Origin: Candidatus Falkowella caecavicola
Lineage (GTDB): Bacteria > Bacillota > Clostridia > Oscillospirales > Ruminococcaceae
Direction: 5' to 3'
NCBI GenBank assembly: GCA_904420125.1
Contig: CAJFUK010000029.1
Location: forward strand, 1 to 64,000
Length of the DNA stretch: 64,000 nt
The notes under the pieces are model-generated. The model did no database searches, was not told the DNA's origin, and was given only the letters and a program-made list of their open reading frames with translations. The translations under genes were made by a program, and so were the position numbers. Below are positions 1 through 64,000 of this stretch, piece by piece; within the stretch, counting starts at the first letter, position 1; each line of letters begins with the position of its first letter.

Positions 1-15
1 CCGCATGAATACTGA

Positions 16-50
16 CAAAAATGGGGTAGACATCTAAAGTGTCTACCCCA
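16..50 (-). terminator. Intrinsic terminator of the tRNA-Thr/tRNA-Tyr unit
   Basis: A perfect 10-bp stem (22-31 with 41-50) is followed on the minus strand by a run of Ts (from 16-21). It lies three bases past the CCA end of tRNA-Tyr, so it should end that transcript. Confidence 0.8.
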
Positions 51-52
51 GA

Positions 53-138
53 TGGTGGGAGAGGATGGATTCGGACCATCGAAGCTATAAAGCAACAGAT
101 TTACAGTCTGCCCCCTTTGGCCACTCGGGAACTCTCCC
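53..138 (-). tRNA. tRNA-Tyr (anticodon GTA)
   Basis: Read on the minus strand this is an 86-nt class II tRNA with a GGGAGAG/CTCTCCC acceptor stem, a long variable arm, the T-loop GGTCCGAATCC and anticodon GTA in the loop CTGTAAA. The 3' CCA is encoded. It lies 11 nt after tRNA-Thr and shares its promoter. Confidence 0.95.
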
Positions 139-149
139 ATATTAAATTA

Positions 150-225
150 TGGAGCTGGTGGACGGACTTGAACCCCCGACCTGCTGATTACAAATCAGCT
201 GCTCTACCAACTGAGCTACACCAGC
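150..225 (-). tRNA. tRNA-Thr (anticodon TGT)
   Basis: A 76-nt cloverleaf on the minus strand with acceptor GCTGGTG/CACCAGC, D-arm AGCTCAGTTGGTAGAGC, anticodon TGT and T-arm GGGGGTTCAAGTCC. The CCA end is encoded. It is the first gene of a two-tRNA transcript with tRNA-Tyr. Confidence 0.95.
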
Positions 226-245
226 ATCATTAGCTAACGTATGAC

Positions 246-274
246 ATTATATCATACTAAATTATAGATGTCAA
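246..274 (-). promoter_or_regulatory. Sigma-A promoter of the tRNA-Thr/tRNA-Tyr unit
   Basis: On the minus strand TTGACA (269-274) and TATAAT (246-251) are separated by exactly 17 bp. Both hexamers match consensus, and the -10 lies about 20 nt upstream of the tRNA-Thr 5' end, as expected for a strong tRNA promoter. Confidence 0.85.
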
Positions 275-422
275 CGATTTTTTTGATTTTTTTAATAAAT
301 TTCAGATTCCTGTTTCTGTTTACAAACAGGCAATACCGTTGTACCAGCCGCTGTTATTCCGGTTCATTTATCATTCCCTGTTTGTTTAAAAATATGACTG
401 GAACAAAAAATTCTGCTATTAT

Positions 423-460
423 AAAATGCGGTGTTATTGCCAAAAATAACACCGCATTTT
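423..460 (-). terminator. Long hairpin terminator after tRNA-Pro
   Basis: A perfect 16-bp inverted repeat (423-438 with 445-460) with a 6-nt loop sits 3 nt after the tRNA-Pro 3' end. The A/T ends of the stem supply the U tract on either strand. Confidence 0.8.
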
Positions 461-463
461 CAG

Positions 464-537
464 TCGAGGCGACAGGACTCGAACCTGCGGCATCCTGGTC
501 CCAAACCAGGCACTCTACCAAACTGAGCTACGCCTCG
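464..537 (-). tRNA. tRNA-Pro (anticodon TGG)
   Basis: A 74-nt cloverleaf on the minus strand: acceptor CGAGGCG/CGCCTCG, anticodon loop TTTGGGA (anticodon TGG), T-arm GCAGGTTCGAGTCC. The bases after the discriminator A are CTG, so CCA is not encoded here, unlike the Tyr and Thr genes next to it; it must be added by the CCA-adding enzyme. Confidence 0.95.
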
Positions 538-556
538 AATTTTTTTGACCTATCAT

Positions 557-585
557 ATTATATACATGAATCAAGTATTTGTCAA
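557..585 (-). promoter_or_regulatory. Sigma-A promoter of tRNA-Pro
   Basis: TTGACA (580-585) and TATAAT (557-562) on the minus strand are 17 bp apart, and the -10 ends about 20 nt before the tRNA-Pro 5' end. Confidence 0.85.
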
Positions 586-691
586 GTATCTCCTGCGGCA
601 AATTCAAGATGATATTTTTCACAGAAAAGGAAATACTAAAGCCAGCAATCGCTCTGTGCGGCTGTATCATGAATAAAACGGAGGTTTCACA

Positions 692-2056
692 ATGGGAACG
701 CAAACAAACAATAACCGCCGCCGTGCTATACGCCTGACAAGCTTTTCACTGGCAGCGGCCGCTGTATGTGGATTTGGATGGTATAAAAATTACCATCAGA
801 GTCAGTATTATCAAAATGCCCTGGAAATGTCTTATATGCGGGCAATCGAAGATCTCGCCAGTTATATGAATGACTTAAACGGTACGCTGGCCAAAAGCAT
901 GTATTCCGGCACACCAGAACAGCTGTCCCGATTGAGTGCGGATATCTGGCGTGACGCAGGATATGCCAAAAATTCTCTTTCACAGATTCCAACTGGCTTT
1001 GTGCAATTGGAAAAGACCTATAAATATCTTTCTCAGGTAGGTGACTATGCTAAAAGCATGGCCAGAAAGGTATCTTCCGGCCAAACTCTGTCAGAAGAAG
1101 AACGTCGCAACATGCAGAAACTCAGCGAATACGGAAAAGCGCTGGAAGAACAGCTGTTCGTGTTACAGGATGAAATTATGGTAGGCAATGTTTCGTATGA
1201 AGAGGTTGAAGACACACTGTCCAATCAACAGCTGGATCCAAATCAGTCTCAAACGGTTAATGTCGGGGATGGCTTCAAAGATTTTGAAGACGGGATCGAC
1301 GGCTATCCGACTCTAATCTACGACGGCCCTTTTTCGGACCATATTCTAGAAAAAGAACCTGAATTTTTAAAAGGTCAGCCGGAAATCTCCAGAGAAGAAG
1401 CAAGAAAACGTGCGGCCGCTATTTTAGGGACCGAAGAAGCCAATGTACAGGACGATTCAGATGAAGATGGAAAAATGCCCTCCTATGGGTTTTATGCAGA
1501 GGACTCTGTCATTTCTGTCACAAAGGCTGGCGGCTTTATCTGTTACACATTAAGTTCTCGGCCCGTCTCCGAAGACAGAATTCAGATGGAACAAGCCTGC
1601 CAAATGGCCGAAAAGTATTTAAAAGATATCGGTTATGATCATATGCAGACCACGTATTATGAGAAGAACAATAATGTCCTGACAGTGAATTTTGCCGCAA
1701 AAGAGGGAGAGGTAACCTGTTATACAGATCTGATCAAGGTCAGCGTGGCATTGGACAATGGAGAAATTCTGGGAATGGATGCACGTGGATATCTGACCAA
1801 TCATAAAAGCCGTTCCCTGCCGGCGCCATCAATTTCTGAAGAAGATGCACGGAATACCTGTAGTCCCCTTTTGGAAGTACAGGAAGTCAAACTGGCCCTG
1901 ATCCCCTCAGCAGGACAAAATGAAATTTACTGCTATGAACTCAACTGTTTATCTGAGACCGGAGACCATGTTCTGGTCTATATCAATGCAGAAACAGGCG
2001 CAGAAGAACAAATTTTGATTCTCTTGATCAACGAAAACGGTACCTTGACGATTTAA
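692..2056 (+). CDS. ypeB: Germination protein YpeB
   Basis: YpeB is needed to place and stabilise the cortex-lytic enzyme SleB in the spore. The 454-residue protein has a basic N-terminus, one membrane segment (about residues 12-31), a helical region (about 35-190) and a C-terminal region with repeated PepSY-like units ending in an INAETGAEEQI segment, the usual YpeB plan and length. The start is set by GGAGG seven bases before the ATG. It is alone on the plus strand: sleB, its usual upstream partner, is not next to it. A hairpin at 2120-2158 closes the gene. Family assignment is firm; the role in this organism is inferred from Bacillus. Confidence 0.88.
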   Translation: MGTQTNNNRRRAIRLTSFSLAAAAVCGFGWYKNYHQSQYYQNALEMSYMRAIEDLASYMNDLNGTLAKSMYSGTPEQLSRLSADIWRDAGYAKNSLSQIPTGFVQLEKTYKYLSQVGDYAKSMARKVSSGQTLSEEERRNMQKLSEYGKALEEQLFVLQDEIMVGNVSYEEVEDTLSNQQLDPNQSQTVNVGDGFKDFEDGIDGYPTLIYDGPFSDHILEKEPEFLKGQPEISREEARKRAAAILGTEEANVQDDSDEDGKMPSYGFYAEDSVISVTKAGGFICYTLSSRPVSEDRIQMEQACQMAEKYLKDIGYDHMQTTYYEKNNNVLTVNFAAKEGEVTCYTDLIKVSVALDNGEILGMDARGYLTNHKSRSLPAPSISEEDARNTCSPLLEVQEVKLALIPSAGQNEIYCYELNCLSETGDHVLVYINAETGAEEQILILLINENGTLTI

Positions 2057-2119
2057 GCGCTTAGCCGCCAGACTATACCGGATATAGGCGTACTGTTCCA
2101 AAGATTCACAGCATACAGG

Positions 2120-2158
2120 AAAAATCCGGCAGGGAATGATTTTCCCTGCCGGATTTTT
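2120..2158. terminator. Bidirectional terminator between ypeB and the alpha-xylosidase gene
   Basis: A perfect 17-bp inverted repeat (2120-2136 with 2142-2158), A-rich on one side and T-rich on the other, lies between two convergent genes and can end transcription from both. Confidence 0.8.
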
Positions 2159-2198
2159 ATCCTGATAATCTACATACTGCCAATTCCTCAAATCCGGA

Positions 2199-4496
2199 TT
2201 ACAGTAAAATTTTTGTTTCTCCGTTGACAAGTGCAGCCTCTGTTTTCCTTCCGTCGTACCATAAGACCGCTTTGGATTCCCCACTCAGACCGGACGCTGA
2301 AACTGTCACCGTATTTCCAGAGCGTACAGCCGAAACTCTTGCTGCTTTGTTCCCATCCTGCGTATAAATATCCGTCTGTGTGCTGCAGCCGTCTGCCAGT
2401 TCAAAAATATTAGCCGTTATACTTTCTGTATAATCGTATACCGCCTTGCAGTCGCAGCAGCCGATTACTAAAATGCTGTTTTCGCGCGCCATTAGCGGCA
2501 TATGCATGTAGTCAAACTGCTCGGTATACCATTTTCCGCCGCAACGTACCTCACCACTGAGGAAATTGGTCCATTTTCCTTCCGGCAGATAATACTTAGC
2601 TGTACCGTCCTCACTGAATATCGGTGCTACTAACAGATTGCTGCCCAACATAAACTGCCGATCCAGATATCCACAGGTATCATCCTGCGGAAACTCCAGT
2701 ACCATAGCACGCATCATCGGCACACCGGTTTGTGCTGTTTCACAGGCGTTGGTGAACAGATAGGGCATCAGGCTTACTTTCAGCTTGGTAAATTTCCGCG
2801 TCACTGCCACGGCTTCCTCGTCATAGAGCCACGGCACTTTATACTGGCCGCTGCCATGATAGCGGCTGTGGGTAGAAAGCAAGCCAAACTGCGTCCAGCG
2901 TTTATACAGATCCGGCTGGCAACCGTCTTCAAATCCACCGATATCATGGCTCCAAAATCCGAAACCGGACAGAGTAAAGGAAAGCCCGCCACGCAAGGAT
3001 TCCGCCATGGACGGATAGGTAGACACACAGTCTCCACCCCAATGGACCGGATATTTCTGTCCGCCGGCTGTCGCCGAACGGGCAAATAATACCGCCTGAT
3101 CTTTTCCTAAACGGCGCTCCAACAACTCAAAAACCGTGTTATTATACAGTTCGGTATAATAGTTATGCATCTTTTGGGGATCTGACCCATCAAAATAAAC
3201 GACATCTGTTGGGATTCGCTCGCCGAAATCGGTCTTAAACGCATCTACTCCCATGTCGATCAGCGCTTCCAGCTTGGACTGATACCATTTGCAGGCAGCC
3301 GGGTTTGTAAAATCAACCAATGCCATGCCATCCTGCCACATATCCCACTGCCAAACATTCCCGTTAGGCCGTTTGAGGAAATAACCGTTTTTCATCCCCT
3401 CATCAAACAGTGGAGACTTCTGACCAATATAAGGGTTAATCCAGACGCAAACCTTAATCCCCTTTTCATGGATTTTACGCAGCATTTCTTTCGGGTTGGG
3501 GAAAGTTGAGGCTTTCCACTGGAAATTACACCACTCAAATTCTTCCATCCAACAACAGTCAAAATGGAAAACATCCAGCGGAATATCCCGCTCAATCATC
3601 CCATCGATAAACTCATTGACCGTTTTTTCATCATAATTGGTTACAAAAGAGGTAGATAGCCACAAACCAAAGGACCAAGCCGGCGGCAAAGAAGGTTTTC
3701 CTGTGAGGGTTGTATAATTGGAGAGTACTTCTTTCAGATCAGCGCCGCCAATCACATAATATTCCAAACTCTCACCAGGCACAGAAAACTCCACGCGAGA
3801 AACTTTTTCAGACGCTACTTCAAAAGAAACCCGATCCGGCTGATTGACAAAGACGCCATAGCCCTTATTCGTAACATAAAATGGGATATTTTTATAGGAC
3901 TGATCGCTGCCGGTTCCCCCATCATCATTCCAGATGTCGACTGTCTGTCCATTCTTGACAAACGCAGTAAACCGTTCTCCCAATCCATAGACCAACTCCC
4001 CGACATCCAGGGTGAGTTCTTCTTTCATATAAGTTGTATCGGATGCAAACAGGAACTTTTCTCCGGCAGTCGCAGTCACATGGCCCAGCGCCTTATTCAT
4101 GCTGGATGTCAGCAGACGGTCCCCGTGATAGAACTTCATATAGAAATTATAATTGCCCTTACCGATATGAAGAGACGTATCACCGCTCCGATAAGTATAC
4201 TCGGCGCCTTCTGTCTGGATCTCCACTTCCGGCTGATAATCCGCAACTAAAAATTCCGGGCCATGATTGACCGCTCCTTTATGGTGATAGGCCTTGACCT
4301 TAATCACATTTTTCAAAGGAGACGAAATTTCCAGTGTAATTGTACCGCCGCCCAGCGTGCAGCCCATGTTGTGAATCGGAACACAGGGCGCGTATAACTT
4401 CAGCGTCTGCCCCTCTATCTTGGCATCATACACCCCATTGGGATGCATCATTCGGAATCCATCCTTTGTCAACCAATATCCATTTGTAAACTTCAT
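2199..4496 (-). CDS. yicI: GH31 alpha-xylosidase, YicI type
   Basis: This enzyme removes alpha-1,6-xylose from xyloglucan-derived oligosaccharides such as isoprimeverose. It has no signal peptide, so it is cytoplasmic. The sequence follows E. coli YicI almost end to end: GELVYGLGERFTA, NIPFYVTNKGYGVFVNQPD, the nucleophile Asp in FKTDFGERIP (about residue 423) and the acid/base Asp in VHWGGD (about 489), then the beta-sandwich domains. I start it at MKFTNGYW, as YicI does, with GGTGA five bases upstream; an in-frame TTG 27 nt earlier with AAAGGA is possible. At the YicI specificity pair Cys-Phe in HFDCFW this protein has Cys-Cys. It lies downstream of a secreted GH5 glucanase, which fits xyloglucan use. 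Confidence 0.9.
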   Translation of the reverse strand: MKFTNGYWLTKDGFRMMHPNGVYDAKIEGQTLKLYAPCVPIHNMGCTLGGGTITLEISSPLKNVIKVKAYHHKGAVNHGPEFLVADYQPEVEIQTEGAEYTYRSGDTSLHIGKGNYNFYMKFYHGDRLLTSSMNKALGHVTATAGEKFLFASDTTYMKEELTLDVGELVYGLGERFTAFVKNGQTVDIWNDDGGTGSDQSYKNIPFYVTNKGYGVFVNQPDRVSFEVASEKVSRVEFSVPGESLEYYVIGGADLKEVLSNYTTLTGKPSLPPAWSFGLWLSTSFVTNYDEKTVNEFIDGMIERDIPLDVFHFDCCWMEEFEWCNFQWKASTFPNPKEMLRKIHEKGIKVCVWINPYIGQKSPLFDEGMKNGYFLKRPNGNVWQWDMWQDGMALVDFTNPAACKWYQSKLEALIDMGVDAFKTDFGERIPTDVVYFDGSDPQKMHNYYTELYNNTVFELLERRLGKDQAVLFARSATAGGQKYPVHWGGDCVSTYPSMAESLRGGLSFTLSGFGFWSHDIGGFEDGCQPDLYKRWTQFGLLSTHSRYHGSGQYKVPWLYDEEAVAVTRKFTKLKVSLMPYLFTNACETAQTGVPMMRAMVLEFPQDDTCGYLDRQFMLGSNLLVAPIFSEDGTAKYYLPEGKWTNFLSGEVRCGGKWYTEQFDYMHMPLMARENSILVIGCCDCKAVYDYTESITANIFELADGCSTQTDIYTQDGNKAARVSAVRSGNTVTVSASGLSGESKAVLWYDGRKTEAALVNGETKILL

Positions 4497-4615
4497 AACA
4501 GTCACCATGCCTTTGCAGTGCAAAAGCGATCCTTTCTTTCAAAAATTGAGCCAGTGTAAAATTGCTATGCATAAAAAGGGTCCGCACGATGATTTTTACT
4601 TTCATCTACCATTTA

Positions 4616-4640
4616 CATGTAACACTGGACAAGTTACATG
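4616..4640. promoter_or_regulatory. Dyad in the yicI leader
   Basis: The inverted repeat CATGTAAC-N9-GTTACATG lies about 120 nt upstream of the yicI start and downstream of its probable promoter. It could be a repressor operator or an RNA hairpin; it has no U tract. Confidence 0.35.
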
Positions 4641-4746
4641 ATACTGCCTGCCCCGGCTAGCATTCCCTTTCTGCAAGGAGTCTCCGGACGGCTATCGGCA
4701 AAACATCTCATCCTGCCGTCAAAAATTCCGAGACAACCATGACTAC

Positions 4747-4775
4747 ATCATAATATACTCGCCTGTAAAGATCAA
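4747..4775 (-). promoter_or_regulatory. Probable promoter of yicI
   Basis: On the minus strand TTGATC (4770-4775) and TATGAT (4747-4752) are 17 bp apart. It would give a leader of roughly 245 nt. Confidence 0.5.
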
Positions 4776-4813
4776 GTGTTATTTGTAAATTTTTCAGAGG
4801 ATATGCAGCCGAT

Positions 4814-6565
4814 TTATTCCTGCGAAGTCTCTGCCGGTTCTGCAATCCGTATCATAATTTCAACCGGTGCAGTTCCCCAAAAATGGAAGGTGCATTTTGT
4901 GTCCTCATCCAGCATCTCTAAAAAATGTTTTGTCAATACAATGCCGGAATCTGTGACATAAAAATCTTCATCATACCGCAGATACGGCGTCCAGCTATCC
5001 TGGGTACTGGCATTGGCGCCGCTCTCGACTTCTACCGCGGATACCGTCTGCAAAGAAGCGCCGTAAAATTCGACCGAAACCGTCAGATCAAATTTTTCAC
5101 CCTGTGCCGAGAGCGTATATTCTGTGTGCCCAACGGTCGGCTGATTGATCTGAAAGATATCTAAATGGTAATCCGCACCCTCGGAGAATCGGAAATCCAA
5201 TGTAGCACTGAGGCCGTATTCTGTTTTCTGGACCGACTCCAGATATTCCCGCTTTAAAGTCACAACGTTGCCATCAAGTAGATAATCTTGTCCCAGTGTC
5301 AACGCACGCTCTCCTTCATAAATGCCCTGCAGGGTGTTACCTCGAAGTTCCATATTCACTTTTTTATCTTCCAGCTGTTCTGACGGATTGAGATAAATAG
5401 CGCCCGGAATGACAAACGAATTCTCCTGCGATCCCGCTGCCTGTAAAATGATTTCCGCAATCCGCGGATAATTCCATTCTTTCGCAGACCGGTTATAGAT
5501 GGTGCCATTATCCCACAGCATTACAGAGATCTGATTTGCCTGTGCAGTTTCCGTAATATAGTCGTACCAGTATAATTGCGCGGGTTCGTATACATAAGCG
5601 TTGCAGGCAAATTCAGTCAACAAGACCGGTATGCCCTTAGCTACATAGGTATCGTGCAAACGCACAAAAAGATCCTGTACTACGTTCTTATCTTCTTCTG
5701 TGCCCCAGGAAGTTTTTCCCCACCAATTAGAAACAAAGTCCCAGGGGGAATAATAATGGAACGTCACCATCAAACGGTCATCTTCCGGTAGAACCAGTCC
5801 CTCCATGGTCTTCTCTGGATCATTTCCGGATCCACTGAGAATTAAGCACCGTTCTGTATTACCGCCACCTGTAGCCCGTACTGTTTCTACAAATTCACGG
5901 TTTAACGTATTGAGCTGATCATCGGTTAAAGTAGTCGGCGGTTCATTCAGCGCTTCAAAAAGCAGGAACTGACTTTTATCTTTAAACCGCTCTGCAATCT
6001 GACTCCAGATCTTGACAAATTTTTGGGTGGTTTCTTCCGGCTGTTCGGTCATATTTGCAACCCATTCCCAGGAATCATGATACATGTTGAGTACCGCATA
6101 AGCACCCTGATCAATCACCCAGTCTACAACCTGCTCCACCCGATCTAACCAAATCGAATCAATGATATAATCAGGGCCTTCACCGACATGATGCGTCCAG
6201 GTAACTGGTATCCGAATACTGCGAAATCCATCTGCCAGAATGCCATCAATGGTCGATTTCTCGACCAGTTCATTGTTCCAGGACGTCTCGGTTGGAATGG
6301 CATCCAGCGAATTCCCAAGATTCCATCCCGGCTGCATGGCCTGCGCCATTTCGATCGGAGTCTGCTGGTTGAACGAATTTGGCTCCTGCAGTTCCGATTC
6401 TTCTTCCACTTGACTTTGTGTCTGACTTTCGGCAGAAGAAACAAATGGCTCGGATGAAAGTGTGTCGCTGCTGGTTGTTTCCCCCGTCCGACAGCCTGCC
6501 AGAATACTCATCGACAACACGGCGGCCAAACAAAGAGCCTGTATCTTAATAAATTGATCTTTCAT
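4814..6565 (-). CDS. Secreted GH5 endoglucanase lipoprotein
   Basis: Endo-acting beta-glucanase displayed on the cell surface. Residues 1-25 are a lipoprotein signal with lipobox ILAGC (Cys25), followed by a Ser/Gln/Glu-rich linker to about 68. The GH5 barrel spans about 70-375: GWNLGNSLD, MYHDSW, acid/base Glu208 in ALNEPP, HYY at 270-272 and nucleophile Glu318 in LLTEFA. From about 385 comes a CBM_X2-like beta-sandwich (IYLNPSEQLED...), then a further domain of about 100 residues to the end that I cannot name. Start set by GGAGG before the ATG. Exact substrate (cellulose, xyloglucan or mixed-linkage glucan) cannot be read from sequence; the adjacent alpha-xylosidase favours xyloglucan. Confidence 0.88.
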   Translation of the reverse strand: MKDQFIKIQALCLAAVLSMSILAGCRTGETTSSDTLSSEPFVSSAESQTQSQVEEESELQEPNSFNQQTPIEMAQAMQPGWNLGNSLDAIPTETSWNNELVEKSTIDGILADGFRSIRIPVTWTHHVGEGPDYIIDSIWLDRVEQVVDWVIDQGAYAVLNMYHDSWEWVANMTEQPEETTQKFVKIWSQIAERFKDKSQFLLFEALNEPPTTLTDDQLNTLNREFVETVRATGGGNTERCLILSGSGNDPEKTMEGLVLPEDDRLMVTFHYYSPWDFVSNWWGKTSWGTEEDKNVVQDLFVRLHDTYVAKGIPVLLTEFACNAYVYEPAQLYWYDYITETAQANQISVMLWDNGTIYNRSAKEWNYPRIAEIILQAAGSQENSFVIPGAIYLNPSEQLEDKKVNMELRGNTLQGIYEGERALTLGQDYLLDGNVVTLKREYLESVQKTEYGLSATLDFRFSEGADYHLDIFQINQPTVGHTEYTLSAQGEKFDLTVSVEFYGASLQTVSAVEVESGANASTQDSWTPYLRYDEDFYVTDSGIVLTKHFLEMLDEDTKCTFHFWGTAPVEIMIRIAEPAETSQE

Positions 6566-6623
6566 GAAAATCCTCCGGTAACATTGGTTGTGCTAAGCAC
6601 CTTTTTACTGAGTTTGTCTTTAT

Positions 6624-6652
6624 ATTATACCGCTTTTTTCCCTATTTTACAA
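6624..6652 (-). promoter_or_regulatory. Sigma-A promoter of the GH5 gene
   Basis: TTGTAA (6647-6652) and TATAAT (6624-6629) on the minus strand, 17 bp apart, about 60 nt upstream of the start codon. Confidence 0.7.
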
Positions 6653-6975
6653 TAGATTTCGCACAAAATGTCTCCCAGCCCGCCAGGGATGGACCCTGAC
6701 GGTTACCGTTTCCTGACGGGATCCTGGTACAAAAATCATTTAATCTTTGCCAATCAGAATACAAAAACACATAACAAATGGATAGGAGGGACGGCATATC
6801 ATCCTATCGGTTGTTGAACGCAGCCAGTCCTTCTGTACTTGAAACAGCATCCTATCCTATTTGTCTGCAGATCCATCAAAGAGCTTCTGTAATCCGCCAG
6901 CGAGGTATCCAAAATCGAGCGCATACTGTAAAATATTCATTTTTGATCATATCGGCCACAGATACCGGCCGCCTA
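6653..6975. other. Intergenic stretch with no recognised gene
   Basis: Between the GH5 promoter and the terminator of the ABC operon. I see no open frame with a ribosome-binding site, no tRNA and no clear repeat. Confidence 0.4.
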
Positions 6976-7010
6976 CAAAAAAAACGGGCAGCCACAGCCG
7001 CCCGTTTTTT
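6976..7010 (-). terminator. Terminator of the carbohydrate ABC operon
   Basis: An 11-bp stem (6979-6989 with 7000-7010) rich in G/C, flanked by A and T tracts, lies about 84 nt after the last permease stop codon. On the minus strand it ends in eight Ts. Confidence 0.8.
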
Positions 7011-7093
7011 CTCAAAATATTGTTTGATATAGATGGACCAGAGCACTTGCAGTTTCCTGTCTTTCTCTGACCCTCCTTGTGTAAAAATACCTG

Positions 7094-8104
7094 CTAACCA
7101 ACGATACCCGCGCGTTCCATACCTTCTACAAAATATCTCTGACCGACCAGATAGACAATAATCAGCGGCAAGATAAATAAGCCGCACCCTGCATATTTTG
7201 TCGGGATAACGTATGTAAGGTTGGTAACCTCCGAACTACCAGTAATAGCGGATGTGATATTAACCAAACGTACAGCCAGCGTACGGTTTGCAGATTCCAA
7301 ATACATATCCGGTTCAAACACATCATTCCAATGCCATACAAAGGAAAGCAGAATAACGGATACCATCGGCGCCGTAGCATTCGGCCACATAATCCGCATA
7401 TATGTCCGGAAAGGACCGCATCCATCGATATAGCCCGCCTCTTCCAACTCTTTGGGCATACCACGGTAGAACTGTCGGAACAGATAGATAAACAAACCGC
7501 TCTTTAATCCGACACCAAAGAAGGAAGGCAAAATTAATGGAACAAAGGTATTGACCAGATTGATGGGTCCGCCCGTAATCGCCGTGAATATACCGAAAAT
7601 ATCAAAGGTTCTGTACTGCAGGTACTGCGGGAGGACAATCGTCTGGACCGGAATAATCAGCGTCAGAATGACCAAAGCGAAAATCAGGTTTTTCTCTTTG
7701 AATTTAAAACGCGCAAATCCATATCCGATAAAAGAACAGGTGATCGTCTGCAACACAGTTGTCGTCACAGCAATAATCAAAGTATTTTTCAAGCCGGCCA
7801 AATAGTCGATAGCCTCAAAAGCTGCTGGATAGTTGGAAAGGCTGGGATGCTTTGGAACCCATACGGTTGTCGAGTCCAGCATATCCGCCTGCGACTTCAG
7901 GCTGGTAGAAACAATATAGATGACAGGATAAATCAAAACATATACCAGACCGGTAAAAAGAATCAGAAGGAAAATGTTGAGCAACACATTCTTCCAGAAA
8001 GGGGCCTGTTTGACTTTATGTTTCTGGCGATTCAGCCACTGATTGAACGTCGGGCCTTTCTTTTTCAAACCGGCTGGTTTTGCCGAAATTGCTTTTTGAC
8101 TCAC
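7094..8104 (-). CDS. Carbohydrate ABC transporter permease, MalG-like (pair 2)
   Basis: One inner-membrane half of a sugar importer. The 336-residue protein has a basic N-terminal tail of about 35 residues, six predicted membrane segments and the EAA loop EEAGYIDGCGPFRTYMRIMWP that touches the ATPase. It is slightly longer than usual for MalG-type subunits. The start is GTG with GGAGG upstream. It is the last gene of the operon and pairs with the permease just upstream (18-nt gap). No ATPase gene is in the operon, so a shared MsmK-type ATPase elsewhere is inferred. Confidence 0.88.
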   Translation of the reverse strand: MSQKAISAKPAGLKKKGPTFNQWLNRQKHKVKQAPFWKNVLLNIFLLILFTGLVYVLIYPVIYIVSTSLKSQADMLDSTTVWVPKHPSLSNYPAAFEAIDYLAGLKNTLIIAVTTTVLQTITCSFIGYGFARFKFKEKNLIFALVILTLIIPVQTIVLPQYLQYRTFDIFGIFTAITGGPINLVNTFVPLILPSFFGVGLKSGLFIYLFRQFYRGMPKELEEAGYIDGCGPFRTYMRIMWPNATAPMVSVILLSFVWHWNDVFEPDMYLESANRTLAVRLVNITSAITGSSEVTNLTYVIPTKYAGCGLFILPLIIVYLVGQRYFVEGMERAGIVG

Positions 8105-8122
8105 TTCTATTCCCTCCGTCCT

Positions 8123-9355
8123 TTAATCGTTCATATAAAACGCTTTTCTGGAAATCAGTCCGACAACAATCACCAGCACGACAGCGATGATGGCAAAATA
8201 AATCCAGGATAGCGCCGAACTATAGCCATAATCAAGCGTAGTGCCAAAGGCCGTGTCTTGTATGTACTCTAAGGTCTTATTATTAATGTCTGTAAACGAG
8301 TCAACAACTGTGTAAACAACATTAACAATAATGATCGGAGAGATCATCGGGAAGGTAATTTTCCAGAAAGCCTCCCAAGCCGTACAACCCTCAATCGAAG
8401 CACTTTCATACAAAGAAGGAGAGATTGACTGCAGCCCGGACAGGAATAGCAAGATCTGTACGCCGGACTTCCAGATAACGTCATAAATTCGGTCCATGGC
8501 ATTGGTGAAATATTCAACCATGGGATTGTAGTTGGTCATCTGGAGCAACATGGTCTTAAAGTCAACTGTTCGCAGCAGCGGCATACCCGAACCGCCAGCC
8601 GCACCAGAAAACTGTGCCGACATATCGCTGCTCATAACAGACATCAACGCTCCGGACATAATGATAACCGGCAGGAAGAAAGCTGCACGGACCAATCCAC
8701 GCCCTCTGAATTTCCGGTTAAGCAAAACCGCAATAAAAAGACTAAAGAAAACAACCATGACGATATCCATTGCCATAATCGACAGGGTATCAATCAGCAA
8801 CGGAATAAATTCCGCATCGGAAACGAATGCCTTTTGATAGTTATCCCATCCAAGAAATTGCAGTTCCAGCCCGGTCCTGGTCGTTGAAACTCTGCTGAAA
8901 GAAAATTGTAAAGACTGCACCAGTGGCCTAGCAACAAACAACAGGAATCCGACAAACCATACATAGACGAAACAACGTCCGGCTACCCTCTGGCTCTTTT
9001 GTAAGCTTCTGAACTTCTTTGGCCGACGGTTGGCGGCTTTTGCTGCCGCTTTCTGCGCTCTGACTGCCTTTTTAGCTGCCTTTGCCTGTGCTTTTTGCGC
9101 CTGTGCCGCTTTCTTATCAGCCGGTTTTACAGCCTTTTGCACCTGCGCCTTAGGATCAACCGACTTTTCAGTATTCGGCACAACTTTCTCAACAGCCTGC
9201 TTCTCCGCTTTTTTTGCTTTAGCGGACTTTTTCTCTTCCTTCTGTGCCTTAACCGCCATCTTGACCTGATCGTCTTTGGAGGACTTTGTCTGTTTGGTCT
9301 CTGCATTTACTGCAGCATCAGCCGTATCCTGATTGGGTGTTTTTTTCTCTTCCAC
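8123..9355 (-). CDS. Carbohydrate ABC permease, MalF-like, with Lys/Ala-rich N-terminal extension (pair 2)
   Basis: Inner-membrane permease subunit. Residues from about 125 on are a typical MalF-like subunit with six membrane segments and the EAA loop ESASIEGCTAWEAFWKITFP. Ahead of it is an unusual cytoplasmic tail of about 120 residues made mostly of Lys, Ala and Gln in short repeats (AQKAQAKAAKK, VRAQKAAAKAANRR). The tail is strongly basic and probably helical; I know no function for it. The start is GTG after a G-rich Shine-Dalgarno. It lies 17 nt after the DUF5696 gene and 18 nt before its partner permease. Confidence 0.86.
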   Translation of the reverse strand: MEEKKTPNQDTADAAVNAETKQTKSSKDDQVKMAVKAQKEEKKSAKAKKAEKQAVEKVVPNTEKSVDPKAQVQKAVKPADKKAAQAQKAQAKAAKKAVRAQKAAAKAANRRPKKFRSLQKSQRVAGRCFVYVWFVGFLLFVARPLVQSLQFSFSRVSTTRTGLELQFLGWDNYQKAFVSDAEFIPLLIDTLSIMAMDIVMVVFFSLFIAVLLNRKFRGRGLVRAAFFLPVIIMSGALMSVMSSDMSAQFSGAAGGSGMPLLRTVDFKTMLLQMTNYNPMVEYFTNAMDRIYDVIWKSGVQILLFLSGLQSISPSLYESASIEGCTAWEAFWKITFPMISPIIIVNVVYTVVDSFTDINNKTLEYIQDTAFGTTLDYGYSSALSWIYFAIIAVVLVIVVGLISRKAFYMND

Positions 9356-9371
9356 AACTGTCCCCCCTATC

Positions 9372-11861
9372 TTATTTTACCAGCGCAAAGGATAAGGCGT
9401 CAACCCTTACACCATCCGCGCTGTAGGCTTCTGTCTCGTTGTAATTGACGATGACAGACACGCCGTTTTCATATGTGGTTCTGTACACCTGGTCTGCTAA
9501 CTTTTCATGATTTACCATTCTCTGATTATATACCAGATCATAGTATTCTCCTGCCAGTTCCTGATATTTAATGGCATTGGGGAGCCATTCTTCATAGTTA
9601 CAGGAGAACAAGGTATTCAGTTCCGTTCCCAGCAAAATCGAGGATTCTTCCTGCATACCAATATAATGAGGAATTGCACCGTATTCTATAGACTGCAGGA
9701 AGGACTTTGTTTTATCGCTGGAAAGGTTATATGCAGGACCGGAATAAGTAATGTACCCATGAATGACCATCTGGTAGAAAGGAACAGATTCCGATTCCAT
9801 ATAAAATCCGGAGTTTTCCAAGGGTACATCCGTCAGATCGGTTGCATATCCCCAAGTATACGCGTTTCCATAGGTGAGCATCACTTTTTCTGCCTGAGAA
9901 GCTAAGATGTCCAGAGATTCGTATAAATAATCTGCAATCTGGTCACGGTAGGTGATTTTCTTTTCCGCATACTCGGAATAAACCAATTCACCGATACTCT
10001 CCAACCCGATATTTTTGAGTCCGATCTCTGCGGTACTGTTTACATATTTCTGTACAGCCTCCGGCAGAGACAAATAGGTAGTTTTATACCAGGTATGAGA
10101 CGATTTATCCGCTTTTCGGGAGGTATTATCCTGACGGTAATACTTATAGGAGAAACTGATACCATTGCTGACGTTTCTCACAGCATGTTCACTGGAAGAG
10201 AAGCCATCGCCTGTTTGATGTACCTCCACCAGTTCGCCGGCCAGGAAAAGATTGTCTCCGTTTTCTAGGGTATAATCCTGCAAAGCCAGCAAACCTTCTT
10301 CTCCGCCCAGTTTTGCCGCCGGTTTAACTTCAGTGGTCCATGTACTCATGTACCCGCCGCTGTTAAACCCATAGTACTTGAGATTGACGTTGTCAATTCC
10401 ATTTTCCGCCAGATGATCCAGCATATCCTGGGTACCCTCAAAACTGGTTAAGGCGGTAAACCTGGTCAGCGGAATACCGATAAAGGAACTTTCAATCCGC
10501 AGGCCGCCCAAGACATCCAAATGCATATCAACAGAATCTGTTACCTTGTCTTTCAATACGCCCTGCTCAAGCAGATATTCCTGGTATTCTTCTGCCATGC
10601 CAACATAATTTGCTTTATCATCCTGCAGAAGATGATACTCCACGGTAATATCCTTGGTGATTGGGGTAGGAGACAAAGTCCGGTAGTTTGCATTATTGGT
10701 GGTCGCACTGTCATATACGCTTAAAGAACCGACCGCGCGATAGATGAACGCCGGATAGACACGGAAAAAGTTATTCATGTTCCCCGCTACGCCGCTGCGG
10801 ATATTCATTGCAAACTCACCGCTTGTGGCAATGCCCAAAAATCCAGTATCATTCTTTTTGTTACCAAATACCGGCATCCGGTAACCGTTCTCAACCGGCA
10901 TCGAACCGGGATCATTCATCGAAAGATCCTGCCCGTATACCGTTCTTGCCAGTTCGATACCGGTATAGTTGGTATCAAAGTTGATCAATGCGCCGGAACC
11001 GTCTGGAACAAAGAGATATCCGTCATCTGTTTTCTGTCCAGCATTGAAATAGGGGAGAACATAGACATAGTTAATCAATACTTCATCATTATCCTGAATA
11101 CCACCGCTCGGAATCGTTACATTAAATCCGGTGTCAGTCAGGGTATACTCAACAACAACCTTTAACTCTTCTCCCTTCGGCACTTCAAACGAACTGCTGT
11201 TCAATGCCGAGAAGTTATATGTCACCCGGATTCCATTGTCTATTTTCTCGGTTGTAAAATTGCCGTCTCTGGTACAATTGAGATAAGATGACTCGATAGT
11301 CTCTGTCATATTGGAAATCGAGATTTCGCCCTCTTTGGTGATCTGTCTTTTATAGACGTTGATCACAATATGCGAAGCGATCATAAACTTATTGACGCCC
11401 TTGGCCAATGTATCGGACTCCCACTCCAAAGGAACGCCGGTCCATGTTCTGCCGGTCTGTTTATCCCGGATGCCGATGTCAGCCAGACTATCGCAAAAAT
11501 ACATAATATACTGACTGTTTTCTGCAATCACTTCTGTATAAAGGTCGTCAAACTCAATTGGTTGAACTTCTTCCTCGCCTTCCTGCGTCCCTTCTTCCGG
11601 AACAGACTCTTCTGTATTTTCTGCTGTTCCTTCTTCCTGCGATGCTTCTGCCTCCGTATCCGTAGCTGACGCATCTGCCGGGGTACTCTCTTCTGTGGCT
11701 GCAACAGCTTCAGAAGATTCCACAGAAGTTTCAGGCTGGGTGACTTCATCTTCTGGAGCCGCCCCAACAGTGAAGGTGATCGAAGTCAGTATCGAAGCCA
11801 ACATACAAAGGGCGAGAATTCCAGTCAAAAATCTTTTCCCTTTTTTGAACAACGACTGCAT
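9372..11861 (-). CDS. Secreted DUF5696-domain protein
   Basis: Large exported protein of unknown biochemical function. Residues 1-34 are a signal peptide without a lipobox (cleavage near VGA-AP), followed by a very acidic Glu/Thr/Ser linker to about residue 100. The remaining 730 residues match the DUF5696 family that occurs beside sugar ABC transporters in Paenibacillus-like and gut Clostridia genomes. Asp/Tyr-rich stretches and a second half that looks like a TIM barrel (NVNLKYYGFNSGG, VMLTYGNAYTWGY) suggest a glycoside-binding or hydrolysing protein; this is inference. RBS GGGGGAG precedes the ATG. It sits between the YIP1 gene and permease pair 2. Confidence 0.72.
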   Translation of the reverse strand: MQSLFKKGKRFLTGILALCMLASILTSITFTVGAAPEDEVTQPETSVESSEAVAATEESTPADASATDTEAEASQEEGTAENTEESVPEEGTQEGEEEVQPIEFDDLYTEVIAENSQYIMYFCDSLADIGIRDKQTGRTWTGVPLEWESDTLAKGVNKFMIASHIVINVYKRQITKEGEISISNMTETIESSYLNCTRDGNFTTEKIDNGIRVTYNFSALNSSSFEVPKGEELKVVVEYTLTDTGFNVTIPSGGIQDNDEVLINYVYVLPYFNAGQKTDDGYLFVPDGSGALINFDTNYTGIELARTVYGQDLSMNDPGSMPVENGYRMPVFGNKKNDTGFLGIATSGEFAMNIRSGVAGNMNNFFRVYPAFIYRAVGSLSVYDSATTNNANYRTLSPTPITKDITVEYHLLQDDKANYVGMAEEYQEYLLEQGVLKDKVTDSVDMHLDVLGGLRIESSFIGIPLTRFTALTSFEGTQDMLDHLAENGIDNVNLKYYGFNSGGYMSTWTTEVKPAAKLGGEEGLLALQDYTLENGDNLFLAGELVEVHQTGDGFSSSEHAVRNVSNGISFSYKYYRQDNTSRKADKSSHTWYKTTYLSLPEAVQKYVNSTAEIGLKNIGLESIGELVYSEYAEKKITYRDQIADYLYESLDILASQAEKVMLTYGNAYTWGYATDLTDVPLENSGFYMESESVPFYQMVIHGYITYSGPAYNLSSDKTKSFLQSIEYGAIPHYIGMQEESSILLGTELNTLFSCNYEEWLPNAIKYQELAGEYYDLVYNQRMVNHEKLADQVYRTTYENGVSVIVNYNETEAYSADGVRVDALSFALVK

Positions 11862-11878
11862 TAATACTCCCCCTTTAC

Positions 11879-12514
11879 TTAAGAATTAAATTTCAGTTCC
11901 AACGCCACTGTAGAAAGGAAGGATACCAGCTGCTGGAAAGTACTGAAAATAATGATACCGATAAAAATTGCTGCTGCAATACCTAAAATCGTGAAAATTC
12001 CCATCGCTAATGTTTTGCCCATGGTATAATCCTGAATTGTCAGATTTCCAAAAATCAGCAAAATGATGGTCCAGTACCATGCGCACTGATTCAGAACATT
12101 CATGATTGCCCCTTCATCACTGGTCAGGAACAAACTCAAAATCAGCCACGGAATTAATAATATGATCAATGGGAACAATGAAAAACAGGTCTGCACCCAA
12201 AGCTGTTTCATCGTTGCTTTACCGTTAAACAGCGTACTCAATGCCCAGTTCATAATGGTCCACGCCGCTACCGGCAGCACATATGTTGCAATCGTGGAAA
12301 GAAGATTAATATCTTCAGGCTCCGTCCAATTAAAAATATAGCCGGAAAATTGTTCAATCAGCACCTGCATCAGGCATACCAGGAACAAAATGCAGTTAGC
12401 TGCAGCAAAGGTATGTTTTTTATGATATTTCAGTTCCCAAAACCCATCAAAGGGATGAATCATAATATGAAAAGCATAACACCCTGTGTGTAATATTTCT
12501 TTCGCTGTATTCAT
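11879..12514 (-). CDS. YIP1-family membrane protein
   Basis: A 211-residue integral membrane protein with about five hydrophobic helices and almost no extramembrane domain. The N-terminal segment around HPFDGFWELKYHKK and the overall plan match bacterial YIP1-family proteins, which often accompany DUF5696 and NHL proteins in sugar-uptake operons. Role unknown; a membrane partner or assembly factor for the transporter is inferred. RBS AAGGAGGA, start ATG. The gaps to both neighbours are about 17 nt, so it is cotranscribed. Confidence 0.65.
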   Translation of the reverse strand: MNTAKEILHTGCYAFHIMIHPFDGFWELKYHKKHTFAAANCILFLVCLMQVLIEQFSGYIFNWTEPEDINLLSTIATYVLPVAAWTIMNWALSTLFNGKATMKQLWVQTCFSLFPLIILLIPWLILSLFLTSDEGAIMNVLNQCAWYWTIILLIFGNLTIQDYTMGKTLAMGIFTILGIAAAIFIGIIIFSTFQQLVSFLSTVALELKFNS

Positions 12515-12532
12515 AGTTTGTCTCCTCCTTCC

Positions 12533-13984
12533 TTAAGAATTAATATAACGAATAAAGGATATATTGTGCTTTTTAAGGATTTTAAAGACAACTACTACAA
12601 GAATAAGAACAACAACAATACCCACTACAATTTCCGTAAAATGTTCTCTCAATACAATATTTCTTTGTTTTTCAAAAGCATCTGAATAATATTCACGGTT
12701 GCGTCCATTTTTAAAGGCTTCCATTGCGCCGTCATAATCCTCTGCTTTTAAAAGTGCTTTACCGATTCCAATATAGGCAAGGTCATAGTTGGAATCCATA
12801 GCCAATACCTCCTGCCAGGGTTCCAGAGATTCTGCATATTCTCCATCCTGGTATAAGCGGTTGGCCTCTAAAATCTTTTCACCAAATTCGGTTCTTCCAA
12901 AGATCGTAATCATTCCATTTGTTTCATCCAAAACATAGACCTTGTTATCCTTGAGTTCTATTGCTGCCGGAGAAGTAAACAATCCATTGGCCGTTCCTTC
13001 ACCGCCGAAGTTAAACAACAGGTTTCCATATGAATCATATACAAACACTTTACAGGAAGTTTTATCCAGCGCGTAGATATTATCATCCTCATCCACACGA
13101 AGATCGACAAAGGCAGTGACCTTGTTCCATCCTGTTGGCGTCCTGACATAGTTTCCATATTTATTTCCTGTACGGCCCTCTGTAATCAAAACGTTAGATC
13201 CCTTCGCGTTAAGCCGTTTGATCTGATCTGTCTCTACCTTTTGTGTTGTGGTATAGACGAAATCGCGGTCATCTACCAAAACGTTGGAATATTCAGTCGG
13301 TACAAACTGTTCACGTTTTTGCTTCTGCTCACGTGTCAGGAACATACGGTAAATGATTTCCAGCGGATCCGGCACAACCGAGTTACTTCCGAAGAATTTG
13401 ACAAACTCGCCATCTTCATTCAGCTGAATCAGACCATCCGTACAGGCCACCGATACAACGTAGATTCTGCCGGCAGAGTCTACGCTGACCTTTTGAGGCT
13501 TAAACGTATTTGACGAACCAGTCAAAACAACGTTAGCAATGATCTGCAGAAGATTTCCATCCTCATCCAGCTTAACAATCCGCGCATTCTGTGTATCACA
13601 AATATACATATTAAAATCAGAATCAACGAAAATGCCTTCTGGCAAGTTAAAGGTCTCACGTGTGCCGTTATTATCAAAGCCATCAAAAATCGCGTCGACC
13701 TCAAAATCCTCAGTAAACCGGATCACGCGGTTTTTTACCGATTCTACAAGGTAAAATCTTCCCATAGAATCTACTTTCAAATCTTTCGGAGCAGAAAGGC
13801 TTTCCAGTCCCAGATCTCCGCCCCAAAGAACCTTTTCAGGCTCATACGCATTTAACGTCGGAATTTCCGAAAGGCTCCGTCCATAGTTATAACCGCTGTA
13901 CGGGGTAAACGCACTGACAGTTAAACTAAAAAGCGTTAGGAAAACAAAAGTAAATGCGATGGTTTTTATATAAATCCGTTTCAT
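12533..13984 (-). CDS. NHL-repeat and TPR protein, membrane-anchored at both ends
   Basis: Predicted surface protein. It has an N-terminal signal or anchor (residues 5-25), then about 300 residues of NHL-type beta-propeller repeats (LKVDSMGRFYLVESVKNRVI, EGIFVDSDFNMYICDTQNAR, RVDEDDNIYALDK), a TPR-like helical pair near 400-440 (AYIGIGKALLKAEDYDGAME) and a C-terminal membrane helix (EIVVGIVVVLILVVVVF) with a short basic tail. NHL propellers bind proteins or carbohydrates; here it probably forms an external scaffold or receptor for the ABC system. It lies between the two permease pairs in the same operon. Confidence 0.7.
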   Translation of the reverse strand: MKRIYIKTIAFTFVFLTLFSLTVSAFTPYSGYNYGRSLSEIPTLNAYEPEKVLWGGDLGLESLSAPKDLKVDSMGRFYLVESVKNRVIRFTEDFEVDAIFDGFDNNGTRETFNLPEGIFVDSDFNMYICDTQNARIVKLDEDGNLLQIIANVVLTGSSNTFKPQKVSVDSAGRIYVVSVACTDGLIQLNEDGEFVKFFGSNSVVPDPLEIIYRMFLTREQKQKREQFVPTEYSNVLVDDRDFVYTTTQKVETDQIKRLNAKGSNVLITEGRTGNKYGNYVRTPTGWNKVTAFVDLRVDEDDNIYALDKTSCKVFVYDSYGNLLFNFGGEGTANGLFTSPAAIELKDNKVYVLDETNGMITIFGRTEFGEKILEANRLYQDGEYAESLEPWQEVLAMDSNYDLAYIGIGKALLKAEDYDGAMEAFKNGRNREYYSDAFEKQRNIVLREHFTEIVVGIVVVLILVVVVFKILKKHNISFIRYINS

Positions 13985-14002
13985 TCCTCTCGTTTCCTCC
14001 TT

Positions 14003-14869
14003 TTAGTCTTTCATACCGGATGATTTCATTGTCTCCACGACGTTACTCTGGGTTAAGATGAAAATGGTAATCGGCGGAATCATCAAAATGAAACCAACCG
14101 CAGCCGATGCGCCCATACGCGCCAGACCGCCAGCCTGTACATAGGACAGTGCTAATGGGAAAGTTTTCATCGCTTCCTGACGAATATAAAGGGAGACAGA
14201 ACCACTGTCATTCCAGGAAGCCTGGAATGCAAACAGTGTCAGGGTCAGCCATGCTGGCTTTACGTTCGGCATAACAATACGCCAGAAGATCCGGAACTCG
14301 GAAGCACCGTCAATTCGTGCAGCCTCCAGAATTGCGTCGTTGATCTGTTCCATAAACTGCTTCATCAGGTATAATCCCAGGGTACTGACCATCATCGGAA
14401 CGATAACGGCGTAATATGTATCCAGCCATCCCAAAGAATCCATCAGAAGGAAGCGCGGGATGTTGACAACGAAGCCGGAAAACATCAAAGAGATAACCAC
14501 TGTCTGGAACATAAAATTCTTTCCTGGAAACTTGTTTTTGGCCAGCGGATAGGCTGCCATGGAAGCCAGAATAACGTGTCCGAAGGTTCCGACAGCACTG
14601 ATAAAAATACTGTTAAACAAGTAACGCGAAAGCGGGATAAATGAGTTTCCCAATGCCGCAAACAGATCTTTAAAGTTTTGGGTTGTAGGATGCCGGACAA
14701 AAAACGTCGGCGGGAATTTCAGCAATTCATTAATAGGCTTAAAAGCAAGGTTTACTGTATAAACCAGTGGAAGTACCATAAAGCAGGCAACCAACGTCAG
14801 GCATATGGTGATTAAAATATTGCCCCCAATGGATCTCGTGCTTTTTAAGCCAACTCTTCTCGAACTCAC
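14003..14869 (-). CDS. Carbohydrate ABC transporter permease, MalG-like (pair 1)
   Basis: A 288-residue permease with six membrane segments and a clear EAA loop (EAARIDGASEFRIFWRIVMP). It has the normal length for the family, with no extension. The start is GTG, preceded by GAGGAG about 11 nt upstream. It pairs with the 318-residue permease encoded just upstream and, by position, with the large solute-binding protein. Confidence 0.9.
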   Translation of the reverse strand: MSSRRVGLKSTRSIGGNILITICLTLVACFMVLPLVYTVNLAFKPINELLKFPPTFFVRHPTTQNFKDLFAALGNSFIPLSRYLFNSIFISAVGTFGHVILASMAAYPLAKNKFPGKNFMFQTVVISLMFSGFVVNIPRFLLMDSLGWLDTYYAVIVPMMVSTLGLYLMKQFMEQINDAILEAARIDGASEFRIFWRIVMPNVKPAWLTLTLFAFQASWNDSGSVSLYIRQEAMKTFPLALSYVQAGGLARMGASAAVGFILMIPPITIFILTQSNVVETMKSSGMKD

Positions 14870-14915
14870 TTAGACACTCACTCCTCTTTATACGATATCA
14901 ATCTTGGGTCTATTT

Positions 14916-15872
14916 TTAATCACCAGGTTTAATCAGCTTACGCACGGCAAAGTTGGATGCCAGCGTCAGAGCAAACAGAATCACCGCAATCGAACAGGCA
15001 TACCCCATCTCGTATCGCACGGTACCATAGTCCATCATGTGAAGAACAATCGTATGTGCTGAGTACAGTGGGCTGGGGTTACCGACCAGCGCGGAGCTGA
15101 CGTCCGCAACAGAGAACGCTGCTGTAATCTGCATAACCGCACCGAACATCAACTGTCCCTTCATGGAAGGAAGGGTGATGTGCCACAACTCCTGCCAACG
15201 GTTTTTGATACCGTCCAACGCACCTGATTCATATAATGTCCGGTCAACGCCCTGTAGGCCTGCGATAAAGGAAAGGAAGCTGGTACCCAAACTCATCCAG
15301 AGCTGTACAACCATAACGATTCCAAGCGTCCATTCAGGATTCATCAGCCAGAGGACCGGTGTTTTTACCAGGCCTAACTTTAACAGAAGACCGTTTAAAA
15401 GACCATTAGAGTCTGCTGAAAAGATATAGGTCCAGATAAAGAAAACGTTACCGGAAATAGAAGGTGCATAAAAGAACAGTGTTGCAATGGCACGGATCTT
15501 CGGCCGCAGCTCATTGATAAACCACGCAAACAATAAACACGCCAGATAACTGAGCGGTCCGGTGACAACTGCAAACACCATGGTGTTTCGCAGCGAAATC
15601 AGGAAGACCGAGTCGTCTAAGAACAACCGCATGTAGTTGTCCCAACCGATAAAACGTGCAGGTTCAATAATGTTGTAGTAAGTAAAACTTAATCCAATCG
15701 CCATTGCTACCGGCACGACCGTAAAGAGAACAAACAGAATCATGAAGGGCGCCAACAGGACGTAGGAAGCCCGGTTCCGTTTTATCTCCTTCCAGGTATA
15801 AGCCGCTCTTTCCTTAAAGGGCAGTGCGCGTACACCTGTTTTTACGGATGCCGTATTTTGATTTCCAGCCAC
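14916..15872 (-). CDS. Carbohydrate ABC transporter permease, MalF-like (pair 1)
   Basis: Six-helix permease of 318 residues with EAA loop ESGALDGIKNRWQELWHITL and the family-typical opening with the first membrane segment after a basic stretch. Starts at GTG with AAGGGGG upstream. It lies 22 nt after the solute-binding protein gene and 46 nt before its MalG-like partner, so the three form the core importer. Confidence 0.9.
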   Translation of the reverse strand: MAGNQNTASVKTGVRALPFKERAAYTWKEIKRNRASYVLLAPFMILFVLFTVVPVAMAIGLSFTYYNIIEPARFIGWDNYMRLFLDDSVFLISLRNTMVFAVVTGPLSYLACLLFAWFINELRPKIRAIATLFFYAPSISGNVFFIWTYIFSADSNGLLNGLLLKLGLVKTPVLWLMNPEWTLGIVMVVQLWMSLGTSFLSFIAGLQGVDRTLYESGALDGIKNRWQELWHITLPSMKGQLMFGAVMQITAAFSVADVSSALVGNPSPLYSAHTIVLHMMDYGTVRYEMGYACSIAVILFALTLASNFAVRKLIKPGD

Positions 15873-15894
15873 AAAATATACCCCCTTGCCCTTA

Positions 15895-18846
15895 TTAGTC
15901 GTTCAGATTCAGCTCTTCGCGTTTTGCCTGAATCTCTAAAGTGATCTCTTCTGTATATTTTACAATAGATTCCCTCGGCACCTCAATATTATTGATAACC
16001 TCATTAAATGCGTTATTCAGGTGACGGGAAGTATAGTAACTACCCGGAACAACCGGTGTTTCAACAACGTTTCTCCACTGGGTGATAATGGTATCATAAA
16101 TGTCGCGGGGCCATGCCAGATAAGAAACCGCTTCGATGTTTGCCGTATTATATCGGGCAGCTGCACCAAGAATTGCCTCCAACTCTCTTGCATATTCTAC
16201 CTGCGTCTCGGTAGACATCCACCATTTCATGAATTCCCAGGCGTTTTCCTGTTTTTTGGTTCCCTCGCCAACCTGCGCAAGCATAACGCAGGAGGTTCCT
16301 CCGTTACCAGCGATCGCATTGTTGATGGTTCCATCTTCCTGTACTGTGCCAGGCAGAGCAGCCATGCCCCACAGACCTTTGATTTCCGGAGCGGCAACAG
16401 CGATCTGATTGTATAACGTATAGTCGCCGAAGCCTAAAGGCATTTCTCCGTTTCTGAAACGGTTATAGAAGTCGGAGGATACCGGCAGTCCGTACAGGGT
16501 ATACAGTTCACAGTATTCCTGGAAAGACTGTACACTTTCCGGTGAATCCAGCAAGCATTCAGACAGATCGTCGGAATAATATTGTCCGCCGCGCTGATAC
16601 AGCATTGTAGTAAAGATCGGAAGGCCGCCAGGAGAAACATCCAGGTTGTTTTCCTGAATCGTTCCGAGTGCCGTATAGAACTCTTCCCAGGTCTCCGGGA
16701 CCTTGATGCCCAGTTCACCTAAAATATCCTTCCGGTAGAACATAACCATAAAGCCCTGTGTCTGCGGCAGCGCATAGACTGCATCACCATAAGTATAAGG
16801 CGTAAATGCGCTCGGCATAAACCAGCTCTGTACTTCATCGAATCCTTCCAGCTTAGACAGATCGACCAGTGCATTACGCACACCGTAGTCAATCGGCAGT
16901 GTACCGGAGGTTCCAAGCGCTACATCCGGACCTTCTCCGGAAGCCGTTGCATAGAGAAGTGTCGATTCATTTGAAAGAATATTAAAGTTTACCTTAATAC
17001 CGGTTTCTTTTGTAAAACCATAGTCAATCATTTTCTTTAACGTGGTCGCCTGGTCACGTCCTAAGGTTGCCCATACTGTAATGACATCTTCCTCGTCTTC
17101 CTGATAGGCGTTACCGATCGAGGAGTCATCAATGGTAAAGGACACAAAGAACTTCTTGATTTCATACCAGGCGCCTTCAAAAAAGCCAGGCTCTGCAGGA
17201 TCCATCTCCTGATCGGGAGAAGCAACCACAAGATAGTCAATTTCCACCGGCTGATTTCTGGCAGTCAGCGCCCAGGATGCCAGCGAAGAAATATTGGATT
17301 TAAAATTACTTAACACATTGGAAATAACGTCCGGATTTTCAATCATCTCTTCTATCTGCTGAATCAGCTGGTCAATAACAGCCGCTTCGTTGGTCGAAGA
17401 AGAGCTCAGTGCAACAATTGCATCAGCCTGTTCCTGCAGACGAGCTTGCAGTGATGTCAGCTGATCGATCAGATCCGGCAGACGGGCATCCAGACGGTAG
17501 TCACGATAGATGTCCGGGCTTGGACCTGTAATCATAATGATGCGGGTATACAGATCGGTCAGATCCAGAACCAGTTCCTGAATCGAACGGAGAATCTCTG
17601 CAACTTCACCCATATTCATTTTCAAACGGATCGTATGGGTACCCGCCGTCAGTTCAAATTTATAGGGATTTCCTTCTGCATCGCTGATCCACATGGACTG
17701 AAAAGCGGTGTCATAATTAAAATGGATCATCTTTGCTTCCGAGAACGGTACCTCGCCGTCAATCGTCAGTTCACGGGTCGCCGGGAAACTGATGCTGGTA
17801 GACTGGCGGAAACGCATACCGATTGTATACAAGCCATCTTCAGGAACTTCAAATTCCCATTGGATCCACTGATTGGGAAGATTCCAGTTGGTGCTGCCGA
17901 TGGTATTCAACCGGGAACTCTTCAAATCGGTAGGTATTGTATAGGCGCTGGACTTATCCGAAATCGGATATAAGCTGGCGTCTGATTTCAGGACAGCATC
18001 TTCACCCTGAATCATAATTTTATGCCCGCTGGTATCCTGCATGGTATATTCTGCAGAAACCTCTGCATAACTTTCCGGAAGTTCATATGTAAAAAGGGTA
18101 ATTTTTTCAAAAATAACAGGTTCTTTCACCGAAGTCAGCCGAATCGTATGCTTTCCCTGTGAAAAGTAAAATTTAAATGGGTCTATGGTCAAACCATCTG
18201 AGTCCACCAGATCGGTTTCAGTCCACATGGGAACCTCAACTTGTGTAGGACGGATATCGTTTCCCTGATTATCGCGCTGGAAAAACTGTCCTTCCACCCA
18301 GCCTTCTTCCTGTTTCTGCTCTTCGGTATATTCCTCGTTTACCCAGTTTCGTTTCAGGGTAAAGACCGCCGCTTCAGAAAAGGGAACTTCTCCATCGATC
18401 CGCAGTTCCCTTTCAATATCCGAGCTTTTCCCGGCAACTGTATAATAAGAAATATTGATACTGTACAAACCATCTGCCGGAATATCTACTTCCCATTCCA
18501 GGAAGCCATCCTCTCCGGACTCTACAACTTTTCCGGAAACGCCCTCGTATCCGTCATGTACCTGTACCTCTCCTTCGCTGGCCGTATAATCCGCTGCTTG
18601 AATCACAATCGGATTTTGGCCATCAGGAACAGAAGCATATTCGGAAATATACTCTGCATAGGAGACTCTTTCTTCATACAAGGGTGAATCATCCTCTTCT
18701 TCACCCGCCGCAGTATCGACAGCAGCAACCGCTGTGTCTTCGATACCTTCTGTGTTTGCTACGTCTTCAGCGCTTACGGTAATTCCGCCGGCTACCAGGC
18801 TTAACGTCATGGACAGCGCCAGCAACATCGACATAACCCTTTTCAT
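15895..18846 (-). CDS. Giant solute-binding protein with tandem CBM-like domains
   Basis: Extracellular receptor for the ABC importer. At 983 residues it is more than twice the usual size. It has a signal peptide ending near VSA-ED with no lipobox; two N-terminal beta-sandwich units of CBM35/CBM6 type (about 75-260 and 275-430), each carrying the phrase 'LxIDGEVPFSEA'; a helical stretch (about 425-530); then a family-1 solute-binding fold (about 590-983: DVITVWATLGRDQ, GEGPDVALGTSG, WEFMKWWMSTETQ). ATG chosen because AAGGAG lies seven bases upstream; an ATG seven codons earlier overlaps that site. It is the first gene of the operon, after the promoter at 19027-19055. Confidence 0.85.
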   Translation of the reverse strand: MKRVMSMLLALSMTLSLVAGGITVSAEDVANTEGIEDTAVAAVDTAAGEEEDDSPLYEERVSYAEYISEYASVPDGQNPIVIQAADYTASEGEVQVHDGYEGVSGKVVESGEDGFLEWEVDIPADGLYSINISYYTVAGKSSDIERELRIDGEVPFSEAAVFTLKRNWVNEEYTEEQKQEEGWVEGQFFQRDNQGNDIRPTQVEVPMWTETDLVDSDGLTIDPFKFYFSQGKHTIRLTSVKEPVIFEKITLFTYELPESYAEVSAEYTMQDTSGHKIMIQGEDAVLKSDASLYPISDKSSAYTIPTDLKSSRLNTIGSTNWNLPNQWIQWEFEVPEDGLYTIGMRFRQSTSISFPATRELTIDGEVPFSEAKMIHFNYDTAFQSMWISDAEGNPYKFELTAGTHTIRLKMNMGEVAEILRSIQELVLDLTDLYTRIIMITGPSPDIYRDYRLDARLPDLIDQLTSLQARLQEQADAIVALSSSSTNEAAVIDQLIQQIEEMIENPDVISNVLSNFKSNISSLASWALTARNQPVEIDYLVVASPDQEMDPAEPGFFEGAWYEIKKFFVSFTIDDSSIGNAYQEDEEDVITVWATLGRDQATTLKKMIDYGFTKETGIKVNFNILSNESTLLYATASGEGPDVALGTSGTLPIDYGVRNALVDLSKLEGFDEVQSWFMPSAFTPYTYGDAVYALPQTQGFMVMFYRKDILGELGIKVPETWEEFYTALGTIQENNLDVSPGGLPIFTTMLYQRGGQYYSDDLSECLLDSPESVQSFQEYCELYTLYGLPVSSDFYNRFRNGEMPLGFGDYTLYNQIAVAAPEIKGLWGMAALPGTVQEDGTINNAIAGNGGTSCVMLAQVGEGTKKQENAWEFMKWWMSTETQVEYARELEAILGAAARYNTANIEAVSYLAWPRDIYDTIITQWRNVVETPVVPGSYYTSRHLNNAFNEVINNIEVPRESIVKYTEEITLEIQAKREELNLND

Positions 18847-19026
18847 CAAGACACTCCTTTTCACCATACTTGAACCTGCTAAATACCCTTTCTATCATGA
18901 ACGCAAAACGGAATCAGACCCACTGCCCATTTCGCTGTCATCTGGTCAAGGCCACCGTATCCGGTGGATTCTCTGCATATGTGAAAGATCACCAATTACA
19001 GAATTTTAGCACATCGTAACATGATT

Positions 19027-19055
19027 ATTATACATGATATATACCAGCTTGTAAA
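19027..19055 (-). promoter_or_regulatory. Promoter of the carbohydrate ABC operon
   Basis: TTTACA (19050-19055) and TATAAT (19027-19032) on the minus strand, 17 bp apart, about 180 nt upstream of the solute-binding protein start. The perfect palindrome TTGTTAACAA lies about 30 nt upstream and could be an operator. The 18847-19179 gap holds nothing else I recognise. Confidence 0.7.
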
Positions 19056-19179
19056 TAGTTCATTCAAAATTTTTTGTATATTGTTAACAAAGGGCTGGCA
19101 AATAACCAATAAAAATGCGATATTATAGGGTTTTTTTGCGGCAAATTCATGAAAATTTCTTATTTTCTTCACCTAAATT

Positions 19180-20886
19180 TCACATAATTTTCTGAAATGA
19201 TCCGTCTTTTTGCCGAAAGGCCTTTTTTACATCCTCCGCCGACAGTTTTGGACGCCGGTAGGCATCAAATACGCCTTTATTATTCTGTGTTTTGGGACGG
19301 CTACTCCAGTTTCCTTCGGTCACGCGGCAGTCACAGAACTGCCAGATAAACGCGCCAGTTAAAAACGGTGCCTGTAAGTAGCAGGCCAGATCAGCCTGCA
19401 GGCTGTCTGCCTGCCGCTCTTCGCTCCAGTGTTCCCTTCCCATACTGCGAAACCCATAAACTGCCCCAGCGCCGAATTCACTGATCACCATAGGCTTTCC
19501 TTCGCCCCCATGCGTCCGGGTCCATTCCTGGAGGCTTTTAAGCTTCTCCCATGCATCCTGATCATCATACCAGTTTGCATAAATATTATAGGAGACGATA
19601 TCGGCCAGATCCAGGCACCGGTCAGAAAAATGTGCATTGGAAGCATAGGTGACTGGACGTGTCCGGTCAAAATCACGAATCTGGCCAATCTGACTTTCAT
19701 AATGGTGCCGCACACGCTCGTCCCAGGACGAACACTCATTCAGCACGGCCCAGATGACAATGGAAGGATGGTTATAATGATTTTCGAGCATTTCCTGAAT
19801 ACATACTCGACTCTGGCTTTCAAAAGCGGGATTCTCCATTTCTTCCGGGGACAATCCTCTGGCATGTGCTTCTTCCCAAACCAGCATGCCATAGCTATCG
19901 CATAAATCCAGGAAGCGCTCGTCGTTGGGATAATGGCTGGTACGCACACTGTTGGCTCCCGTTTCCCGCATCAGAGCGAGATCCCGCATCTGGGCTGCCA
20001 GCGGCAGTGCACAACCAAACTGCGGATCATCCTCATGCCGGTTGTATCCTTTCAGGAAAATCGGACGGCCATTGAGCAGCAGCCGGTTCCCGGATACCTG
20101 TATTTCCCGGAATCCAACCCGGTCAATCCAGTCATCGACCGGATAATTTTCGTTCATAAAAAATAATGCCATCTTCAGCAGATAAAGTGCAGGAGATTCC
20201 GGGGACCATTCTTTCACATCCTGCAATACAAAAGATTTTTCAAAAGAAACCTTTCGCCCGGCCGGAACCGTCACTTCCCCGAAGTCCAGGGAAATATGAC
20301 GTCCCAGCTGGCCTTTGCATAAAAGGGTGGCCGGCTTTCCGCAGAGATTGTGCAGCTCCACCCGGATTTGGGCCTCCCAGGCGTTTCCGCATCGTCGCGG
20401 CGTAAAGAAAACCTTTTCAATATAAACATTGTTTAAATATTCCAGACTGACTGGCCTGGTGATCCCGCCGTATGTATAGTAATCATTTTCTTTATGCAGC
20501 GCAGATGCTTCAGAAAAGGAATTATCGACGACCAATTCAATTTCATGCCGGCCTTCGGGCGCATCGGGAAGCAAAATAGAAAAAGGCGTGTACGCGCCAT
20601 AATGACCTCCCACTTTTTTCTTGTTGACATAGACCTCCGCAGTATGGCTGACACCTTTAAAAACAAGGCGCAGATTGGATTTTCTTTTGGTAAAAATCAC
20701 CTTCCGGTACAAAGCCCGCCCACGGTATCCACGGCAGGATGGATCCATTTCCCAGCAGCTCGGCACCAGCATTTTTTCACTGCAAGGCTCGCATCCTGTA
20801 AAATCCCCGTCAAGCTTTTGGAATTCCCATATTCCTTCCAAATCCTCTGTATAACGGATTTCATGGGTTTGAAACAGCCTTTCCAT
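19180..20886 (-). CDS. uidA: Beta-glucuronidase (GH2)
   Basis: Cytoplasmic enzyme that cleaves beta-D-glucuronides, such as conjugates of xenobiotics or host glycans. 568 residues in the three-domain GH2 layout: sugar-binding fold, Ig-like domain, then a TIM barrel. Acid/base Glu is in VLNECSS and the nucleophile in ISEFG, followed by a WSEERQ segment that aligns with WSEEYQ of E. coli GUS. Near the C-terminus NNKGVF carries the N-x-K pair that marks glucuronide-specific GH2 enzymes (N566/K568 in E. coli); galacturonidases can also have it. The ATG at MERLFQ has GGGAG eight bases upstream; an in-frame start 69 nt earlier is less likely. A promoter and hairpin lie upstream at 21006-21088. Confidence 0.85.
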   Translation of the reverse strand: MERLFQTHEIRYTEDLEGIWEFQKLDGDFTGCEPCSEKMLVPSCWEMDPSCRGYRGRALYRKVIFTKRKSNLRLVFKGVSHTAEVYVNKKKVGGHYGAYTPFSILLPDAPEGRHEIELVVDNSFSEASALHKENDYYTYGGITRPVSLEYLNNVYIEKVFFTPRRCGNAWEAQIRVELHNLCGKPATLLCKGQLGRHISLDFGEVTVPAGRKVSFEKSFVLQDVKEWSPESPALYLLKMALFFMNENYPVDDWIDRVGFREIQVSGNRLLLNGRPIFLKGYNRHEDDPQFGCALPLAAQMRDLALMRETGANSVRTSHYPNDERFLDLCDSYGMLVWEEAHARGLSPEEMENPAFESQSRVCIQEMLENHYNHPSIVIWAVLNECSSWDERVRHHYESQIGQIRDFDRTRPVTYASNAHFSDRCLDLADIVSYNIYANWYDDQDAWEKLKSLQEWTRTHGGEGKPMVISEFGAGAVYGFRSMGREHWSEERQADSLQADLACYLQAPFLTGAFIWQFCDCRVTEGNWSSRPKTQNNKGVFDAYRRPKLSAEDVKKAFRQKDGSFQKIM

Positions 20887-21005
20887 GATATTTTCTCCCA
20901 TCTTCATTCTTTTTGAACAGTTGGAGAACAACCTTGTCTGTTCTATCTTATGCAAAAATAATGGTTTTCATTTACAAATTTTGTTTAAAAAGTAAAATGT
21001 CCAGA

Positions 21006-21043
21006 CACAAAAAGGCACGCCGGAACCTACATTCCGGCATGTC
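21006..21043 (-). terminator. Hairpin terminator within the uidA leader
   Basis: CATGCCGGAA pairs with TTCCGGCGTG (21032-21041 with 21016-21025, one U-G pair in the minus-strand RNA) and is followed by TTTTTGTG. It sits about 10 nt after the expected start of transcription from 21060-21088. Confidence 0.65.
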
Positions 21044-21059
21044 AAAAAAATCTAGTATT

Positions 21060-21088
21060 ATTATACAATATTTTCTCTTTTTCGTAAA
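21060..21088 (-). promoter_or_regulatory. Promoter upstream of uidA
   Basis: TTTACG (21083-21088) and TATAAT (21060-21065), 17 bp apart on the minus strand, about 175 nt upstream of the uidA start. Confidence 0.65.
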
Positions 21089-21161
21089 GAGGGGAAGACA
21101 ATTTTCTTCTGCTTGATTTCAAAAAAGATGGCATTTCTTGTTGTCCGAATCAGAAAAGACA

Positions 21162-21191
21162 AATATACCTGCCCCAGCGGCCTTTCGTCAA
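21162..21191 (-). promoter_or_regulatory. Second promoter-like sequence upstream of uidA
   Basis: TTGACG (21186-21191) and TATATT (21162-21167) on the minus strand with an 18-bp spacer. Transcripts from here would also pass through the hairpin at 21006-21043. Confidence 0.45.
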
Positions 21192-21407
21192 TCAGCATCC
21201 ATTCCCGCAGTACAGCAGAATAGAACCCCTGTCCCTATTCAGGAGCACAAGCCAGCGCAAATACCCCGTGTGATAAAGACGCTTTCTGATTTTGAAAGCG
21301 CAGGGCATATCGGAAGATATACCCTGCGCTTCTGCCCGTTTCCTCTGAAACCAGGGAGAAACGTTGCCCGCGAGGTACAGGCCCGCTTCTCAGGCCGTGA
21401 TATGGCA

Positions 21408-22010
21408 CTACCCCGGTTCACACGAATTTCCAGCCGCTTCGTATTCGGATTTTGTCAGTCTCCAATGATATTGTAATCTGCCCTTACTCGGTTGCGGAAT
21501 ATCCTCCGTCAAAATGAGCGAGAATCCATTCTTTTCCCATACCCGTCTAGAACGAATATTATAATCTTCACAAAAACAATGTAAAACATCAACCTTTTCT
21601 ACCGTGAATGCAAAATCCACCAGCATTCTGATAAAGAGGGTTCCGATTCCTTTGCCCCAATACGATTTTTCACCAATCATCATATCAATTCTTCTTACAT
21701 CGGTATCATCCGTATACATTGCTTTAACGTTAGACAAATTCATTTTTTGCAACCAACACTCACCAATGACTTGCCCATTTACTTCGATTGCAAAGTAAAG
21801 AATGTCCTGCGGCGCCCCTCCATATATTTTGTGTATGATCTCCGGAGGATAACTCTGAATGTCGTCCCCTTCCGCCCAATATAAGACTTCAGGATCAGCG
21901 TTCCATTGATACAGATACGGCAAATCCTCATCTGATAGGGGACGCAGCACAATCTTATACTGATCGTTTCCCCCATATAATGTGATATTATGTGCCTTGA
22001 TGATGCTCAT
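21408..22010 (-). CDS. GNAT family N-acetyltransferase (RimJ/aminoglycoside 6'-type)
   Basis: Acetyl-CoA-dependent transferase of about 200 residues. The acetyl-CoA site is visible in IDMMIGEKSYWGKGIGT, followed by YNIRSRRVWEKNGF, the usual last strand of the fold. The layout and motifs resemble the AAC(6')/RimL group, but the acceptor cannot be read from sequence and resistance should not be assumed. The ATG at MSIIKA has GGGAGG six bases upstream; a start 60 nt earlier lacks this. It is a single gene with no clear partner. Confidence 0.78.
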   Translation of the reverse strand: MSIIKAHNITLYGGNDQYKIVLRPLSDEDLPYLYQWNADPEVLYWAEGDDIQSYPPEIIHKIYGGAPQDILYFAIEVNGQVIGECWLQKMNLSNVKAMYTDDTDVRRIDMMIGEKSYWGKGIGTLFIRMLVDFAFTVEKVDVLHCFCEDYNIRSRRVWEKNGFSLILTEDIPQPSKGRLQYHWRLTKSEYEAAGNSCEPG

Positions 22011-22318
22011 ATTTTGCCTCCCACTACCTGTTTGTTCCCATGTAGGCCGAAAGGTAAGGATCGAATCCATGTAAAAGAAAAGAGAAGCAAACCCTGATAA
22101 ATCCTTTGCTTCTCTCGTAAGGCATATGGAAAACAGTAAAAAGCGGAAAGATCATGACTCAATCCTTAGATACCCCCGCCATCGCCGTTGACCTGCCGGT
22201 TTTCTGCAAGACCGGCGGGGAATCTATCCCTTTTCCCGATCTCTTTTTCAATGGATGCCGGCTCCCTCCTGCACCTGAATGTCCTGATCGCGCAGGAGGG
22301 AATGCACCGGCCTGTTTG
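22011..22318. other. Intergenic stretch between the GNAT and DUF6171 genes
   Basis: Besides the terminator at 22077-22115 I see no gene. A GC-rich inverted repeat near 22190-22235 (around GCCGGT and ACCGGC) has no clear role. Confidence 0.4.
22077..22115 (-). terminator. Terminator of the abfA-DUF6171 transcript
   Basis: Perfect 11-bp stem (22081-22091 with 22105-22115) followed on the minus strand by TTTTCTTTT. Confidence 0.7.
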
Positions 22319-22582
22319 CTACCATTTTTTCTCTTCTCCCGGACAATCACTGTTGACCCTGGCCGCACGTGCTTCGACGAAGCAGCCGCATTTCCGGCAC
22401 ATACCATCTGCCAGTTCATCACACGTCTTACATAGCTGCAAACGCCGCTGGTAAGTCTCTTCATCTGCCTTTTGCTCTGGCGGCAGCAGCGAGATATACT
22501 CATAAATGCTGGCAAAATACTGCTCCTGATCCATCTCGGAGAGCAGACAGCGACGGCAGAATGGTTTTCCCGGCTTATTCAA
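22319..22582 (-). CDS. DUF6171 small cysteine-rich protein
   Basis: An 87-residue protein with paired CxxC motifs ([25 protein letters not shown]), the zinc-ribbon-like pattern of DUF6171 proteins found across Clostridia. Function unknown. The conserved part starts at KPFCRRC. The only sensible start is a TTG overlapping the abfA stop codon (TTGAATAAG), so translation is probably coupled to abfA. Longer in-frame starts inside abfA are possible but would add non-family residues. It ends before the terminator at 22077-22115. Confidence 0.7.
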
Positions 22583-24062
22583 GAGTGATCGAAACGATGC
22601 TGCAGCAAGGCATCTGGATCGACATATGTCCATCCTTGAGGGTATAGCCTGAGAATACTTCCGTATGTACAGCATCCGGATTTTCAAAGGTATTGTGCGC
22701 ATCCATCGCATTGGTCAGGATTTCGGCTTCTTTTACCCCTTTAGCATCAAATCCGATAAGATTGACATCAACATCAAACGCCTCCTGCAAAGAGCAGTTT
22801 GAAATAGTCAGCATCAGCTTGCCGTCTGCGGAAATGGATACAGACTGCGAAAGGCTCGGAACCTGCAGATCGCCGGCGCATCCGACCGCCTTGTTTTCCA
22901 CAAAACTGTCTACCAGTGTCGCATCCTGATGACCACGGTACATTTTGAAGACATAGAATGTAGGGGTCTTAATCATTTTCTCGCCTTCTGTCAAAAGGAC
23001 GGACTGAAGGACGTTGACTGTCTGTGCAATATTGGCCATAACTACCCGGTCGGAATGCTGGTTGAACATGTCCAGATGAATCGCTGCAACCAGCGCGTCC
23101 CGCATGGTGTTCTGCTGATAAAGGAATCCCGGATTGGTTCCCGGCTCTACTTCATACCAGGTGCCCCACTCATCTACAATCAGGCCGATCTTGTGATCCG
23201 GATCATACTTGGACATCACTTCGCAGTGTTTGACCAGAAGTTTTTCTGTTTCATGGGCAAAATAGACAACCTTATAGTATTCGCTCTCATCGAATCCCGT
23301 TGCATGGCGGCGGTCGCTCCAGTCATTGCCGCACAGCGTATAGTTGTGTAAGCTGATCGCATGCGCCTGGTTTCCAATCCCCTGCATGAGTTTGTCGGTC
23401 CAGTGATAATCTGCACCGCTCGGACCGCAGGCAACTTTGTACAGCTGATTGCCGCTGAAATTCCGGCAGTATGTCTGATACCGGCGATATTCATCCGCAT
23501 AATACTCTGGCCGCATGTTTCCGCCGCAGCCCCAGTTTTCATTGCCGATTCCCAAATATTTCAGTTTCCAGGGTTTTTCCCGTCCGTTTTTCCGCCGCAG
23601 CTCCGCCATGGGGGACACGCCGTCAAAGGTCATGTATTCCACCCATTCTGCCATTTCCTGCACTGTACCGCTTCCGAGATTTCCGGCAATATACGGTTCA
23701 CAGCCCAGTTGTTCGCACAAATCCATAAATTCGTGGGTACCGAAACTGTTGTCCTCGACCACGCCTCCCCAATGCGTGTTGATCATTTTTTTACGGTTTT
23801 CTTTCGGCCCGATCCCATCCTTCCAATGGTACTCGTCTGCAAAACAGCCGCCGGGCCAGCGAAGAACCGGTATTTTGATCTCCTTTAACGCTTCAACGAC
23901 GTCATTCCGGATCCCGCGGGTATTCGGAATCTTAGAATCCTCTCCTACATAAATGCCCTCATAGATACATCTGCCCAGATGCTCGGAAAAATGTCCATAT
24001 ATTTCTTTGTTGATTTTGCTCTTCTGATGTGCCGCATTGATCACCATTTTTACTTTTGCCAT
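22575..24062 (-). CDS. abfA: GH51 alpha-L-arabinofuranosidase
   Basis: Removes terminal alpha-L-arabinofuranose from arabinoxylan or arabinan oligosaccharides in the cytoplasm; there is no signal peptide. The 495-residue length is normal. Visible are [34 protein letters not shown], the acid/base Glu (about 175) in GIGNENWG and the nucleophile Glu (about 298) in LIVDEWG, then the C-terminal beta-sandwich. Two ATGs are adjacent; the second has better spacing from AAAGGAG. The divergent AraC gene with overlapping promoters is the likely regulator. Confidence 0.93.
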
Positions 24063-24096
24063 CATGATTCTCCTTTACATCATTGATTTATAAATT

Positions 24097-24125
24097 ATCA
24101 TACACTATTGACAAAATCTTTTCAA
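24097..24125 (-). promoter_or_regulatory. Promoter of abfA
   Basis: TTGAAA (24120-24125) and TATGAT (24097-24102) on the minus strand, 17 bp apart. It overlaps the AraC-gene promoter on the other strand. Confidence 0.6.
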
Positions 24126-24136
24126 TGACATATCCT
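24108..24136 (+). promoter_or_regulatory. Promoter of the AraC-family gene
   Basis: TTGACA (24108-24113) and TATCCT (24131-24136) on the plus strand, 17 bp apart, ending about 40 nt before the start codon. Confidence 0.6.
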
Positions 24137-24178
24137 ATTTTTAGCTGATCTATTCTACGATATAGGAGGAAAATGATC

Positions 24179-24955
24179 ATGAAGATCAATGCGATCGGCG
24201 TGCGCTGTACGCATGGAAAAACTTTTGAAATCAACCGCCCTGCAGGATCCGGAGACTATCTTTTCGTTTTACTAAAAACACCGGCTTATTTTTTTCTGGA
24301 TGGCGAAAAAGTCTGCGCTGAGCCGGGAAGCGCGATTTTGTATCAGCCCGGCGCACCCCAGGTCTATACAGCCAGCGGAGAAACCTACTGCAATGACTTT
24401 ATTCATTTTAATCCAGAGGAGGACTTTGCCTTTCTGGATGCGTTAAACATCCCGATGAACCGACTGATCAATCCACTGACGCAAGGTGTGCTGTCCAAAA
24501 TTATTGCAGATATTAATTTAGAGTATGTGTCGGATAATCCCCATAAAAAAGATTCCATCGATCTGCTTGTCAAACTTTTGTTTATTAAATTGAGCGAACA
24601 GATCAGCCAGTGCAGTGTAGCGGAAAAATTTTCAAAATATTATGACGGCCTGCTCTCTCTGCGTTCTGCCATCTACTCGCAGCCTCAGAAAAAATGGACC
24701 GTACCGGATATGGCGGACAGGCTGGGGCTCAGCCCTTCCTATTTTCAGAGCATTTATAAGGAAGCGTTTCATATGACCTGCATTGCGGATGTGATCCAGA
24801 GCAAAATCGAGTTTGCAAAGTATAATCTCTCGCAGACCCGGTCCTCTGTTCGGGAGATTGCGAGCATCTGCGGATATGAAAACGATGTGCATTTTATGCG
24901 GCAGTTCAAAAAAATAACCGGTATGACCCCGCGGGAATACCGGTTTAAACACTGA
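24179..24955 (+). CDS. AraC-family transcriptional regulator
   Basis: Probable sugar-responsive activator of abfA. The 258-residue protein has an N-terminal cupin-like sensor (GSAILYQPGAPQVY, FIHFNPEEDF) and a C-terminal double helix-turn-helix (VPDMADRLGLSPSYFQSIYK and REIASICGYENDVHFMRQFK) ending in the AraC signature GMTPREYR. Start chosen at the second ATG, nine bases after GGAGG; the first ATG is only three bases away. It is transcribed away from abfA from an overlapping promoter, and its gene ends at the hairpin at 24983-25025. Confidence 0.9.
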   Translation: MKINAIGVRCTHGKTFEINRPAGSGDYLFVLLKTPAYFFLDGEKVCAEPGSAILYQPGAPQVYTASGETYCNDFIHFNPEEDFAFLDALNIPMNRLINPLTQGVLSKIIADINLEYVSDNPHKKDSIDLLVKLLFIKLSEQISQCSVAEKFSKYYDGLLSLRSAIYSQPQKKWTVPDMADRLGLSPSYFQSIYKEAFHMTCIADVIQSKIEFAKYNLSQTRSSVREIASICGYENDVHFMRQFKKITGMTPREYRFKH

Positions 24956-24982
24956 TAAAATCTTTCGGCCTTTTCGGATACA

Positions 24983-25025
24983 AGCACCTGCCCGATCCCG
25001 TATGACGTCGGACAGGTGCTTTTTT
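24983..25025 (+). terminator. Terminator of the AraC-family gene
   Basis: Stem AGCACCTGCCCGA with TCGGACAGGTGCT (24983-24995 with 25008-25020, one mismatch), followed by TTTTT on the plus strand. Confidence 0.85.
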
Positions 25026-25039
25026 GACTGAACTACAGA

Positions 25040-25261
25040 TCAGTCCTGATCCTCCCAGAGCGCGTTCATTCGACGGATTGCCTTTTCTCTGCGTGCTCGG
25101 GTTTCCTCCGGCAGGAAGGTCCAGGATCCCCCCTCTTCTGTCAGCAGATCCCCTTCCCGAATGCCGGGCGGCAGATCAGCCAGCGGAACCTGCCGCATCT
25201 GACCTGCCGGGCCCTCGCATACAGCCAAATTTCCTTCGATTCGGTCCACCGACCATTTCAT
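25040..25261 (-). CDS. DUF3006 protein
   Basis: A 73-residue soluble protein with the family opening 'DRIEGNLAVCE', a Pro/Leu-rich middle (PLADLPPGIREGDLL) and a charged helical C-terminus. DUF3006 genes are regularly found next to ComEC-like metallo-beta-lactamase-fold hydrolases, as here (43-nt gap). Function unknown. RBS AGGAGG precedes the ATG. Confidence 0.85.
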   Translation of the reverse strand: MKWSVDRIEGNLAVCEGPAGQMRQVPLADLPPGIREGDLLTEEGGSWTFLPEETRARREKAIRRMNALWEDQD

Positions 25262-25304
25262 CTGTAACCCTCCTGTCCTTGCCGGATCTCCTCTCTTTTT
25301 TAGA

Positions 25305-26237
25305 TCACGCAGCCATATCCGCTGTTTCCGTGGTCACCCGCACACCATCCGGACCCGCAACCAGGACTATGCTTCCATCCTGATCGGTACGGTATACCGG
25401 CTTTCCGGTCTCGGCCAGAAGCGCCAAAACCTCTTCGCTGGGATGGCCGTAGCTATTCCCCGCACCAACAGAAATTATATAGTAATCCGCCTGCACGGCC
25501 TGGATAAACTCTCTGGTGTTGGAAGTGGAACTGCCGTGGTGGGAAAGCTTCTGAACCGTTGAGCGCAGTTCTGCACCGGATGCCAGCACATCCTTTTCAC
25601 TTTTTTCTTCCATATCGCCGCCCAGCAGCACAGAAAAGGTGCCTGCTTCAAAACGTGCCAATACCGACATTTCATTCAAATCGTCGTAGTCTTTAAGCGG
25701 CGCTAAAATCTCTACTGTTGCCTGTCTGCCTTCTGCATCCGGTCCCAGCGTCAGCTCCGTCCCCGGACTTGCTTTTTTGACTTTCAGCCCCAGTTCTTCT
25801 ATGGCATCCAGCACATCCGTATAGGTCTTGGTAGTCGGCACCAACCGGTCGGGCAATTCCGGCATCAAAACCTGTCCGACAGAAAAGTTGCGCAAAACTG
25901 TATCCATGCCGCCGATATGGTCTGAATGCGGATGGGTTGCAATCACATAGTCAAGCTTCTCCACGCCGGCTGCACGCAGATAATCGGTCACGGTTCCGCC
26001 CTGATCATTTTCTCCGGCGTCCACCAGCAGGTTCTGTCCATAGGCCTGAATCAGAATGCTGTCCCCCTGCCCAACGTCAATAAAATGAACGGCGACCTCT
26101 CCCTCGGCAGCCGGCGCCATGACTGGTTCTGCCGGGTTGAAATGCTGGTGGAGGATAAACAGGATTGCCAGAGCCGCTGCCAGTACAACGGCAACCGTAC
26201 TACCTTGTTTTTTTCTTTCTCTGCGTCGATTTGCCAT
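25305..26237 (-). CDS. Membrane-anchored MBL-fold hydrolase, ComEC C-terminal type
   Basis: A metallo-beta-lactamase-fold hydrolase like the C-terminal domain of ComEC, standing alone. 310 residues: a basic N-terminus, one membrane helix (about 14-30), then VHFIDVGQGDSILI, the metal site THPHSDHIGG (His102, His104, Asp106, His107), LLGGDM and LSHHGSS. The active domain should face outside. The substrate is unknown; related domains act on nucleic acids or phosphodiesters. Start chosen at MANRRR, 11 bases after AAAGGA; an in-frame ATG 39 nt earlier has poor spacing. The start overlaps the 3' end of the ygiQ-like gene by 38 nt. Confidence 0.85.
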   Translation of the reverse strand: MANRRRERKKQGSTVAVVLAAALAILFILHQHFNPAEPVMAPAAEGEVAVHFIDVGQGDSILIQAYGQNLLVDAGENDQGGTVTDYLRAAGVEKLDYVIATHPHSDHIGGMDTVLRNFSVGQVLMPELPDRLVPTTKTYTDVLDAIEELGLKVKKASPGTELTLGPDAEGRQATVEILAPLKDYDDLNEMSVLARFEAGTFSVLLGGDMEEKSEKDVLASGAELRSTVQKLSHHGSSTSNTREFIQAVQADYYIISVGAGNSYGHPSEEVLALLAETGKPVYRTDQDGSIVLVAGPDGVRVTTETADMAA

Positions 26238-28146
26238 AGATTTTTGGATCCTTTCTTTTGTTTGTACGGCGGTCATCCTGCCGGAAGGACTGTTTGGCCT
26301 GCCGGTTCCGGCCCGCCGACCCGGTCCGCTGGCGCTGTTTTGCCAGATAGCCCGGCGTTGGGCGGACCAGCGCGTCCGGTCCGTTTCCGATCAGATCCGT
26401 ACGCCCCGCTCTGATCAAAGCACGAATGACCAGTTCCTGATTTTTGGGGTTAAAATACTGTAACAATGCCCGCTGCATGGCTTTTTCCTCCGGGGAACGG
26501 GGAACATAGACCGGCTGCATCGTGAACGGGTCAAGACCCGTGTAAAACATACAGGTCGATACGCTGCCCGGCGTTGGATAAAAGTCCTGCACCTGTTCCG
26601 GATGGATATTTTCCTGTTTGAGGAAAAGGGCCAGTTCAACTGCCTCCCGGAGAGTACTGCCCGGATGAGAGGACATCAGATAAGGAACCAGATATTGTTC
26701 TTTTCCCGCTTCTTTGGTTGCCCGGTAAAATTCATGGGCAAATTTTTTATAGACTTCGATATGGGGTTTTCCCATTCGATCGAGGACTTCTTCAGCGCAA
26801 TGTTCTGGCGCAACTTTCAGCTGGCCGCTCACGTGATATTGAACCAGTTCTTTTAAAAATGTTGGGTCCGGATCTGCGAGCAGATAATCATATCGGATGC
26901 CGGAGCGAATAAATACCCGTTTAACCCCCTCAATCTGCCGCATTTCCCGTAGAATCTCCAGATATTCGGTATGATCTACCTTTAACGCCGGACACGGCTC
27001 CGGCGCCAGGCATTTCCGATCCTTGCAGAGCCCGTGTTCAAGCTGTTTGTCACAGGAAGGACCCCGGAAGTTTGCGGTTGGTCCGCCGACATCGTGAATA
27101 TACCCTTTAAAGCGCGGATTTTTCGCCAGACTTCTCGCCTCTGCCAGCACCGATTCTTTACTGCGGCAGGAAACCCTCCTGCCCTGATGAAGGGCAATCG
27201 AGCAAAAATTACAATGACCAAAACACCCGCGGTTATGCGCGATGGAAAATTCCACTTCCTCAATTCCCGGCACGCCCCCGGCCGCTTCATAGGATGGATG
27301 CGCCAGCCGGGTATAAGGGAGCCCATATACCCGGTCGAGTTCCTCCTGTGTCAGGACCGGCATCGGCGGGTTCTGCACCAGCATTTTATTGCCCTGCCTC
27401 TGAATCACGGTTTTTCCCCGAACCTCGTCCTGCTGATCCATCTGGATACGGCAGGCTTTCGCATAACTTTCTTTGCTGGCGCGCACCTGATCCAGGCTGG
27501 GACATTCTGCCGCACCCCAGGGGGTGTTAACCGGATCGGTCAGATAACAGGTCCCTCGAATATCCGTCAGCTGGGAAATCGGTTCCCCGGCTGCCAAACG
27601 GTGGACATACGCAATGGTCTGCCGTTCTCCCATACCGTATACCAGCAAATCCGCGCCCGTATCACAAAGGATGCTGGGATACACTGCGTCCGCCCAGTAA
27701 TCATAGTGTGCAAAGCGCCGCAAAGAACCTTCCAGCCCGCCGATGATGATCGGGAAATCCCCATAAATTTCCCGCAGTTTCCGGCAGTAGACAGTCAACG
27801 CGCGGTCAGGGCGGCACCCTGCTTTTCCGCCGGGGGAATAGGCGTCTTCGGAACGGGGGCGCTTGGCGGACGTGTAGTGGGCCACCATCGAGTCAATATT
27901 GCCGGAATTGACCAGGAATGCGTATTTGGGTTTCCCCAGCCGCTGAAAATCCCGGTTATTCCGCCAGTCAGGCTGCGCGATGACGCCCACCGTAAAGCCC
28001 TCGGCTTCAATCACACGGGTAATAATCGCCGTACCGAAACTCGGATGATCCACATATGCGTCCCCGGTAATGCAGATAAAATCCAGTTGTTCAATTCCCC
28101 TGGCCTGCATATCCGCACGGCTGACCGGCATAAACTGTTTTTCCAT
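26200..28146 (-). CDS. YgiQ-family radical SAM protein
   Basis: Uncharacterised radical SAM enzyme. 648 residues, starting MEKQFMPV nine bases after AAAGG. The N-terminal part (DFICITGDAYVDHPSFG, GVIAQPDW, GGLEGSLRRFAHYDYW) and the SAM cluster motif GCFGHCNFC (Cys308, Cys312, Cys315) match YgiQ. The C-terminal tail of about 70 residues is Arg/Lys/Gln-rich and looks disordered. The reaction is unknown. The gene lies 74 nt after ftsK, in the same direction. Confidence 0.9.
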   Translation of the reverse strand: MEKQFMPVSRADMQARGIEQLDFICITGDAYVDHPSFGTAIITRVIEAEGFTVGVIAQPDWRNNRDFQRLGKPKYAFLVNSGNIDSMVAHYTSAKRPRSEDAYSPGGKAGCRPDRALTVYCRKLREIYGDFPIIIGGLEGSLRRFAHYDYWADAVYPSILCDTGADLLVYGMGERQTIAYVHRLAAGEPISQLTDIRGTCYLTDPVNTPWGAAECPSLDQVRASKESYAKACRIQMDQQDEVRGKTVIQRQGNKMLVQNPPMPVLTQEELDRVYGLPYTRLAHPSYEAAGGVPGIEEVEFSIAHNRGCFGHCNFCSIALHQGRRVSCRSKESVLAEARSLAKNPRFKGYIHDVGGPTANFRGPSCDKQLEHGLCKDRKCLAPEPCPALKVDHTEYLEILREMRQIEGVKRVFIRSGIRYDYLLADPDPTFLKELVQYHVSGQLKVAPEHCAEEVLDRMGKPHIEVYKKFAHEFYRATKEAGKEQYLVPYLMSSHPGSTLREAVELALFLKQENIHPEQVQDFYPTPGSVSTCMFYTGLDPFTMQPVYVPRSPEEKAMQRALLQYFNPKNQELVIRALIRAGRTDLIGNGPDALVRPTPGYLAKQRQRTGSAGRNRQAKQSFRQDDRRTNKRKDPKIYGKSTQRKKKTR

Positions 28147-28220
28147 CTTTTCAAACCTTTCTCTGACAGCAGGCTGTAACCAGACGCAGAACATGTCCGG
28201 CTGTGATAAAACCGAACCGT

Positions 28221-30878
28221 CTATCCTTCCTGGGAATCTGCATGCATCTTCATTTCTATCCACTGCTGGCGTGTTAAAAGCACCTGCCGGGGCTTTGAGC
28301 CCTCATTGGGTCCAATAATGCCCCGTTGCTCCATCTCATCCATGATCCGGGCCGCACGGGCATAACCAAGTTTGAGGCGGCGCTGCAGATAGGAAGTAGA
28401 AGCCTGCCCTGCCTCGACGACACATTCGATCGCCTGGGGCAGCATATCGTCCTGTTCCTCAAACCCGCCGCCATCGCCGGATTTTTTGCTGCCTTTTTCT
28501 GCTGCAGCCTGTTTTTCAATTTCCTGCATAATATCATCGTCATAATCCGTATCGCCTTTTTTCTTGACGAAGTTGACAACCTGTTCGACTTCTTTATCCG
28601 TCACAAAACATCCCTGTACCCGGATCGGTTTAGGCGTGCCGACCGGATAAAACAGCATGTCGCCGCGTCCCAGCAGTTTTTCTGCACCGCCGCCGTCCAG
28701 GATGGTGCGCGAATCCACTTGAGAAGACACAGCAAAAGCAATCCGGCTTGGAATATTGGCCTTGATGACGCCGGTAATGACATCAACCGAAGGCCGCTGC
28801 GTCGCAATGACCAGATGCATACCGGCCGCACGGGCCATCTGTGCCAGCCGGCAGATCGCGTCTTCCACTTCATTGGGCGCTGCCATCATCAAGTCAGCCA
28901 GCTCATCAATGATGATGACGATTTCCGGCATGGGATTGAGCCCGTCCGTTTCCTTTGCCAGTGCATTATATCCCTTTAAATCCCGAACACCGTTATCCGC
29001 AAAAGCCTTGTAGCGGTTGAGCATTTCGGTCACAGCCCAGCCCAGCGCACCGGCAGCTTTCCGAGGATCCGTCACAACCGGTACGAGCAGATGCGGAATC
29101 CCGTTATAAATCCCCAGCTCAACGACCTTGGGGTCCACCATCAGCAGCCGCACTTCATCCGGCGATGCTTTATATAGAAGGCTGATAATAATCGAGTTAA
29201 TGCAGACGGATTTACCCGCGCCGGTCGCGCCGGCAATCAGCACATGGGGCATTTTCCCGATATCTGCCACCGTAATTTTTCCGGCAATATCCCGTCCCAA
29301 ACCAAAGGTTAATTTACTGGGAGCGTTCTCAAACTCCCGGCTGTCCAGAATTTCCCGAAGGGTCACCACATCCGTCTGCTTGTTGGGCACTTCAATGCCC
29401 ACAGCTGCCTTATTCGGGATCGGGGCCTCAATCCGAACCCCGGCCGCCGCCAGATTTAGGGCAATATCGTCTGCCAGGTTGGTGATTTTGCTGATCTTAA
29501 CGCCGGCAGACGGCTGCAGTTCATACCGGGTCACAGCCGGCCCGCGGCTGATATCGACAATCCGGGTTTCCACGCCGAAACTTTTGAGGGTGTTGACCAG
29601 CCGTTCCGCATTGGCTTTCAGTTCCCCGCTCACATCGGTATTGGAAGCGGCTGCCGGCGCGCGAAGAAGACTCAGCGGCGGATAGTTGTATAACATTTTC
29701 TGTTCCGGTTCTTCCGCCACAGCGAAGGCCTCGGCAGACGATTCCCTGGGTGCCGTCACTGCTTTCTGGATCAATGCGTCCACCTGATTACTCTCGGCCG
29801 CCGGTTTCCCTGCCTCCAAAGGCTGATCCAGATCAGCCGGCGGCGCTGCAGGCTCCAAGTCCGGTACAACCGGCTGGAAATCCGGCGTCTGCTGAAGCGC
29901 AGATTCGTCTAAGAGATGGTTTTCACCGGAAGACAAATCCCGCATAGCATCCGCCGCCGGTTCAGGTACAGCGCGAAGTGCCTCTTCGACTTTGGCCACT
30001 TTACGCGAAAATGCCTCGGCCGCTTCCCGTTCTGCTGCCGCACGCGCTTCTTCTGCCAGACGTTCTCTCTCTCTCCGGGACAACTTGTCCGGCTTTTCCT
30101 CTTTTTCCGTTTTTTCTGCTGCCGCAGATGGCTTGGGAGAAGAAACCGGATGAGGCGGCAGTTCTTCCGGATCCGGGCCCAGACTGACGTCAATATTAAA
30201 GCGCTGTCGTCTTTCTTCTTCCTGTCGCGCCAGCATGACATGCTCACTGTAAGACTGCTCAATTTTTTTCACCGGTTTTGCCATATTGCGGAACAGGCCG
30301 ATCAAAGTCGTGCCTGTAAGGATCATAGTAAAGACGAAGATCAGAATACAAACGATAATGCCCGCCCCGGTTTTTCCGCAGGCAGATATCATCGGCCATG
30401 CCAAAATGCCGCCGACCAGGCCGCCTCCCTTTAAATGGACGCCGTCATCAAACAGACGGAGAACGCTGTCTGCAAATCCTTCTCCTTCTGCCCCGATCTG
30501 CCCGACCGCAAAAATCTGTACAGCCGCACAGATCAGCGCAATCAGGACGCCCGTCTGCCAGAGCTTGTTCTGCATAGAACCGATCGGCCGGTCCAGGGAT
30601 CCCATGACTGCAATATAGACCAATACCGGGGGCAAGGCATAAGCCGTTGCCCCAAACAGTCCGAAAAGAAGGTCATGAATAAATTTCCAGATGGACTGTC
30701 CCTCGATGAGCAACAGCGCAAGCAGCAAGATCCCCAGCGCAAAAAGCAGAATAGCCCAGAGCTGCCGCTGGTGCCGCTCCTGTTCCTGTGTTTTCTTTGA
30801 TGTTTTCCCCGCCGGGCGAGTACTGGATTTCGTTGTCCTTTTCCGTGAGGAAGAAGAACTTGTCTTTTTGGTGGCCAT
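28221..30878 (-). CDS. ftsK: DNA translocase FtsK/SpoIIIE
   Basis: Septal motor that pumps chromosomal DNA during division or into the forespore. 885 residues: Ser/Lys-rich N-terminus, four membrane helices (about 40-195), a charged Ala/Glu/Pro linker (210-400), the translocase core with Walker A GATGAGKS (550-557) and Walker B ([12 protein letters not shown]), and a C-terminal gamma winged helix ([20 protein letters not shown]) that reads orienting DNA sequences. Sequence alone does not separate FtsK from SpoIIIE. ATG at MATKK chosen as the start of the usual N-terminus, with GCGGAG 12 nt upstream. Confidence 0.93.
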
Positions 30879-30917
30879 GGCCAGAATCAACTCCGCTTTA
30901 TGTATTTCATTCTTTAT

Positions 30918-30946
30918 ATTATACCAGCTTTTTCTGTCACAAACAA
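30918..30946 (-). promoter_or_regulatory. Promoter of ftsK
   Basis: TTGTTT (30941-30946) and TATAAT (30918-30923) on the minus strand, 17 bp apart, about 40 nt upstream of the start codon. Confidence 0.6.
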
Positions 30947-31012
30947 CACAAAAATTGTATTCCCGGAATTTTTCTCCGATATCCTTGCTCTGCTCTACAA
31001 GTCCCCGCTGCC

Positions 31013-31056
31013 TGCAAAAAAGAACGTCCCCTGCTCCCAAAAACTGAGCAGGGGAC
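31013..31056 (-). terminator. Terminator of the oxidoreductase/isomerase cassette
   Basis: Perfect 11-bp stem (31026-31036 with 31046-31056) followed on the minus strand by GTTCTTTTTT. It lies 43 nt after the last cassette gene. Confidence 0.8.
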
Positions 31057-31098
31057 AGCCATTTGATAGTAAAGGGTTAGCCATCCAAAGCGGAAACC

Positions 31099-32154
31099 CT
31101 ATTCAAAAGGAAGGATCTGATTGTTTTGGGCAGATTGAAAGGCTGCTTCCATCAGCTTCATCACCCGCATGATTTCAGAATGCTGAATTTTCTGTTGCGC
31201 CTTGCCCTCCAGCGTGTCTACGATATTACGGTAAAAATCCCGGATATCCGAACACACAACAGGCAGAGCCTCGGATGCGATCGTCTCATCCGTGCGGGGC
31301 GCCATCGTTTTGGTCAGCCCGGCTGCAGTCTTAATCGGGACAGCGTCATTTTGATCCCAATGAGTAACCCGTACAATTTCCCCGTTCAGACTCCAGTCCC
31401 GGATAACCGCAGACCCGTTCATCCCCTGTATATACCAGCGGGGCAGGCTGATAAAATGGCTGGTTCCCACTTCCAGCAGATAACGCAGCCCGCTTTCAAA
31501 TGTCAGCACCAGAGTGAATCCGTCGTCTACCTCTTCATTGGTCACATGGGTCAGAGTACAGTAAACGCTTTTGACCTTTTCGGGGATCATCTGCAAAGCC
31601 TGGTCAATAATATGAACGCCCCAGTCCAGCATCATGCCGCCGCCGTGCGCCTTTTCCTTCCGCCAGTCCCCAGGGATCCCCCTCGAACCATGTACACGGG
31701 ATTCAATGTTAAAGACTTCGCCCAGCATCCCGTCGTCATAGATCTTTTTGATCGTGAGAAAATCTTCATCCCATCTGCGGTTCTGATGCACGGTAAACAG
31801 CCTGCCTGTTTCGTTGGCTGTCTGGATCATCTCCTGCAGGTCCGCGGAACAAAGGGCAACCGGTTTTTCTGCAATCACGTGTTTTCCTGCCCGCAGCGCC
31901 CGAAGCACGATCTCCTTATGGCAGTCATTCGGCGTAGAGCAGAGAATGATATCCACTTCCGGATCTGCCAGTACAGCTTCCAGGCTCTCATAGACCGAAT
32001 ATCCCATCGCACCTGCTTTCTCTCTGGGGCCTTCCGCAATATCGTATATGCCTTTCAGATGCAGATGATCAATCCCGCCCTCAATCAATTCACGGTGCCA
32101 GTTTCCCATACCGCCAAATCCTACAATCACTTCATTCCATTGTTTTTCACGCAC
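31099..32154 (-). CDS. Gfo/Idh/MocA oxidoreductase (cassette copy 2)
   Basis: NAD(P)-dependent sugar or cyclitol dehydrogenase. 351 residues: Rossmann start (VIVGFGGMGNWH, slightly different from the usual GxGxxG), the conserved EKP (HVIAEKPVALC) and a substrate domain with GGGMMLDWGVHIID, where the His and Asp of the family's catalytic site fall. The start is GTG, eight bases after GAGGA. It is the last gene of a five-gene cassette and is separated from its upstream neighbour by a 21-bp hairpin, so it may be expressed at a lower level. Substrate unknown. Confidence 0.85.
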   Translation of the reverse strand: MREKQWNEVIVGFGGMGNWHRELIEGGIDHLHLKGIYDIAEGPREKAGAMGYSVYESLEAVLADPEVDIILCSTPNDCHKEIVLRALRAGKHVIAEKPVALCSADLQEMIQTANETGRLFTVHQNRRWDEDFLTIKKIYDDGMLGEVFNIESRVHGSRGIPGDWRKEKAHGGGMMLDWGVHIIDQALQMIPEKVKSVYCTLTHVTNEEVDDGFTLVLTFESGLRYLLEVGTSHFISLPRWYIQGMNGSAVIRDWSLNGEIVRVTHWDQNDAVPIKTAAGLTKTMAPRTDETIASEALPVVCSDIRDFYRNIVDTLEGKAQQKIQHSEIMRVMKLMEAAFQSAQNNQILPFE

Positions 32155-32192
32155 GTCTGTATTCCTCTTTCAGTTGATTAATCAAATGATAT

Positions 32193-32238
32193 AACCAAGT
32201 TTTTGCGGGGGTTATGAAACCCCCGCAAAAACTTGGTT
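32193..32238 (-). terminator. 21-bp perfect hairpin inside the cassette
   Basis: Perfect 21-bp stem (32193-32213 with 32218-32238) with loop ATGA (plus strand), containing CCCCC/GGGGG and a TTTTT/AAAAA block. It lies between the isomerase gene ending at 32269 and the oxidoreductase gene starting at 32154. It may be a terminator, an attenuator or an mRNA-stabilising hairpin. Confidence 0.6.
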
Positions 32239-32268
32239 CATTATAAAATGGCCAAAGCTGCAAAACGA

Positions 32269-33234
32269 TCAGACCCACCACATCTCAGCAGGCTGTTCTT
32301 TGATCATGACCTCTTTCAGGAAAGCAATCGCCTTTTCGAGTCCCTCCAGAGTAGACATGTATGCGTCCTCATGCTCGATAGAAACCGCGCCGTCATAGCC
32401 AGCATTGCGCAGTGCGCTCATGATATCCTTCCAAACGCCCATATCATGGCCGTACCCGATGGTACGGAATGTCCAGGACCGCTGGCCCAGATCTCCATAG
32501 GCGCCGGTATCCAGCACACCGTTGACCGCCTTGTTATAAGGATCCACCTTGGTGTCCTTGGCATGGAAATGGTAAATGGCGCCCTTCAGTGCACGAATCG
32601 CAGCCACCGGATCCATCCCCTGCCAGAACAGATGGCTGGGATCAAAGTTTGCGCCAATCGTGTCGCCGACAGCCTCCCGCAGGCGCAGCAGGCTGGAGGT
32701 GTTATAGCAGGAGAATCCGGGATGGAGCTCCAGCGCGATTTTATAAATTCCATGATCGTTGGCAAAGCGGACCGCTTTTTCCCAATAAGGGATCAAAACC
32801 TCATTCCACTGGTAATCCAGGATTTTCATATAATCCGGCGGCCAGGAACAGGTCACCCAGTTCGGGTAAAGAGAGCCTGCGCTGTCTCCGGGACAACCGG
32901 AAAACGTAACGATTGTATCGACTCCCAACATTTCGGCCACCAATACTGTTTCCTCAAAGACCCGGTGATCATGTTCTGCAATTTCCTTTTGAGGATGTAC
33001 CGGATTGCCATGACAGGAAAGCGCGCTGATCTCAAGGTCATATTTTTTAAGAAGGTTTTTGAGTTTTTCTGCCTTCTTGGGATCTTCCAAAATAGCTTCT
33101 CTCTGGAGATGATTGCCGTTGGTATAGCACCCTGCGCCCAACTCGACTGTTTCCACACCCAAACCGCTCAGATAGCGAAACGCATCCTCTGCGGGCTGTC
33201 CCTGCAGCGGCACAGTTAAAACGCCCAGTTTCAT
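32269..33234 (-). CDS. Sugar phosphate isomerase/epimerase-family TIM barrel (cassette)
   Basis: Xylose-isomerase-like TIM barrel of 321 residues. Candidate metal ligands follow the family pattern: Glu in ALELHPGF, Asp and His in NFDPSHLFWQG, His in YHFHAKDTK and Glu in VSIEHED. It resembles IolE/IolI-type proteins and 2-keto or 3-keto sugar isomerases; the substrate is not readable. The second ATG (MKLGVL) is chosen because AAAGG is nine bases upstream, whereas the first ATG touches it. Confidence 0.82.
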   Translation of the reverse strand: MKLGVLTVPLQGQPAEDAFRYLSGLGVETVELGAGCYTNGNHLQREAILEDPKKAEKLKNLLKKYDLEISALSCHGNPVHPQKEIAEHDHRVFEETVLVAEMLGVDTIVTFSGCPGDSAGSLYPNWVTCSWPPDYMKILDYQWNEVLIPYWEKAVRFANDHGIYKIALELHPGFSCYNTSSLLRLREAVGDTIGANFDPSHLFWQGMDPVAAIRALKGAIYHFHAKDTKVDPYNKAVNGVLDTGAYGDLGQRSWTFRTIGYGHDMGVWKDIMSALRNAGYDGAVSIEHEDAYMSTLEGLEKAIAFLKEVMIKEQPAEMWWV

Positions 33235-33267
33235 ATCATTCATCCTTTCTCTTTTCCCATATTGTTC

Positions 33268-34008
33268 TTATACCAGTGTTCGGATATACGCATAATCTTT
33301 GCGTGCGGCTTCCACCTGTGCCTCTCTTTCCTCACTGGCTTCGGACTCTACAATTGCCCAAGTCATCCCCAATGCCTTAGCCGTCTCAAAGACCGCCGGC
33401 AGCGGGACATTTCCCTCTCCGGCAATGGTACCCGCCTCCATGGTGCCGTCCTTGGCATGAAAGATATCCATCCGGTCTGCATATTTTTTCATATAGGCAA
33501 CGGGATCCTCTCCGCCCCGATAGACCCAAAATACATCAAATTCCAGGGAAAGGATCTGCTTACCGGCCAGATCAGCCAGAATATCAATCAGATATTCGCC
33601 GCCGTCTTTTACAAACTCATGGGCATGATTATGATAATACAGTTTCATACCGTTTTCGTGATATTTGGGTGCCACAGCTTTCAGCCTGTCAGCAAAATCC
33701 TCTACATCCGCACGGGTTTTCATATCCAGGAAAGGGCAAACAATCCTGTGATTTCCGATGGTCTTGTGATAAGCAATGGTCGCCTCGGCATGATCGATGA
33801 TCTCCGTTGCCGGGACATGGGCGCTCATCGCTTCCAGGTGATATTTTTTCAGCCAGCCCGCCACTTCTTCAGCGCTGTGTCCGAAAAATCCGGCAAACTC
33901 AACCCCTTCATAGCCGATTTCAGAAACGGTTTTCAGGCCCTTCTCCAAATTTTCCGCGCAAAGGCTCCGAATCGCATAGAGCTGTATTCCGGTTTTTAAA
34001 ACAGCCAT
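33268..34008 (-). CDS. Sugar phosphate isomerase/epimerase-family TIM barrel (short form, cassette)
   Basis: A 246-residue xylose-isomerase-like barrel. It has GYEGVEFAGFFG near the N-terminus, KLYYHNHAHEF, LEFDVFWVYRGGEDP and IFHAKDG, which carry the metal-binding His, Asp and Glu positions. It is about 75 residues shorter than its neighbour downstream, mainly through shorter loops. It is in the middle of the cassette, with gaps of 21 and 33 nt. Substrate unknown. Confidence 0.82.
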   Translation of the reverse strand: MAVLKTGIQLYAIRSLCAENLEKGLKTVSEIGYEGVEFAGFFGHSAEEVAGWLKKYHLEAMSAHVPATEIIDHAEATIAYHKTIGNHRIVCPFLDMKTRADVEDFADRLKAVAPKYHENGMKLYYHNHAHEFVKDGGEYLIDILADLAGKQILSLEFDVFWVYRGGEDPVAYMKKYADRMDIFHAKDGTMEAGTIAGEGNVPLPAVFETAKALGMTWAIVESEASEEREAQVEAARKDYAYIRTLV

Positions 34009-34029
34009 AGATTACGCATCCTCTCTACT

Positions 34030-34836
34030 TTATTCTGATTCAAGCATCATATTCCGCATCATACGAATGGTATACGCCACACCCTTTTGGCCCAGTTCTC
34101 CCTGCCAGATACCGGAATGAGGTTCAATGCTTAAGGTCCCGTCATACCCGCAGGCGTAGAGCGCGCCCATGAAAGCAGGCCAGTCGGTCTGATCCAGCCC
34201 TGCAGGCGGATCATCCACACGTTCTCCGTTGACCAGCAGACTGCCTTTAATATGGACATGAGAAAACCGGGTTCCCCACTTTTTGATTTCGGACAGATAA
34301 TCTTCTCCCATCGCATAGCGGGAATGGGAAGGATCATATTTGATGCCCAACTCTTTCAAATACCCGTGAATCACACTCCAGGCCGGATCAGAATGAACGA
34401 AGTTGCTCCATCTGCAATTATATGTGGCAATCCGGACATGATGTTCCTTGCCGAAAGCGATCAGTTCTTCAAAATAACGGATGGCAGCCGAGTAGTTTTC
34501 ATAAAGGGAAATCCCGTCCGCATAGTTGCAGCCGGTCACATAAACCGGACATCCCAGCTGTTCTGCCGCACAAATCAATTTTTTATCCGCTTCCATTTCA
34601 GCCGTACGAACAGATCCGTCCGGCAGCAGTTTATCGCCGCCCCACCGGCCGACAGAGCCGGTAAACAGCCCCAGGCTGTCCAGATTCCCCCTGATCTCGT
34701 CGGCCCGATTCGCAAATGCCTCATGCGAATCATACGCACCGGCATTGACACAGAATTCCACAAAGTCCAGCTTCATATCCGCTACTTTCTGAAAGTCTTC
34801 CTTTTCAAATCCATAACTGATGATTCCCAGTTTCAT
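34030..34836 (-). CDS. Sugar phosphate isomerase/epimerase-family TIM barrel (cassette)
   Basis: A 268-residue TIM barrel related to the two genes downstream but clearly distinct from them. The metal-site pattern is visible in IKYDPSHSRYAMGED, FSHVHIKG and LSIEPHSG. The Shine-Dalgarno AAAGGG precedes the ATG. It lies 68 nt after the first oxidoreductase gene. Three different barrels and two oxidoreductases in one transcript suggest successive steps on one sugar. Confidence 0.82.
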   Translation of the reverse strand: MKLGIISYGFEKEDFQKVADMKLDFVEFCVNAGAYDSHEAFANRADEIRGNLDSLGLFTGSVGRWGGDKLLPDGSVRTAEMEADKKLICAAEQLGCPVYVTGCNYADGISLYENYSAAIRYFEELIAFGKEHHVRIATYNCRWSNFVHSDPAWSVIHGYLKELGIKYDPSHSRYAMGEDYLSEIKKWGTRFSHVHIKGSLLVNGERVDDPPAGLDQTDWPAFMGALYACGYDGTLSIEPHSGIWQGELGQKGVAYTIRMMRNMMLESE

Positions 34837-34904
34837 CTTGGTCCACCCTTTCTCCCTGTTCTGCGTCAGGTTATATAAGATATAGGATCTGCGCTTCTAG
34901 AGAA

Positions 34905-35987
34905 TCAGTCAAAATATACCGGCTTTCCGGTTTTGGCCGATTCATAAATAGCCTCCAGAATCTGGGTCACGACCAGAGCCTGCTCTGGAAGAACGCGGAG
35001 GGGCGTGCCTTTGAGAATGGCGTCAATCCAGGTGTTGCATTCCAGATCTTCCGGATGATCATTGTCGGAGCTGTCAAAGAAAGCAACGCCGTCCGCCGTC
35101 AGTTGCGGCTTCTCGACATACTGTTTGTTGTACTTCACACCATTGATCCGCAGACCGTCATGCATATCAGCGCCCGCAATGGTACCGCATAAAGATGTGG
35201 TCGCTTCTTCGATATCCAGGGTGTTGAGTGCCCAGCTGGCTTCCAGATGGATGGTTGCCCCGTTTTTCATGACAATGAATCCGAACGCAGAGTCTTCCAC
35301 GGTAAACTGATCCGGATCCCAGTCTCCCCAGGCATTGGCTGCCTCTCTCTGCTTGCCGAGTTTTTTATAAACAGTCCCTACGACCATTTTAGGCTCATAA
35401 TTATCCATCTCCCAAAGCGTGAGGTCCAGCGCATGCGTACCGATATCGATCAGCGGACCGCCGCCCTGCTCATATTCGTTGAGAAATACGCCCCAGGTCG
35501 GAATCGCCCGGCGGCGGACAGCGTGCGCTCTGGCATAATAGATCTCGCCCAGCTCCCCGTTCTCACAGGCCCTCTTCAGGTAAAGAGAATCCGGACGGCA
35601 GCGATTTTGATAACCGATGGTCAGGATTTTCCCGGTTTCTTTGGCTGCATCCACCATTTTCTGCGCTTCTGCGCTGTTAATGGCCATCGGCTTTTCGCAC
35701 ATGACATGCTTTCCAGCATGCAGGGCGTCTACCGTGATAAAACTGTGTTCCCGATTGGGGGTCAATACATGTACTGCATCAATGGCGGGATCCGCCAGCA
35801 GTTCCCGATAGTCTGTATAAATCTTTGCGTCCGCCGTACCGTATTGTTTGGCGGCCTGCTCGGCCCGCTCTGCGACGGTATCGCAGAATGCGACCATTTC
35901 AACATTTCCGTTTCTTTTGAGCGCCGGCAGGTGCTTGCCGTTGGCAATGCCGCCGCAACCGATAATACCGATTTTTACTTTGTCCAT
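34905..35987 (-). CDS. Gfo/Idh/MocA oxidoreductase (cassette copy 1)
   Basis: NAD(P)-dependent dehydrogenase of 360 residues with a canonical Rossmann start (IGIIGCGGIANGKHL), HVMCEKPMAIN and the substrate-domain signature GGGPLIDIGTHALDLT. Only distantly similar to copy 2, so it probably acts on a different carbon or substrate. The ATG at MDKVKI follows an AGGAAGAGGA ribosome-binding site; an upstream in-frame start lacks one. First gene of the cassette, with its promoter at 36174-36202. Confidence 0.88.
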   Translation of the reverse strand: MDKVKIGIIGCGGIANGKHLPALKRNGNVEMVAFCDTVAERAEQAAKQYGTADAKIYTDYRELLADPAIDAVHVLTPNREHSFITVDALHAGKHVMCEKPMAINSAEAQKMVDAAKETGKILTIGYQNRCRPDSLYLKRACENGELGEIYYARAHAVRRRAIPTWGVFLNEYEQGGGPLIDIGTHALDLTLWEMDNYEPKMVVGTVYKKLGKQREAANAWGDWDPDQFTVEDSAFGFIVMKNGATIHLEASWALNTLDIEEATTSLCGTIAGADMHDGLRINGVKYNKQYVEKPQLTADGVAFFDSSDNDHPEDLECNTWIDAILKGTPLRVLPEQALVVTQILEAIYESAKTGKPVYFD

Positions 35988-36173
35988 AATCCTCTTCCTC
36001 TCTCTTGGGAATAGACCGTTCAAAAGTCCTGCAAAACTGTCTGTCATCCGAACGATCTGTGATTGAATTTCTATCCGCGTCCGCCGCGGAAAAGTACTGA
36101 CTCTGAAAAATGGTTTCGCACATCCCTGGTCTATTGTTTGCACTGCCGTTCAAAACCATCTTAAGGTAAGGTT

Positions 36174-36202
36174 ATCATACAATATTTGATATCCTTTGTA
36201 AA
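36174..36202 (-). promoter_or_regulatory. Promoter of the oxidoreductase/isomerase cassette
   Basis: TTTACA (36197-36202) and TATGAT (36174-36179) on the minus strand, 17 bp apart. Confidence 0.6.
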
Positions 36203-36471
36203 GGGAAATACAACAAAACAAAATGCCGAATTTACCCTCTTGTTTTTATGAAAAAAGACTAATTTTTATGAACAGAAAATATGATTCCAGTGTGCTGAAC
36301 CGTTTTCTGGCAGCAGCCCGCCGCAAAGGCCGGCCCTCCTTCTGTTTCATCCTTACGTCATTCCTTTCCCGCTTTTGCCCCTGTTTTCATATCTGCCGTA
36401 AACTTCGATTCGTCCGGCCCGGCAAATCCCGCGCCTATGTTACCTAAACCACAGCCCTGGCATATAAAACC

Positions 36472-36530
36472 ACAGATAGGAAGAGGAAAGACAGGCAGAA
36501 TATCTGCCTGTCTTTCCTCTTCCTATCTGT
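36472..36530 (-). terminator. 28-bp perfect hairpin after the U32 gene
   Basis: Perfect 28-bp inverted repeat (36472-36499 with 36503-36530) with a 3-nt loop, purine-rich on one arm and pyrimidine-rich on the other. It starts 8 nt after the U32 stop codon and is followed on the minus strand by GGTTTTATA. Much longer than a normal terminator stem. Confidence 0.6.
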
Positions 36531-36537
36531 CTGGTAT

Positions 36538-37770
36538 TCACGATTCAATAATTTCCCGCCGAATGATAGAGCCCGCTGCAAAGGGCTGCGTACAGGGAAT
36601 TTCCAATTCCATCATCGCGTGGCTCGCCGCCTCGATCGGATTTCCTTCCCCATCATACAGCGCAGGGACCCAAATCTCCTGCGGTTTTTTCCCCGGCTCC
36701 AGAATTTCTACTCTGTCCCCCGTGCAGAATTTGTTCCGCTGCCTGCAAAGCAGCCTGCCATCCCGATATCCTTCCACAACGGCAACAATATCAAAACTTC
36801 GGATATAGCCGCCGTTTTCATAATACTGGCCCTGTTCCGGACGGCCGAAGAAAAAGCCGGTAGAATACTGCCGATGGCTGACTTTCCGCACCTCTTCCGA
36901 CAGCCAGGGCTGAGGTTGAAAATGGGCCGGATCCTGTAGGTACGCGTCAATCGCCATCCGGTAAGCATTGGTAACTACCGAAACATAATAAGACGATTTC
37001 GCCCTGCCTTCAATTTTAAAACTTTTGATTCCAGCTGCGGCAAGCTTATCAATATGTTCTATCATACACAGATCTTTGGCGTTTAGGATATAAGTCCCTT
37101 TCTCATCTTCAAATACGGGAAAATAGAGTCCGGGACGTTTTTCCTCCATCAGATGGTAGCCCCAGCGGCAGGGCTGCGCACATTCGCCGCGGTTGGCATC
37201 CCTTCCTGTCAGATAGCTTGACAGCAGACAGCGCCCGGAAAAAGAAACGCACATCGCACCGTGGACAAACGCCTCAATATCCAGCTCCGGCGGCGTTTTC
37301 TCACGGAGACGGGCAATTTCTTCCAGGGACAATTCGCGTGCCAGAACCACCCGTTTAGCACCCATCTGGTAATAGGCGTTCGCCGCGGCGTAATTGACAA
37401 TACCTGCCTGGGTGGAAATATGAATCTCCATATCCGGCAGATAGTGCTTAGCCATTGTGAGCACACCGATATCCGATATGATCAGCGCGTCAATGCCGGC
37501 CTGTGCCGCGTTTCGGAGAAAATCCGGCAGGCTCTCCATTTCCGCATTATGCGGCAGGGTATTGCAGGTCAGATAAACCTTCACCCCCTGCGCATGGGCA
37601 TGCGCCGTGCCCTGTTTCAGGGTATCAAAATCAAATTTTGCGGACGCAGCCCGCATACCGAATTGCTCGGCCCCCAGATAAACTGCATCGGCGCCGAACC
37701 GTACGGCGGCTTCCAGGCGTTCCATATCGCCTGCCGGCGCTAATAATTCGATGGATTTCTGTATGTCCAT
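36538..37770 (-). CDS. U32 family peptidase / tRNA hydroxylation protein TrhP-like
   Basis: A 410-residue U32-family protein. It begins LLAPAGDMERLEAAVRFGAD and carries the U32 signature EAFVHGAMCVSFSGRC. Four cysteines (174, 181, 197 in GECAQPC and 201) match the Fe-S ligands known in this family. Relatives TrhP and RlhA make prephenate-dependent RNA hydroxylations; older annotations call it a collagenase. A tRNA-modification role is more likely than proteolysis but is inferred from homologs. It lies 35 nt after mltG and is probably cotranscribed. Confidence 0.85.
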   Translation of the reverse strand: MDIQKSIELLAPAGDMERLEAAVRFGADAVYLGAEQFGMRAASAKFDFDTLKQGTAHAHAQGVKVYLTCNTLPHNAEMESLPDFLRNAAQAGIDALIISDIGVLTMAKHYLPDMEIHISTQAGIVNYAAANAYYQMGAKRVVLARELSLEEIARLREKTPPELDIEAFVHGAMCVSFSGRCLLSSYLTGRDANRGECAQPCRWGYHLMEEKRPGLYFPVFEDEKGTYILNAKDLCMIEHIDKLAAAGIKSFKIEGRAKSSYYVSVVTNAYRMAIDAYLQDPAHFQPQPWLSEEVRKVSHRQYSTGFFFGRPEQGQYYENGGYIRSFDIVAVVEGYRDGRLLCRQRNKFCTGDRVEILEPGKKPQEIWVPALYDGEGNPIEAASHAMMELEIPCTQPFAAGSIIRREIIES

Positions 37771-37805
37771 GGTGGATCCTGTTCTCCTCTTTTGCTCTTT
37801 TCCGA

Positions 37806-39146
37806 TCAGGTGAGCCCGGCCTTTTTCAAATTGGCTTCATGCTCAGACAATGTTTCGGCAAAATAGAACTCCCCTGTCTCCAGGTCGGAACAGAAATAGA
37901 AATAATCTGTCTGCCGCGGATATAAAGCAGCCCGGATAGCCTGCATGCCGGGGTTGCAGATAGCGCCCGGCGGCAGGCCGTCACTTTCATAGGTATCATA
38001 GGCCAGCAGCATTTCCTCATTTCTGTACTCCTGGTACGGCGCAATATACAGCCTTGCATATTTGCCGGTCGGGTCTGACTGCAAGCGCGGGAAATCATCC
38101 GGATTATTCAGCCGGTTATGGAAGACGGAAGAAACGATCTCGGAGTTTTCGGAATCTCCGGCTTCGGCCTGGATAATGGAAGCCAATGTAATCGTATCTT
38201 CCAGAGACATGCCCAATTCTTCCATCCGGTCGTATAAAGGCTCGATTTTCTTTTGGAAGTTGGTCAGGAATTTTTTCGCAACCGACTCCGGAATCTCCCC
38301 GATATAAAACTCATAGGTATCCGGGAAGGCATATCCTTCCATGCGGTAAAATTCCAGCGCACCGGCCTCGACATCCCGTTCAAAGCTTAGTCCAAAGCTG
38401 GAGCGGTTAATCCGATCGAGGAAATCCTCTGCTGAACACACCTCATTTTGCTCCAGCGCATCGGCATACTGCCGCAGCGTCCAGCCTTCCGGGAACATAA
38501 TCGTCACCGTTTCATCGCCGCGGCTGGTCGGCGTCTGCAACGTGTCCATAATCTCCTGATATCCCATTTTGGAATCTAAGGTAAACAGGCCATGCTGATA
38601 TTTCCCGTCATTATCCGACACTTTTGAGATAATCCGAAACAGCCAGGCATGATTAATAACCCCTTCCTCCTGCAAAATTTCCGCTATGGTGCTTGTATCT
38701 GCATTCTCCGGAATCACAACCTGTATGCTTTGTTCATTTTTAAAGATGGCCAACATATCGTTTGCCCCGACCAAAATGGCAGCGGCGAGCATCACAGAAA
38801 TGCCGATAATGGCAAGAATGCTCAAAAACGTATTAAAGGCATGACGTTTTTTCCTTTTACGGCGCCGGGGCCCGGGCGGCGGCACAGGCTCTGAAGAAGC
38901 CTCCTCCAGTCCATCGGCATCGTCATCCAAAGAGGCGAGCCGGCGCAGCCGTTGCTGGTCATTCTGCGCATAGGACTCCAGCATCGCCTCGTAATCCATA
39001 TCGTAATTTTGAATATTGACCTGAAATCCCGAAGAATCCGAAATGATCTCTTCTTTGTCATTTGTATCAGCCTCGGATTCCCCCGTCGGCTGTTCTGTGT
39101 CAAAAATTCGTCCATCTTCTTCAAAATTTTTCCTGTCTTTTTCCAT
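37806..39146 (-). CDS. mltG: Endolytic murein transglycosylase MltG
   Basis: Cleaves nascent glycan strands near the synthase, setting glycan length. 446 residues: a long acidic cytoplasmic N-terminus (1-90), a basic patch, a single membrane helix (about 105-127), a LysM-like region (VVIPENADTSTIAEILQEEG) and the YceG domain, with catalytic Glu328 in IIQAEAG and the family ending LPPGAICNPGMQAI. The ATG follows GGGGAG at good spacing; an upstream in-frame start does not. First gene of the mltG-U32 pair. Confidence 0.92.
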   Translation of the reverse strand: MEKDRKNFEEDGRIFDTEQPTGESEADTNDKEEIISDSSGFQVNIQNYDMDYEAMLESYAQNDQQRLRRLASLDDDADGLEEASSEPVPPPGPRRRKRKKRHAFNTFLSILAIIGISVMLAAAILVGANDMLAIFKNEQSIQVVIPENADTSTIAEILQEEGVINHAWLFRIISKVSDNDGKYQHGLFTLDSKMGYQEIMDTLQTPTSRGDETVTIMFPEGWTLRQYADALEQNEVCSAEDFLDRINRSSFGLSFERDVEAGALEFYRMEGYAFPDTYEFYIGEIPESVAKKFLTNFQKKIEPLYDRMEELGMSLEDTITLASIIQAEAGDSENSEIVSSVFHNRLNNPDDFPRLQSDPTGKYARLYIAPYQEYRNEEMLLAYDTYESDGLPPGAICNPGMQAIRAALYPRQTDYFYFCSDLETGEFYFAETLSEHEANLKKAGLT

Positions 39147-39195
39147 CTCTATCTCCCCATTCAGTAACCAAAACCGCGGCTGCGCCATAAGATGT

Positions 39196-39224
39196 ATTAC
39201 ACAGCGAACAAAACACTGTGTAAA
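39196..39224 (-). promoter_or_regulatory. mltG promoter overlapped by a dyad
   Basis: TTTACA (39219-39224) and TGTAAT (39196-39201) on the minus strand, 17 bp apart. The 8-bp inverted repeat TTACACAG-N11-CTGTGTAA (39197-39204, 39216-39223) covers both hexamers, so a bound repressor would block it. Confidence 0.5.
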
Positions 39225-39247
39225 TATTTACTATGAGGTGAACCTAT

Positions 39248-39385
39248 ATGTGGTGTAATGGCGGTACTTGGGTAATTCTGATCATCATCCTGCTCTTCTG
39301 TTGCAGTGGATTTGGAAACAACTTTGGTCTGAATGCCAACAACGATTGCGGTTGCGGCCGTAACCGCGAAGGCTGTGGCTGCTAA
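39248..39385 (+). CDS. 45-residue cysteine-rich membrane microprotein
   Basis: Too short for routine gene calling, but well supported. GAGGTG lies six bases before the ATG and a strong terminator (39416-39447) follows 30 nt after the TAA. The protein is MWCNGGTW, then a very hydrophobic core (VILIIILLFCCSGFG), then Asn/Gly/Cys-rich DCGCGRN and EGCGC: seven cysteines and one likely membrane helix. I do not recognise a named family; small Cys/Gly-rich hydrophobic proteins of this look occur in spore-forming Clostridia, so a spore or envelope role is possible. It is divergent from mltG. Confidence 0.72.
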   Translation: MWCNGGTWVILIIILLFCCSGFGNNFGLNANNDCGCGRNREGCGC

Positions 39386-39415
39386 TCATCCCCAGCAAAA
39401 CCTGAGCAAATCTGT

Positions 39416-39447
39416 CCGGCAGGTGGAAATCCACCTGCCGGTTTTTT
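39416..39447 (+). terminator. Terminator of the Cys-rich microprotein gene
   Basis: Perfect 12-bp stem (39416-39427 with 39430-39441) with a 2-nt loop, followed by TTTTTT on the plus strand. It also stands at the end of the convergent fau transcript. Confidence 0.88.
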
Positions 39448-39453
39448 CTATTT

Positions 39454-40050
39454 TCATGGTCGGGTAAAGGAACCGATCCGTTTGACAAACTTCTCGGTGA
39501 CTACACCGTCTACCGTCCGGTCATAACGTCCATGCGGCAGTGCACCCTTGATACAGGCATTATAACAAATTCCCAGTGTTATCCCCGGATACCGGTCCAG
39601 AAAGCGGTCATAGTATCCTCCGCCGTAACCCAGCCGGTAACCGTTTAAATCAAAACAAAGGCCTGGAACAATACACAGAGAATTGGTTTCGTCTGTCAGT
39701 TCTTCACACTGATCCAATTTGGGTTCCAAAACGGAAAAGGTACCGGCCTCCAGATCGTCAAACGAATGGATCAGATAAAACTTCATCTGGTTTTTTTTCA
39801 GACATTTCGGTACAGCTACCTGTTTTCCCTGTTCAAACGCATGCCGGATAATCCTGTAGGTATCCACTTCAATCGGCAGTGAAACAAAACACAGAAGCGT
39901 CCTTGCCTGCTGATAGCACTGTAAAGAACAGAGCCGTTCAAAGATCTGCCGATCTTTTTCCTGTTTCACCTCCGGCGGCAGCGCGCGCCGGAAAGCTTTG
40001 CTGGCATCACGCAGTTCTCTTTTAATCGGACGTAGATCTATCTTTGCCAT
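39454..40050 (-). CDS. fau: 5-formyltetrahydrofolate cyclo-ligase
   Basis: Converts 5-formyl-THF to 5,10-methenyl-THF using ATP, returning the storage form to the active folate pool. 198 residues, normal length, with IKRELRDASKAFRRAL at the N-terminus, the ATP-site glycine loop YGGGYYDRFL and ALPHGRYDRTVDGVVTE near the end. ATG at MAKIDL, preceded by AAAGGCGG. Overlaps the DJ-1 gene by 13 nt. Last gene of the thyX-tmk transcript, which matches its folate role. Confidence 0.9.
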   Translation of the reverse strand: MAKIDLRPIKRELRDASKAFRRALPPEVKQEKDRQIFERLCSLQCYQQARTLLCFVSLPIEVDTYRIIRHAFEQGKQVAVPKCLKKNQMKFYLIHSFDDLEAGTFSVLEPKLDQCEELTDETNSLCIVPGLCFDLNGYRLGYGGGYYDRFLDRYPGITLGICYNACIKGALPHGRYDRTVDGVVTEKFVKRIGSFTRP

Positions 40051-40586
40051 TGGACAGCCGCCTTTAATTCGTCCGCGCGTGCAGCACCATACAATGCCTC
40101 TGCCAATGCAAAAGCAAATTCCCCGGCCGTACCCGCTCCTCTTGACGTAATGATCTTCCCGTCTCTGCAAACCGGCAGGCCAGTCACTTCAGCTCCCAGC
40201 AAATCTTTTTCAAATCCCGGATAAGCCGTGGCTCTTTTTCCCTGCAACAGGCCGCAATGACCCAAAATGGAGGGTGCAGCGCAAATCGCTCCGATATACA
40301 GATCATACCGGACCGCATATTCGATCGCCTGCTGTACAACAGGCGACTGTTCCAAATGAAGCGTTCCCGGCATCCCGCCCGGAAGGATCAGCATCTCCAT
40401 CTGTTCCAGATTCACGTCCTGTTCGCTCAGGTCAGCCTCCACTGAAATCCCATGGGACCCGGTGACCATTCGGCCGGAAGTACCGATTGCAACGGTTTTC
40501 AGTTCAGCGCCGCACCGCCGCAGATAATCGGCTGGCGTCAGCGCTTCCACTTCTTCAAATCCATCGGCTAAAAACAGGTAGATCAT
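40038..40586 (-). CDS. DJ-1/PfpI family protein
   Basis: A 182-residue protein of the YajL/ThiJ type. It opens MIYLFLADGFEEVEALTPAD, with the conserved Glu near residue 15-16 and the nucleophilic Cys102 in the elbow GAICAAPSIL. Members are credited with deglycase, glyoxalase III or chaperone activity; which applies here cannot be told. RBS GGGAGG. It overlaps fau downstream and follows the GNAT gene by 15 nt. Confidence 0.88.
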   Translation of the reverse strand: MIYLFLADGFEEVEALTPADYLRRCGAELKTVAIGTSGRMVTGSHGISVEADLSEQDVNLEQMEMLILPGGMPGTLHLEQSPVVQQAIEYAVRYDLYIGAICAAPSILGHCGLLQGKRATAYPGFEKDLLGAEVTGLPVCRDGKIITSRGAGTAGEFAFALAEALYGAARADELKAAVQWQR

Positions 40587-40601
40587 TTTTCTTCCTCCCT
40601 T

Positions 40602-41402
40602 TTAATCCATCATCAGATTCATATAGGCCTGCACAGACGCCGGATATAAAAACCGGCAAAGCCCATAGATGCGGCCCTGTTCGGAAGCCCGGTCCATCCA
40701 GGCACCGGATCTGCCAAAAAAGCCGGGGATCGCAGACAGCTGTTCATGTGCTGCCGAACTTTCCCGGATATATAACTTATCTTTTATTGTATAACAGACC
40801 GCATAGCTTTGTCCAGATTTATTTCGCAATTTTAAGATTTTCCCGTCGGATCGTAAGATATCTTCATATAAAAAGGCCTGCATGCTCTCTGACAGGCAGA
40901 CAGCGCCTGATATACCGGACAGGAAATCCATCCGCATCCGGCAAAACTCCGCACAGGTACAGGGAGAAATCTCCGCCTCTCCGCCTGCTTGCACCCAATC
41001 CGATGACAATCGGGCTTCCGAGACAAATCCCTGCTTCCGATAATAATCAATCAGATGTGCCTCCTGCGGAACCAAACAGAGAAATCTCCCGCCCTTCTTT
41101 GCCATGTCTTCCCCGGCGAAAGCAAGCAGCTGTTCCATATATCCCTGTCTGCGGCAGTCGGGACGGGTTGTCGCACCAAAAATATAACCGCCGTGCCAGA
41201 ATCCCGTACCCTGCCGCATCTGTACACCAAATACCGACAGCATGGCGCAGACGCTGCCGTTCCGGCGGAGGACGAACGTATCTGCCTGCGGGAAAGCCTG
41301 CTCAAAAAAAGCGGACAAATAGTCTTCCCCATCTAAAAAACTGGAAGCAAACAGCTCCCTGCACGCAGGAATTTCAGAAGGCAGAATCAGGCCTATATTC
41401 AT
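40602..41402 (-). CDS. GNAT family N-acetyltransferase
   Basis: A 266-residue protein. The GNAT core is at about 50-140: GGYIFGATTRPDCRRQGYME includes the acetyl-CoA loop, followed by FLCLVPQEAHLIDYYRKQGF. The C-terminal 120 residues form a second region typical of longer Eis-like or 'GNAT plus SCP2-like' proteins, but I cannot assign it. Its ATG overlaps the stop of the preceding DUF2156 gene (ATGA), so translation is coupled. Acceptor unknown. Confidence 0.78.
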   Translation of the reverse strand: MNIGLILPSEIPACRELFASSFLDGEDYLSAFFEQAFPQADTFVLRRNGSVCAMLSVFGVQMRQGTGFWHGGYIFGATTRPDCRRQGYMEQLLAFAGEDMAKKGGRFLCLVPQEAHLIDYYRKQGFVSEARLSSDWVQAGGEAEISPCTCAEFCRMRMDFLSGISGAVCLSESMQAFLYEDILRSDGKILKLRNKSGQSYAVCYTIKDKLYIRESSAAHEQLSAIPGFFGRSGAWMDRASEQGRIYGLCRFLYPASVQAYMNLMMD

Positions 41403-42292
41403 AGCTGCTCCTTTGCAATATATTTTTCAACCAAAAATGCCGGTTTGTAGGACAGTTTTGCCGTACGAAGCCCTTCAGCCCCCGCATCGTCCTCCCGATT
41501 GACATAAGCATAACCTGTACATGCATGCTGTACAAACTGCTGATTGATCATCGGATACGCACCGGGAACATCGGCGAATGCTTTTTCAAACATTACATGG
41601 TAGGTGTTGGTATTCAACGGCTCTCCGATGGTAAACGCAACTACCTCTCCGTCAATCCGGAGCAGCCCGCCCTGGAGTCCCAAATCGGTAAAATAGTCAA
41701 ACGCCGCATTCAATGCGCAATTTTCTTTTTGTTTGGAATCATCCTGCAGACAGTTGTTCTGCTGACACCAGGCCAGGCTCATCCGACGGCAGTCGTCCAG
41801 ATTCTCCGGCGTCATCGGTTCATATGTCCATCGGCCTGCATTCTGTTCCAGAAACCGGTTCACAAAATTTCGTTTGGAATGATATTTTTTCCCTTTCAGT
41901 GACGCCAGATCCTCGGTATGATAAACATAATCAAAAACGTCTCTGTCCTCGGTAAAGACAAACCGGCCGGGCAGCTCTTTTTCCAACAGGGCGCGGGACT
42001 GCGCGTTGACACACCATAAAGCCAGTTCCTGCCCCTGGGAACGGCAGTAGGCGGAAAGTTCGTCCATGACCGCCTTCAGGTTCCCGCTGCCCGCCGGAAA
42101 AACAAAGCGGTATGGTTTTTCCCCGGTCCGTACAATATAAAAATCCTCAAACCGTGCCACCTGTATACGATGAATTTTTCTCCAGAGAAAGTTTCCGTTA
42201 AACGAATAATCACAGCCATTAAAATCCGACTGCGCCAACAGCGGCGCAATCCATTGTTTATCTTCTAAAGTAATCGGTTTAAATTCCAGCAT
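41399..42292 (-). CDS. DUF2156 (phosphatidylglycerol lysyltransferase C-terminal-like) protein
   Basis: A 297-residue soluble protein related to the aminoacyl-transferase domain of MprF, without the membrane part. Family features are KGKKYHSKRNFVNRFL, followed by the GNAT-like stretch EVVAFTIGEPLNTNTYHVMFEKA and NREDDAGAEGLRTAKLSYKP near the end. It may aminoacylate a lipid or other small acceptor from aminoacyl-tRNA; this is inferred from the family. The ATG follows GGAGG, 13 nt after tmk, in a tightly packed transcript. Confidence 0.8.
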   Translation of the reverse strand: MLEFKPITLEDKQWIAPLLAQSDFNGCDYSFNGNFLWRKIHRIQVARFEDFYIVRTGEKPYRFVFPAGSGNLKAVMDELSAYCRSQGQELALWCVNAQSRALLEKELPGRFVFTEDRDVFDYVYHTEDLASLKGKKYHSKRNFVNRFLEQNAGRWTYEPMTPENLDDCRRMSLAWCQQNNCLQDDSKQKENCALNAAFDYFTDLGLQGGLLRIDGEVVAFTIGEPLNTNTYHVMFEKAFADVPGAYPMINQQFVQHACTGYAYVNREDDAGAEGLRTAKLSYKPAFLVEKYIAKEQL

Positions 42293-42305
42293 AATGCCTC
42301 CAAAA

Positions 42306-42974
42306 TTAATTTTCCGCCAGTGCCTCGTCAATCTTCTCTGCAATGACTGCAATGGGCAGCGGACGAATTCCGTCACAGCAGCGAATGATTTTCCATCCGT
42401 CTGCCTGGGCGGCAAAAAGCGCGGCCTCACGGCACTGCTGCAAAAACTGCAGATTCCGTTCATGAATGTCTTTTTTCTCCGCATGCCCCTGATACCGCTT
42501 CATCAGCAGCCCGGCCGAAACCTCCGGAAGCATGTCCAGATACAGCATCATATCCGGTCTTGGCAGCGCCAGCTTCCCAAATTCAAAATCATAAAGCCAC
42601 TGTAGATAGGTGTTCCATTCCGTCCGAGGCAGCTTGGGCATCTGGTATATGGCGTTCGAACCAACATACCGGTCGCACAACAGGGTCTTGCCCTTCTGGT
42701 AAGCAGACGCATATTTTTTATAATAACTGATATACCGGTCGCTGGCATAAAAAGCAGAAGCTGCATAGGGATTCACCTGTGTGGGATCCTGTGCAATCTC
42801 TCCGTTCAGATACATCTGTACCAGCGCAGAAGAAGGGCTGGAATAGTCAGGAAACTTTACCTCCAGCACTGCTTGTCCGGATGCAGATAAACGCTCTGAC
42901 AACAGTTTCATCTGGGTTGTCTTTCCACTGCCGTCCAACCCGTCAATCACAATCAGTTTGCCTTTTGCACACAT
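42306..42974 (-). CDS. tmk: Thymidylate kinase (dTMP kinase)
   Basis: Phosphorylates dTMP to dTDP. 222 residues, slightly divergent from the classic Tmk but with P-loop GLDGSGKTT (12-20), the DRY motif CDRYVGSNAIYQ (in place of DRF/H) and a lid region around KRYQGHAEKKDIHE. It overlaps the end of thyX by 32 nt, so the enzyme making dTMP and the one using it are translated together. A second Tmk elsewhere cannot be excluded. Confidence 0.88.
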   Translation of the reverse strand: MCAKGKLIVIDGLDGSGKTTQMKLLSERLSASGQAVLEVKFPDYSSPSSALVQMYLNGEIAQDPTQVNPYAASAFYASDRYISYYKKYASAYQKGKTLLCDRYVGSNAIYQMPKLPRTEWNTYLQWLYDFEFGKLALPRPDMMLYLDMLPEVSAGLLMKRYQGHAEKKDIHERNLQFLQQCREAALFAAQADGWKIIRCCDGIRPLPIAVIAEKIDEALAEN

Positions 42975-43737
42975 TTTCCTTCAGCCCCTTATAGTATTCC
43001 CGCACCTGTGTCATTTTACCGCAGCTCATTTTTCCTTCTGGACAATGTCCCCCAATACAGGACGGACCGGCATGCGCAAAAAGTGTGGGTGCCACTTGAT
43101 AAACCAGTCGCAGCATCTCTTCTGCCAGTGCCCGGATCTCCCACTGCGCGCGGTTGCAGCAGCGATGATGGAAAAAATTCATCAGGCTGCGCGCATTCAT
43201 CGTCACAATCATTTTGGTATCGCAGGCATTGGGCAGGACAAAACGCGCATCTTCCTGCGCCTGTTTTTTCGCCGCATTCCGGGCCTTCTTTTCCTCCATA
43301 CCGGCATCCATCAAAGCAGCCGTATGCTTGTCCGTCAGAATTTCCGTCAGCTTGTCATAATAGGCCTGACTTTTTTCCATCGCTTCTGCAAAAACAGCAG
43401 CCGCCTCCGGCACGGCCGCAATCTCCGGGGGCAGTACATATTCAAAATTTTTTTCGCTGACATAGCGCTGGCTCTGTACACTGTAGGAAGCAATACGATG
43501 GCGGGTAATCTGCGCCAGCAGCGCGCGGGAAACCCCCTCAATGCCAAAAGTAAAAGAAACGTGTTCCATGGGGCTTTCATGCCCCATGGAGGCCAGCATT
43601 CCTACAAAATCAGCCGTCTTCTCTTCCGTCAGTCCCTGATACAAATCATCAATCGTACTGGGACTGTAACAAAGCTTGGCCGCGCAGGCGATCATCTTTT
43701 CTGGCTCCGGCGTATGGGACAGCAGGGTAACTTTCAT
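42943..43737 (-). CDS. thyX: FAD-dependent thymidylate synthase ThyX
   Basis: Makes dTMP from dUMP using 5,10-methylene-THF and NADPH-reduced FAD. 264 residues with the ThyX signature RHR-x7-S (Arg79, His80, Arg81, Ser89), the SQRY that follows it and an ARSLMNFFHHRCC substrate segment. A C-terminal stretch with CIGGHCPEGKMSCGK holds three cysteines; similar tails occur in clostridial ThyX. First gene of a six-gene transcript ending in fau. Confidence 0.94.
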   Translation of the reverse strand: MKVTLLSHTPEPEKMIACAAKLCYSPSTIDDLYQGLTEEKTADFVGMLASMGHESPMEHVSFTFGIEGVSRALLAQITRHRIASYSVQSQRYVSEKNFEYVLPPEIAAVPEAAAVFAEAMEKSQAYYDKLTEILTDKHTAALMDAGMEEKKARNAAKKQAQEDARFVLPNACDTKMIVTMNARSLMNFFHHRCCNRAQWEIRALAEEMLRLVYQVAPTLFAHAGPSCIGGHCPEGKMSCGKMTQVREYYKGLKENVCKRQTDCD

Positions 43738-43787
43738 ACTTCTTTTCCTTTCTCGATCTTAATCCTGTATGGTGACGGCAGGGAAGG

Positions 43788-43816
43788 GGCAGAAACCGCA
43801 AAAAGCGGTTTCTGCC
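43788..43816. repeat. Hairpin between thyX and the Cys-rich protein gene
   Basis: A perfect 12-bp inverted repeat (43788-43799 with 43805-43816) with loop AAAAA. On the minus strand the loop is TTTTT and no T tract follows, so it may be an mRNA end-stabiliser or a weak terminator for the gene at 43835-44656. Confidence 0.5.
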
Positions 43817-43834
43817 AGCCCTGTACCTGTTTTT

Positions 43835-44656
43835 TTACTGGCAGCCACACCCTGTGTCTTCCTCTTCATTGGAAAGACGGGGCGGGAAGAACTCATCGAC
43901 CGGGAATTTAATCCGTTTGAACAGTTCGCATGGATTGTCTGATGTGGTGATGCATTCTTTATCCGGAATGCAGAAATCATAGACCGGAATCATCATCTGC
44001 ACCTGACGCTCCAACTGAACAATGGAGAAAATCCCCAGGGTAATTTCCACATACCGTTTGGGGTTTGCGCAGGAAAAATCGCCTTCAAAGCGCTTAGAAA
44101 TTCCCTTGGGCACGGTAATGGTCGTCTCGCAGCAGTGGCTGTTGCAAGCTTCGCAAAGGTTTGTCGCCAATACGATTGGCTCCGCAACTTTTACACTGGC
44201 CTTAGGCAGGTTCTTATAACAGCCGCAGTCTTCCGGAAAATCGACCATCGACTGTCCTTCGGTGGAAAACACCTTCACATTTCCTTCACTGCCGTACAGG
44301 ATGACCTTCTTACAGAAAGTAGCCAGCCCGTCTACCTGAATGGGTGCCGCGACCGGAGATGTGTACGCATCCAGACGGACCAGGAAGAAGTAGGTCATAT
44401 CCACCGAATAAAAGCCGCGGTTAAAAGGAACCGGTTCTACATCCAGGAATACATTGAGCACTTCCACCCGCCGGCATTTTACGCTGTATGCATTGTCAAT
44501 CAGCGGCTGACCGGCATCGGTAAAATATACGCGCAGATCTTCCAGACAGTCCTTGTCGCTGCAGGAATCATAAATCCGGCCAGCGTCAATACAAACAGCC
44601 TCTTTAAAACAGTTCGCGTTTTCTGCTGTCTGCGGCTCATAGTTTATATCAGCCAT
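43835..44656 (-). CDS. Conserved cysteine-rich protein of unknown function
   Basis: 273 residues, no signal peptide or membrane helix, mostly beta-strand by appearance. At least 14 cysteines, several in groups (CEACNSHCC, CGCYKN, and GCGC at the C-terminus). Segments VCIDAGRIYDSCSDKDCLED and FNRGFYSVDMTYFF look like those of a family widespread in spore-forming Clostridia that I recall only as hypothetical; a spore-coat or other structural role is a guess. ATG chosen at MADINY, six bases after AGGAGG; the ATG two codons earlier overlaps that site. Hairpin at 43788-43816 follows. Confidence 0.62.
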   Translation of the reverse strand: MADINYEPQTAENANCFKEAVCIDAGRIYDSCSDKDCLEDLRVYFTDAGQPLIDNAYSVKCRRVEVLNVFLDVEPVPFNRGFYSVDMTYFFLVRLDAYTSPVAAPIQVDGLATFCKKVILYGSEGNVKVFSTEGQSMVDFPEDCGCYKNLPKASVKVAEPIVLATNLCEACNSHCCETTITVPKGISKRFEGDFSCANPKRYVEITLGIFSIVQLERQVQMMIPVYDFCIPDKECITTSDNPCELFKRIKFPVDEFFPPRLSNEEEDTGCGCQ

Positions 44657-44759
44657 ATCCATCCTCCTAATATGTATATATTAAAGCATTCGCCTCAATA
44701 CATCATATGAAGGACGCGGGTTTTGGTGCACAAATTCCAGCATTTTTCCAGTTTGCCGG

Positions 44760-47111
44760 CTATGCTTTTTTCAGTTTGGCAAAGTTGGCCATCACCTTTT
44801 TGGTACCTGCCTTTTCAAAAGCGATTTCCACCAGTACATCGTTGGCCATCCGGGTCATATTGGTGACAATTCCAACGCCGAAGGTCGGATGCAGAACGCT
44901 ATCCCCAACTGTATAGTCAATCACTGCCTGTTCCATCTTTTTCGCAGTACCGACATTGGAAACCGAAATCGGCGGCGCAGCTTTGGCGGATGATGCCTGA
45001 GAAAAATAAGCGTGGACCGTCCGATCTTCAAAGGTACGGAACGCATCCGGAATTTCTTTAATAAAGCGGGAGGGAGGATTATTTTTGGTCTGCCCATAGA
45101 GCATCCGGCTCTGCGCGGTCGTGATGTTCAGTTCCTTCTTGGCACGGGTGATCCCCACATAGGCCAGGCGGCGTTCTTCCTCCAACTGTCCCGGTTCAAA
45201 AGCCGATTGCGCACTGGGGAAAACGCCTTCTTCCATGCCGACTAGAAAAACGCAGGGAAACTCCAATCCTTTGGCAGCATGCATGGTCATTAAAATGACA
45301 TTATCCTCATTGCTGTTTAAATCGTCCAAATCGGTATACAGCGCGATTTCCTCCAGAAAACCGGCCAAAGACGGCTCTTCATTTTCTTCCATATATTTCA
45401 AAATCATACTTTTGAGCTCATGAACATTTTCAATCCGGTTTTCTCCCTCCGGGCCCAATGCACGTAAGCTTTCCAGATATCCGGTTTTTTCGGTGAGTTC
45501 GTCGAAAAACAGATCCAGCGGCTGGGTCTGTGCAGTATCTTTCAACCCGTCGATCAGCGCGGCAAAATCCCGCAGCGCACCAGACTTTTTCTGCAGCGCC
45601 AGATAGGTGTCGCTCTCCTGCAAAACAGCAAACGGAGAAATTCCCTGGGCCTGCGCAATTTCAAGGACATGATCCAACGTCGCCGCACCGATCCCCCGCT
45701 TAGGTTCATTGATGATTCGTCTGAGACGAACCGGGTCGGCGTCATTATTGATAAAATTCATATAAGCGGTGATATCTTTGATTTCCTTCCGATCAAAGAA
45801 TTTTGTTCCACCAACAATCCGGTAAGGCAGGCCCATCCGGACAAAATAGCGCTCTATGGATGCCGACTGCGCGTTCATTCGGTAAAGGATCGCATGATCG
45901 CTATACCGCCAGCCTTCTTTAATATGGCCGGCAATGGTATTGGCAATGTATTCGGCCTCATCTGTTTCATTGGCCAGACGAAGAATCTGTACCTTGCTCC
46001 CCTCTCCGTTTTCAGTCCAGAGATTTTTACCTTTTCTCTCGGTGTTATGACTGATTACCGCATTGGCTGCGTTCAGGATATTCTGGGTGGAGCGATAGTT
46101 CTGTTCCAAACGAACGACCGCAGCATGTTTAAACTGCCCTTCAAAACGCAATATATTTTCAATGGTCGCGCCCCGAAATTTATAAATACTCTGATCATCG
46201 TCCCCGACTACGCAAAGGTTCCGATGCATTCCACTGAGCAGGCTGACTAAACGATATTGTGCGACGTTGGTATCCTGATATTCGTCTACCATGATATACC
46301 GCCACCGGCGCGCATAATATTCCAGAACGTCGGGATATTCCTCCAGCAAAGTGACCGTCAGCATAATAATATCGTCAAAGTCCACCGCATTGGCAGCTTT
46401 CAGCTTTGCCTGATACCGGGCATAAACCTTGGCGATTTCCCCTTTTCGGAAATCGTTTCCCGCCGCCGCCTGACGATTCTGCGGTGTCTGCAGCTGATTT
46501 TTACAACGGCTGATGGCATGCAGCATCTGCTTGGGCGGATACACTTTTTCACTCATATTCAGTTCAGACAGACAGTCCTTCATCACCCGCTCACTGTCCG
46601 ATGTATCATAAATCGTAAAACTGCTTTTATAACCCAACCGTTCAATATCTTTACGAAGCATCCGGACGCAGATCGAATGGAAAGTCCCCGCCTGTACATC
46701 TCTCCCCAGTTCTCCCAGGCGCGCTGTCAGCCGTTCTTTAATTTCATTGGCCGCCTTGTTGGTAAAGGTAATCGCCAGAATGTTCCAGGGTTTAGGCGGC
46801 TGGTCCGCCAGGATCTGCCGCAGATAATCCCGGTCTTCCGTCTGCCCATTCAAATAGGCTTCCAGAAACCGGTTAGCCTCTTCCAAACCACAAAACGGAA
46901 TTTCCTCTGAAAAATAACTGTTTCCAAAATCCACCAAATAGGCAATACGGTTAATCAGCACCGTAGTTTTCCCGCTGCCTGCCCCAGCCAAAATTAAAAG
47001 CGGACCATTAACATGGAAAACCGCTTCCCTCTGCATGGCATTCATCTTGGAAAATTCATTTTCCAGAACAGCCCTTTTTAATATCATAAACTGCTGCAGA
47101 TCTGCCTGCAT
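44760..47111 (-). CDS. pcrA: ATP-dependent DNA helicase PcrA
   Basis: Essential superfamily 1A 3'-5' helicase for repair and rolling-circle replication. 783 residues: Walker A GAGSGKTT (43-50), AITFTNKAANEIKERL, Walker B VDEYQDTN, GDDDQSIYKFRGA, LEQNYRS, MTMHAAKGLEF and YVGITRAKKEL. An extra 40-residue loop after motif I is typical of clostridial PcrA. The C-terminus keeps the LHPTFGVGIV tail that binds RNA polymerase in Bacillus PcrA. Start codon after AAGGAAG. Confidence 0.95.
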   Translation of the reverse strand: MQADLQQFMILKRAVLENEFSKMNAMQREAVFHVNGPLLILAGAGSGKTTVLINRIAYLVDFGNSYFSEEIPFCGLEEANRFLEAYLNGQTEDRDYLRQILADQPPKPWNILAITFTNKAANEIKERLTARLGELGRDVQAGTFHSICVRMLRKDIERLGYKSSFTIYDTSDSERVMKDCLSELNMSEKVYPPKQMLHAISRCKNQLQTPQNRQAAAGNDFRKGEIAKVYARYQAKLKAANAVDFDDIIMLTVTLLEEYPDVLEYYARRWRYIMVDEYQDTNVAQYRLVSLLSGMHRNLCVVGDDDQSIYKFRGATIENILRFEGQFKHAAVVRLEQNYRSTQNILNAANAVISHNTERKGKNLWTENGEGSKVQILRLANETDEAEYIANTIAGHIKEGWRYSDHAILYRMNAQSASIERYFVRMGLPYRIVGGTKFFDRKEIKDITAYMNFINNDADPVRLRRIINEPKRGIGAATLDHVLEIAQAQGISPFAVLQESDTYLALQKKSGALRDFAALIDGLKDTAQTQPLDLFFDELTEKTGYLESLRALGPEGENRIENVHELKSMILKYMEENEEPSLAGFLEEIALYTDLDDLNSNEDNVILMTMHAAKGLEFPCVFLVGMEEGVFPSAQSAFEPGQLEEERRLAYVGITRAKKELNITTAQSRMLYGQTKNNPPSRFIKEIPDAFRTFEDRTVHAYFSQASSAKAAPPISVSNVGTAKKMEQAVIDYTVGDSVLHPTFGVGIVTNMTRMANDVLVEIAFEKAGTKKVMANFAKLKKA

Positions 47112-47797
47112 TCAATCCACTTCCTTTTTATTCCCATGATATGGTTCGGTCATATGGTCACAACATAACGCCAGCCTGCTGGTTTGTCAGACCCCCGCAT
47201 CCGTATTCCCGAATATGGATACAGGCAGCCGTTTATCCGGACAGCCCCGCATCAAAGCCAACCAGAGATTGCCGGCATGCAGGCTGAATACGCCGTTCCT
47301 GTCTGAAATTCTATATTTCTGGAACATATTTCAGGATACTTTTAAAATGATTATAGCATATATCGTAGAAAAAAGACAGAAAAATTTTAAAGCAGTTTGA
47401 AAAATTTCGGCAGGAAAATAACCACCGCTTCGATATAAAATATTCGGGTCCATAGAATCTGTATACAGTCATCGGATGGATTTCTTCAAAGCAGCCGTAC
47501 GCAGTGCTTCCCCTGTCCGTCCTCTGACAGCCAGAATCGTATTCTCTCCCCGCCGCGCCCCACTTCGGTCTCCTGTCTCCAGATCCTCTTTCCCCTTCCC
47601 GTTTTTGGCTATCATCCATCGACAGATTTTAAGAACTTTTCGTATAAAATAATATATAACATACTTTTAGTATATATTCCGACATAAAGATTTTCTCCCT
47701 TATATCTTATAGCATCCATCCCCACTGCCTGCCGGCGTTTTACTTTCCCCATCTTTCCGTCCCTCTGCCCAGACAACCTGAAATCCTTCCAAGAAAA
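47112..47797. other. Long intergenic stretch between pcrA and tuf
   Basis: About 690 nt with no convincing gene. A probable pcrA promoter (TTGTGA and TATCAT, 47136-47163, 16-bp spacer) lies at the left end, with CCATAT repeated directly inside it. The rest alternates AT-rich and GC-rich sequence without clear hairpins. Short open frames lack ribosome-binding sites. Confidence 0.4.
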
Positions 47798-47830
47798 TAA
47801 AAAAGCCCGTGTCATTTGACACGGGCTTTT
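47798..47830 (-). terminator. Terminator of tuf
   Basis: Perfect 13-bp stem (47801-47813 with 47818-47830) followed on the minus strand by TTTTTTATTTTC. Lies 20 nt after the tuf stop codon. Confidence 0.9.
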
Positions 47831-47849
47831 AGCCTTATTGGAAACGGAA

Positions 47850-49049
47850 TTATTCGTTAATCTTGATAACAACGCCGGAACCAACTGTACGGCCGCCTTC
47901 ACGGATAGCGAAACGAAGGCCTTCTTCAATTGCGATCGGTGTAATCAGCTCAACGTCCATTTCAACGTTATCACCAGGCATACACATCTCAACGCCTTCC
48001 GGCAGAGAGATAACACCGGTAACGTCAGTTGTTCTGAAATAGAACTGCGGGCGGTAGTTGTTAAAGAACGGAGTATGACGGCCACCTTCAGACTGTTTCA
48101 AAACGTAAACCTGACCTCTGAATTTTGTGTGCGGGTTGATGGTGCCGGGTTTGCAGAGAACCTGACCTCTTTCGATATCTGTTCTCTGAACGCCACGAAG
48201 CAGCGCACCAATGTTGTCTCCAGCCTCTGCATAGTCCAGAACTTTACGGAACATTTCGATACCGGTAACAACAGTTTTCTTTCTTTCGTCAGTCAGACCG
48301 ATGATTTCAACTTCATCCGCTGTCTTCAGCTGACCTCTCTCAACTCTACCAGTTGCAACCGTACCACGACCAGTAATGGTGAATACGTCCTCAACCGGCA
48401 TCAGGAACGGCAGATCTGCTTTACGTTCCGGGGTCGGGATGTAAGAGTCAACTGCATCCATGAGTTCAAGGATCGGTTTGTAAGCATCGTTGCTCAGATC
48501 ATCGGGAGCTTCCAGAGCCTGTAAAGCGGAACCTTTGATGATCGGGGTATCGTCGCCCGGGAAATCATATTCGTTCAGGAGATCACGGATTTCCATCTCT
48601 ACGAGATCGAGAAGTTCCGGATCATCTACCTGATCAGCTTTGTTCATGAAAACTACGATATACGGAACGCCTACCTGACGGGAGAGCAGGATGTGCTCAC
48701 GAGTCTGAGGCATCGGGCCGTCAGCAGCAGAAACAACCAGAATCGCACCGTCCATCTGCGCAGCACCGGTAATCATGTTTTTAACATAGTCAGCATGTCC
48801 GGGGCAGTCAACGTGAGCATAGTGACGTTTTTCTGTCTCGTACTCAACGTGAGCGGTATTGATTGTGATACCACGCTCTCTCTCTTCCGGTGCCTTGTCG
48901 ATCATGTCATAAGCCATGTAATCTGCTTTGCCCTGCAGACCCAGAGTCTTGGTGATTGCAGCGGTCAGAGTGGTTTTACCATGGTCAACGTGTCCGATGG
49001 TACCGATATTAACATGGGGCTTATTTCTTTCAAATTTAGCCTTTGCCAT
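47850..49049 (-). CDS. tuf: Elongation factor Tu
   Basis: Brings aminoacyl-tRNA to the ribosome. 399 residues with [20 protein letters not shown], the P-loop [21 protein letters not shown] and NKAD (NKADQVDD), then domains II and III to a VVIKINE C-terminus. AGGAGG before the ATG sets the start. It is preceded by its own promoter (49091-49118) and by fusA. Confidence 0.98.
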
Positions 49050-49090
49050 TGGAATTTCCTCCTTTGATTCAAACAAATTCTGATATTATC

Positions 49091-49118
49091 ATTTTAGCAT
49101 AAATTCACAGAAAAACAA
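49091..49118 (-). promoter_or_regulatory. Promoter of tuf
   Basis: TTGTTT (49113-49118) and TAAAAT (49091-49096) on the minus strand with a 16-bp spacer. I see no fusA terminator in the gap, so tuf may be read from both this promoter and the str operon. Confidence 0.55.
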
Positions 49119-49147
49119 GGGGTCTTACAAAAATATTCTATAAAACC

Positions 49148-51226
49148 TTAGTCTTTCTGTCTGGCACTCATCACTTTTTCCGCAATGGATTTGGGAACTT
49201 CAATATAATGGCTTGGTTCCATCGAATACTGACCACGGCCCTGTGTCTTGGAGCGGAGGTCATTGGAGTAACCAAACATCTCAGAAAGCGGAACAAAAGC
49301 GTCGATCTGCTGCGCGCCGTTTCTTGCTTCCATACCCTGGATCTGACCGCGGCGGGAGTTCAGGTCACCCATCACATCGCCCATATAGTCTTCCGGAACA
49401 ATAACGGACACTTTCATGATCGGTTCGAGAAGAACCGGATCTGCTTTTCTCATTGCTTCTTTAAAAGCCTGAGAAGCAGCGATCTTAAAGGCCATTTCAG
49501 AGGAGTCAACCTCGTGGTAAGAACCGTCATACAACGTTACCTTGACGTCAACAACCTGATAACCGGCCAGTACACCGGCCTGCATCGCGCCCTGAATTCC
49601 TGCGTCGATTGCCGGTATATACTCTTTCGGGATATTACCCCCGACGACTTTATTGATAAATTCATAGCCTTTACCGGATTCATTCGGTTCAATGATCATT
49701 TTAACATGACCGTACTGACCTTTACCGCCAGACTGACGGGCATATTTATGATCAATATCATAGGACTTGCGGATGGTTTCCTTATAAGAAACCTGCGGCG
49801 CGCCCACATTTGCCTCCACTTTGAATTCGCGGAGCAACCGGTCTACAATGATTTCCAGGTGAAGCTCACCCATACCGGCAATAATGGTCTGTCCGGTTTC
49901 TTCATTTGTATAGGTTTTAAATGTGGGGTCTTCTTCTGCCAGTTTTGCCAGCGCAAGGCCCATTTTTTCCTGACCAGCCTTGGTTTTCGGCTCAATGGCC
50001 AGATTGATAACCGGTTCCGGGAATTCCATAGACTCCAGAATAACCGGATGCTTTGGATCACAAAGCGTATCGCCGGTCGTGGTATTTTTCAGGCCGACCG
50101 CAGCAGCGATATCTCCCGCATAAACGGTTTCAATATCCTGTCTGTGATTGGCATGCATTAACAGAATACGACCCAGTCGTTCGTTGTTGCCTTTAGTTGC
50201 ATTCAGCACCTGACTGCCGGCATTAATCGTACCCGAATAAACACGGAAGAAACAGAGCTTTCCAACGAACGGGTCTGTTGCGATCTTAAATGCGAGCGCT
50301 GCAAAAGGCTCGCTGTCGGAAGAAGGACGGGTAACTGCTTCATCGGTTTCCGGATCGACACCCTTGATAGCCGGTACGTCCACCGGAGCCGGCATGTAAT
50401 CGACAATCGCGTCAAGCAGTTTCTGCACGCCCTTATTTCTGTAGGATGTACCGCATACAACCGGAACCATATGATTGGCAATGGTAGCTTTACGGATACA
50501 CATTTTGATTTCCTCGATTGTGAGCTCCTCACCATCGAGGTATTTCATCATGATCTCTTCATCTTGCTCGGCAATAGCCTCCAGCATAGAAGCGCGGTAT
50601 TCTTCCGCCTGCTCTTTCATATCCTCAGGGATATCTTCCACGCGGATATCTTTACCGAGATCATCATAGTACACATACGCCTTCATTTCAACGAGGTCAA
50701 TAACGCCCTTGAAGGTATCTTCAGCGCCGATTGGCAGCTGAATCGGCACAGCGTTACATTTGAGTCTGTCATGCATCATTCTGACGACATTATAGAAATC
50801 AGCACCCATAATGTCCATCTTATTGACATAAGCCATACGGGGAACCCCATATGTGTCTGCCTGACGCCATACTGTTTCTGACTGGGGCTCAACGCCACCC
50901 TTTGCGCAGAACACAGTGACAGAACCATCCAATACGCGCAGAGAACGCTCAACCTCTACTGTGAAGTCAACGTGTCCAGGGGTATCGATAATATTGATTC
51001 TATGGCCCTTCCAAAAAGCAGTGGTCGCAGCAGAAGTAATGGTGATACCTCTTTCCTGCTCCTGTGCCATCCAGTCCATCGTAGCCGATCCGTCATGGGT
51101 CTCACCGATTTTATGGTTTACACCCGTATAGAACAGAATACGCTCTGTGGTGGTTGTCTTACCTGCGTCGATGTGAGCCATTATACCAATATTTCGAGTC
51201 TGTTCCAAAGATACTTCCCTTGGCAT
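49148..51226 (-). CDS. fusA: Elongation factor G
   Basis: GTPase that drives translocation. 692 residues with [37 protein letters not shown] and the C-terminal EF-G domains IV-V ([28 protein letters not shown]). RBS GGGAGG. Third gene of the rpsL-rpsG-fusA transcript. Confidence 0.98.
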
Positions 51227-51314
51227 AATTTCCTCCCTTCCGGCCTAAACCGGATCAAAATCTTGAATATACATTGATTGGCCGCCCTGCCAGCACAGGC
51301 ACAGCCCGCCGGGA

Positions 51315-51785
51315 CTACCAGCGGAAATGTGCAAATGCCTTGTTTGCTTCAGCCATCTTATGCGTTTCTTCGCGCTTTTTAACAGAAGCGCCTGTATTAT
51401 TGATTGCGTCGATAATTTCGGCAGCAAGGCGTTCTTTCATCGTCTTCTCGTTTCTCTGACGAGAATACTGAGTGATCCATCTCAGTCCAAGCGTCTGACG
51501 TCTTTCCGGACGAACCTCCATCGGAACCTGGTATGTGGCACCGCCGAGACGGCGTGCTTTTACCTCAAGAACCGGCATGATGTTTTCCATAGCCTGTTCA
51601 AAAGCTTCCAGAGCGTCTTTGCCTGTCTTTTCGTTTACGATTTCGAATGCTCCGTAAACGATTTTCTGCGCTACACCTTTCTTACCATCCAGCATCACGT
51701 TGTTGATCAGACGTGTAACGAGTTTGGATTTGTAAAGCGGATCTGGCAAAACATCACGTTTTGCAACACTACCTCTTCTTGGCAC
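51315..51785 (-). CDS. rpsG: 30S ribosomal protein S7
   Basis: Primary 16S rRNA-binding protein that nucleates the small-subunit head. 156 residues from a GTG start ([15 protein letters not shown]...), the normal S7 length. AAGGAGG lies eight bases before the GTG; a longer in-frame ATG start would give a non-S7 N-terminus. Ends in the usual [15 protein letters not shown]. Confidence 0.97.
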
Positions 51786-51944
51786 TTCGCTTCCCTCCTT
51801 CACATAGTATTTCATGCAGCAGAAAAATCATACAGCCGCATAAAGTTTGAATTCATCGGTACTCGAAAGCAAGAACTCCCGTTAGGCCAATAGAGCATTT
51901 ATATGAAATGCCATTCTATCGGCAGATAACAATTCCGGAGTCAA

Positions 51945-52370
51945 TTACTTCTTAGCACCAGCTTTTGGACGTTTCGCACCGTATTTGGAACGGGCCTGCA
52001 TTCTTTTTGCAACACCCTGCGCGTCAAGTGTACCACGGATAATGTGGTAACGGGTACCCGGAAGGTCTTTGACACGTCCGCCGCGGATCAAAACAACGCT
52101 GTGCTCCTGAAGGTTATGACCTTCGCCCGGAATATAAGCGGTCACTTCGATTCCATTGGAAAGACGTACTCTGGCAACTTTACGAAGAGCAGAGTTCGGT
52201 TTTTTCGGGGTAGAAGTTTTGACTGCAGTACAAACACCGCGTTTCTGGGGAGAATTATGATCTGTTTCCTGCTTCTTCATGGAGTTATAGCCTTTCAGAA
52301 GCGCCGGAGCTGTAGAACCTTTCTCCTTCACAGTTCTTCCTTTGCGGACCAGCTGGTTAAAGGTTGGCAT
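51945..52370 (-). CDS. rpsL: 30S ribosomal protein S12
   Basis: Decoding-centre protein. 141 residues, longer than the 124 of E. coli because of an insert of roughly 15 residues in the N-terminal part (around [18 protein letters not shown]), seen in other Clostridia. Streptomycin-site lysines are wild type ([11 protein letters not shown] and GRVKDLPG). ATG after GAGGAGG. First gene of the str transcript, from the promoter at 52448-52477. Confidence 0.97.
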
Positions 52371-52447
52371 ATCGCACCTCCTCACATATTTTATCTGCCA
52401 CTGCGGCGCACTCATATCATAAAGATTGCCACAATCACGCATTGTTT

Positions 52448-52477
52448 AGTTTACCATTCTATCCGATAGTTTGTCAA
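52448..52477 (-). promoter_or_regulatory. Promoter of the rpsL-rpsG-fusA transcript
   Basis: Consensus TTGACA (52472-52477) and TAAACT (52448-52453) on the minus strand with an 18-bp spacer, about 75 nt upstream of the rpsL start. Confidence 0.7.
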
Positions 52478-52554
52478 GATTTTTTTAAAACTTTCCTGTT
52501 TTGTACAGAAAACCCGTCCGAAATCTCCTTTTCTTGGATTATAACACCCGAATC

Positions 52555-52752
52555 TTATATCCGGCCGGCTCTCTTCGGCGCCCGGATACTCTTTCCTGAG
52601 CATCTTCCCAAGCTGTATTCCCATAGCGCTGCATCCTTTGGACGTCTGTTTTTCATTCCTAAGCCAAACCATCCGTTAAACGGTTGGTTTGGACAGGCCC
52701 TATAAGGGCCTAATCCCTTATGTGATAAACTTTTTACGTCATTGATTGACAT
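52555..52752 (-). pseudogene. Decayed IS200/IS605-family tnpA fragment
   Basis: On the minus strand, AGGAG precedes an ATG opening MSINDVKSLSH, the usual start of IS200-like TnpA (followed there by TKWxCxYHIVFAPKYRR). After that the match breaks up: K-N-R-R, then in another frame QLGKMLRK and EESRPDI, which recall the 'IGKILRK' and 'EACPDHIH' parts of TnpA. The HIH metal site and catalytic Tyr are not intact. It lies in the rpoC-rpsL gap with GC-rich hairpins nearby (CCAAACCA... near 52660-52692 and GGCCCTATAAGGGCC near 52695-52709). Read as an inactive remnant; the identification rests on short motifs recognised by eye. Confidence 0.45.
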
Positions 52753-52883
52753 GAATCTCCTGTGCTTCTTTTTTTGTGGTTGCCAGACCTCTTCCTTTCT
52801 TGCACTGAAGGTTCTTTCCTGCACTCAGGTCTTTTTATTGACCCCATTTCATCTGGGGATTTTTATCATGCCTGTCCGCCAAC

Positions 52884-52924
52884 AAAAATATCCCTGCATG
52901 CCATAGCAACGCAGGGATATTTTT
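52884..52924 (-). terminator. Terminator of rpoBC
   Basis: Perfect 14-bp stem (52884-52897 with 52911-52924) with A/T-rich ends, 40 nt after the rpoC stop. Confidence 0.85.
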
Positions 52925-52965
52925 CAACAGATCCGCCTAATCGCGGCGTCTGGTTTTAAGACAAA

Positions 52966-55900
52966 TTACTGTCCGGCTGCGTCAACCAGTTCTCCCTTGC
53001 AAGGGACAACCTGTACATCGCGGTAACACTCCATTCCGGTTCCGGCCGGAATCAGCTTACCGATAATGACGTTCTCTTTCAGGCCGAGCAGCGGATCGAC
53101 TTTTCCTTTGATGGCAGCTTCCGTGAGCACACGAGTCGTTTCCTGGAAAGAAGCAGCGGACAGGAAACTGTCTGTTGCCAGGGAAGCTTTGGTGATACCC
53201 AGCAGAATCGGGGTAAAGGTTGCCAGATGCGGTTCTGTACCTTTCGCCGCCGCTTCGGCTGCCACCCGTTCGTTTTCTTTTGCAAACTCGCCGCGGTCAA
53301 CCAGGGAACCCGGCAGCAATGTGGTATCTCCGGCTTCATTCACCCGGACCTTCCGCATCATCTGCCGTACAATTACCTCAATATGCTTGTCATTGATATC
53401 AACACCCTGCAGGCGGTATACTTTCTGTACCTCTGCAATCAGGTAATCCTGTACAGCCTGTTCGCCTTTGACCGCCAGTACATCATGCGGATTGACAGAA
53501 CCCTCTGTCAGCGGGTCGCCTGCAACGACGCGGTCGCCTTCATTGACGCGGATACGGAATCCATATGGAATCGGATAGGAACGTTCGTCCCCGTCCTCAC
53601 TGGTGACAAAGATATGCCGGGTCCGTTTCACTTCTCCAATCCGGATGACACCGGCGATTTCCGAAATAATCGCAGAATTTTTCGGACGCCGGCCTTCAAA
53701 GAGCTCTTCGACACGCGGCAGACCCTGTGTAATATCCTCTGCAGACGCAATACCTCCAGTATGGAAGGTTCTCATGGTCAGCTGTGTACCCGGTTCGCCG
53801 ATAGACTGCGCCGCGATAATACCGACCGCCTCGCCAACAGCAACCGCCTTGCCGTTGGCAAGGTTTGCACCATAACATTTTGCACAGACGCCATGTGTAG
53901 AAGCACAGGTCAGAATAGACCGAATTTTGATTTTTTCCACACCGGCATTGACCAGGATTTTTGCGTCATTCTGATCCATCAGCTTATCTTTGGATACCAG
54001 CACTTCTCCCGTCTGAGGATCCACATAATCTTCTACCAGATAACGTCCTTCCAGACGGTCAGACAATGGCTCGATCACAGAGGTCTTGCCGTTGCCTCCT
54101 TCTGTAATCGTATACACCTCAATGCCCTCATGGGTATGGCAGTCATTTTGCCGGATAATCACTTCCTGAGACACGTCGACCAGGCGGCGGGTCAGATAAC
54201 CGGAGTCTGCAGTACGCAGCGCGGTATCGGCCAGACCTTTTCGCGCACCACGGGAAGAAATGAAGTATTCCAGAATATTCAGGCCTTCACGGTAGTTGGC
54301 GCGGATCGGGATTTCAATCGTTGTACCGGAAGTATTGGCAATCAGTCCGCGCATACCGGCCAGCTGGCGGATCTGGTTGGCACTGCCTCGCGCACCGGAA
54401 TCGGCCATCATGTTGATCGGATTGTACGGATCCAAATTTTTCGCCAGCGCGTCCGCAACCTCTTCTGTTGTTCGGTTCCAGATAGCAATAACCTTGCTTC
54501 CGCGTTCGTCGTTGGTCATCAGACCCATCTGATATTCCTGGGTAATCTCATCGATCTCCGCCTCTGCACGGGCGATAATTTCTTTTTTCTGCGGCGGGAT
54601 GACCGCATCACAGACAGCGACTGTAATTCCGCTGCGTGTGGAGTATTTAAAGCCCTGGGCCTTAATTTTATCTAACACATCGGCCGTTTTTGCCGTTCCA
54701 TGCACACGGATACAACGGTCCACAATCTGTCCAAGCTGCTTTTTGCCGACCTTGAAGGTGATTTCCAGGTCAAACATAGTAGCCGGATTGCTGCGATCGA
54801 CATATCCAAGATCCTGCGGAATCGGTTCATTGAAGATAATCTGACCGACTGTCGCATCGATCATCCGTGTAATTTTCTGTTCGTTGACATATTTGCTGAC
54901 CCGTACCTTAATGGGCGCATGCAGAGAAATTACGCCCTCGTTATAGGCCATCAGCGCTTCATTAAAGTCACGGAAACACTTACCCTCGCCCGGCTGTCCC
55001 TCTTTTTTGAGGGTCAGGTAATAGGAACCCAGTACCATGTCCTGTGTCGGAACCGTAACCGGACGGCCATCAGAAGGTTTCAAAAGGTTGTTGGCAGCCA
55101 GCATCAGGAACCGTGCCTCGGCCTGTGCCTCGGCAGAAAGCGGCACATGCACCGCCATCTGGTCACCGTCAAAGTCCGCGTTATACGCCGTACAGGCCAG
55201 CGGATGCAGTTTCAGCGCACGGCCTTCCACCAATACCGGTTCAAACGCCTGAATACCCAGCCTGTGCAGGGTAGGCGCACGGTTCAGGAGCACCGGATGC
55301 CCTTTAATGACGGTTTCCAGCGCATCCCAGACCTCATTACGGGTCCGCTCCACCATTTTGCGCGCGCTTTTAATATTATTGGCTACGCCGGTTTCCACCA
55401 GGCGTTTCATAACAAAAGGCTTGAATAACTCAATCGCCATTTCTTTAGGCAATCCGCACTGATACATCTTCAGTTCCGGTCCAACCACGATAACCGAACG
55501 GCCGGAATAGTCAACACGTTTACCCAGCAGGTTCTGACGGAACCGTCCCTGTTTTCCTTTGAGCATGTCGGAAAGGGATTTCAGCGGCCGGTTGTTCGGT
55601 CCAGTCACCGGACGGCCACGGCGGCCGTTGTCGATCAGAGCGTCCACCGCTTCCTGCAACATCCGTTTTTCATTGCGTACAATAATATCCGGCGCATTTA
55701 ATTCCAACAGACGGCGCAGACGGTTGTTTCGGTTGATGACGCGGCGATAGAGATCGTTCAGGTCCGAAGTTGCAAAACGTCCACCGTCAAGCTGTACCAT
55801 CGGACGGATATCCGGAGGAATCACCGGAATAACATCCATGATCATCCATTCCGGTCGGTTTCCAGACTGCAAAAATGCGTCTACAACTTCCAGACGGCGG

Positions 55901-56517
55901 GTGATTTTCAAACGTTTTTGTCCCTGTGCTGTTTCGAGTTCTTCTTTTAATTCAGCGGAAAGCTTTTCAAGATCAATTTCCTGCAGAAACTCTTTAATCG
56001 CCTCTGCACCCATGGAGGCCTTGAAATCATCTTCATATTTTTCCCGCATATCCGCATACTCTTTTTCAGACAGAAGCTGTCCTTTTTCGAGCACCGTATT
56101 GCCTGGATCCGTTACAATATATTTTGCAAAATACAGGACCTCTTCCAACCGTCTGGGGGAAATATCCAGAATCAGGCCCATCCGGGAAGGGATGCCCTTA
56201 AAATACCAGATATGAGATACTGGCGCTGCCAATTCAATATGCCCCATCCGTTCGCGGCGCACTTTTGCACGCGTTACTTCAACGCCGCACTTATCACAGA
56301 TTTTTCCTTTGTAACGGAGACGTTTATATTTTCCGCAATGGCATTCCCAGTCCTTGGTCGGGCCAAAAATACGTTCACAGAAAAGACCGTCGCGTTCCGG
56401 TTTTAAGGTACGGTAATTGATGGTTTCCGGCTTTTTGACCTCGCCGTAGGACCATTCTCTGATCTGCTCCGGAGAGGCTAAGCCTATCTTAATCGATGCA
56501 AATACGTTAAATTCCAA
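52966..56517 (-). CDS. rpoC: RNA polymerase subunit beta'
   Basis: 1183 residues. The N-terminal zinc finger ([20 protein letters not shown]), the active-site Mg loop [12 protein letters not shown], and the second zinc site ([13 protein letters not shown]) are all present; the C-terminus is normal ([17 protein letters not shown]). Starts at TTG ([16 protein letters not shown]) with a weak Shine-Dalgarno, 17 nt after rpoB, so translation coupling is likely. Confidence 0.98.
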
Positions 56518-56534
56518 ATCCGTCCCTACTTTCT

Positions 56535-59500
56535 TTAAAATATATCGTCACTGTCGTCATAGGAATCTTCTTCGTCCTCGTCAAAGAAGTCGGAATCATC
56601 CTCGAAATGATCCAAATCCTCGAGCGCACGCTCCTCTGTGCCGAATCCGTCCAGATCCTCTTCCAGCGGAAGATCAGCGAAAGCCTCGTCATCAAGGTTT
56701 TGAATATCAATATCGTCATCAAAGGTCTGTTTCAGGTCAATTTCCTGATTATCCTTATCCAGTACACGGACATCCAGTGCCAGAGACTGCAGCTCTTTGA
56801 TCAGCACTTTAAAGGCTTCCGGCGCGCCCGGTTTCGGCACATTCTGCCCTTTGACAATGGCCTCGTAGGTCTTAACTCTTCCGACCACGTCGTCAGATTT
56901 CACTGTCAGGATTTCCTGCAGAATATAAGCCGCACCGTATGCCTCCAGCGCCCAAACTTCCATCTCTCCGAAACGCTGGCCGCCGAACTGCGCCTTACCG
57001 CCGAGCGGCTGCTGTGTGACCAGAGAATACGGGCCTGTGGAACGCGCATGGATTTTATCATCAACCAGATGATGCAGTTTCAGGAAGTACATATAACCAA
57101 CCGTAATCGGGTTATCAAATGGTTCTCCGGTCCGACCGTCATAGAGGATGGTCTTTCCGTCTTCCCGGAGGCCTGCCTGGCGGAAACATTCGCGGATATC
57201 ATCCTCATGCGCACCGTCAAAAACCGGCGTCATAATCTTCCATCCCAGTGCAGCCGCCGCACGGCCGAGATGCACTTCCAGAACCTGTCCAATATTCATT
57301 CGGGACGGAACACCCAGCGGATTCAGTACAATATCCAGCGGACGTCCATCCGGCAAAAACGGCATGTCTTCCTGGGGCAAAATTCTGGAAACGACACCCT
57401 TGTTTCCATGGCGTCCCGCCATTTTATCGCCTACGCTGAGCTTTCTCTTCTGCGCAATGTAGCAGCGCACCACCATATTGACGCCGGGACTCAGCTCATC
57501 GCAGTTCTCACGGGTAAAGACTTTTACATCGACAATGATGCCGTACTCGCCGTGCGGCACCTTCAAAGATGTGTCCCGCACCTCTCTGGCCTTTTCTCCA
57601 AAGATAGCGCGCAGCAGACGTTCTTCCGCCGTCAGTTCGGTCTCACCTTTCGGCGTGACCTTGCCGACCAGAATGTCTCCCGAACGCACTTCCGCGCCGA
57701 TCCGAATGATCCCGCGCTCGTCCAGATCGCGGAGCGCATCCTCGCCCACGTTGGGGATTTCACGGGTAATTTCTTCTGGACCGAGTTTGGTGTCACGAGC
57801 TTCGATCTCATATTCTTCAATATGAATCGAGGTATACACATCGTCCCGTACCAGTTTTTCATTGATCAGGACCGCATCCTCGTAGTTATATCCTTCCCAG
57901 GTCATAAAACCGATCAGGGCGTTTTTACCCAGACTGATTTCACCGTCAGCAGTAGCCGGTCCATCCGCAATCACCTGTCCGACCTGAATCTGTTCCCCTT
58001 TATTCACGATCGGGCGCTGATTCACACAGGTACCCTGATTGGAACGGAGGAATTTCAGCATCTCATACGAATGATTGATGCCGTCCGCATCCCGGATGAC
58101 CACTTCATTGGCCGACACGCGGACAACCTCTCCCGCGTGTTTGGAAACGACGGCAACGCCGGAGTCAACTGCTGCTTTATACTCCATGCCGGTGCCGACA
58201 ATCGGAGATTCCGTCTTAATCAGCGGCACAGCCTGACGCTGCATGTTCGCGCCCATCAACGCACGGTTTGCATCATCGTTCTCTAAGAACGGGATCATCG
58301 CCGTCGCCACGGAAACAACCATTTTCGGTGATACGTCCATATAATCTACATTTTCACGCGGGATTTCAAGGATCTGGTCGCGCACACGGGCATTAACACG
58401 GGGACGCGCAAATTTATGATCCTCGGTTAACGGTTCGTTGGCCTGTGCAACGACAAAATTTTCTTCCATATCGGCGGTCATATAATAAACTTCATCCATG
58501 ACGACGCCGGTTTCCTTATCCACCTTGCGGTAAGGGGCTTCAATAAAACCATATTCATTAATCCGCGCAAAACTTGCCAGATAGGAAATCAAACCGATAT
58601 TCGGACCTTCCGGGGTCTCAATCGGGCACATACGGCCATAATGGCTGTAGTGTACGTCGCGGACCTCGAATCCGGCACGGTCACGGGACAGACCACCGGG
58701 TCCCAGCGCAGAAAGACGCCGCTTGTGGGTCAGCTCTGCGAGCGGATTGGTCTGGTCCATAAACTGGGACAACGGAGAGGAACCAAAAAATTCCTTGATG
58801 GAAGCAACCACCGGGCGGATATTGATCAGGCCCTGGGGGGTCATCACTTCCGCATCCTGTGTCTGCAAGGTCATCCGTTCACGGATAACCCGTTCCATTC
58901 TAGAAAAACCGATCCGGAACTGATTCTGGAGCAATTCTCCCACTGAACGGATCCGGCGGTTACCCAGATGGTCAATATCGTCCACGCTACCGATGCCCAT
59001 CGCCAGGTTATTCATATAGTTAATCGTCGCATAAATATCATCAATGATAATGTGTTTCGGGATCAGGTCATCCAAATGCTTTTGAATCAGTTCCCGAAGC
59101 TCTTCGTCTGAAGAAGCGCTCTCCAGCAGCTGCCGGAGCACTTTAAAGCGAACTTTCTCGTTGACGCCAAGTTCGGTGCAGTCAAAGCTGACAAACGGGG
59201 CGATATCAACCATTCCGTTGGAGAAAACCTTGACTTCTTTTCCCTCAACGTCCAGATATACCGTATCTACACCCGCGCGCTCGATCTCTTCTGCCTTGGC
59301 ATGGGTGATGAGTTCTCCTGCATCCGCCAGCAATTCTCCGGTCATCTCGTTAATCACCGGACGGGCCAGTACTTGTCCAGTCAGCCGGCCAGAAATTGCC
59401 AGTTTTTGATTGTATTTATACCGGCCTACACGGGAAAGATCATAACGCCGGTCATCGAAAAACAGATTCCGCAGATGAGTCACTGCGCTTTCCACCGTCG

Positions 59501-60293
59501 GCGGTTCGCCTGGGCGCAACTTGCGGTATACCTCCAGCAGGGCCTCTTCCCCGTTTTTGGTATTATCTTTATTGGTGATGGTCTGGACAATCCGTTCGTC
59601 CTCACCGAAGATTTCGTAGATTTCGCTGTCGGTGCCGTTTTTATTGGTAAAAACGTCCGCAGTGTCCGCTACCGGCCCGTCCTTGATCCGAAGCAGCGCG
59701 CGCAGAAAAACCGTAATCGGAATTTTCCGATTTTTATCAATCCGCACATAAAAAATATCATTGGAATCGGTCTCATATTCCAGCCATGCGCCGCGGTTTG
59801 GAATGACAGTGGAAGTAAAAAGCTTTTTACCTGTCTTATCATAGGTAAAATTATAATAGACACCCGGAGAACGTACCAGCTGGGAAACGATGACACGTTC
59901 TGCACCGTTAATGACAAAAGTACCGCTGTCGGTCATCAGCGGGAAATCTCCCATATAAATTTCCTGCTCTTTGACCTCCCCGGTCTCCCGGTTGATCAAA
60001 CGTGCTTTCACACGCAGGGGAGCCGCATAAGTCACATCGCGTTCCTTACATTCGGTCACTGTGTATTTAGGGGTTTCATCCAACTTGTAATCGACAAATT
60101 GCAAAACCAGATTCCCGGTATAGTCCGTAATATCGGACATATCCCTGAAAACTTCTTTCAGCCCCTCGTTCAGAAACCAGTTGTAAGAATTTTTCTGCAC
60201 CTCAATCAGGTTTGGCATCTCCAAAACCTCATTGATCCGTGCAAAACTCATTCTGGTGTTTTTACCCACTTTTACAGGCTTGACATTCACCAT
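56535..60293 (-). CDS. rpoB: RNA polymerase subunit beta
   Basis: 1252 residues. The rifampicin region [20 protein letters not shown]...[10 protein letters not shown] is wild type at the usual resistance positions (Asp516, His526, Ser531 in E. coli numbering). Active-site and flap motifs are intact ([34 protein letters not shown]). The C-terminus carries a long Asp/Glu tail, common in Clostridia. ATG at [10 protein letters not shown] with GGAG 11 nt upstream; an in-frame ATG 21 nt earlier lies ahead of that site. Confidence 0.98.
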
Positions 60294-60740
60294 AGGCGCA
60301 ATCACTCCAATCATCTATCTCTGCAAAAGACACCGCTGCCGGCAATTAACCCGTTCCATAATTTTTTCATATTTTATCAAAATACCTGTTGCATTTACAG
60401 TTTTCTTGTGTTATAATAACTACAAAGTAAGCTATAAATGTCCATTATGATACAGATTATTATTCTATCATAATCTGTTGATTTTGTCAACCATTTAAAA
60501 TCAATTTCTATGCCTTTTTCTGAGAAAGTGTTTTTTGCCAGTGGCAGAAAACCTTATTTTTTTATCAGGCAACAGCGGCATTGCCTATGCAGCGTTGTTA
60601 CAGAGAGCCGTTTGTATTTTACTGTTATTCTTCCTAATTATATATGGATTCTGAAACGCCCATATCCAGTCTGCTTCAGATAAAGCGAGCGGAGTATCCC
60701 ATTGTCTATCATTAACCAAATATAAAGGAGCTGGTTGATT
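60294..60740. other. Divergent intergenic region between rpoB and the PH-domain gene
   Basis: Holds the rpoBC promoter and a leader of about 160 nt. rplJ-rplL, the usual upstream neighbours of rpoB, are not here. I see no clear promoter for the plus-strand gene. Confidence 0.5.
60462..60490 (-). promoter_or_regulatory. Promoter of rpoBC
   Basis: Consensus TTGACA (60485-60490) and TAGAAT (60462-60467) on the minus strand, exactly 17 bp apart. Confidence 0.8.
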
Positions 60741-61112
60741 ATGGCTGAATTTTCAGGTATTCTGGTTTGGACCCTTGTCAGTGAATGTCCGATCCCCGCT
60801 GACGTTAACGAATTGCTGGTCAACGGCGAGGTAGCTGTGGCTGCCTATAAGACCTTCCGGGACAGCGCAATTTTTACCAATAAGCGGCTGATCGTGCGGG
60901 ACGCTCAGGGGCTTACGGGTAAAAAAGTGGAGGTTTACTCCCTTCCTTATTCCTCGATTCTCATGTGGTCAACGGAAAATGCCGGAAAACTTTTGGATTT
61001 CAATACCGAAGTAGAGCTTTGGACGCATGCCGGGCATATTAAAATTAGCTTGCAGCGGGGTGTTGATATTCGCCGGTTTGACCGGTTGATTGCCAATGCT
61101 CTGCTATCATAG
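60741..61112 (+). CDS. Bacterial PH-domain protein (PF08000 type)
   Basis: A 123-residue soluble protein with one bacterial pleckstrin-homology fold: EVAVAAYKTFRDSAIFTNKR, LIVRDAQGLTGKKVEVYSLP, SSILMWSTENAG. Small proteins of this family are common in Firmicutes; function unknown. ATG follows AAAGGAG by 10 nt; an in-frame TTG two codons earlier is possible. Convergent with spoIIIAH across the hairpin at 61134-61197. Confidence 0.85.
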   Translation: MAEFSGILVWTLVSECPIPADVNELLVNGEVAVAAYKTFRDSAIFTNKRLIVRDAQGLTGKKVEVYSLPYSSILMWSTENAGKLLDFNTEVELWTHAGHIKISLQRGVDIRRFDRLIANALLS

Positions 61113-61133
61113 TTAAAAATAGTCCGCCGGGCT

Positions 61134-61197
61134 GGTTCATGATCAAAAAAAAACTCCTTTTGCTGTAGGCAAAAGGAGTTTTTTTTGATCATGAACC
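61134..61197. terminator. Bidirectional terminator between the PH-domain gene and spoIIIAH
   Basis: Near-perfect 29-bp inverted repeat (61134-61163 with 61169-61197, one bulged A) with loop TGTAG. Long A/T runs in the stem give a U tract on both strands. Confidence 0.8.
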
Positions 61198-61227
61198 ATT
61201 TGCTGCATATCAAACAGCCCATTGAAC

Positions 61228-61770
61228 TTATTTTACTTCTGTGATGGTAATATTGGTCGCGTCCACATCCACTTCCCCGACAATGATATCCTTGATCTGG
61301 GCTGCCTGAGCGGCGTCCAGTCCCTCTGTTTTGACAACTACCGTTGCCGTTTCCCCGTCCAGATAAGCCAGACAGTCTGCAAATCCCTGGGCTTTGACCA
61401 GATTTTCGATCTTGCTCTCGCTCTCGACCAGCTGTGTCAGTTCCAGTGCCTCTGCGGCGGCGGTTTGTGCATCCGTTGCAGACAGGTCTACCGACTCAAA
61501 AATACTTTTTAAGGTTTGGGTAGCCTCCTCACGGCTCTTTTGACGGTTGAGCCGTGCAGAAGCAAAATAATCGTCTGTTTCCGCCGCTACAAGCTGTGCG
61601 TCCCCGTAATTTTTTCCCTCCTCCTGTTGCAGCTGTTCCAGATAATTGGTTGTCAGCAAGTCCTCCCCAGTCTGAGCGAACTGCCAGTTTAAATAAATCG
61701 CAACGCCCAGAATCATTACCAGGGATGCCAGTACAATCTGTTTTTTACCAATAATCATGTTCATTTTCAT
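61228..61770 (-). CDS. spoIIIAH: Stage III sporulation protein AH
   Basis: Mother-cell half of the SpoIIIAH-SpoIIQ channel between mother cell and forespore. 180 residues: short N-terminus, one membrane helix (about 10-28) and the YscJ/FliF-like ring-building domain. Family phrases DDYFASARLNRQKSREEAT and LVKAQGFADCLAYLDG are clear. Last gene of the spoIIIA run, 28 nt after spoIIIAG. Confidence 0.93.
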   Translation of the reverse strand: MKMNMIIGKKQIVLASLVMILGVAIYLNWQFAQTGEDLLTTNYLEQLQQEEGKNYGDAQLVAAETDDYFASARLNRQKSREEATQTLKSIFESVDLSATDAQTAAAEALELTQLVESESKIENLVKAQGFADCLAYLDGETATVVVKTEGLDAAQAAQIKDIIVGEVDVDATNITITEVK

Positions 61771-61798
61771 TTTTCTGCGCCCCTCTGCTTTTATTGAA

Positions 61799-62401
61799 TT
61801 AATTGCTGTGTCCTGTCATTGTTCCGGAAGTGTTTGCAGGCAGAACACAGACCTGCAGTGCGGAGATTCCCAATGCCGTCATCGCTGCTTCCGTCACCTG
61901 TTCTTTAATTGATGCGCGCGTCCCCCCTTCGCATAGAATAATAACACCTTGTATCGTAGGCTCCCGCCTTGTCACCAGCAGGGCCTGTTTCCCGTCGGGA
62001 CCATCTATCAAGACCGTGCTTTCTTCCCGGCTGGCCCGTTCAGAAATCTTTTCTGTATTGGTTCCATTAAAATCCTTGGTCTGGTCCACATCGGTCCGTT
62101 TTGTATTAGCATAGACATATTCCGTATCGCTCTCCAGCGTAATCATCACCTGCACTTTCCCGATTCCCTCTGCTCCGCTCAGAATTTCCTCCAGCTGTTT
62201 TTCCAGATTAGAGGCATATTCCTGGGCATACGTATCTGACTGTGCGGAAGGAAGGCTGGATCCACTGGTTTTGGTTTCCTTTTGATCCGCGCCCCATCCC
62301 GAAATAAAGATCAGAAAAATTCCCAGCATGCCTGCTGCAAACAGGAGCGTCATTCGTTTGTCCTTCTTCCACAATCCCTTCCATTTTTCCAGCATCTTCA
62401 T
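61799..62401 (-). CDS. spoIIIAG: Stage III sporulation protein AG
   Basis: Forms a 30-fold ring in the mother-cell membrane channel. 200 residues with one membrane helix (about 17-36), SGAEGIGKVQVMITLES and REPTIQGVIILCEGG, the core of the family. Start codon overlaps the spoIIIAF stop (ATGA). Confidence 0.93.
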   Translation of the reverse strand: MKMLEKWKGLWKKDKRMTLLFAAGMLGIFLIFISGWGADQKETKTSGSSLPSAQSDTYAQEYASNLEKQLEEILSGAEGIGKVQVMITLESDTEYVYANTKRTDVDQTKDFNGTNTEKISERASREESTVLIDGPDGKQALLVTRREPTIQGVIILCEGGTRASIKEQVTEAAMTALGISALQVCVLPANTSGTMTGHSN

Positions 62402-62901
62402 CCATCCTGTCCTGTTTGTGATTCCTGGGCTCCGCTGTATGTAATCTGCGGGAGCACTCCCATATTCTTTTCTATCAGTGCTGAAACCGCTCCGGTATCG
62501 ACCCCGGAAGGAAGTACAACCCTGATATCACTAATAAATATGCGGTTATCCTGATCAATAGTCATATTTACTGCAACTTTTTCAAAAGAATGTCCGGCCT
62601 CGGTCAGCAGGCGTTCGGTTTCCGCGCCGAGCCGGGCGGCTGTCACATCCAGTACCTGCTGCGTCACAACGTCTTCGAGCTGACTGCTGTCTGCTTGCGG
62701 GGCATAGGAAACAGCGGCGGAAAAATCCAAATCAATCTCACCACTGACGAACGGAGATACCAGACAAAGGATAAACAAAAGACTGATAGTAAATTGAATG
62801 CTCTTTTCAATCTTTCCCTTCGGGACCAGCATACCAAAAACCGCTGTTCCGATCAGGGTCAGGCAGATTGCAAACGCCCATTCCCGGATTCCCTGCATCA
62901 T
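62398..62901 (-). CDS. spoIIIAF: Stage III sporulation protein AF
   Basis: Membrane component of the SpoIIIA channel. 167 residues with two N-terminal membrane helices (IREWAFAICLTLIGTAVFG and SIQFTISLLFILCLVSPFV) and a soluble C-terminal domain (VAVNMTIDQDNRIFISDIRV). Starts at the first of two ATGs, overlapping the spoIIIAE stop. A longer in-frame extension upstream runs inside spoIIIAE and is not credible. Confidence 0.9.
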   Translation of the reverse strand: MMQGIREWAFAICLTLIGTAVFGMLVPKGKIEKSIQFTISLLFILCLVSPFVSGEIDLDFSAAVSYAPQADSSQLEDVVTQQVLDVTAARLGAETERLLTEAGHSFEKVAVNMTIDQDNRIFISDIRVVLPSGVDTGAVSALIEKNMGVLPQITYSGAQESQTGQDG

Positions 62902-64000
62902 AATGACATCCCCAATACCAGTAAAATTGTAATGGATACAATGAACAAAAGACAAAAGCAAACCAGCATGCCCACGAGAATAGAGAGCACCTCTCCGGCT
63001 GCTCGAAGCATACCGGGCAGTTTTTCCACGCCCAAAAGATCTCCCGCGCCGGCCGCCAGGTGCAGAGAGCCAATGAAAAACAAAGCAGCCAGAATATCCG
63101 GAAGAAAAGCGAATAAACAAACGATAATGCCGAAGGCGCCAACCGTGGAACGCATCAGCCCCAGGCACCCCTGAATGGAGTTGAGCGCCTCGCTGACAGC
63201 GCCTCCAACGACGGGAATAAAACTTCCGATCAAAAATTTAGCCGTCTTGTTGGTAACAGTGTCTGCGGATGCCGTCACCATGCTTTGTACCCCAAACACA
63301 CCGACAAAGATGGTCATCGAAAGCCCCATGGCCCAGAGAACTGTTTTTTTAACCGTGCCAGCAATACCGCTGATATTTAGCCGGCCGCTGACAGACCCGG
63401 TGATACAAAAAGCCAGATAAATCCCCAGCAGCGGTACCAGTACTGCGGAAGCAAACTGTGCAATCCCCTGGATCACGCCGAACAATACCGTATGATAGAG
63501 CATTCCGGAAGCAGGTTTTCCAGAAGCTGCCGCTGTCCCTGCGAATACAGGAACAAAGGTCAGCAGAAAATCACTCCCCTGCTGCAAAGTCCGGGCACAG
63601 TTCTGAATACAGCTTGTCACCGGCGGCAGGATTACGCCGCAGGCGCAGAGCATCCCCACCGCCTGAAATACACGGGACAGCCCGCTGTCCTCCCCCTCTG
63701 TCTGCAGCGCGGATAAAAGGCTGCAGATCAGCATAACGCCAATGCAGGCGACCAGCAGGCGGAGCGGGCGAGCCGCCTGTTCTTTGGCCTGCCGCAGCAA
63801 ATTTTGAAAAAAATCGAATAAATCAAAGTCCATTAACGCGCTGGACTGTACGCTGTCTATCCCGTTTTCCGAAAGCTCCCGCCTGACGCCATCCGGGAGT
63901 TCATCCATCAGCCTGTCCGCCCCGGACGCCCGCATCTGTTCTTCCAGCAGAGCTTCTTCATCCCATATTTCTTCCGCAGCCTGTACCTGCGGCAAAAAAC
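62898..64000 (-). CDS. spoIIIAE: Stage III sporulation protein AE (partial, 5' end off the window)
   Basis: Polytopic membrane protein of the SpoIIIA channel. The visible 367 residues hold a soluble N-terminal segment (EIWDEEALLEEQMRASGAD...) and then eight or so membrane helices with the conserved KTAKFLIGSFIPVVGGAVSEA. The frame stays open to the window edge; the likely N-terminal signal sequence lies beyond it. spoIIIAA-AD are expected further upstream. Confidence 0.92.
   Translation of the reverse strand, partial: FLPQVQAAEEIWDEEALLEEQMRASGADRLMDELPDGVRRELSENGIDSVQSSALMDFDLFDFFQNLLRQAKEQAARPLRLLVACIGVMLICSLLSALQTEGEDSGLSRVFQAVGMLCACGVILPPVTSCIQNCARTLQQGSDFLLTFVPVFAGTAAASGKPASGMLYHTVLFGVIQGIAQFASAVLVPLLGIYLAFCITGSVSGRLNISGIAGTVKKTVLWAMGLSMTIFVGVFGVQSMVTASADTVTNKTAKFLIGSFIPVVGGAVSEALNSIQGCLGLMRSTVGAFGIIVCLFAFLPDILAALFFIGSLHLAAGAGDLLGVEKLPGMLRAAGEVLSILVGMLVCFCLLFIVSITILLVLGMSL

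Follow-up and report, generated by a model that had tools for sequence, protein, structure and literature searches.

A Bacillota operon with two CUT1-type permease pairs and NHL/TPR, YIP1 and DUF5696 partners: a candidate dual oligosaccharide uptake system

Results and Discussion

An operon of Candidatus Falkowella caecavicola encodes two permease heterodimers, an anchored large solute-binding protein (SBP), NHL-TPR and YIP1 proteins and an anchored DUF5696 protein, and these parts are inherited as one unit. We propose, at about even confidence, that it specifies a dual CUT1-type oligosaccharide uptake machine in which NHL-YIP1 and a pseudo-glycosidase organise two co-evolved importers at the membrane. 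The gene set is widespread and apparently undescribed in the open-access literature searched, which held no mention of DUF5696 and none of the combinations YIP1/SBP/permease or NHL/Yip1/transport/operon.

Organization of the operon

The window, i.e. the whole stretch of 64,000 nucleotides analysed (contig CAJFUK010000029.1), carries eight minus-strand ORFs in the order large SBP, P1a, P1b, NHL/TPR, YIP1, DUF5696, P2a and P2b. The operon features are as follows:

19027..19055, minus strand, sigma-A type promoter TTTACA-17-TATAAT (11/12 matches, top match of the scan; sequence read directly)
15895..18867, minus strand, large SBP, 990 aa (PF01547, SBP_bac_1, 97.5 bits, residues 607-889)
14916..15872, minus strand, permease P1a of pair 1, MalF/UgpA-like (BPD_transp_1, 39.2 bits)
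14003..14869, minus strand, permease P1b of pair 1, MalG/UgpE-like (BPD_transp_1, 54.2 bits)
12533..13984, minus strand, NHL/TPR protein, 483 aa (NHL, 39.8 bits; TPR_11, 24.3, sub-threshold)
11879..12514, minus strand, YIP1-family integral membrane protein, 211 aa (PF04893, 39.5 bits, cut-off 28.6)
9372..11861, minus strand, DUF5696 protein, 829 aa (PF18952, 564.9 bits, cut-off 25.6)
8123..9355, minus strand, permease P2a of pair 2, MalF-like (BPD_transp_1, 37.7 bits)
7094..8104, minus strand, permease P2b of pair 2, MalG-like (BPD_transp_1, 48.8 bits)
6979..7010, minus strand, intrinsic terminator (14-nt arms 6979-6992 and 6997-7010, 93% complementary, 4-nt loop, then a T run)

The original prediction had placed an eight-gene set between one promoter and one terminator, and all the ORFs and both signals could be located. 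The near-consensus promoter (19055-19027) precedes the SBP gene by about 160 nt, and the terminator, missed by the automatic scanner, lies 84 nt past P2b. The intergenic gaps were claimed to be about 17-50 nt and measure 16, 17, 18, 18, 18, 22 and 46 nt. The set looks like a co-transcribed carbohydrate uptake system, as had been suggested. The SBP end at 18846 given earlier corresponds to an alternative second ATG, the ORF extending to 18867. Pfam confirmed the predicted families, TPR alone scoring below threshold.

Permease pairs and the shared ATPase

Both pairs consist of heterodimeric MalF/MalG-like permeases with EAA loops, at which the ATPase docks, as is characteristic of CUT1 importers. 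The intact loops expected in each pair were seen in all four permeases (P1a ESGALDG, P1b EAARIDG, P2a ESASIEG and P2b EAGYIDG), and their E, G and P are nearly invariant in both pairs across about 140 relatives per permease. As its loops are intact, pair 2 is unlikely to be a dead or sensory pair. P2a further carries an N-terminal tail of about 120 residues rich in K, A and E.

The claim that the system has no ATPase is right for the operon, which encodes none, but the absence is not unusual. In Bacillota, operons for CUT1 importers are normally devoid of an ATPase gene and rely on a shared ATPase of the MsmX, MsmK or UgpC/MalK type encoded elsewhere (PMC7658222). The genome holds such a gene outside the operon, an orphan 380-aa ATPase with ABC_tran, OB_MalK and TOBE domains that scores 485.5 bits against NF008653 (cut-off 432; UgpC subfamily) and rules out a cell without any ATPase for its importers. 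The operon resembles shared-ATPase CUT1 importers in its MalF/MalG-like pairs, family-1 (MalE-like) SBP and orphan ATPase; it stands apart through its second permease pair, the N-terminal extension of its 990-aa SBP and its obligatory partners NHL/TPR, YIP1 and DUF5696.

Solute-binding proteins

The large SBP is modelled with an N-terminal hydrophobic anchor, two beta-sandwich domains, a helical bundle and, last, the MalE-like SBP domain (AF2, pLDDT 88.9), the part ahead of that domain being a glycan-protein-like extension. Residues ~593-981 match MalE3 of T. maritima (Z 37.6, 365 aligned, rmsd 2.3); the matches of the fold search were all taken up by this domain and not by the N-terminal domains (~70-590), the first beta-sandwich of which has only a weak, sequence-based likeness to CBM35 (2vzp, E 0.013). 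No lipobox was found in this protein, and a credible one is essentially absent in 71 relatives.

The prediction of one recognisable binding protein is correct for this locus but not for the system. A ninth gene, encoding a conventional small SBP, stands at one operon end in at least 100 of the 134 related loci with both ends visible, often directly after pair 2, and the closest relative (L047) carries a second SBP as well; a system with a single SBP is therefore rejected at the family level. Unlike most relatives, the present operon has no second SBP gene, and the ORF at 22575-24065 (496 aa), considered as the missing one, proved to be a GH51 enzyme. Elsewhere in the genome two orphan SBPs of the small-SBP subfamily are encoded without permeases, on contigs C49 and C8, while the one further CUT1 permease pair, on C27, comes with an SBP of its own; such inventories are lower bounds, since the assembly consists of 78 contigs and is an estimated 92% complete. 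No match to the subfamily at E<=1e-20 was obtained in 10 of 18 genomes sampled among those that lack a neighbouring small SBP.

Conservation and co-inheritance across Bacillota

A neighbourhood search for NHL/TPR, YIP1 and DUF5696, named beforehand as a refutation test, found the trio far beyond this genome, across Bacillota. The expected similar gene sets were also recovered, with the same gene order in Clostridia and Bacilli in 113 complete copies, not all independent; some records are present twice, once by genome handle and once by contig name (e.g. L041/L193, L106/L192 and L100/L141). Counts of complete copies are at the same time lower bounds, because the ORF caller takes the longest non-overlapping frame and spurious antisense ORFs hide genes. 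In the trees every permease groups as a single clade, with subclades that mirror one another (aLRT 100 for P1a, 98 for P1b, 99 for P2a and 99 for P2b), pairwise distances correlate at 0.87-0.95 among seven operon proteins, and a permutation test of co-inheritance gave 0/1000 for the four protein pairs tested. NHL-YIP1 and DUF5696 are found together in 61 of 62 genomes, out of 291 examined. On these sequence comparisons the arrangement is more than chance: the same order is met throughout Bacillota, and its proteins are passed on together.

The NHL/TPR protein has two hydrophobic segments, a signal or anchor helix (8-26) and a C-terminal transmembrane helix (452-470). Its NHL repeat exceeds the curated cut-off of PF01436 (39.8 against 20 bits), as the YIP1 protein exceeds that of PF04893, and the family profile matches solved NHL and TPR proteins. 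In 34 of the 113 complete copies a single membrane protein combines NHL-TPR with YIP1, and 48 of 50 long NHL ORFs match the YIP1 profile. The fusion lends indirect support to the earlier idea that the NHL propeller and YIP1 serve as an assembly platform, and we infer a role in membrane assembly for NHL-YIP1 together with DUF5696.

Co-inheritance could also reflect co-regulation only, and the operon may hold two CUT1 importers of the ordinary kind, mechanically independent of each other and meant for oligosaccharides of different sizes or kinds, with DUF5696, NHL/TPR and YIP1 doing separate envelope jobs. The intact EAA loops of each pair and the two SBPs of most copies are consistent with this reading, as is the division of the operon into the blocks SBP-P1a-P1b and NHL/YIP1-DUF5696-P2a-P2b: the two blocks have changed places in L111 and L116, and the second stands alone locally in L104, L105, L108 and L109. 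We nevertheless regard it as rather unlikely: the order is very stable and the parts tightly co-inherited over two classes at ~23-25% DUF5696 identity, NHL and YIP1 can be fused, and recurrence beside many glycosidase families (related copies adjoin GH26, GH10, GH9, GH5, GH38, GH28 and GH16 genes) argues for a general mechanism and not for the need of a single substrate.

The DUF5696 protein

The DUF5696 protein, well above the curated cut-off of its Pfam family, is modelled as an N-terminal hydrophobic anchor followed by a GH129-like arrangement of beta-supersandwich, TIM barrel and C-terminal sheet (AF2, pLDDT 84.2, pTM 0.84). The model matches 5opq (Foldseek E 1.5e-31; VIA Z 31.4), and its fold corresponds over the whole length to the GH129 or GH129-like enzymes NagBb and DagB, the latter of Zobellia galactanivorans (Z 30-31, 571-585 aligned, 14% identity), with alignable C-terminal motifs and a similarity to DagB that can be detected in the sequence as well (E 3e-13). 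It differs from GH129 enzymes in being membrane-anchored, in being encoded with permeases and in its catalytic positions, which are replaced in this copy; the GH129 Pfam model PF11308 has no match anywhere in the genome, only PF18952 being listed for this protein. A scan of genome contigs with this sequence alone returned no relative, the divergence within the family being too great for patterns from one sequence; an alignment-based scan succeeded. Of the weak matches to DUF5696 elsewhere, two were examined and proved to be GH13 alpha-amylases.

NagBb and DagB have only the catalytic nucleophile in common (Asp435 and Asp486, respectively; PMC5698469). With the catalytic columns aligned through short relatives and not via coordinates, the nucleophile Asp is replaced by Ser622 and the second acidic residue by Thr663 in the window protein. 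Among 163 relatives the nucleophile-column Asp is retained in 102 and E or D stands in the second column in 38 (E in 7/7 short relatives); both acidic residues occur in 26, against 7/7 of the short cytosolic relatives. Other acidic columns are conserved, e.g. Glu726 in 155/163, and the family alignment holds no invariant Asp/Glu pair in the barrel. With neither canonical catalytic position preserved, this copy more likely binds or scaffolds than hydrolyses; since about two thirds of the relatives keep the nucleophile, the family as a whole is not cleanly non-catalytic.

The suggestion that the protein may be a hydrolase accordingly stands as far as the GH129-like fold goes and fails at the catalytic positions of this copy. 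An active exo- or endo-glycosidase, trimming oligosaccharides at the channel mouth, would fit the fold and the similarity to DagB, the relatives that keep one or both acidic residues, the further conserved acidic columns and the fact that NagBb and DagB share the nucleophile only. Such activity seems improbable given Ser622 and Thr663, the genome without a PF11308 match and a barrel without an invariant acidic pair.

Another role proposed in the original prediction, that of a receptor for pair 2, was found less likely. There the protein would be a former glycosidase that substitutes for an SBP and hands bound glycan to the channel. Its gene directly precedes P2a/P2b in every locus that shows both, even in blocks without SBP or pair 1, its distances correlate with those of P2a at 0.93, the two catalytic residues are mostly not both retained, the protein is anchored at its N terminus, and some genomes yield no match to the usual small-SBP subfamily. 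These observations are outweighed by the conventional SBP at the operon end of most relatives, many directly after pair 2, and by the two orphan SBPs of a genome that has no other free permeases. To our knowledge, moreover, the GH129 fold lacks hinge closure of the kind on which MalFGK2-type importers depend, and we hold the receptor role to be improbable.

Substrate and comparable importers

The genes adjoining the operon are as follows:

2199..4523, minus strand, GH31 alpha-xylosidase of the YicI type (NF007940, 1230 bits, cut-off 606)
4814..6565, minus strand, secreted GH5 with CBM_X2 and CBM46, a separate unit (PF00150, 184.4 bits; own promoter-like site 6652-6624)
19180..20955, minus strand, GH2 beta-glycosidase (PF02836, 169.4 bits)
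22575..24065, minus strand, GH51-type alpha-L-arabinofuranosidase (PF06964, 178.3 bits)
24173..24955, plus strand, AraC-family regulator (PF00165, 66.2 bits)

GH31, GH5-X2-CBM46, GH2 and GH51 give the alpha-xylosidase, endo-glucanase and debranching enzymes of a xyloglucan locus beside an importer, and because these genes adjoin the operon, its most likely substrates here are xyloglucan or arabinoxyloglucan oligosaccharides. The xyloglucan oligosaccharide importers Ccel_2456-2458 of Ruminiclostridium cellulolyticum and Athe_2052-2054 of Anaerocellum bescii (PMC4780118, PMC12710961) likewise have CUT1 permeases beside a GH31 alpha-xylosidase and no local ATPase. Unlike the operon, they consist of three genes, for an SBP and a single permease pair, and no NHL, YIP1 or DUF5696 partner is mentioned for them in these two papers. 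The cello-oligosaccharide importer Athe_0595-0598 of A. bescii, where one uptake locus has two SBPs of differing specificity (PMC12838199), resembles the system family in its SBP number but has a single permease pair and no described accessory proteins. The glucomannan-responsive Csac_0297-0301 of Caldicellulosiruptor (PMC5658599) may be a further copy of the module.

Proposed mechanism and implications

In the dual uptake machine that we propose, the polysaccharide would be cut by secreted enzymes, here GH5, and the oligosaccharides captured by the large SBP for pair 1. Pair 2 would be fed by a conventional small SBP, probably in trans here by the orphans on C49 and/or C8, and a single orphan UgpC/MsmX-type ATPase would power both pairs. 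The NHL-TPR-YIP1 protein may tether the parts of the system, while DUF5696, a mostly catalytically altered glycosidase fold, may hold or present the glycan chain to the permeases. The imported products would then be cleaved intracellularly by GH31, GH2 and GH51.

More tentatively, both importers may be joined by NHL-TPR-YIP1 and the pseudo-glycosidase into one physical super-complex that grips a long glycan at the surface and passes its fragments to two channels, a possibility that we consider doubtful. If it exists, such a complex would represent a new class of ABC transporter assembly and would correspond, on the Gram-positive side, to the surface machines that take up glycans. The SusCD systems of Bacteroidetes similarly combine surface glycan-binding proteins, an import machine and glycosidases in one locus, but the likeness is one of analogy only, as the parts are not homologous and the present operon is Gram-positive and ABC-driven.

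Two fixed parts of this widespread set are known solely as 'DUF5696' and 'YIP1'. The system would show DUF5696 to be GH129-like in fold, the complete catalytic pair often missing, would link bacterial YIP1 proteins to a definite partner, and would make the working of ABC importers as coupled pairs testable. Kept whole in both Clostridia and Bacilli, frequently present more than once in a genome and found next to plant-polysaccharide genes of many kinds, the set is probably a major fibre-uptake route in gut and soil bacteria.

Operon organization and neighbourhood

The eight open reading frames, encoding the large solute-binding protein (SBP), permease pair 1 (P1a and P1b), NHL/TPR, YIP1 and DUF5696 proteins and permease pair 2 (P2a and P2b), agreed with the original prediction in order, strand and spacing, with gaps of 16-46 nt, and Pfam assigned them to SBP_bac_1, BPD_transp_1 (all four permeases), NHL (TPR being sub-threshold), YIP1 and DUF5696. 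Two signals enclose them, the second of which was overlooked by the automatic terminator scan:

19055-19027, minus strand: near-consensus promoter (promoter scan)
7010-6979, minus strand: intrinsic terminator with 14-nt arms, a 4-nt loop and a T run, 84 nt 3' of the last gene

From the spacing and these signals we infer that the eight genes are co-transcribed. P2a (8123-9355, minus strand) begins with a long K/A/E-rich tail (residues 1-120) that is probably cytoplasmic, and as P2a ranges from ~280 to ~490 aa in relatives, this tail is variable. Elsewhere in the window, two very long ORFs of 1183 and 1259 aa follow each other (52966-60314, minus strand).

The operon neighbours, namely a YicI-type GH31 alpha-xylosidase, a GH5 with X2 and CBM46 modules (downstream), a GH2 (upstream), a GH51 and an AraC regulator, form the set expected for xyloglucan or arabinoxyloglucan. 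Downstream of 83 related copies, GH26 was the most frequent neighbour (13), besides CBM35, GH10, GH5, GH38, GH9, GH28 and GH16, and this variety indicates that the machine is not tied to a single glycan. The Gram-positive xyloglucan importers reported so far comprise three genes for one SBP and one permease pair (PMC4780118, PMC12710961), and Athe_0595-0598 of A. bescii has two SBPs but only one pair (PMC12838199), whereas the window operon encodes two pairs among eight genes. No open-access paper was found that names DUF5696 or covers the gene combinations tried (subscription papers lay outside the search), and in this sense the module is apparently undescribed.

Conservation and co-inheritance of the module

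The PF18952 profile matched 90 of 291 same-class genomes, reaching E<=1e-60 in 64, and 46 of 398 genomes of the phylum sample. We compared 20-kb regions around full-length DUF5696 matches together with 80 named contigs, mostly from Paenibacillus and Cohnella but also from Bacillus, Neobacillus, Lederbergia, Thermoanaerobacterium, Acetivibrio and several MAGs. The order SBP (~990 aa)-P1a-P1b-NHL-YIP1-DUF5696-P2a-P2b on a single strand was retained in nearly all regions, and a strict automatic criterion gave 113 complete copies, with some redundancy because the two collections share some genomes. NHL and YIP1 form a single ORF of ~700 aa in 34 of the 113, and a YIP1 match was seen at the C-terminal end in 48 of 50 long NHL ORFs. 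The NHL/YIP1-DUF5696-P2a-P2b block precedes SBP-P1a-P1b at two loci (L111, L116) and stands without it nearby at four (L104, L105, L108, L109). A further locus, L044, is rearranged: P1a-like and P1b-like genes precede the large SBP, and a lone P1a-like gene separates SBP from NHL.

In a tree of 172 permeases, P1a, P1b, P2a and P2b each formed a single clade (aLRT 98-100) apart from 28 other CUT1-like permeases of the same regions, and the same genome groups clustered within all four. Pairwise distances among seven module proteins in 67 copies were correlated at 0.87-0.95, a value reached by 0 of 1000 permutations in each of four comparisons tested; the test leaves species phylogeny in, yet many genomes hold several divergent copies. 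The NHL-YIP1 profile occurred in 62 of 291 genomes, 61 of which encoded full-length DUF5696, and the exceptions checked (G102, G101, G274, G057) were contig-edge or fragment cases. The profile was absent from all seven genomes having only the short cytosolic DUF5696 form. We are almost certain that the module exists and is conserved as a unit.

Energy coupling

An ATPase is absent from the operon, as predicted, but the genome encodes one elsewhere: a stand-alone protein of 380 aa with MalK-type OB and TOBE domains, which scores 485.5 bits for the UgpC subfamily (cut-off 432). Sharing of orphan ATPases such as MsmX and MsmK by CUT1 importers is established (PMC7658222). Glu, Gly and Pro of the EAA loop hardly vary in either pair (~130-149 relatives each), which argues that both are maintained as ATP-coupled channels. 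Carbohydrate uptake powered by a shared ATPase is very likely.

A second binding protein in relatives

The single binding protein originally predicted is correct for the window locus, where a small SBP lies at neither end, but not for relatives: among 134 copies whose two ends could both be seen, at least 100 have a conventional SBP of ~450-510 aa that either immediately precedes the large SBP, mainly in Paenibacillus, or immediately follows P2b, mainly in Clostridia. In L047, the closest relative of the window module, it comes after P2b, and genes for a histidine kinase and an AraC-type response regulator come next (1971-5382, minus strand), a pair that is likely a dedicated regulator. At L053 a DUF4340 protein (4865-6244, minus strand) occupies this place after pair 2. 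The genome under study has five family-1 SBPs: that of the operon, a PotD-like one, one on contig C27 adjoining its own permeases, and two orphans of the small-SBP subfamily (E 3e-56 and 3e-47, respectively) with no permeases nearby:

C49:61732-63126 (L226 9221-10723), minus strand: orphan SBP beside pheST
C8:58618-60000 (L227 9119-10525), plus strand: orphan SBP after GH51 and before GH9

By exclusion, these orphans may feed the operon's permeases. In a set of 18 further genomes in which no small SBP adjoins the module, 10 yielded no member of the small-SBP subfamily at E<=1e-20.

Fold and catalytic columns of DUF5696

The DUF5696 AF2 model (pLDDT 84, pTM 0.84) matched GH129-type enzymes over its full length, best DagB (5opq; Foldseek E 1.5e-31; VIA Z 31.4 over 583 residues, rmsd 3.7) and also NagBb (5wzn; Z 30.6), followed by GH31, GH101, GH36 and GH13 at Z ~20; the family profile also found 5opq by sequence (E 3e-13). 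The catalytic Asp435 of NagBb corresponds to Asp486 of DagB, in which Glu517, Glu531 and Asp202 are essential too (PMC5698469). Catalytic columns were set by profile alignment to the short cytosolic DUF5696-like family (531 columns) and joint alignment of 163 module proteins. The sequence alignment places Ser622 at the nucleophile column and Thr663 at the acid/base column of the window protein; among the 163, the former is Asp in 102, the latter Asp/Glu in 38 and both are acidic in 26, versus 7 of 7 short relatives. Hence, of the hydrolase role proposed earlier the fold is borne out, but the window copy is unlikely to be a canonical glycosidase. A minority of copies may be active, most appearing to lack one half of the catalytic pair. 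Conserved residues include Glu726 (155/163) and the Asn that follows the GG motif (148/163), which might take part in binding or unusual chemistry.

The short DUF5696-like proteins (~560-600 aa; L119 9434-11116, minus; L120 7007-8761, minus; L123 1087-2787, plus; relatives at L121, L122, L124 and L129) are separate from the permease module, keep both acidic residues, Asp and Glu, in the catalytic columns (7/7), show weak Glyco_hydro_101 and DUF6259 matches and lack a signal peptide wherever the N terminus was inspected. They look like an uncharacterised family of active glycosidases. Besides, module variants (L125, L126 and genomes G075, G150, G194, G215, G236 and G254) encode DUF5696 proteins of ~960-1000 aa whose Pfam match, broken near profile position 134, suggests an inserted domain.

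Membrane anchoring and possible assembly

At its N terminus the large SBP carries a hydrophobic helix, with essentially no credible lipobox among 71 relatives, and the DUF5696 N terminus is similar, with a few clear lipoproteins (e.g. L082, L084, L087, L127, L128). The NHL/TPR protein combines a signal-like helix with a transmembrane helix at its C terminus, and in fusions this protein continues straight into YIP1. All extracellular parts thus appear tied to the membrane, an arrangement that would suit a standing assembly. That the whole system forms one physical super-complex seems rather unlikely to us, while we consider evenly balanced the case for a functionally coupled dual importer in which DUF5696 and NHL-YIP1 would act as non-catalytic organisers.
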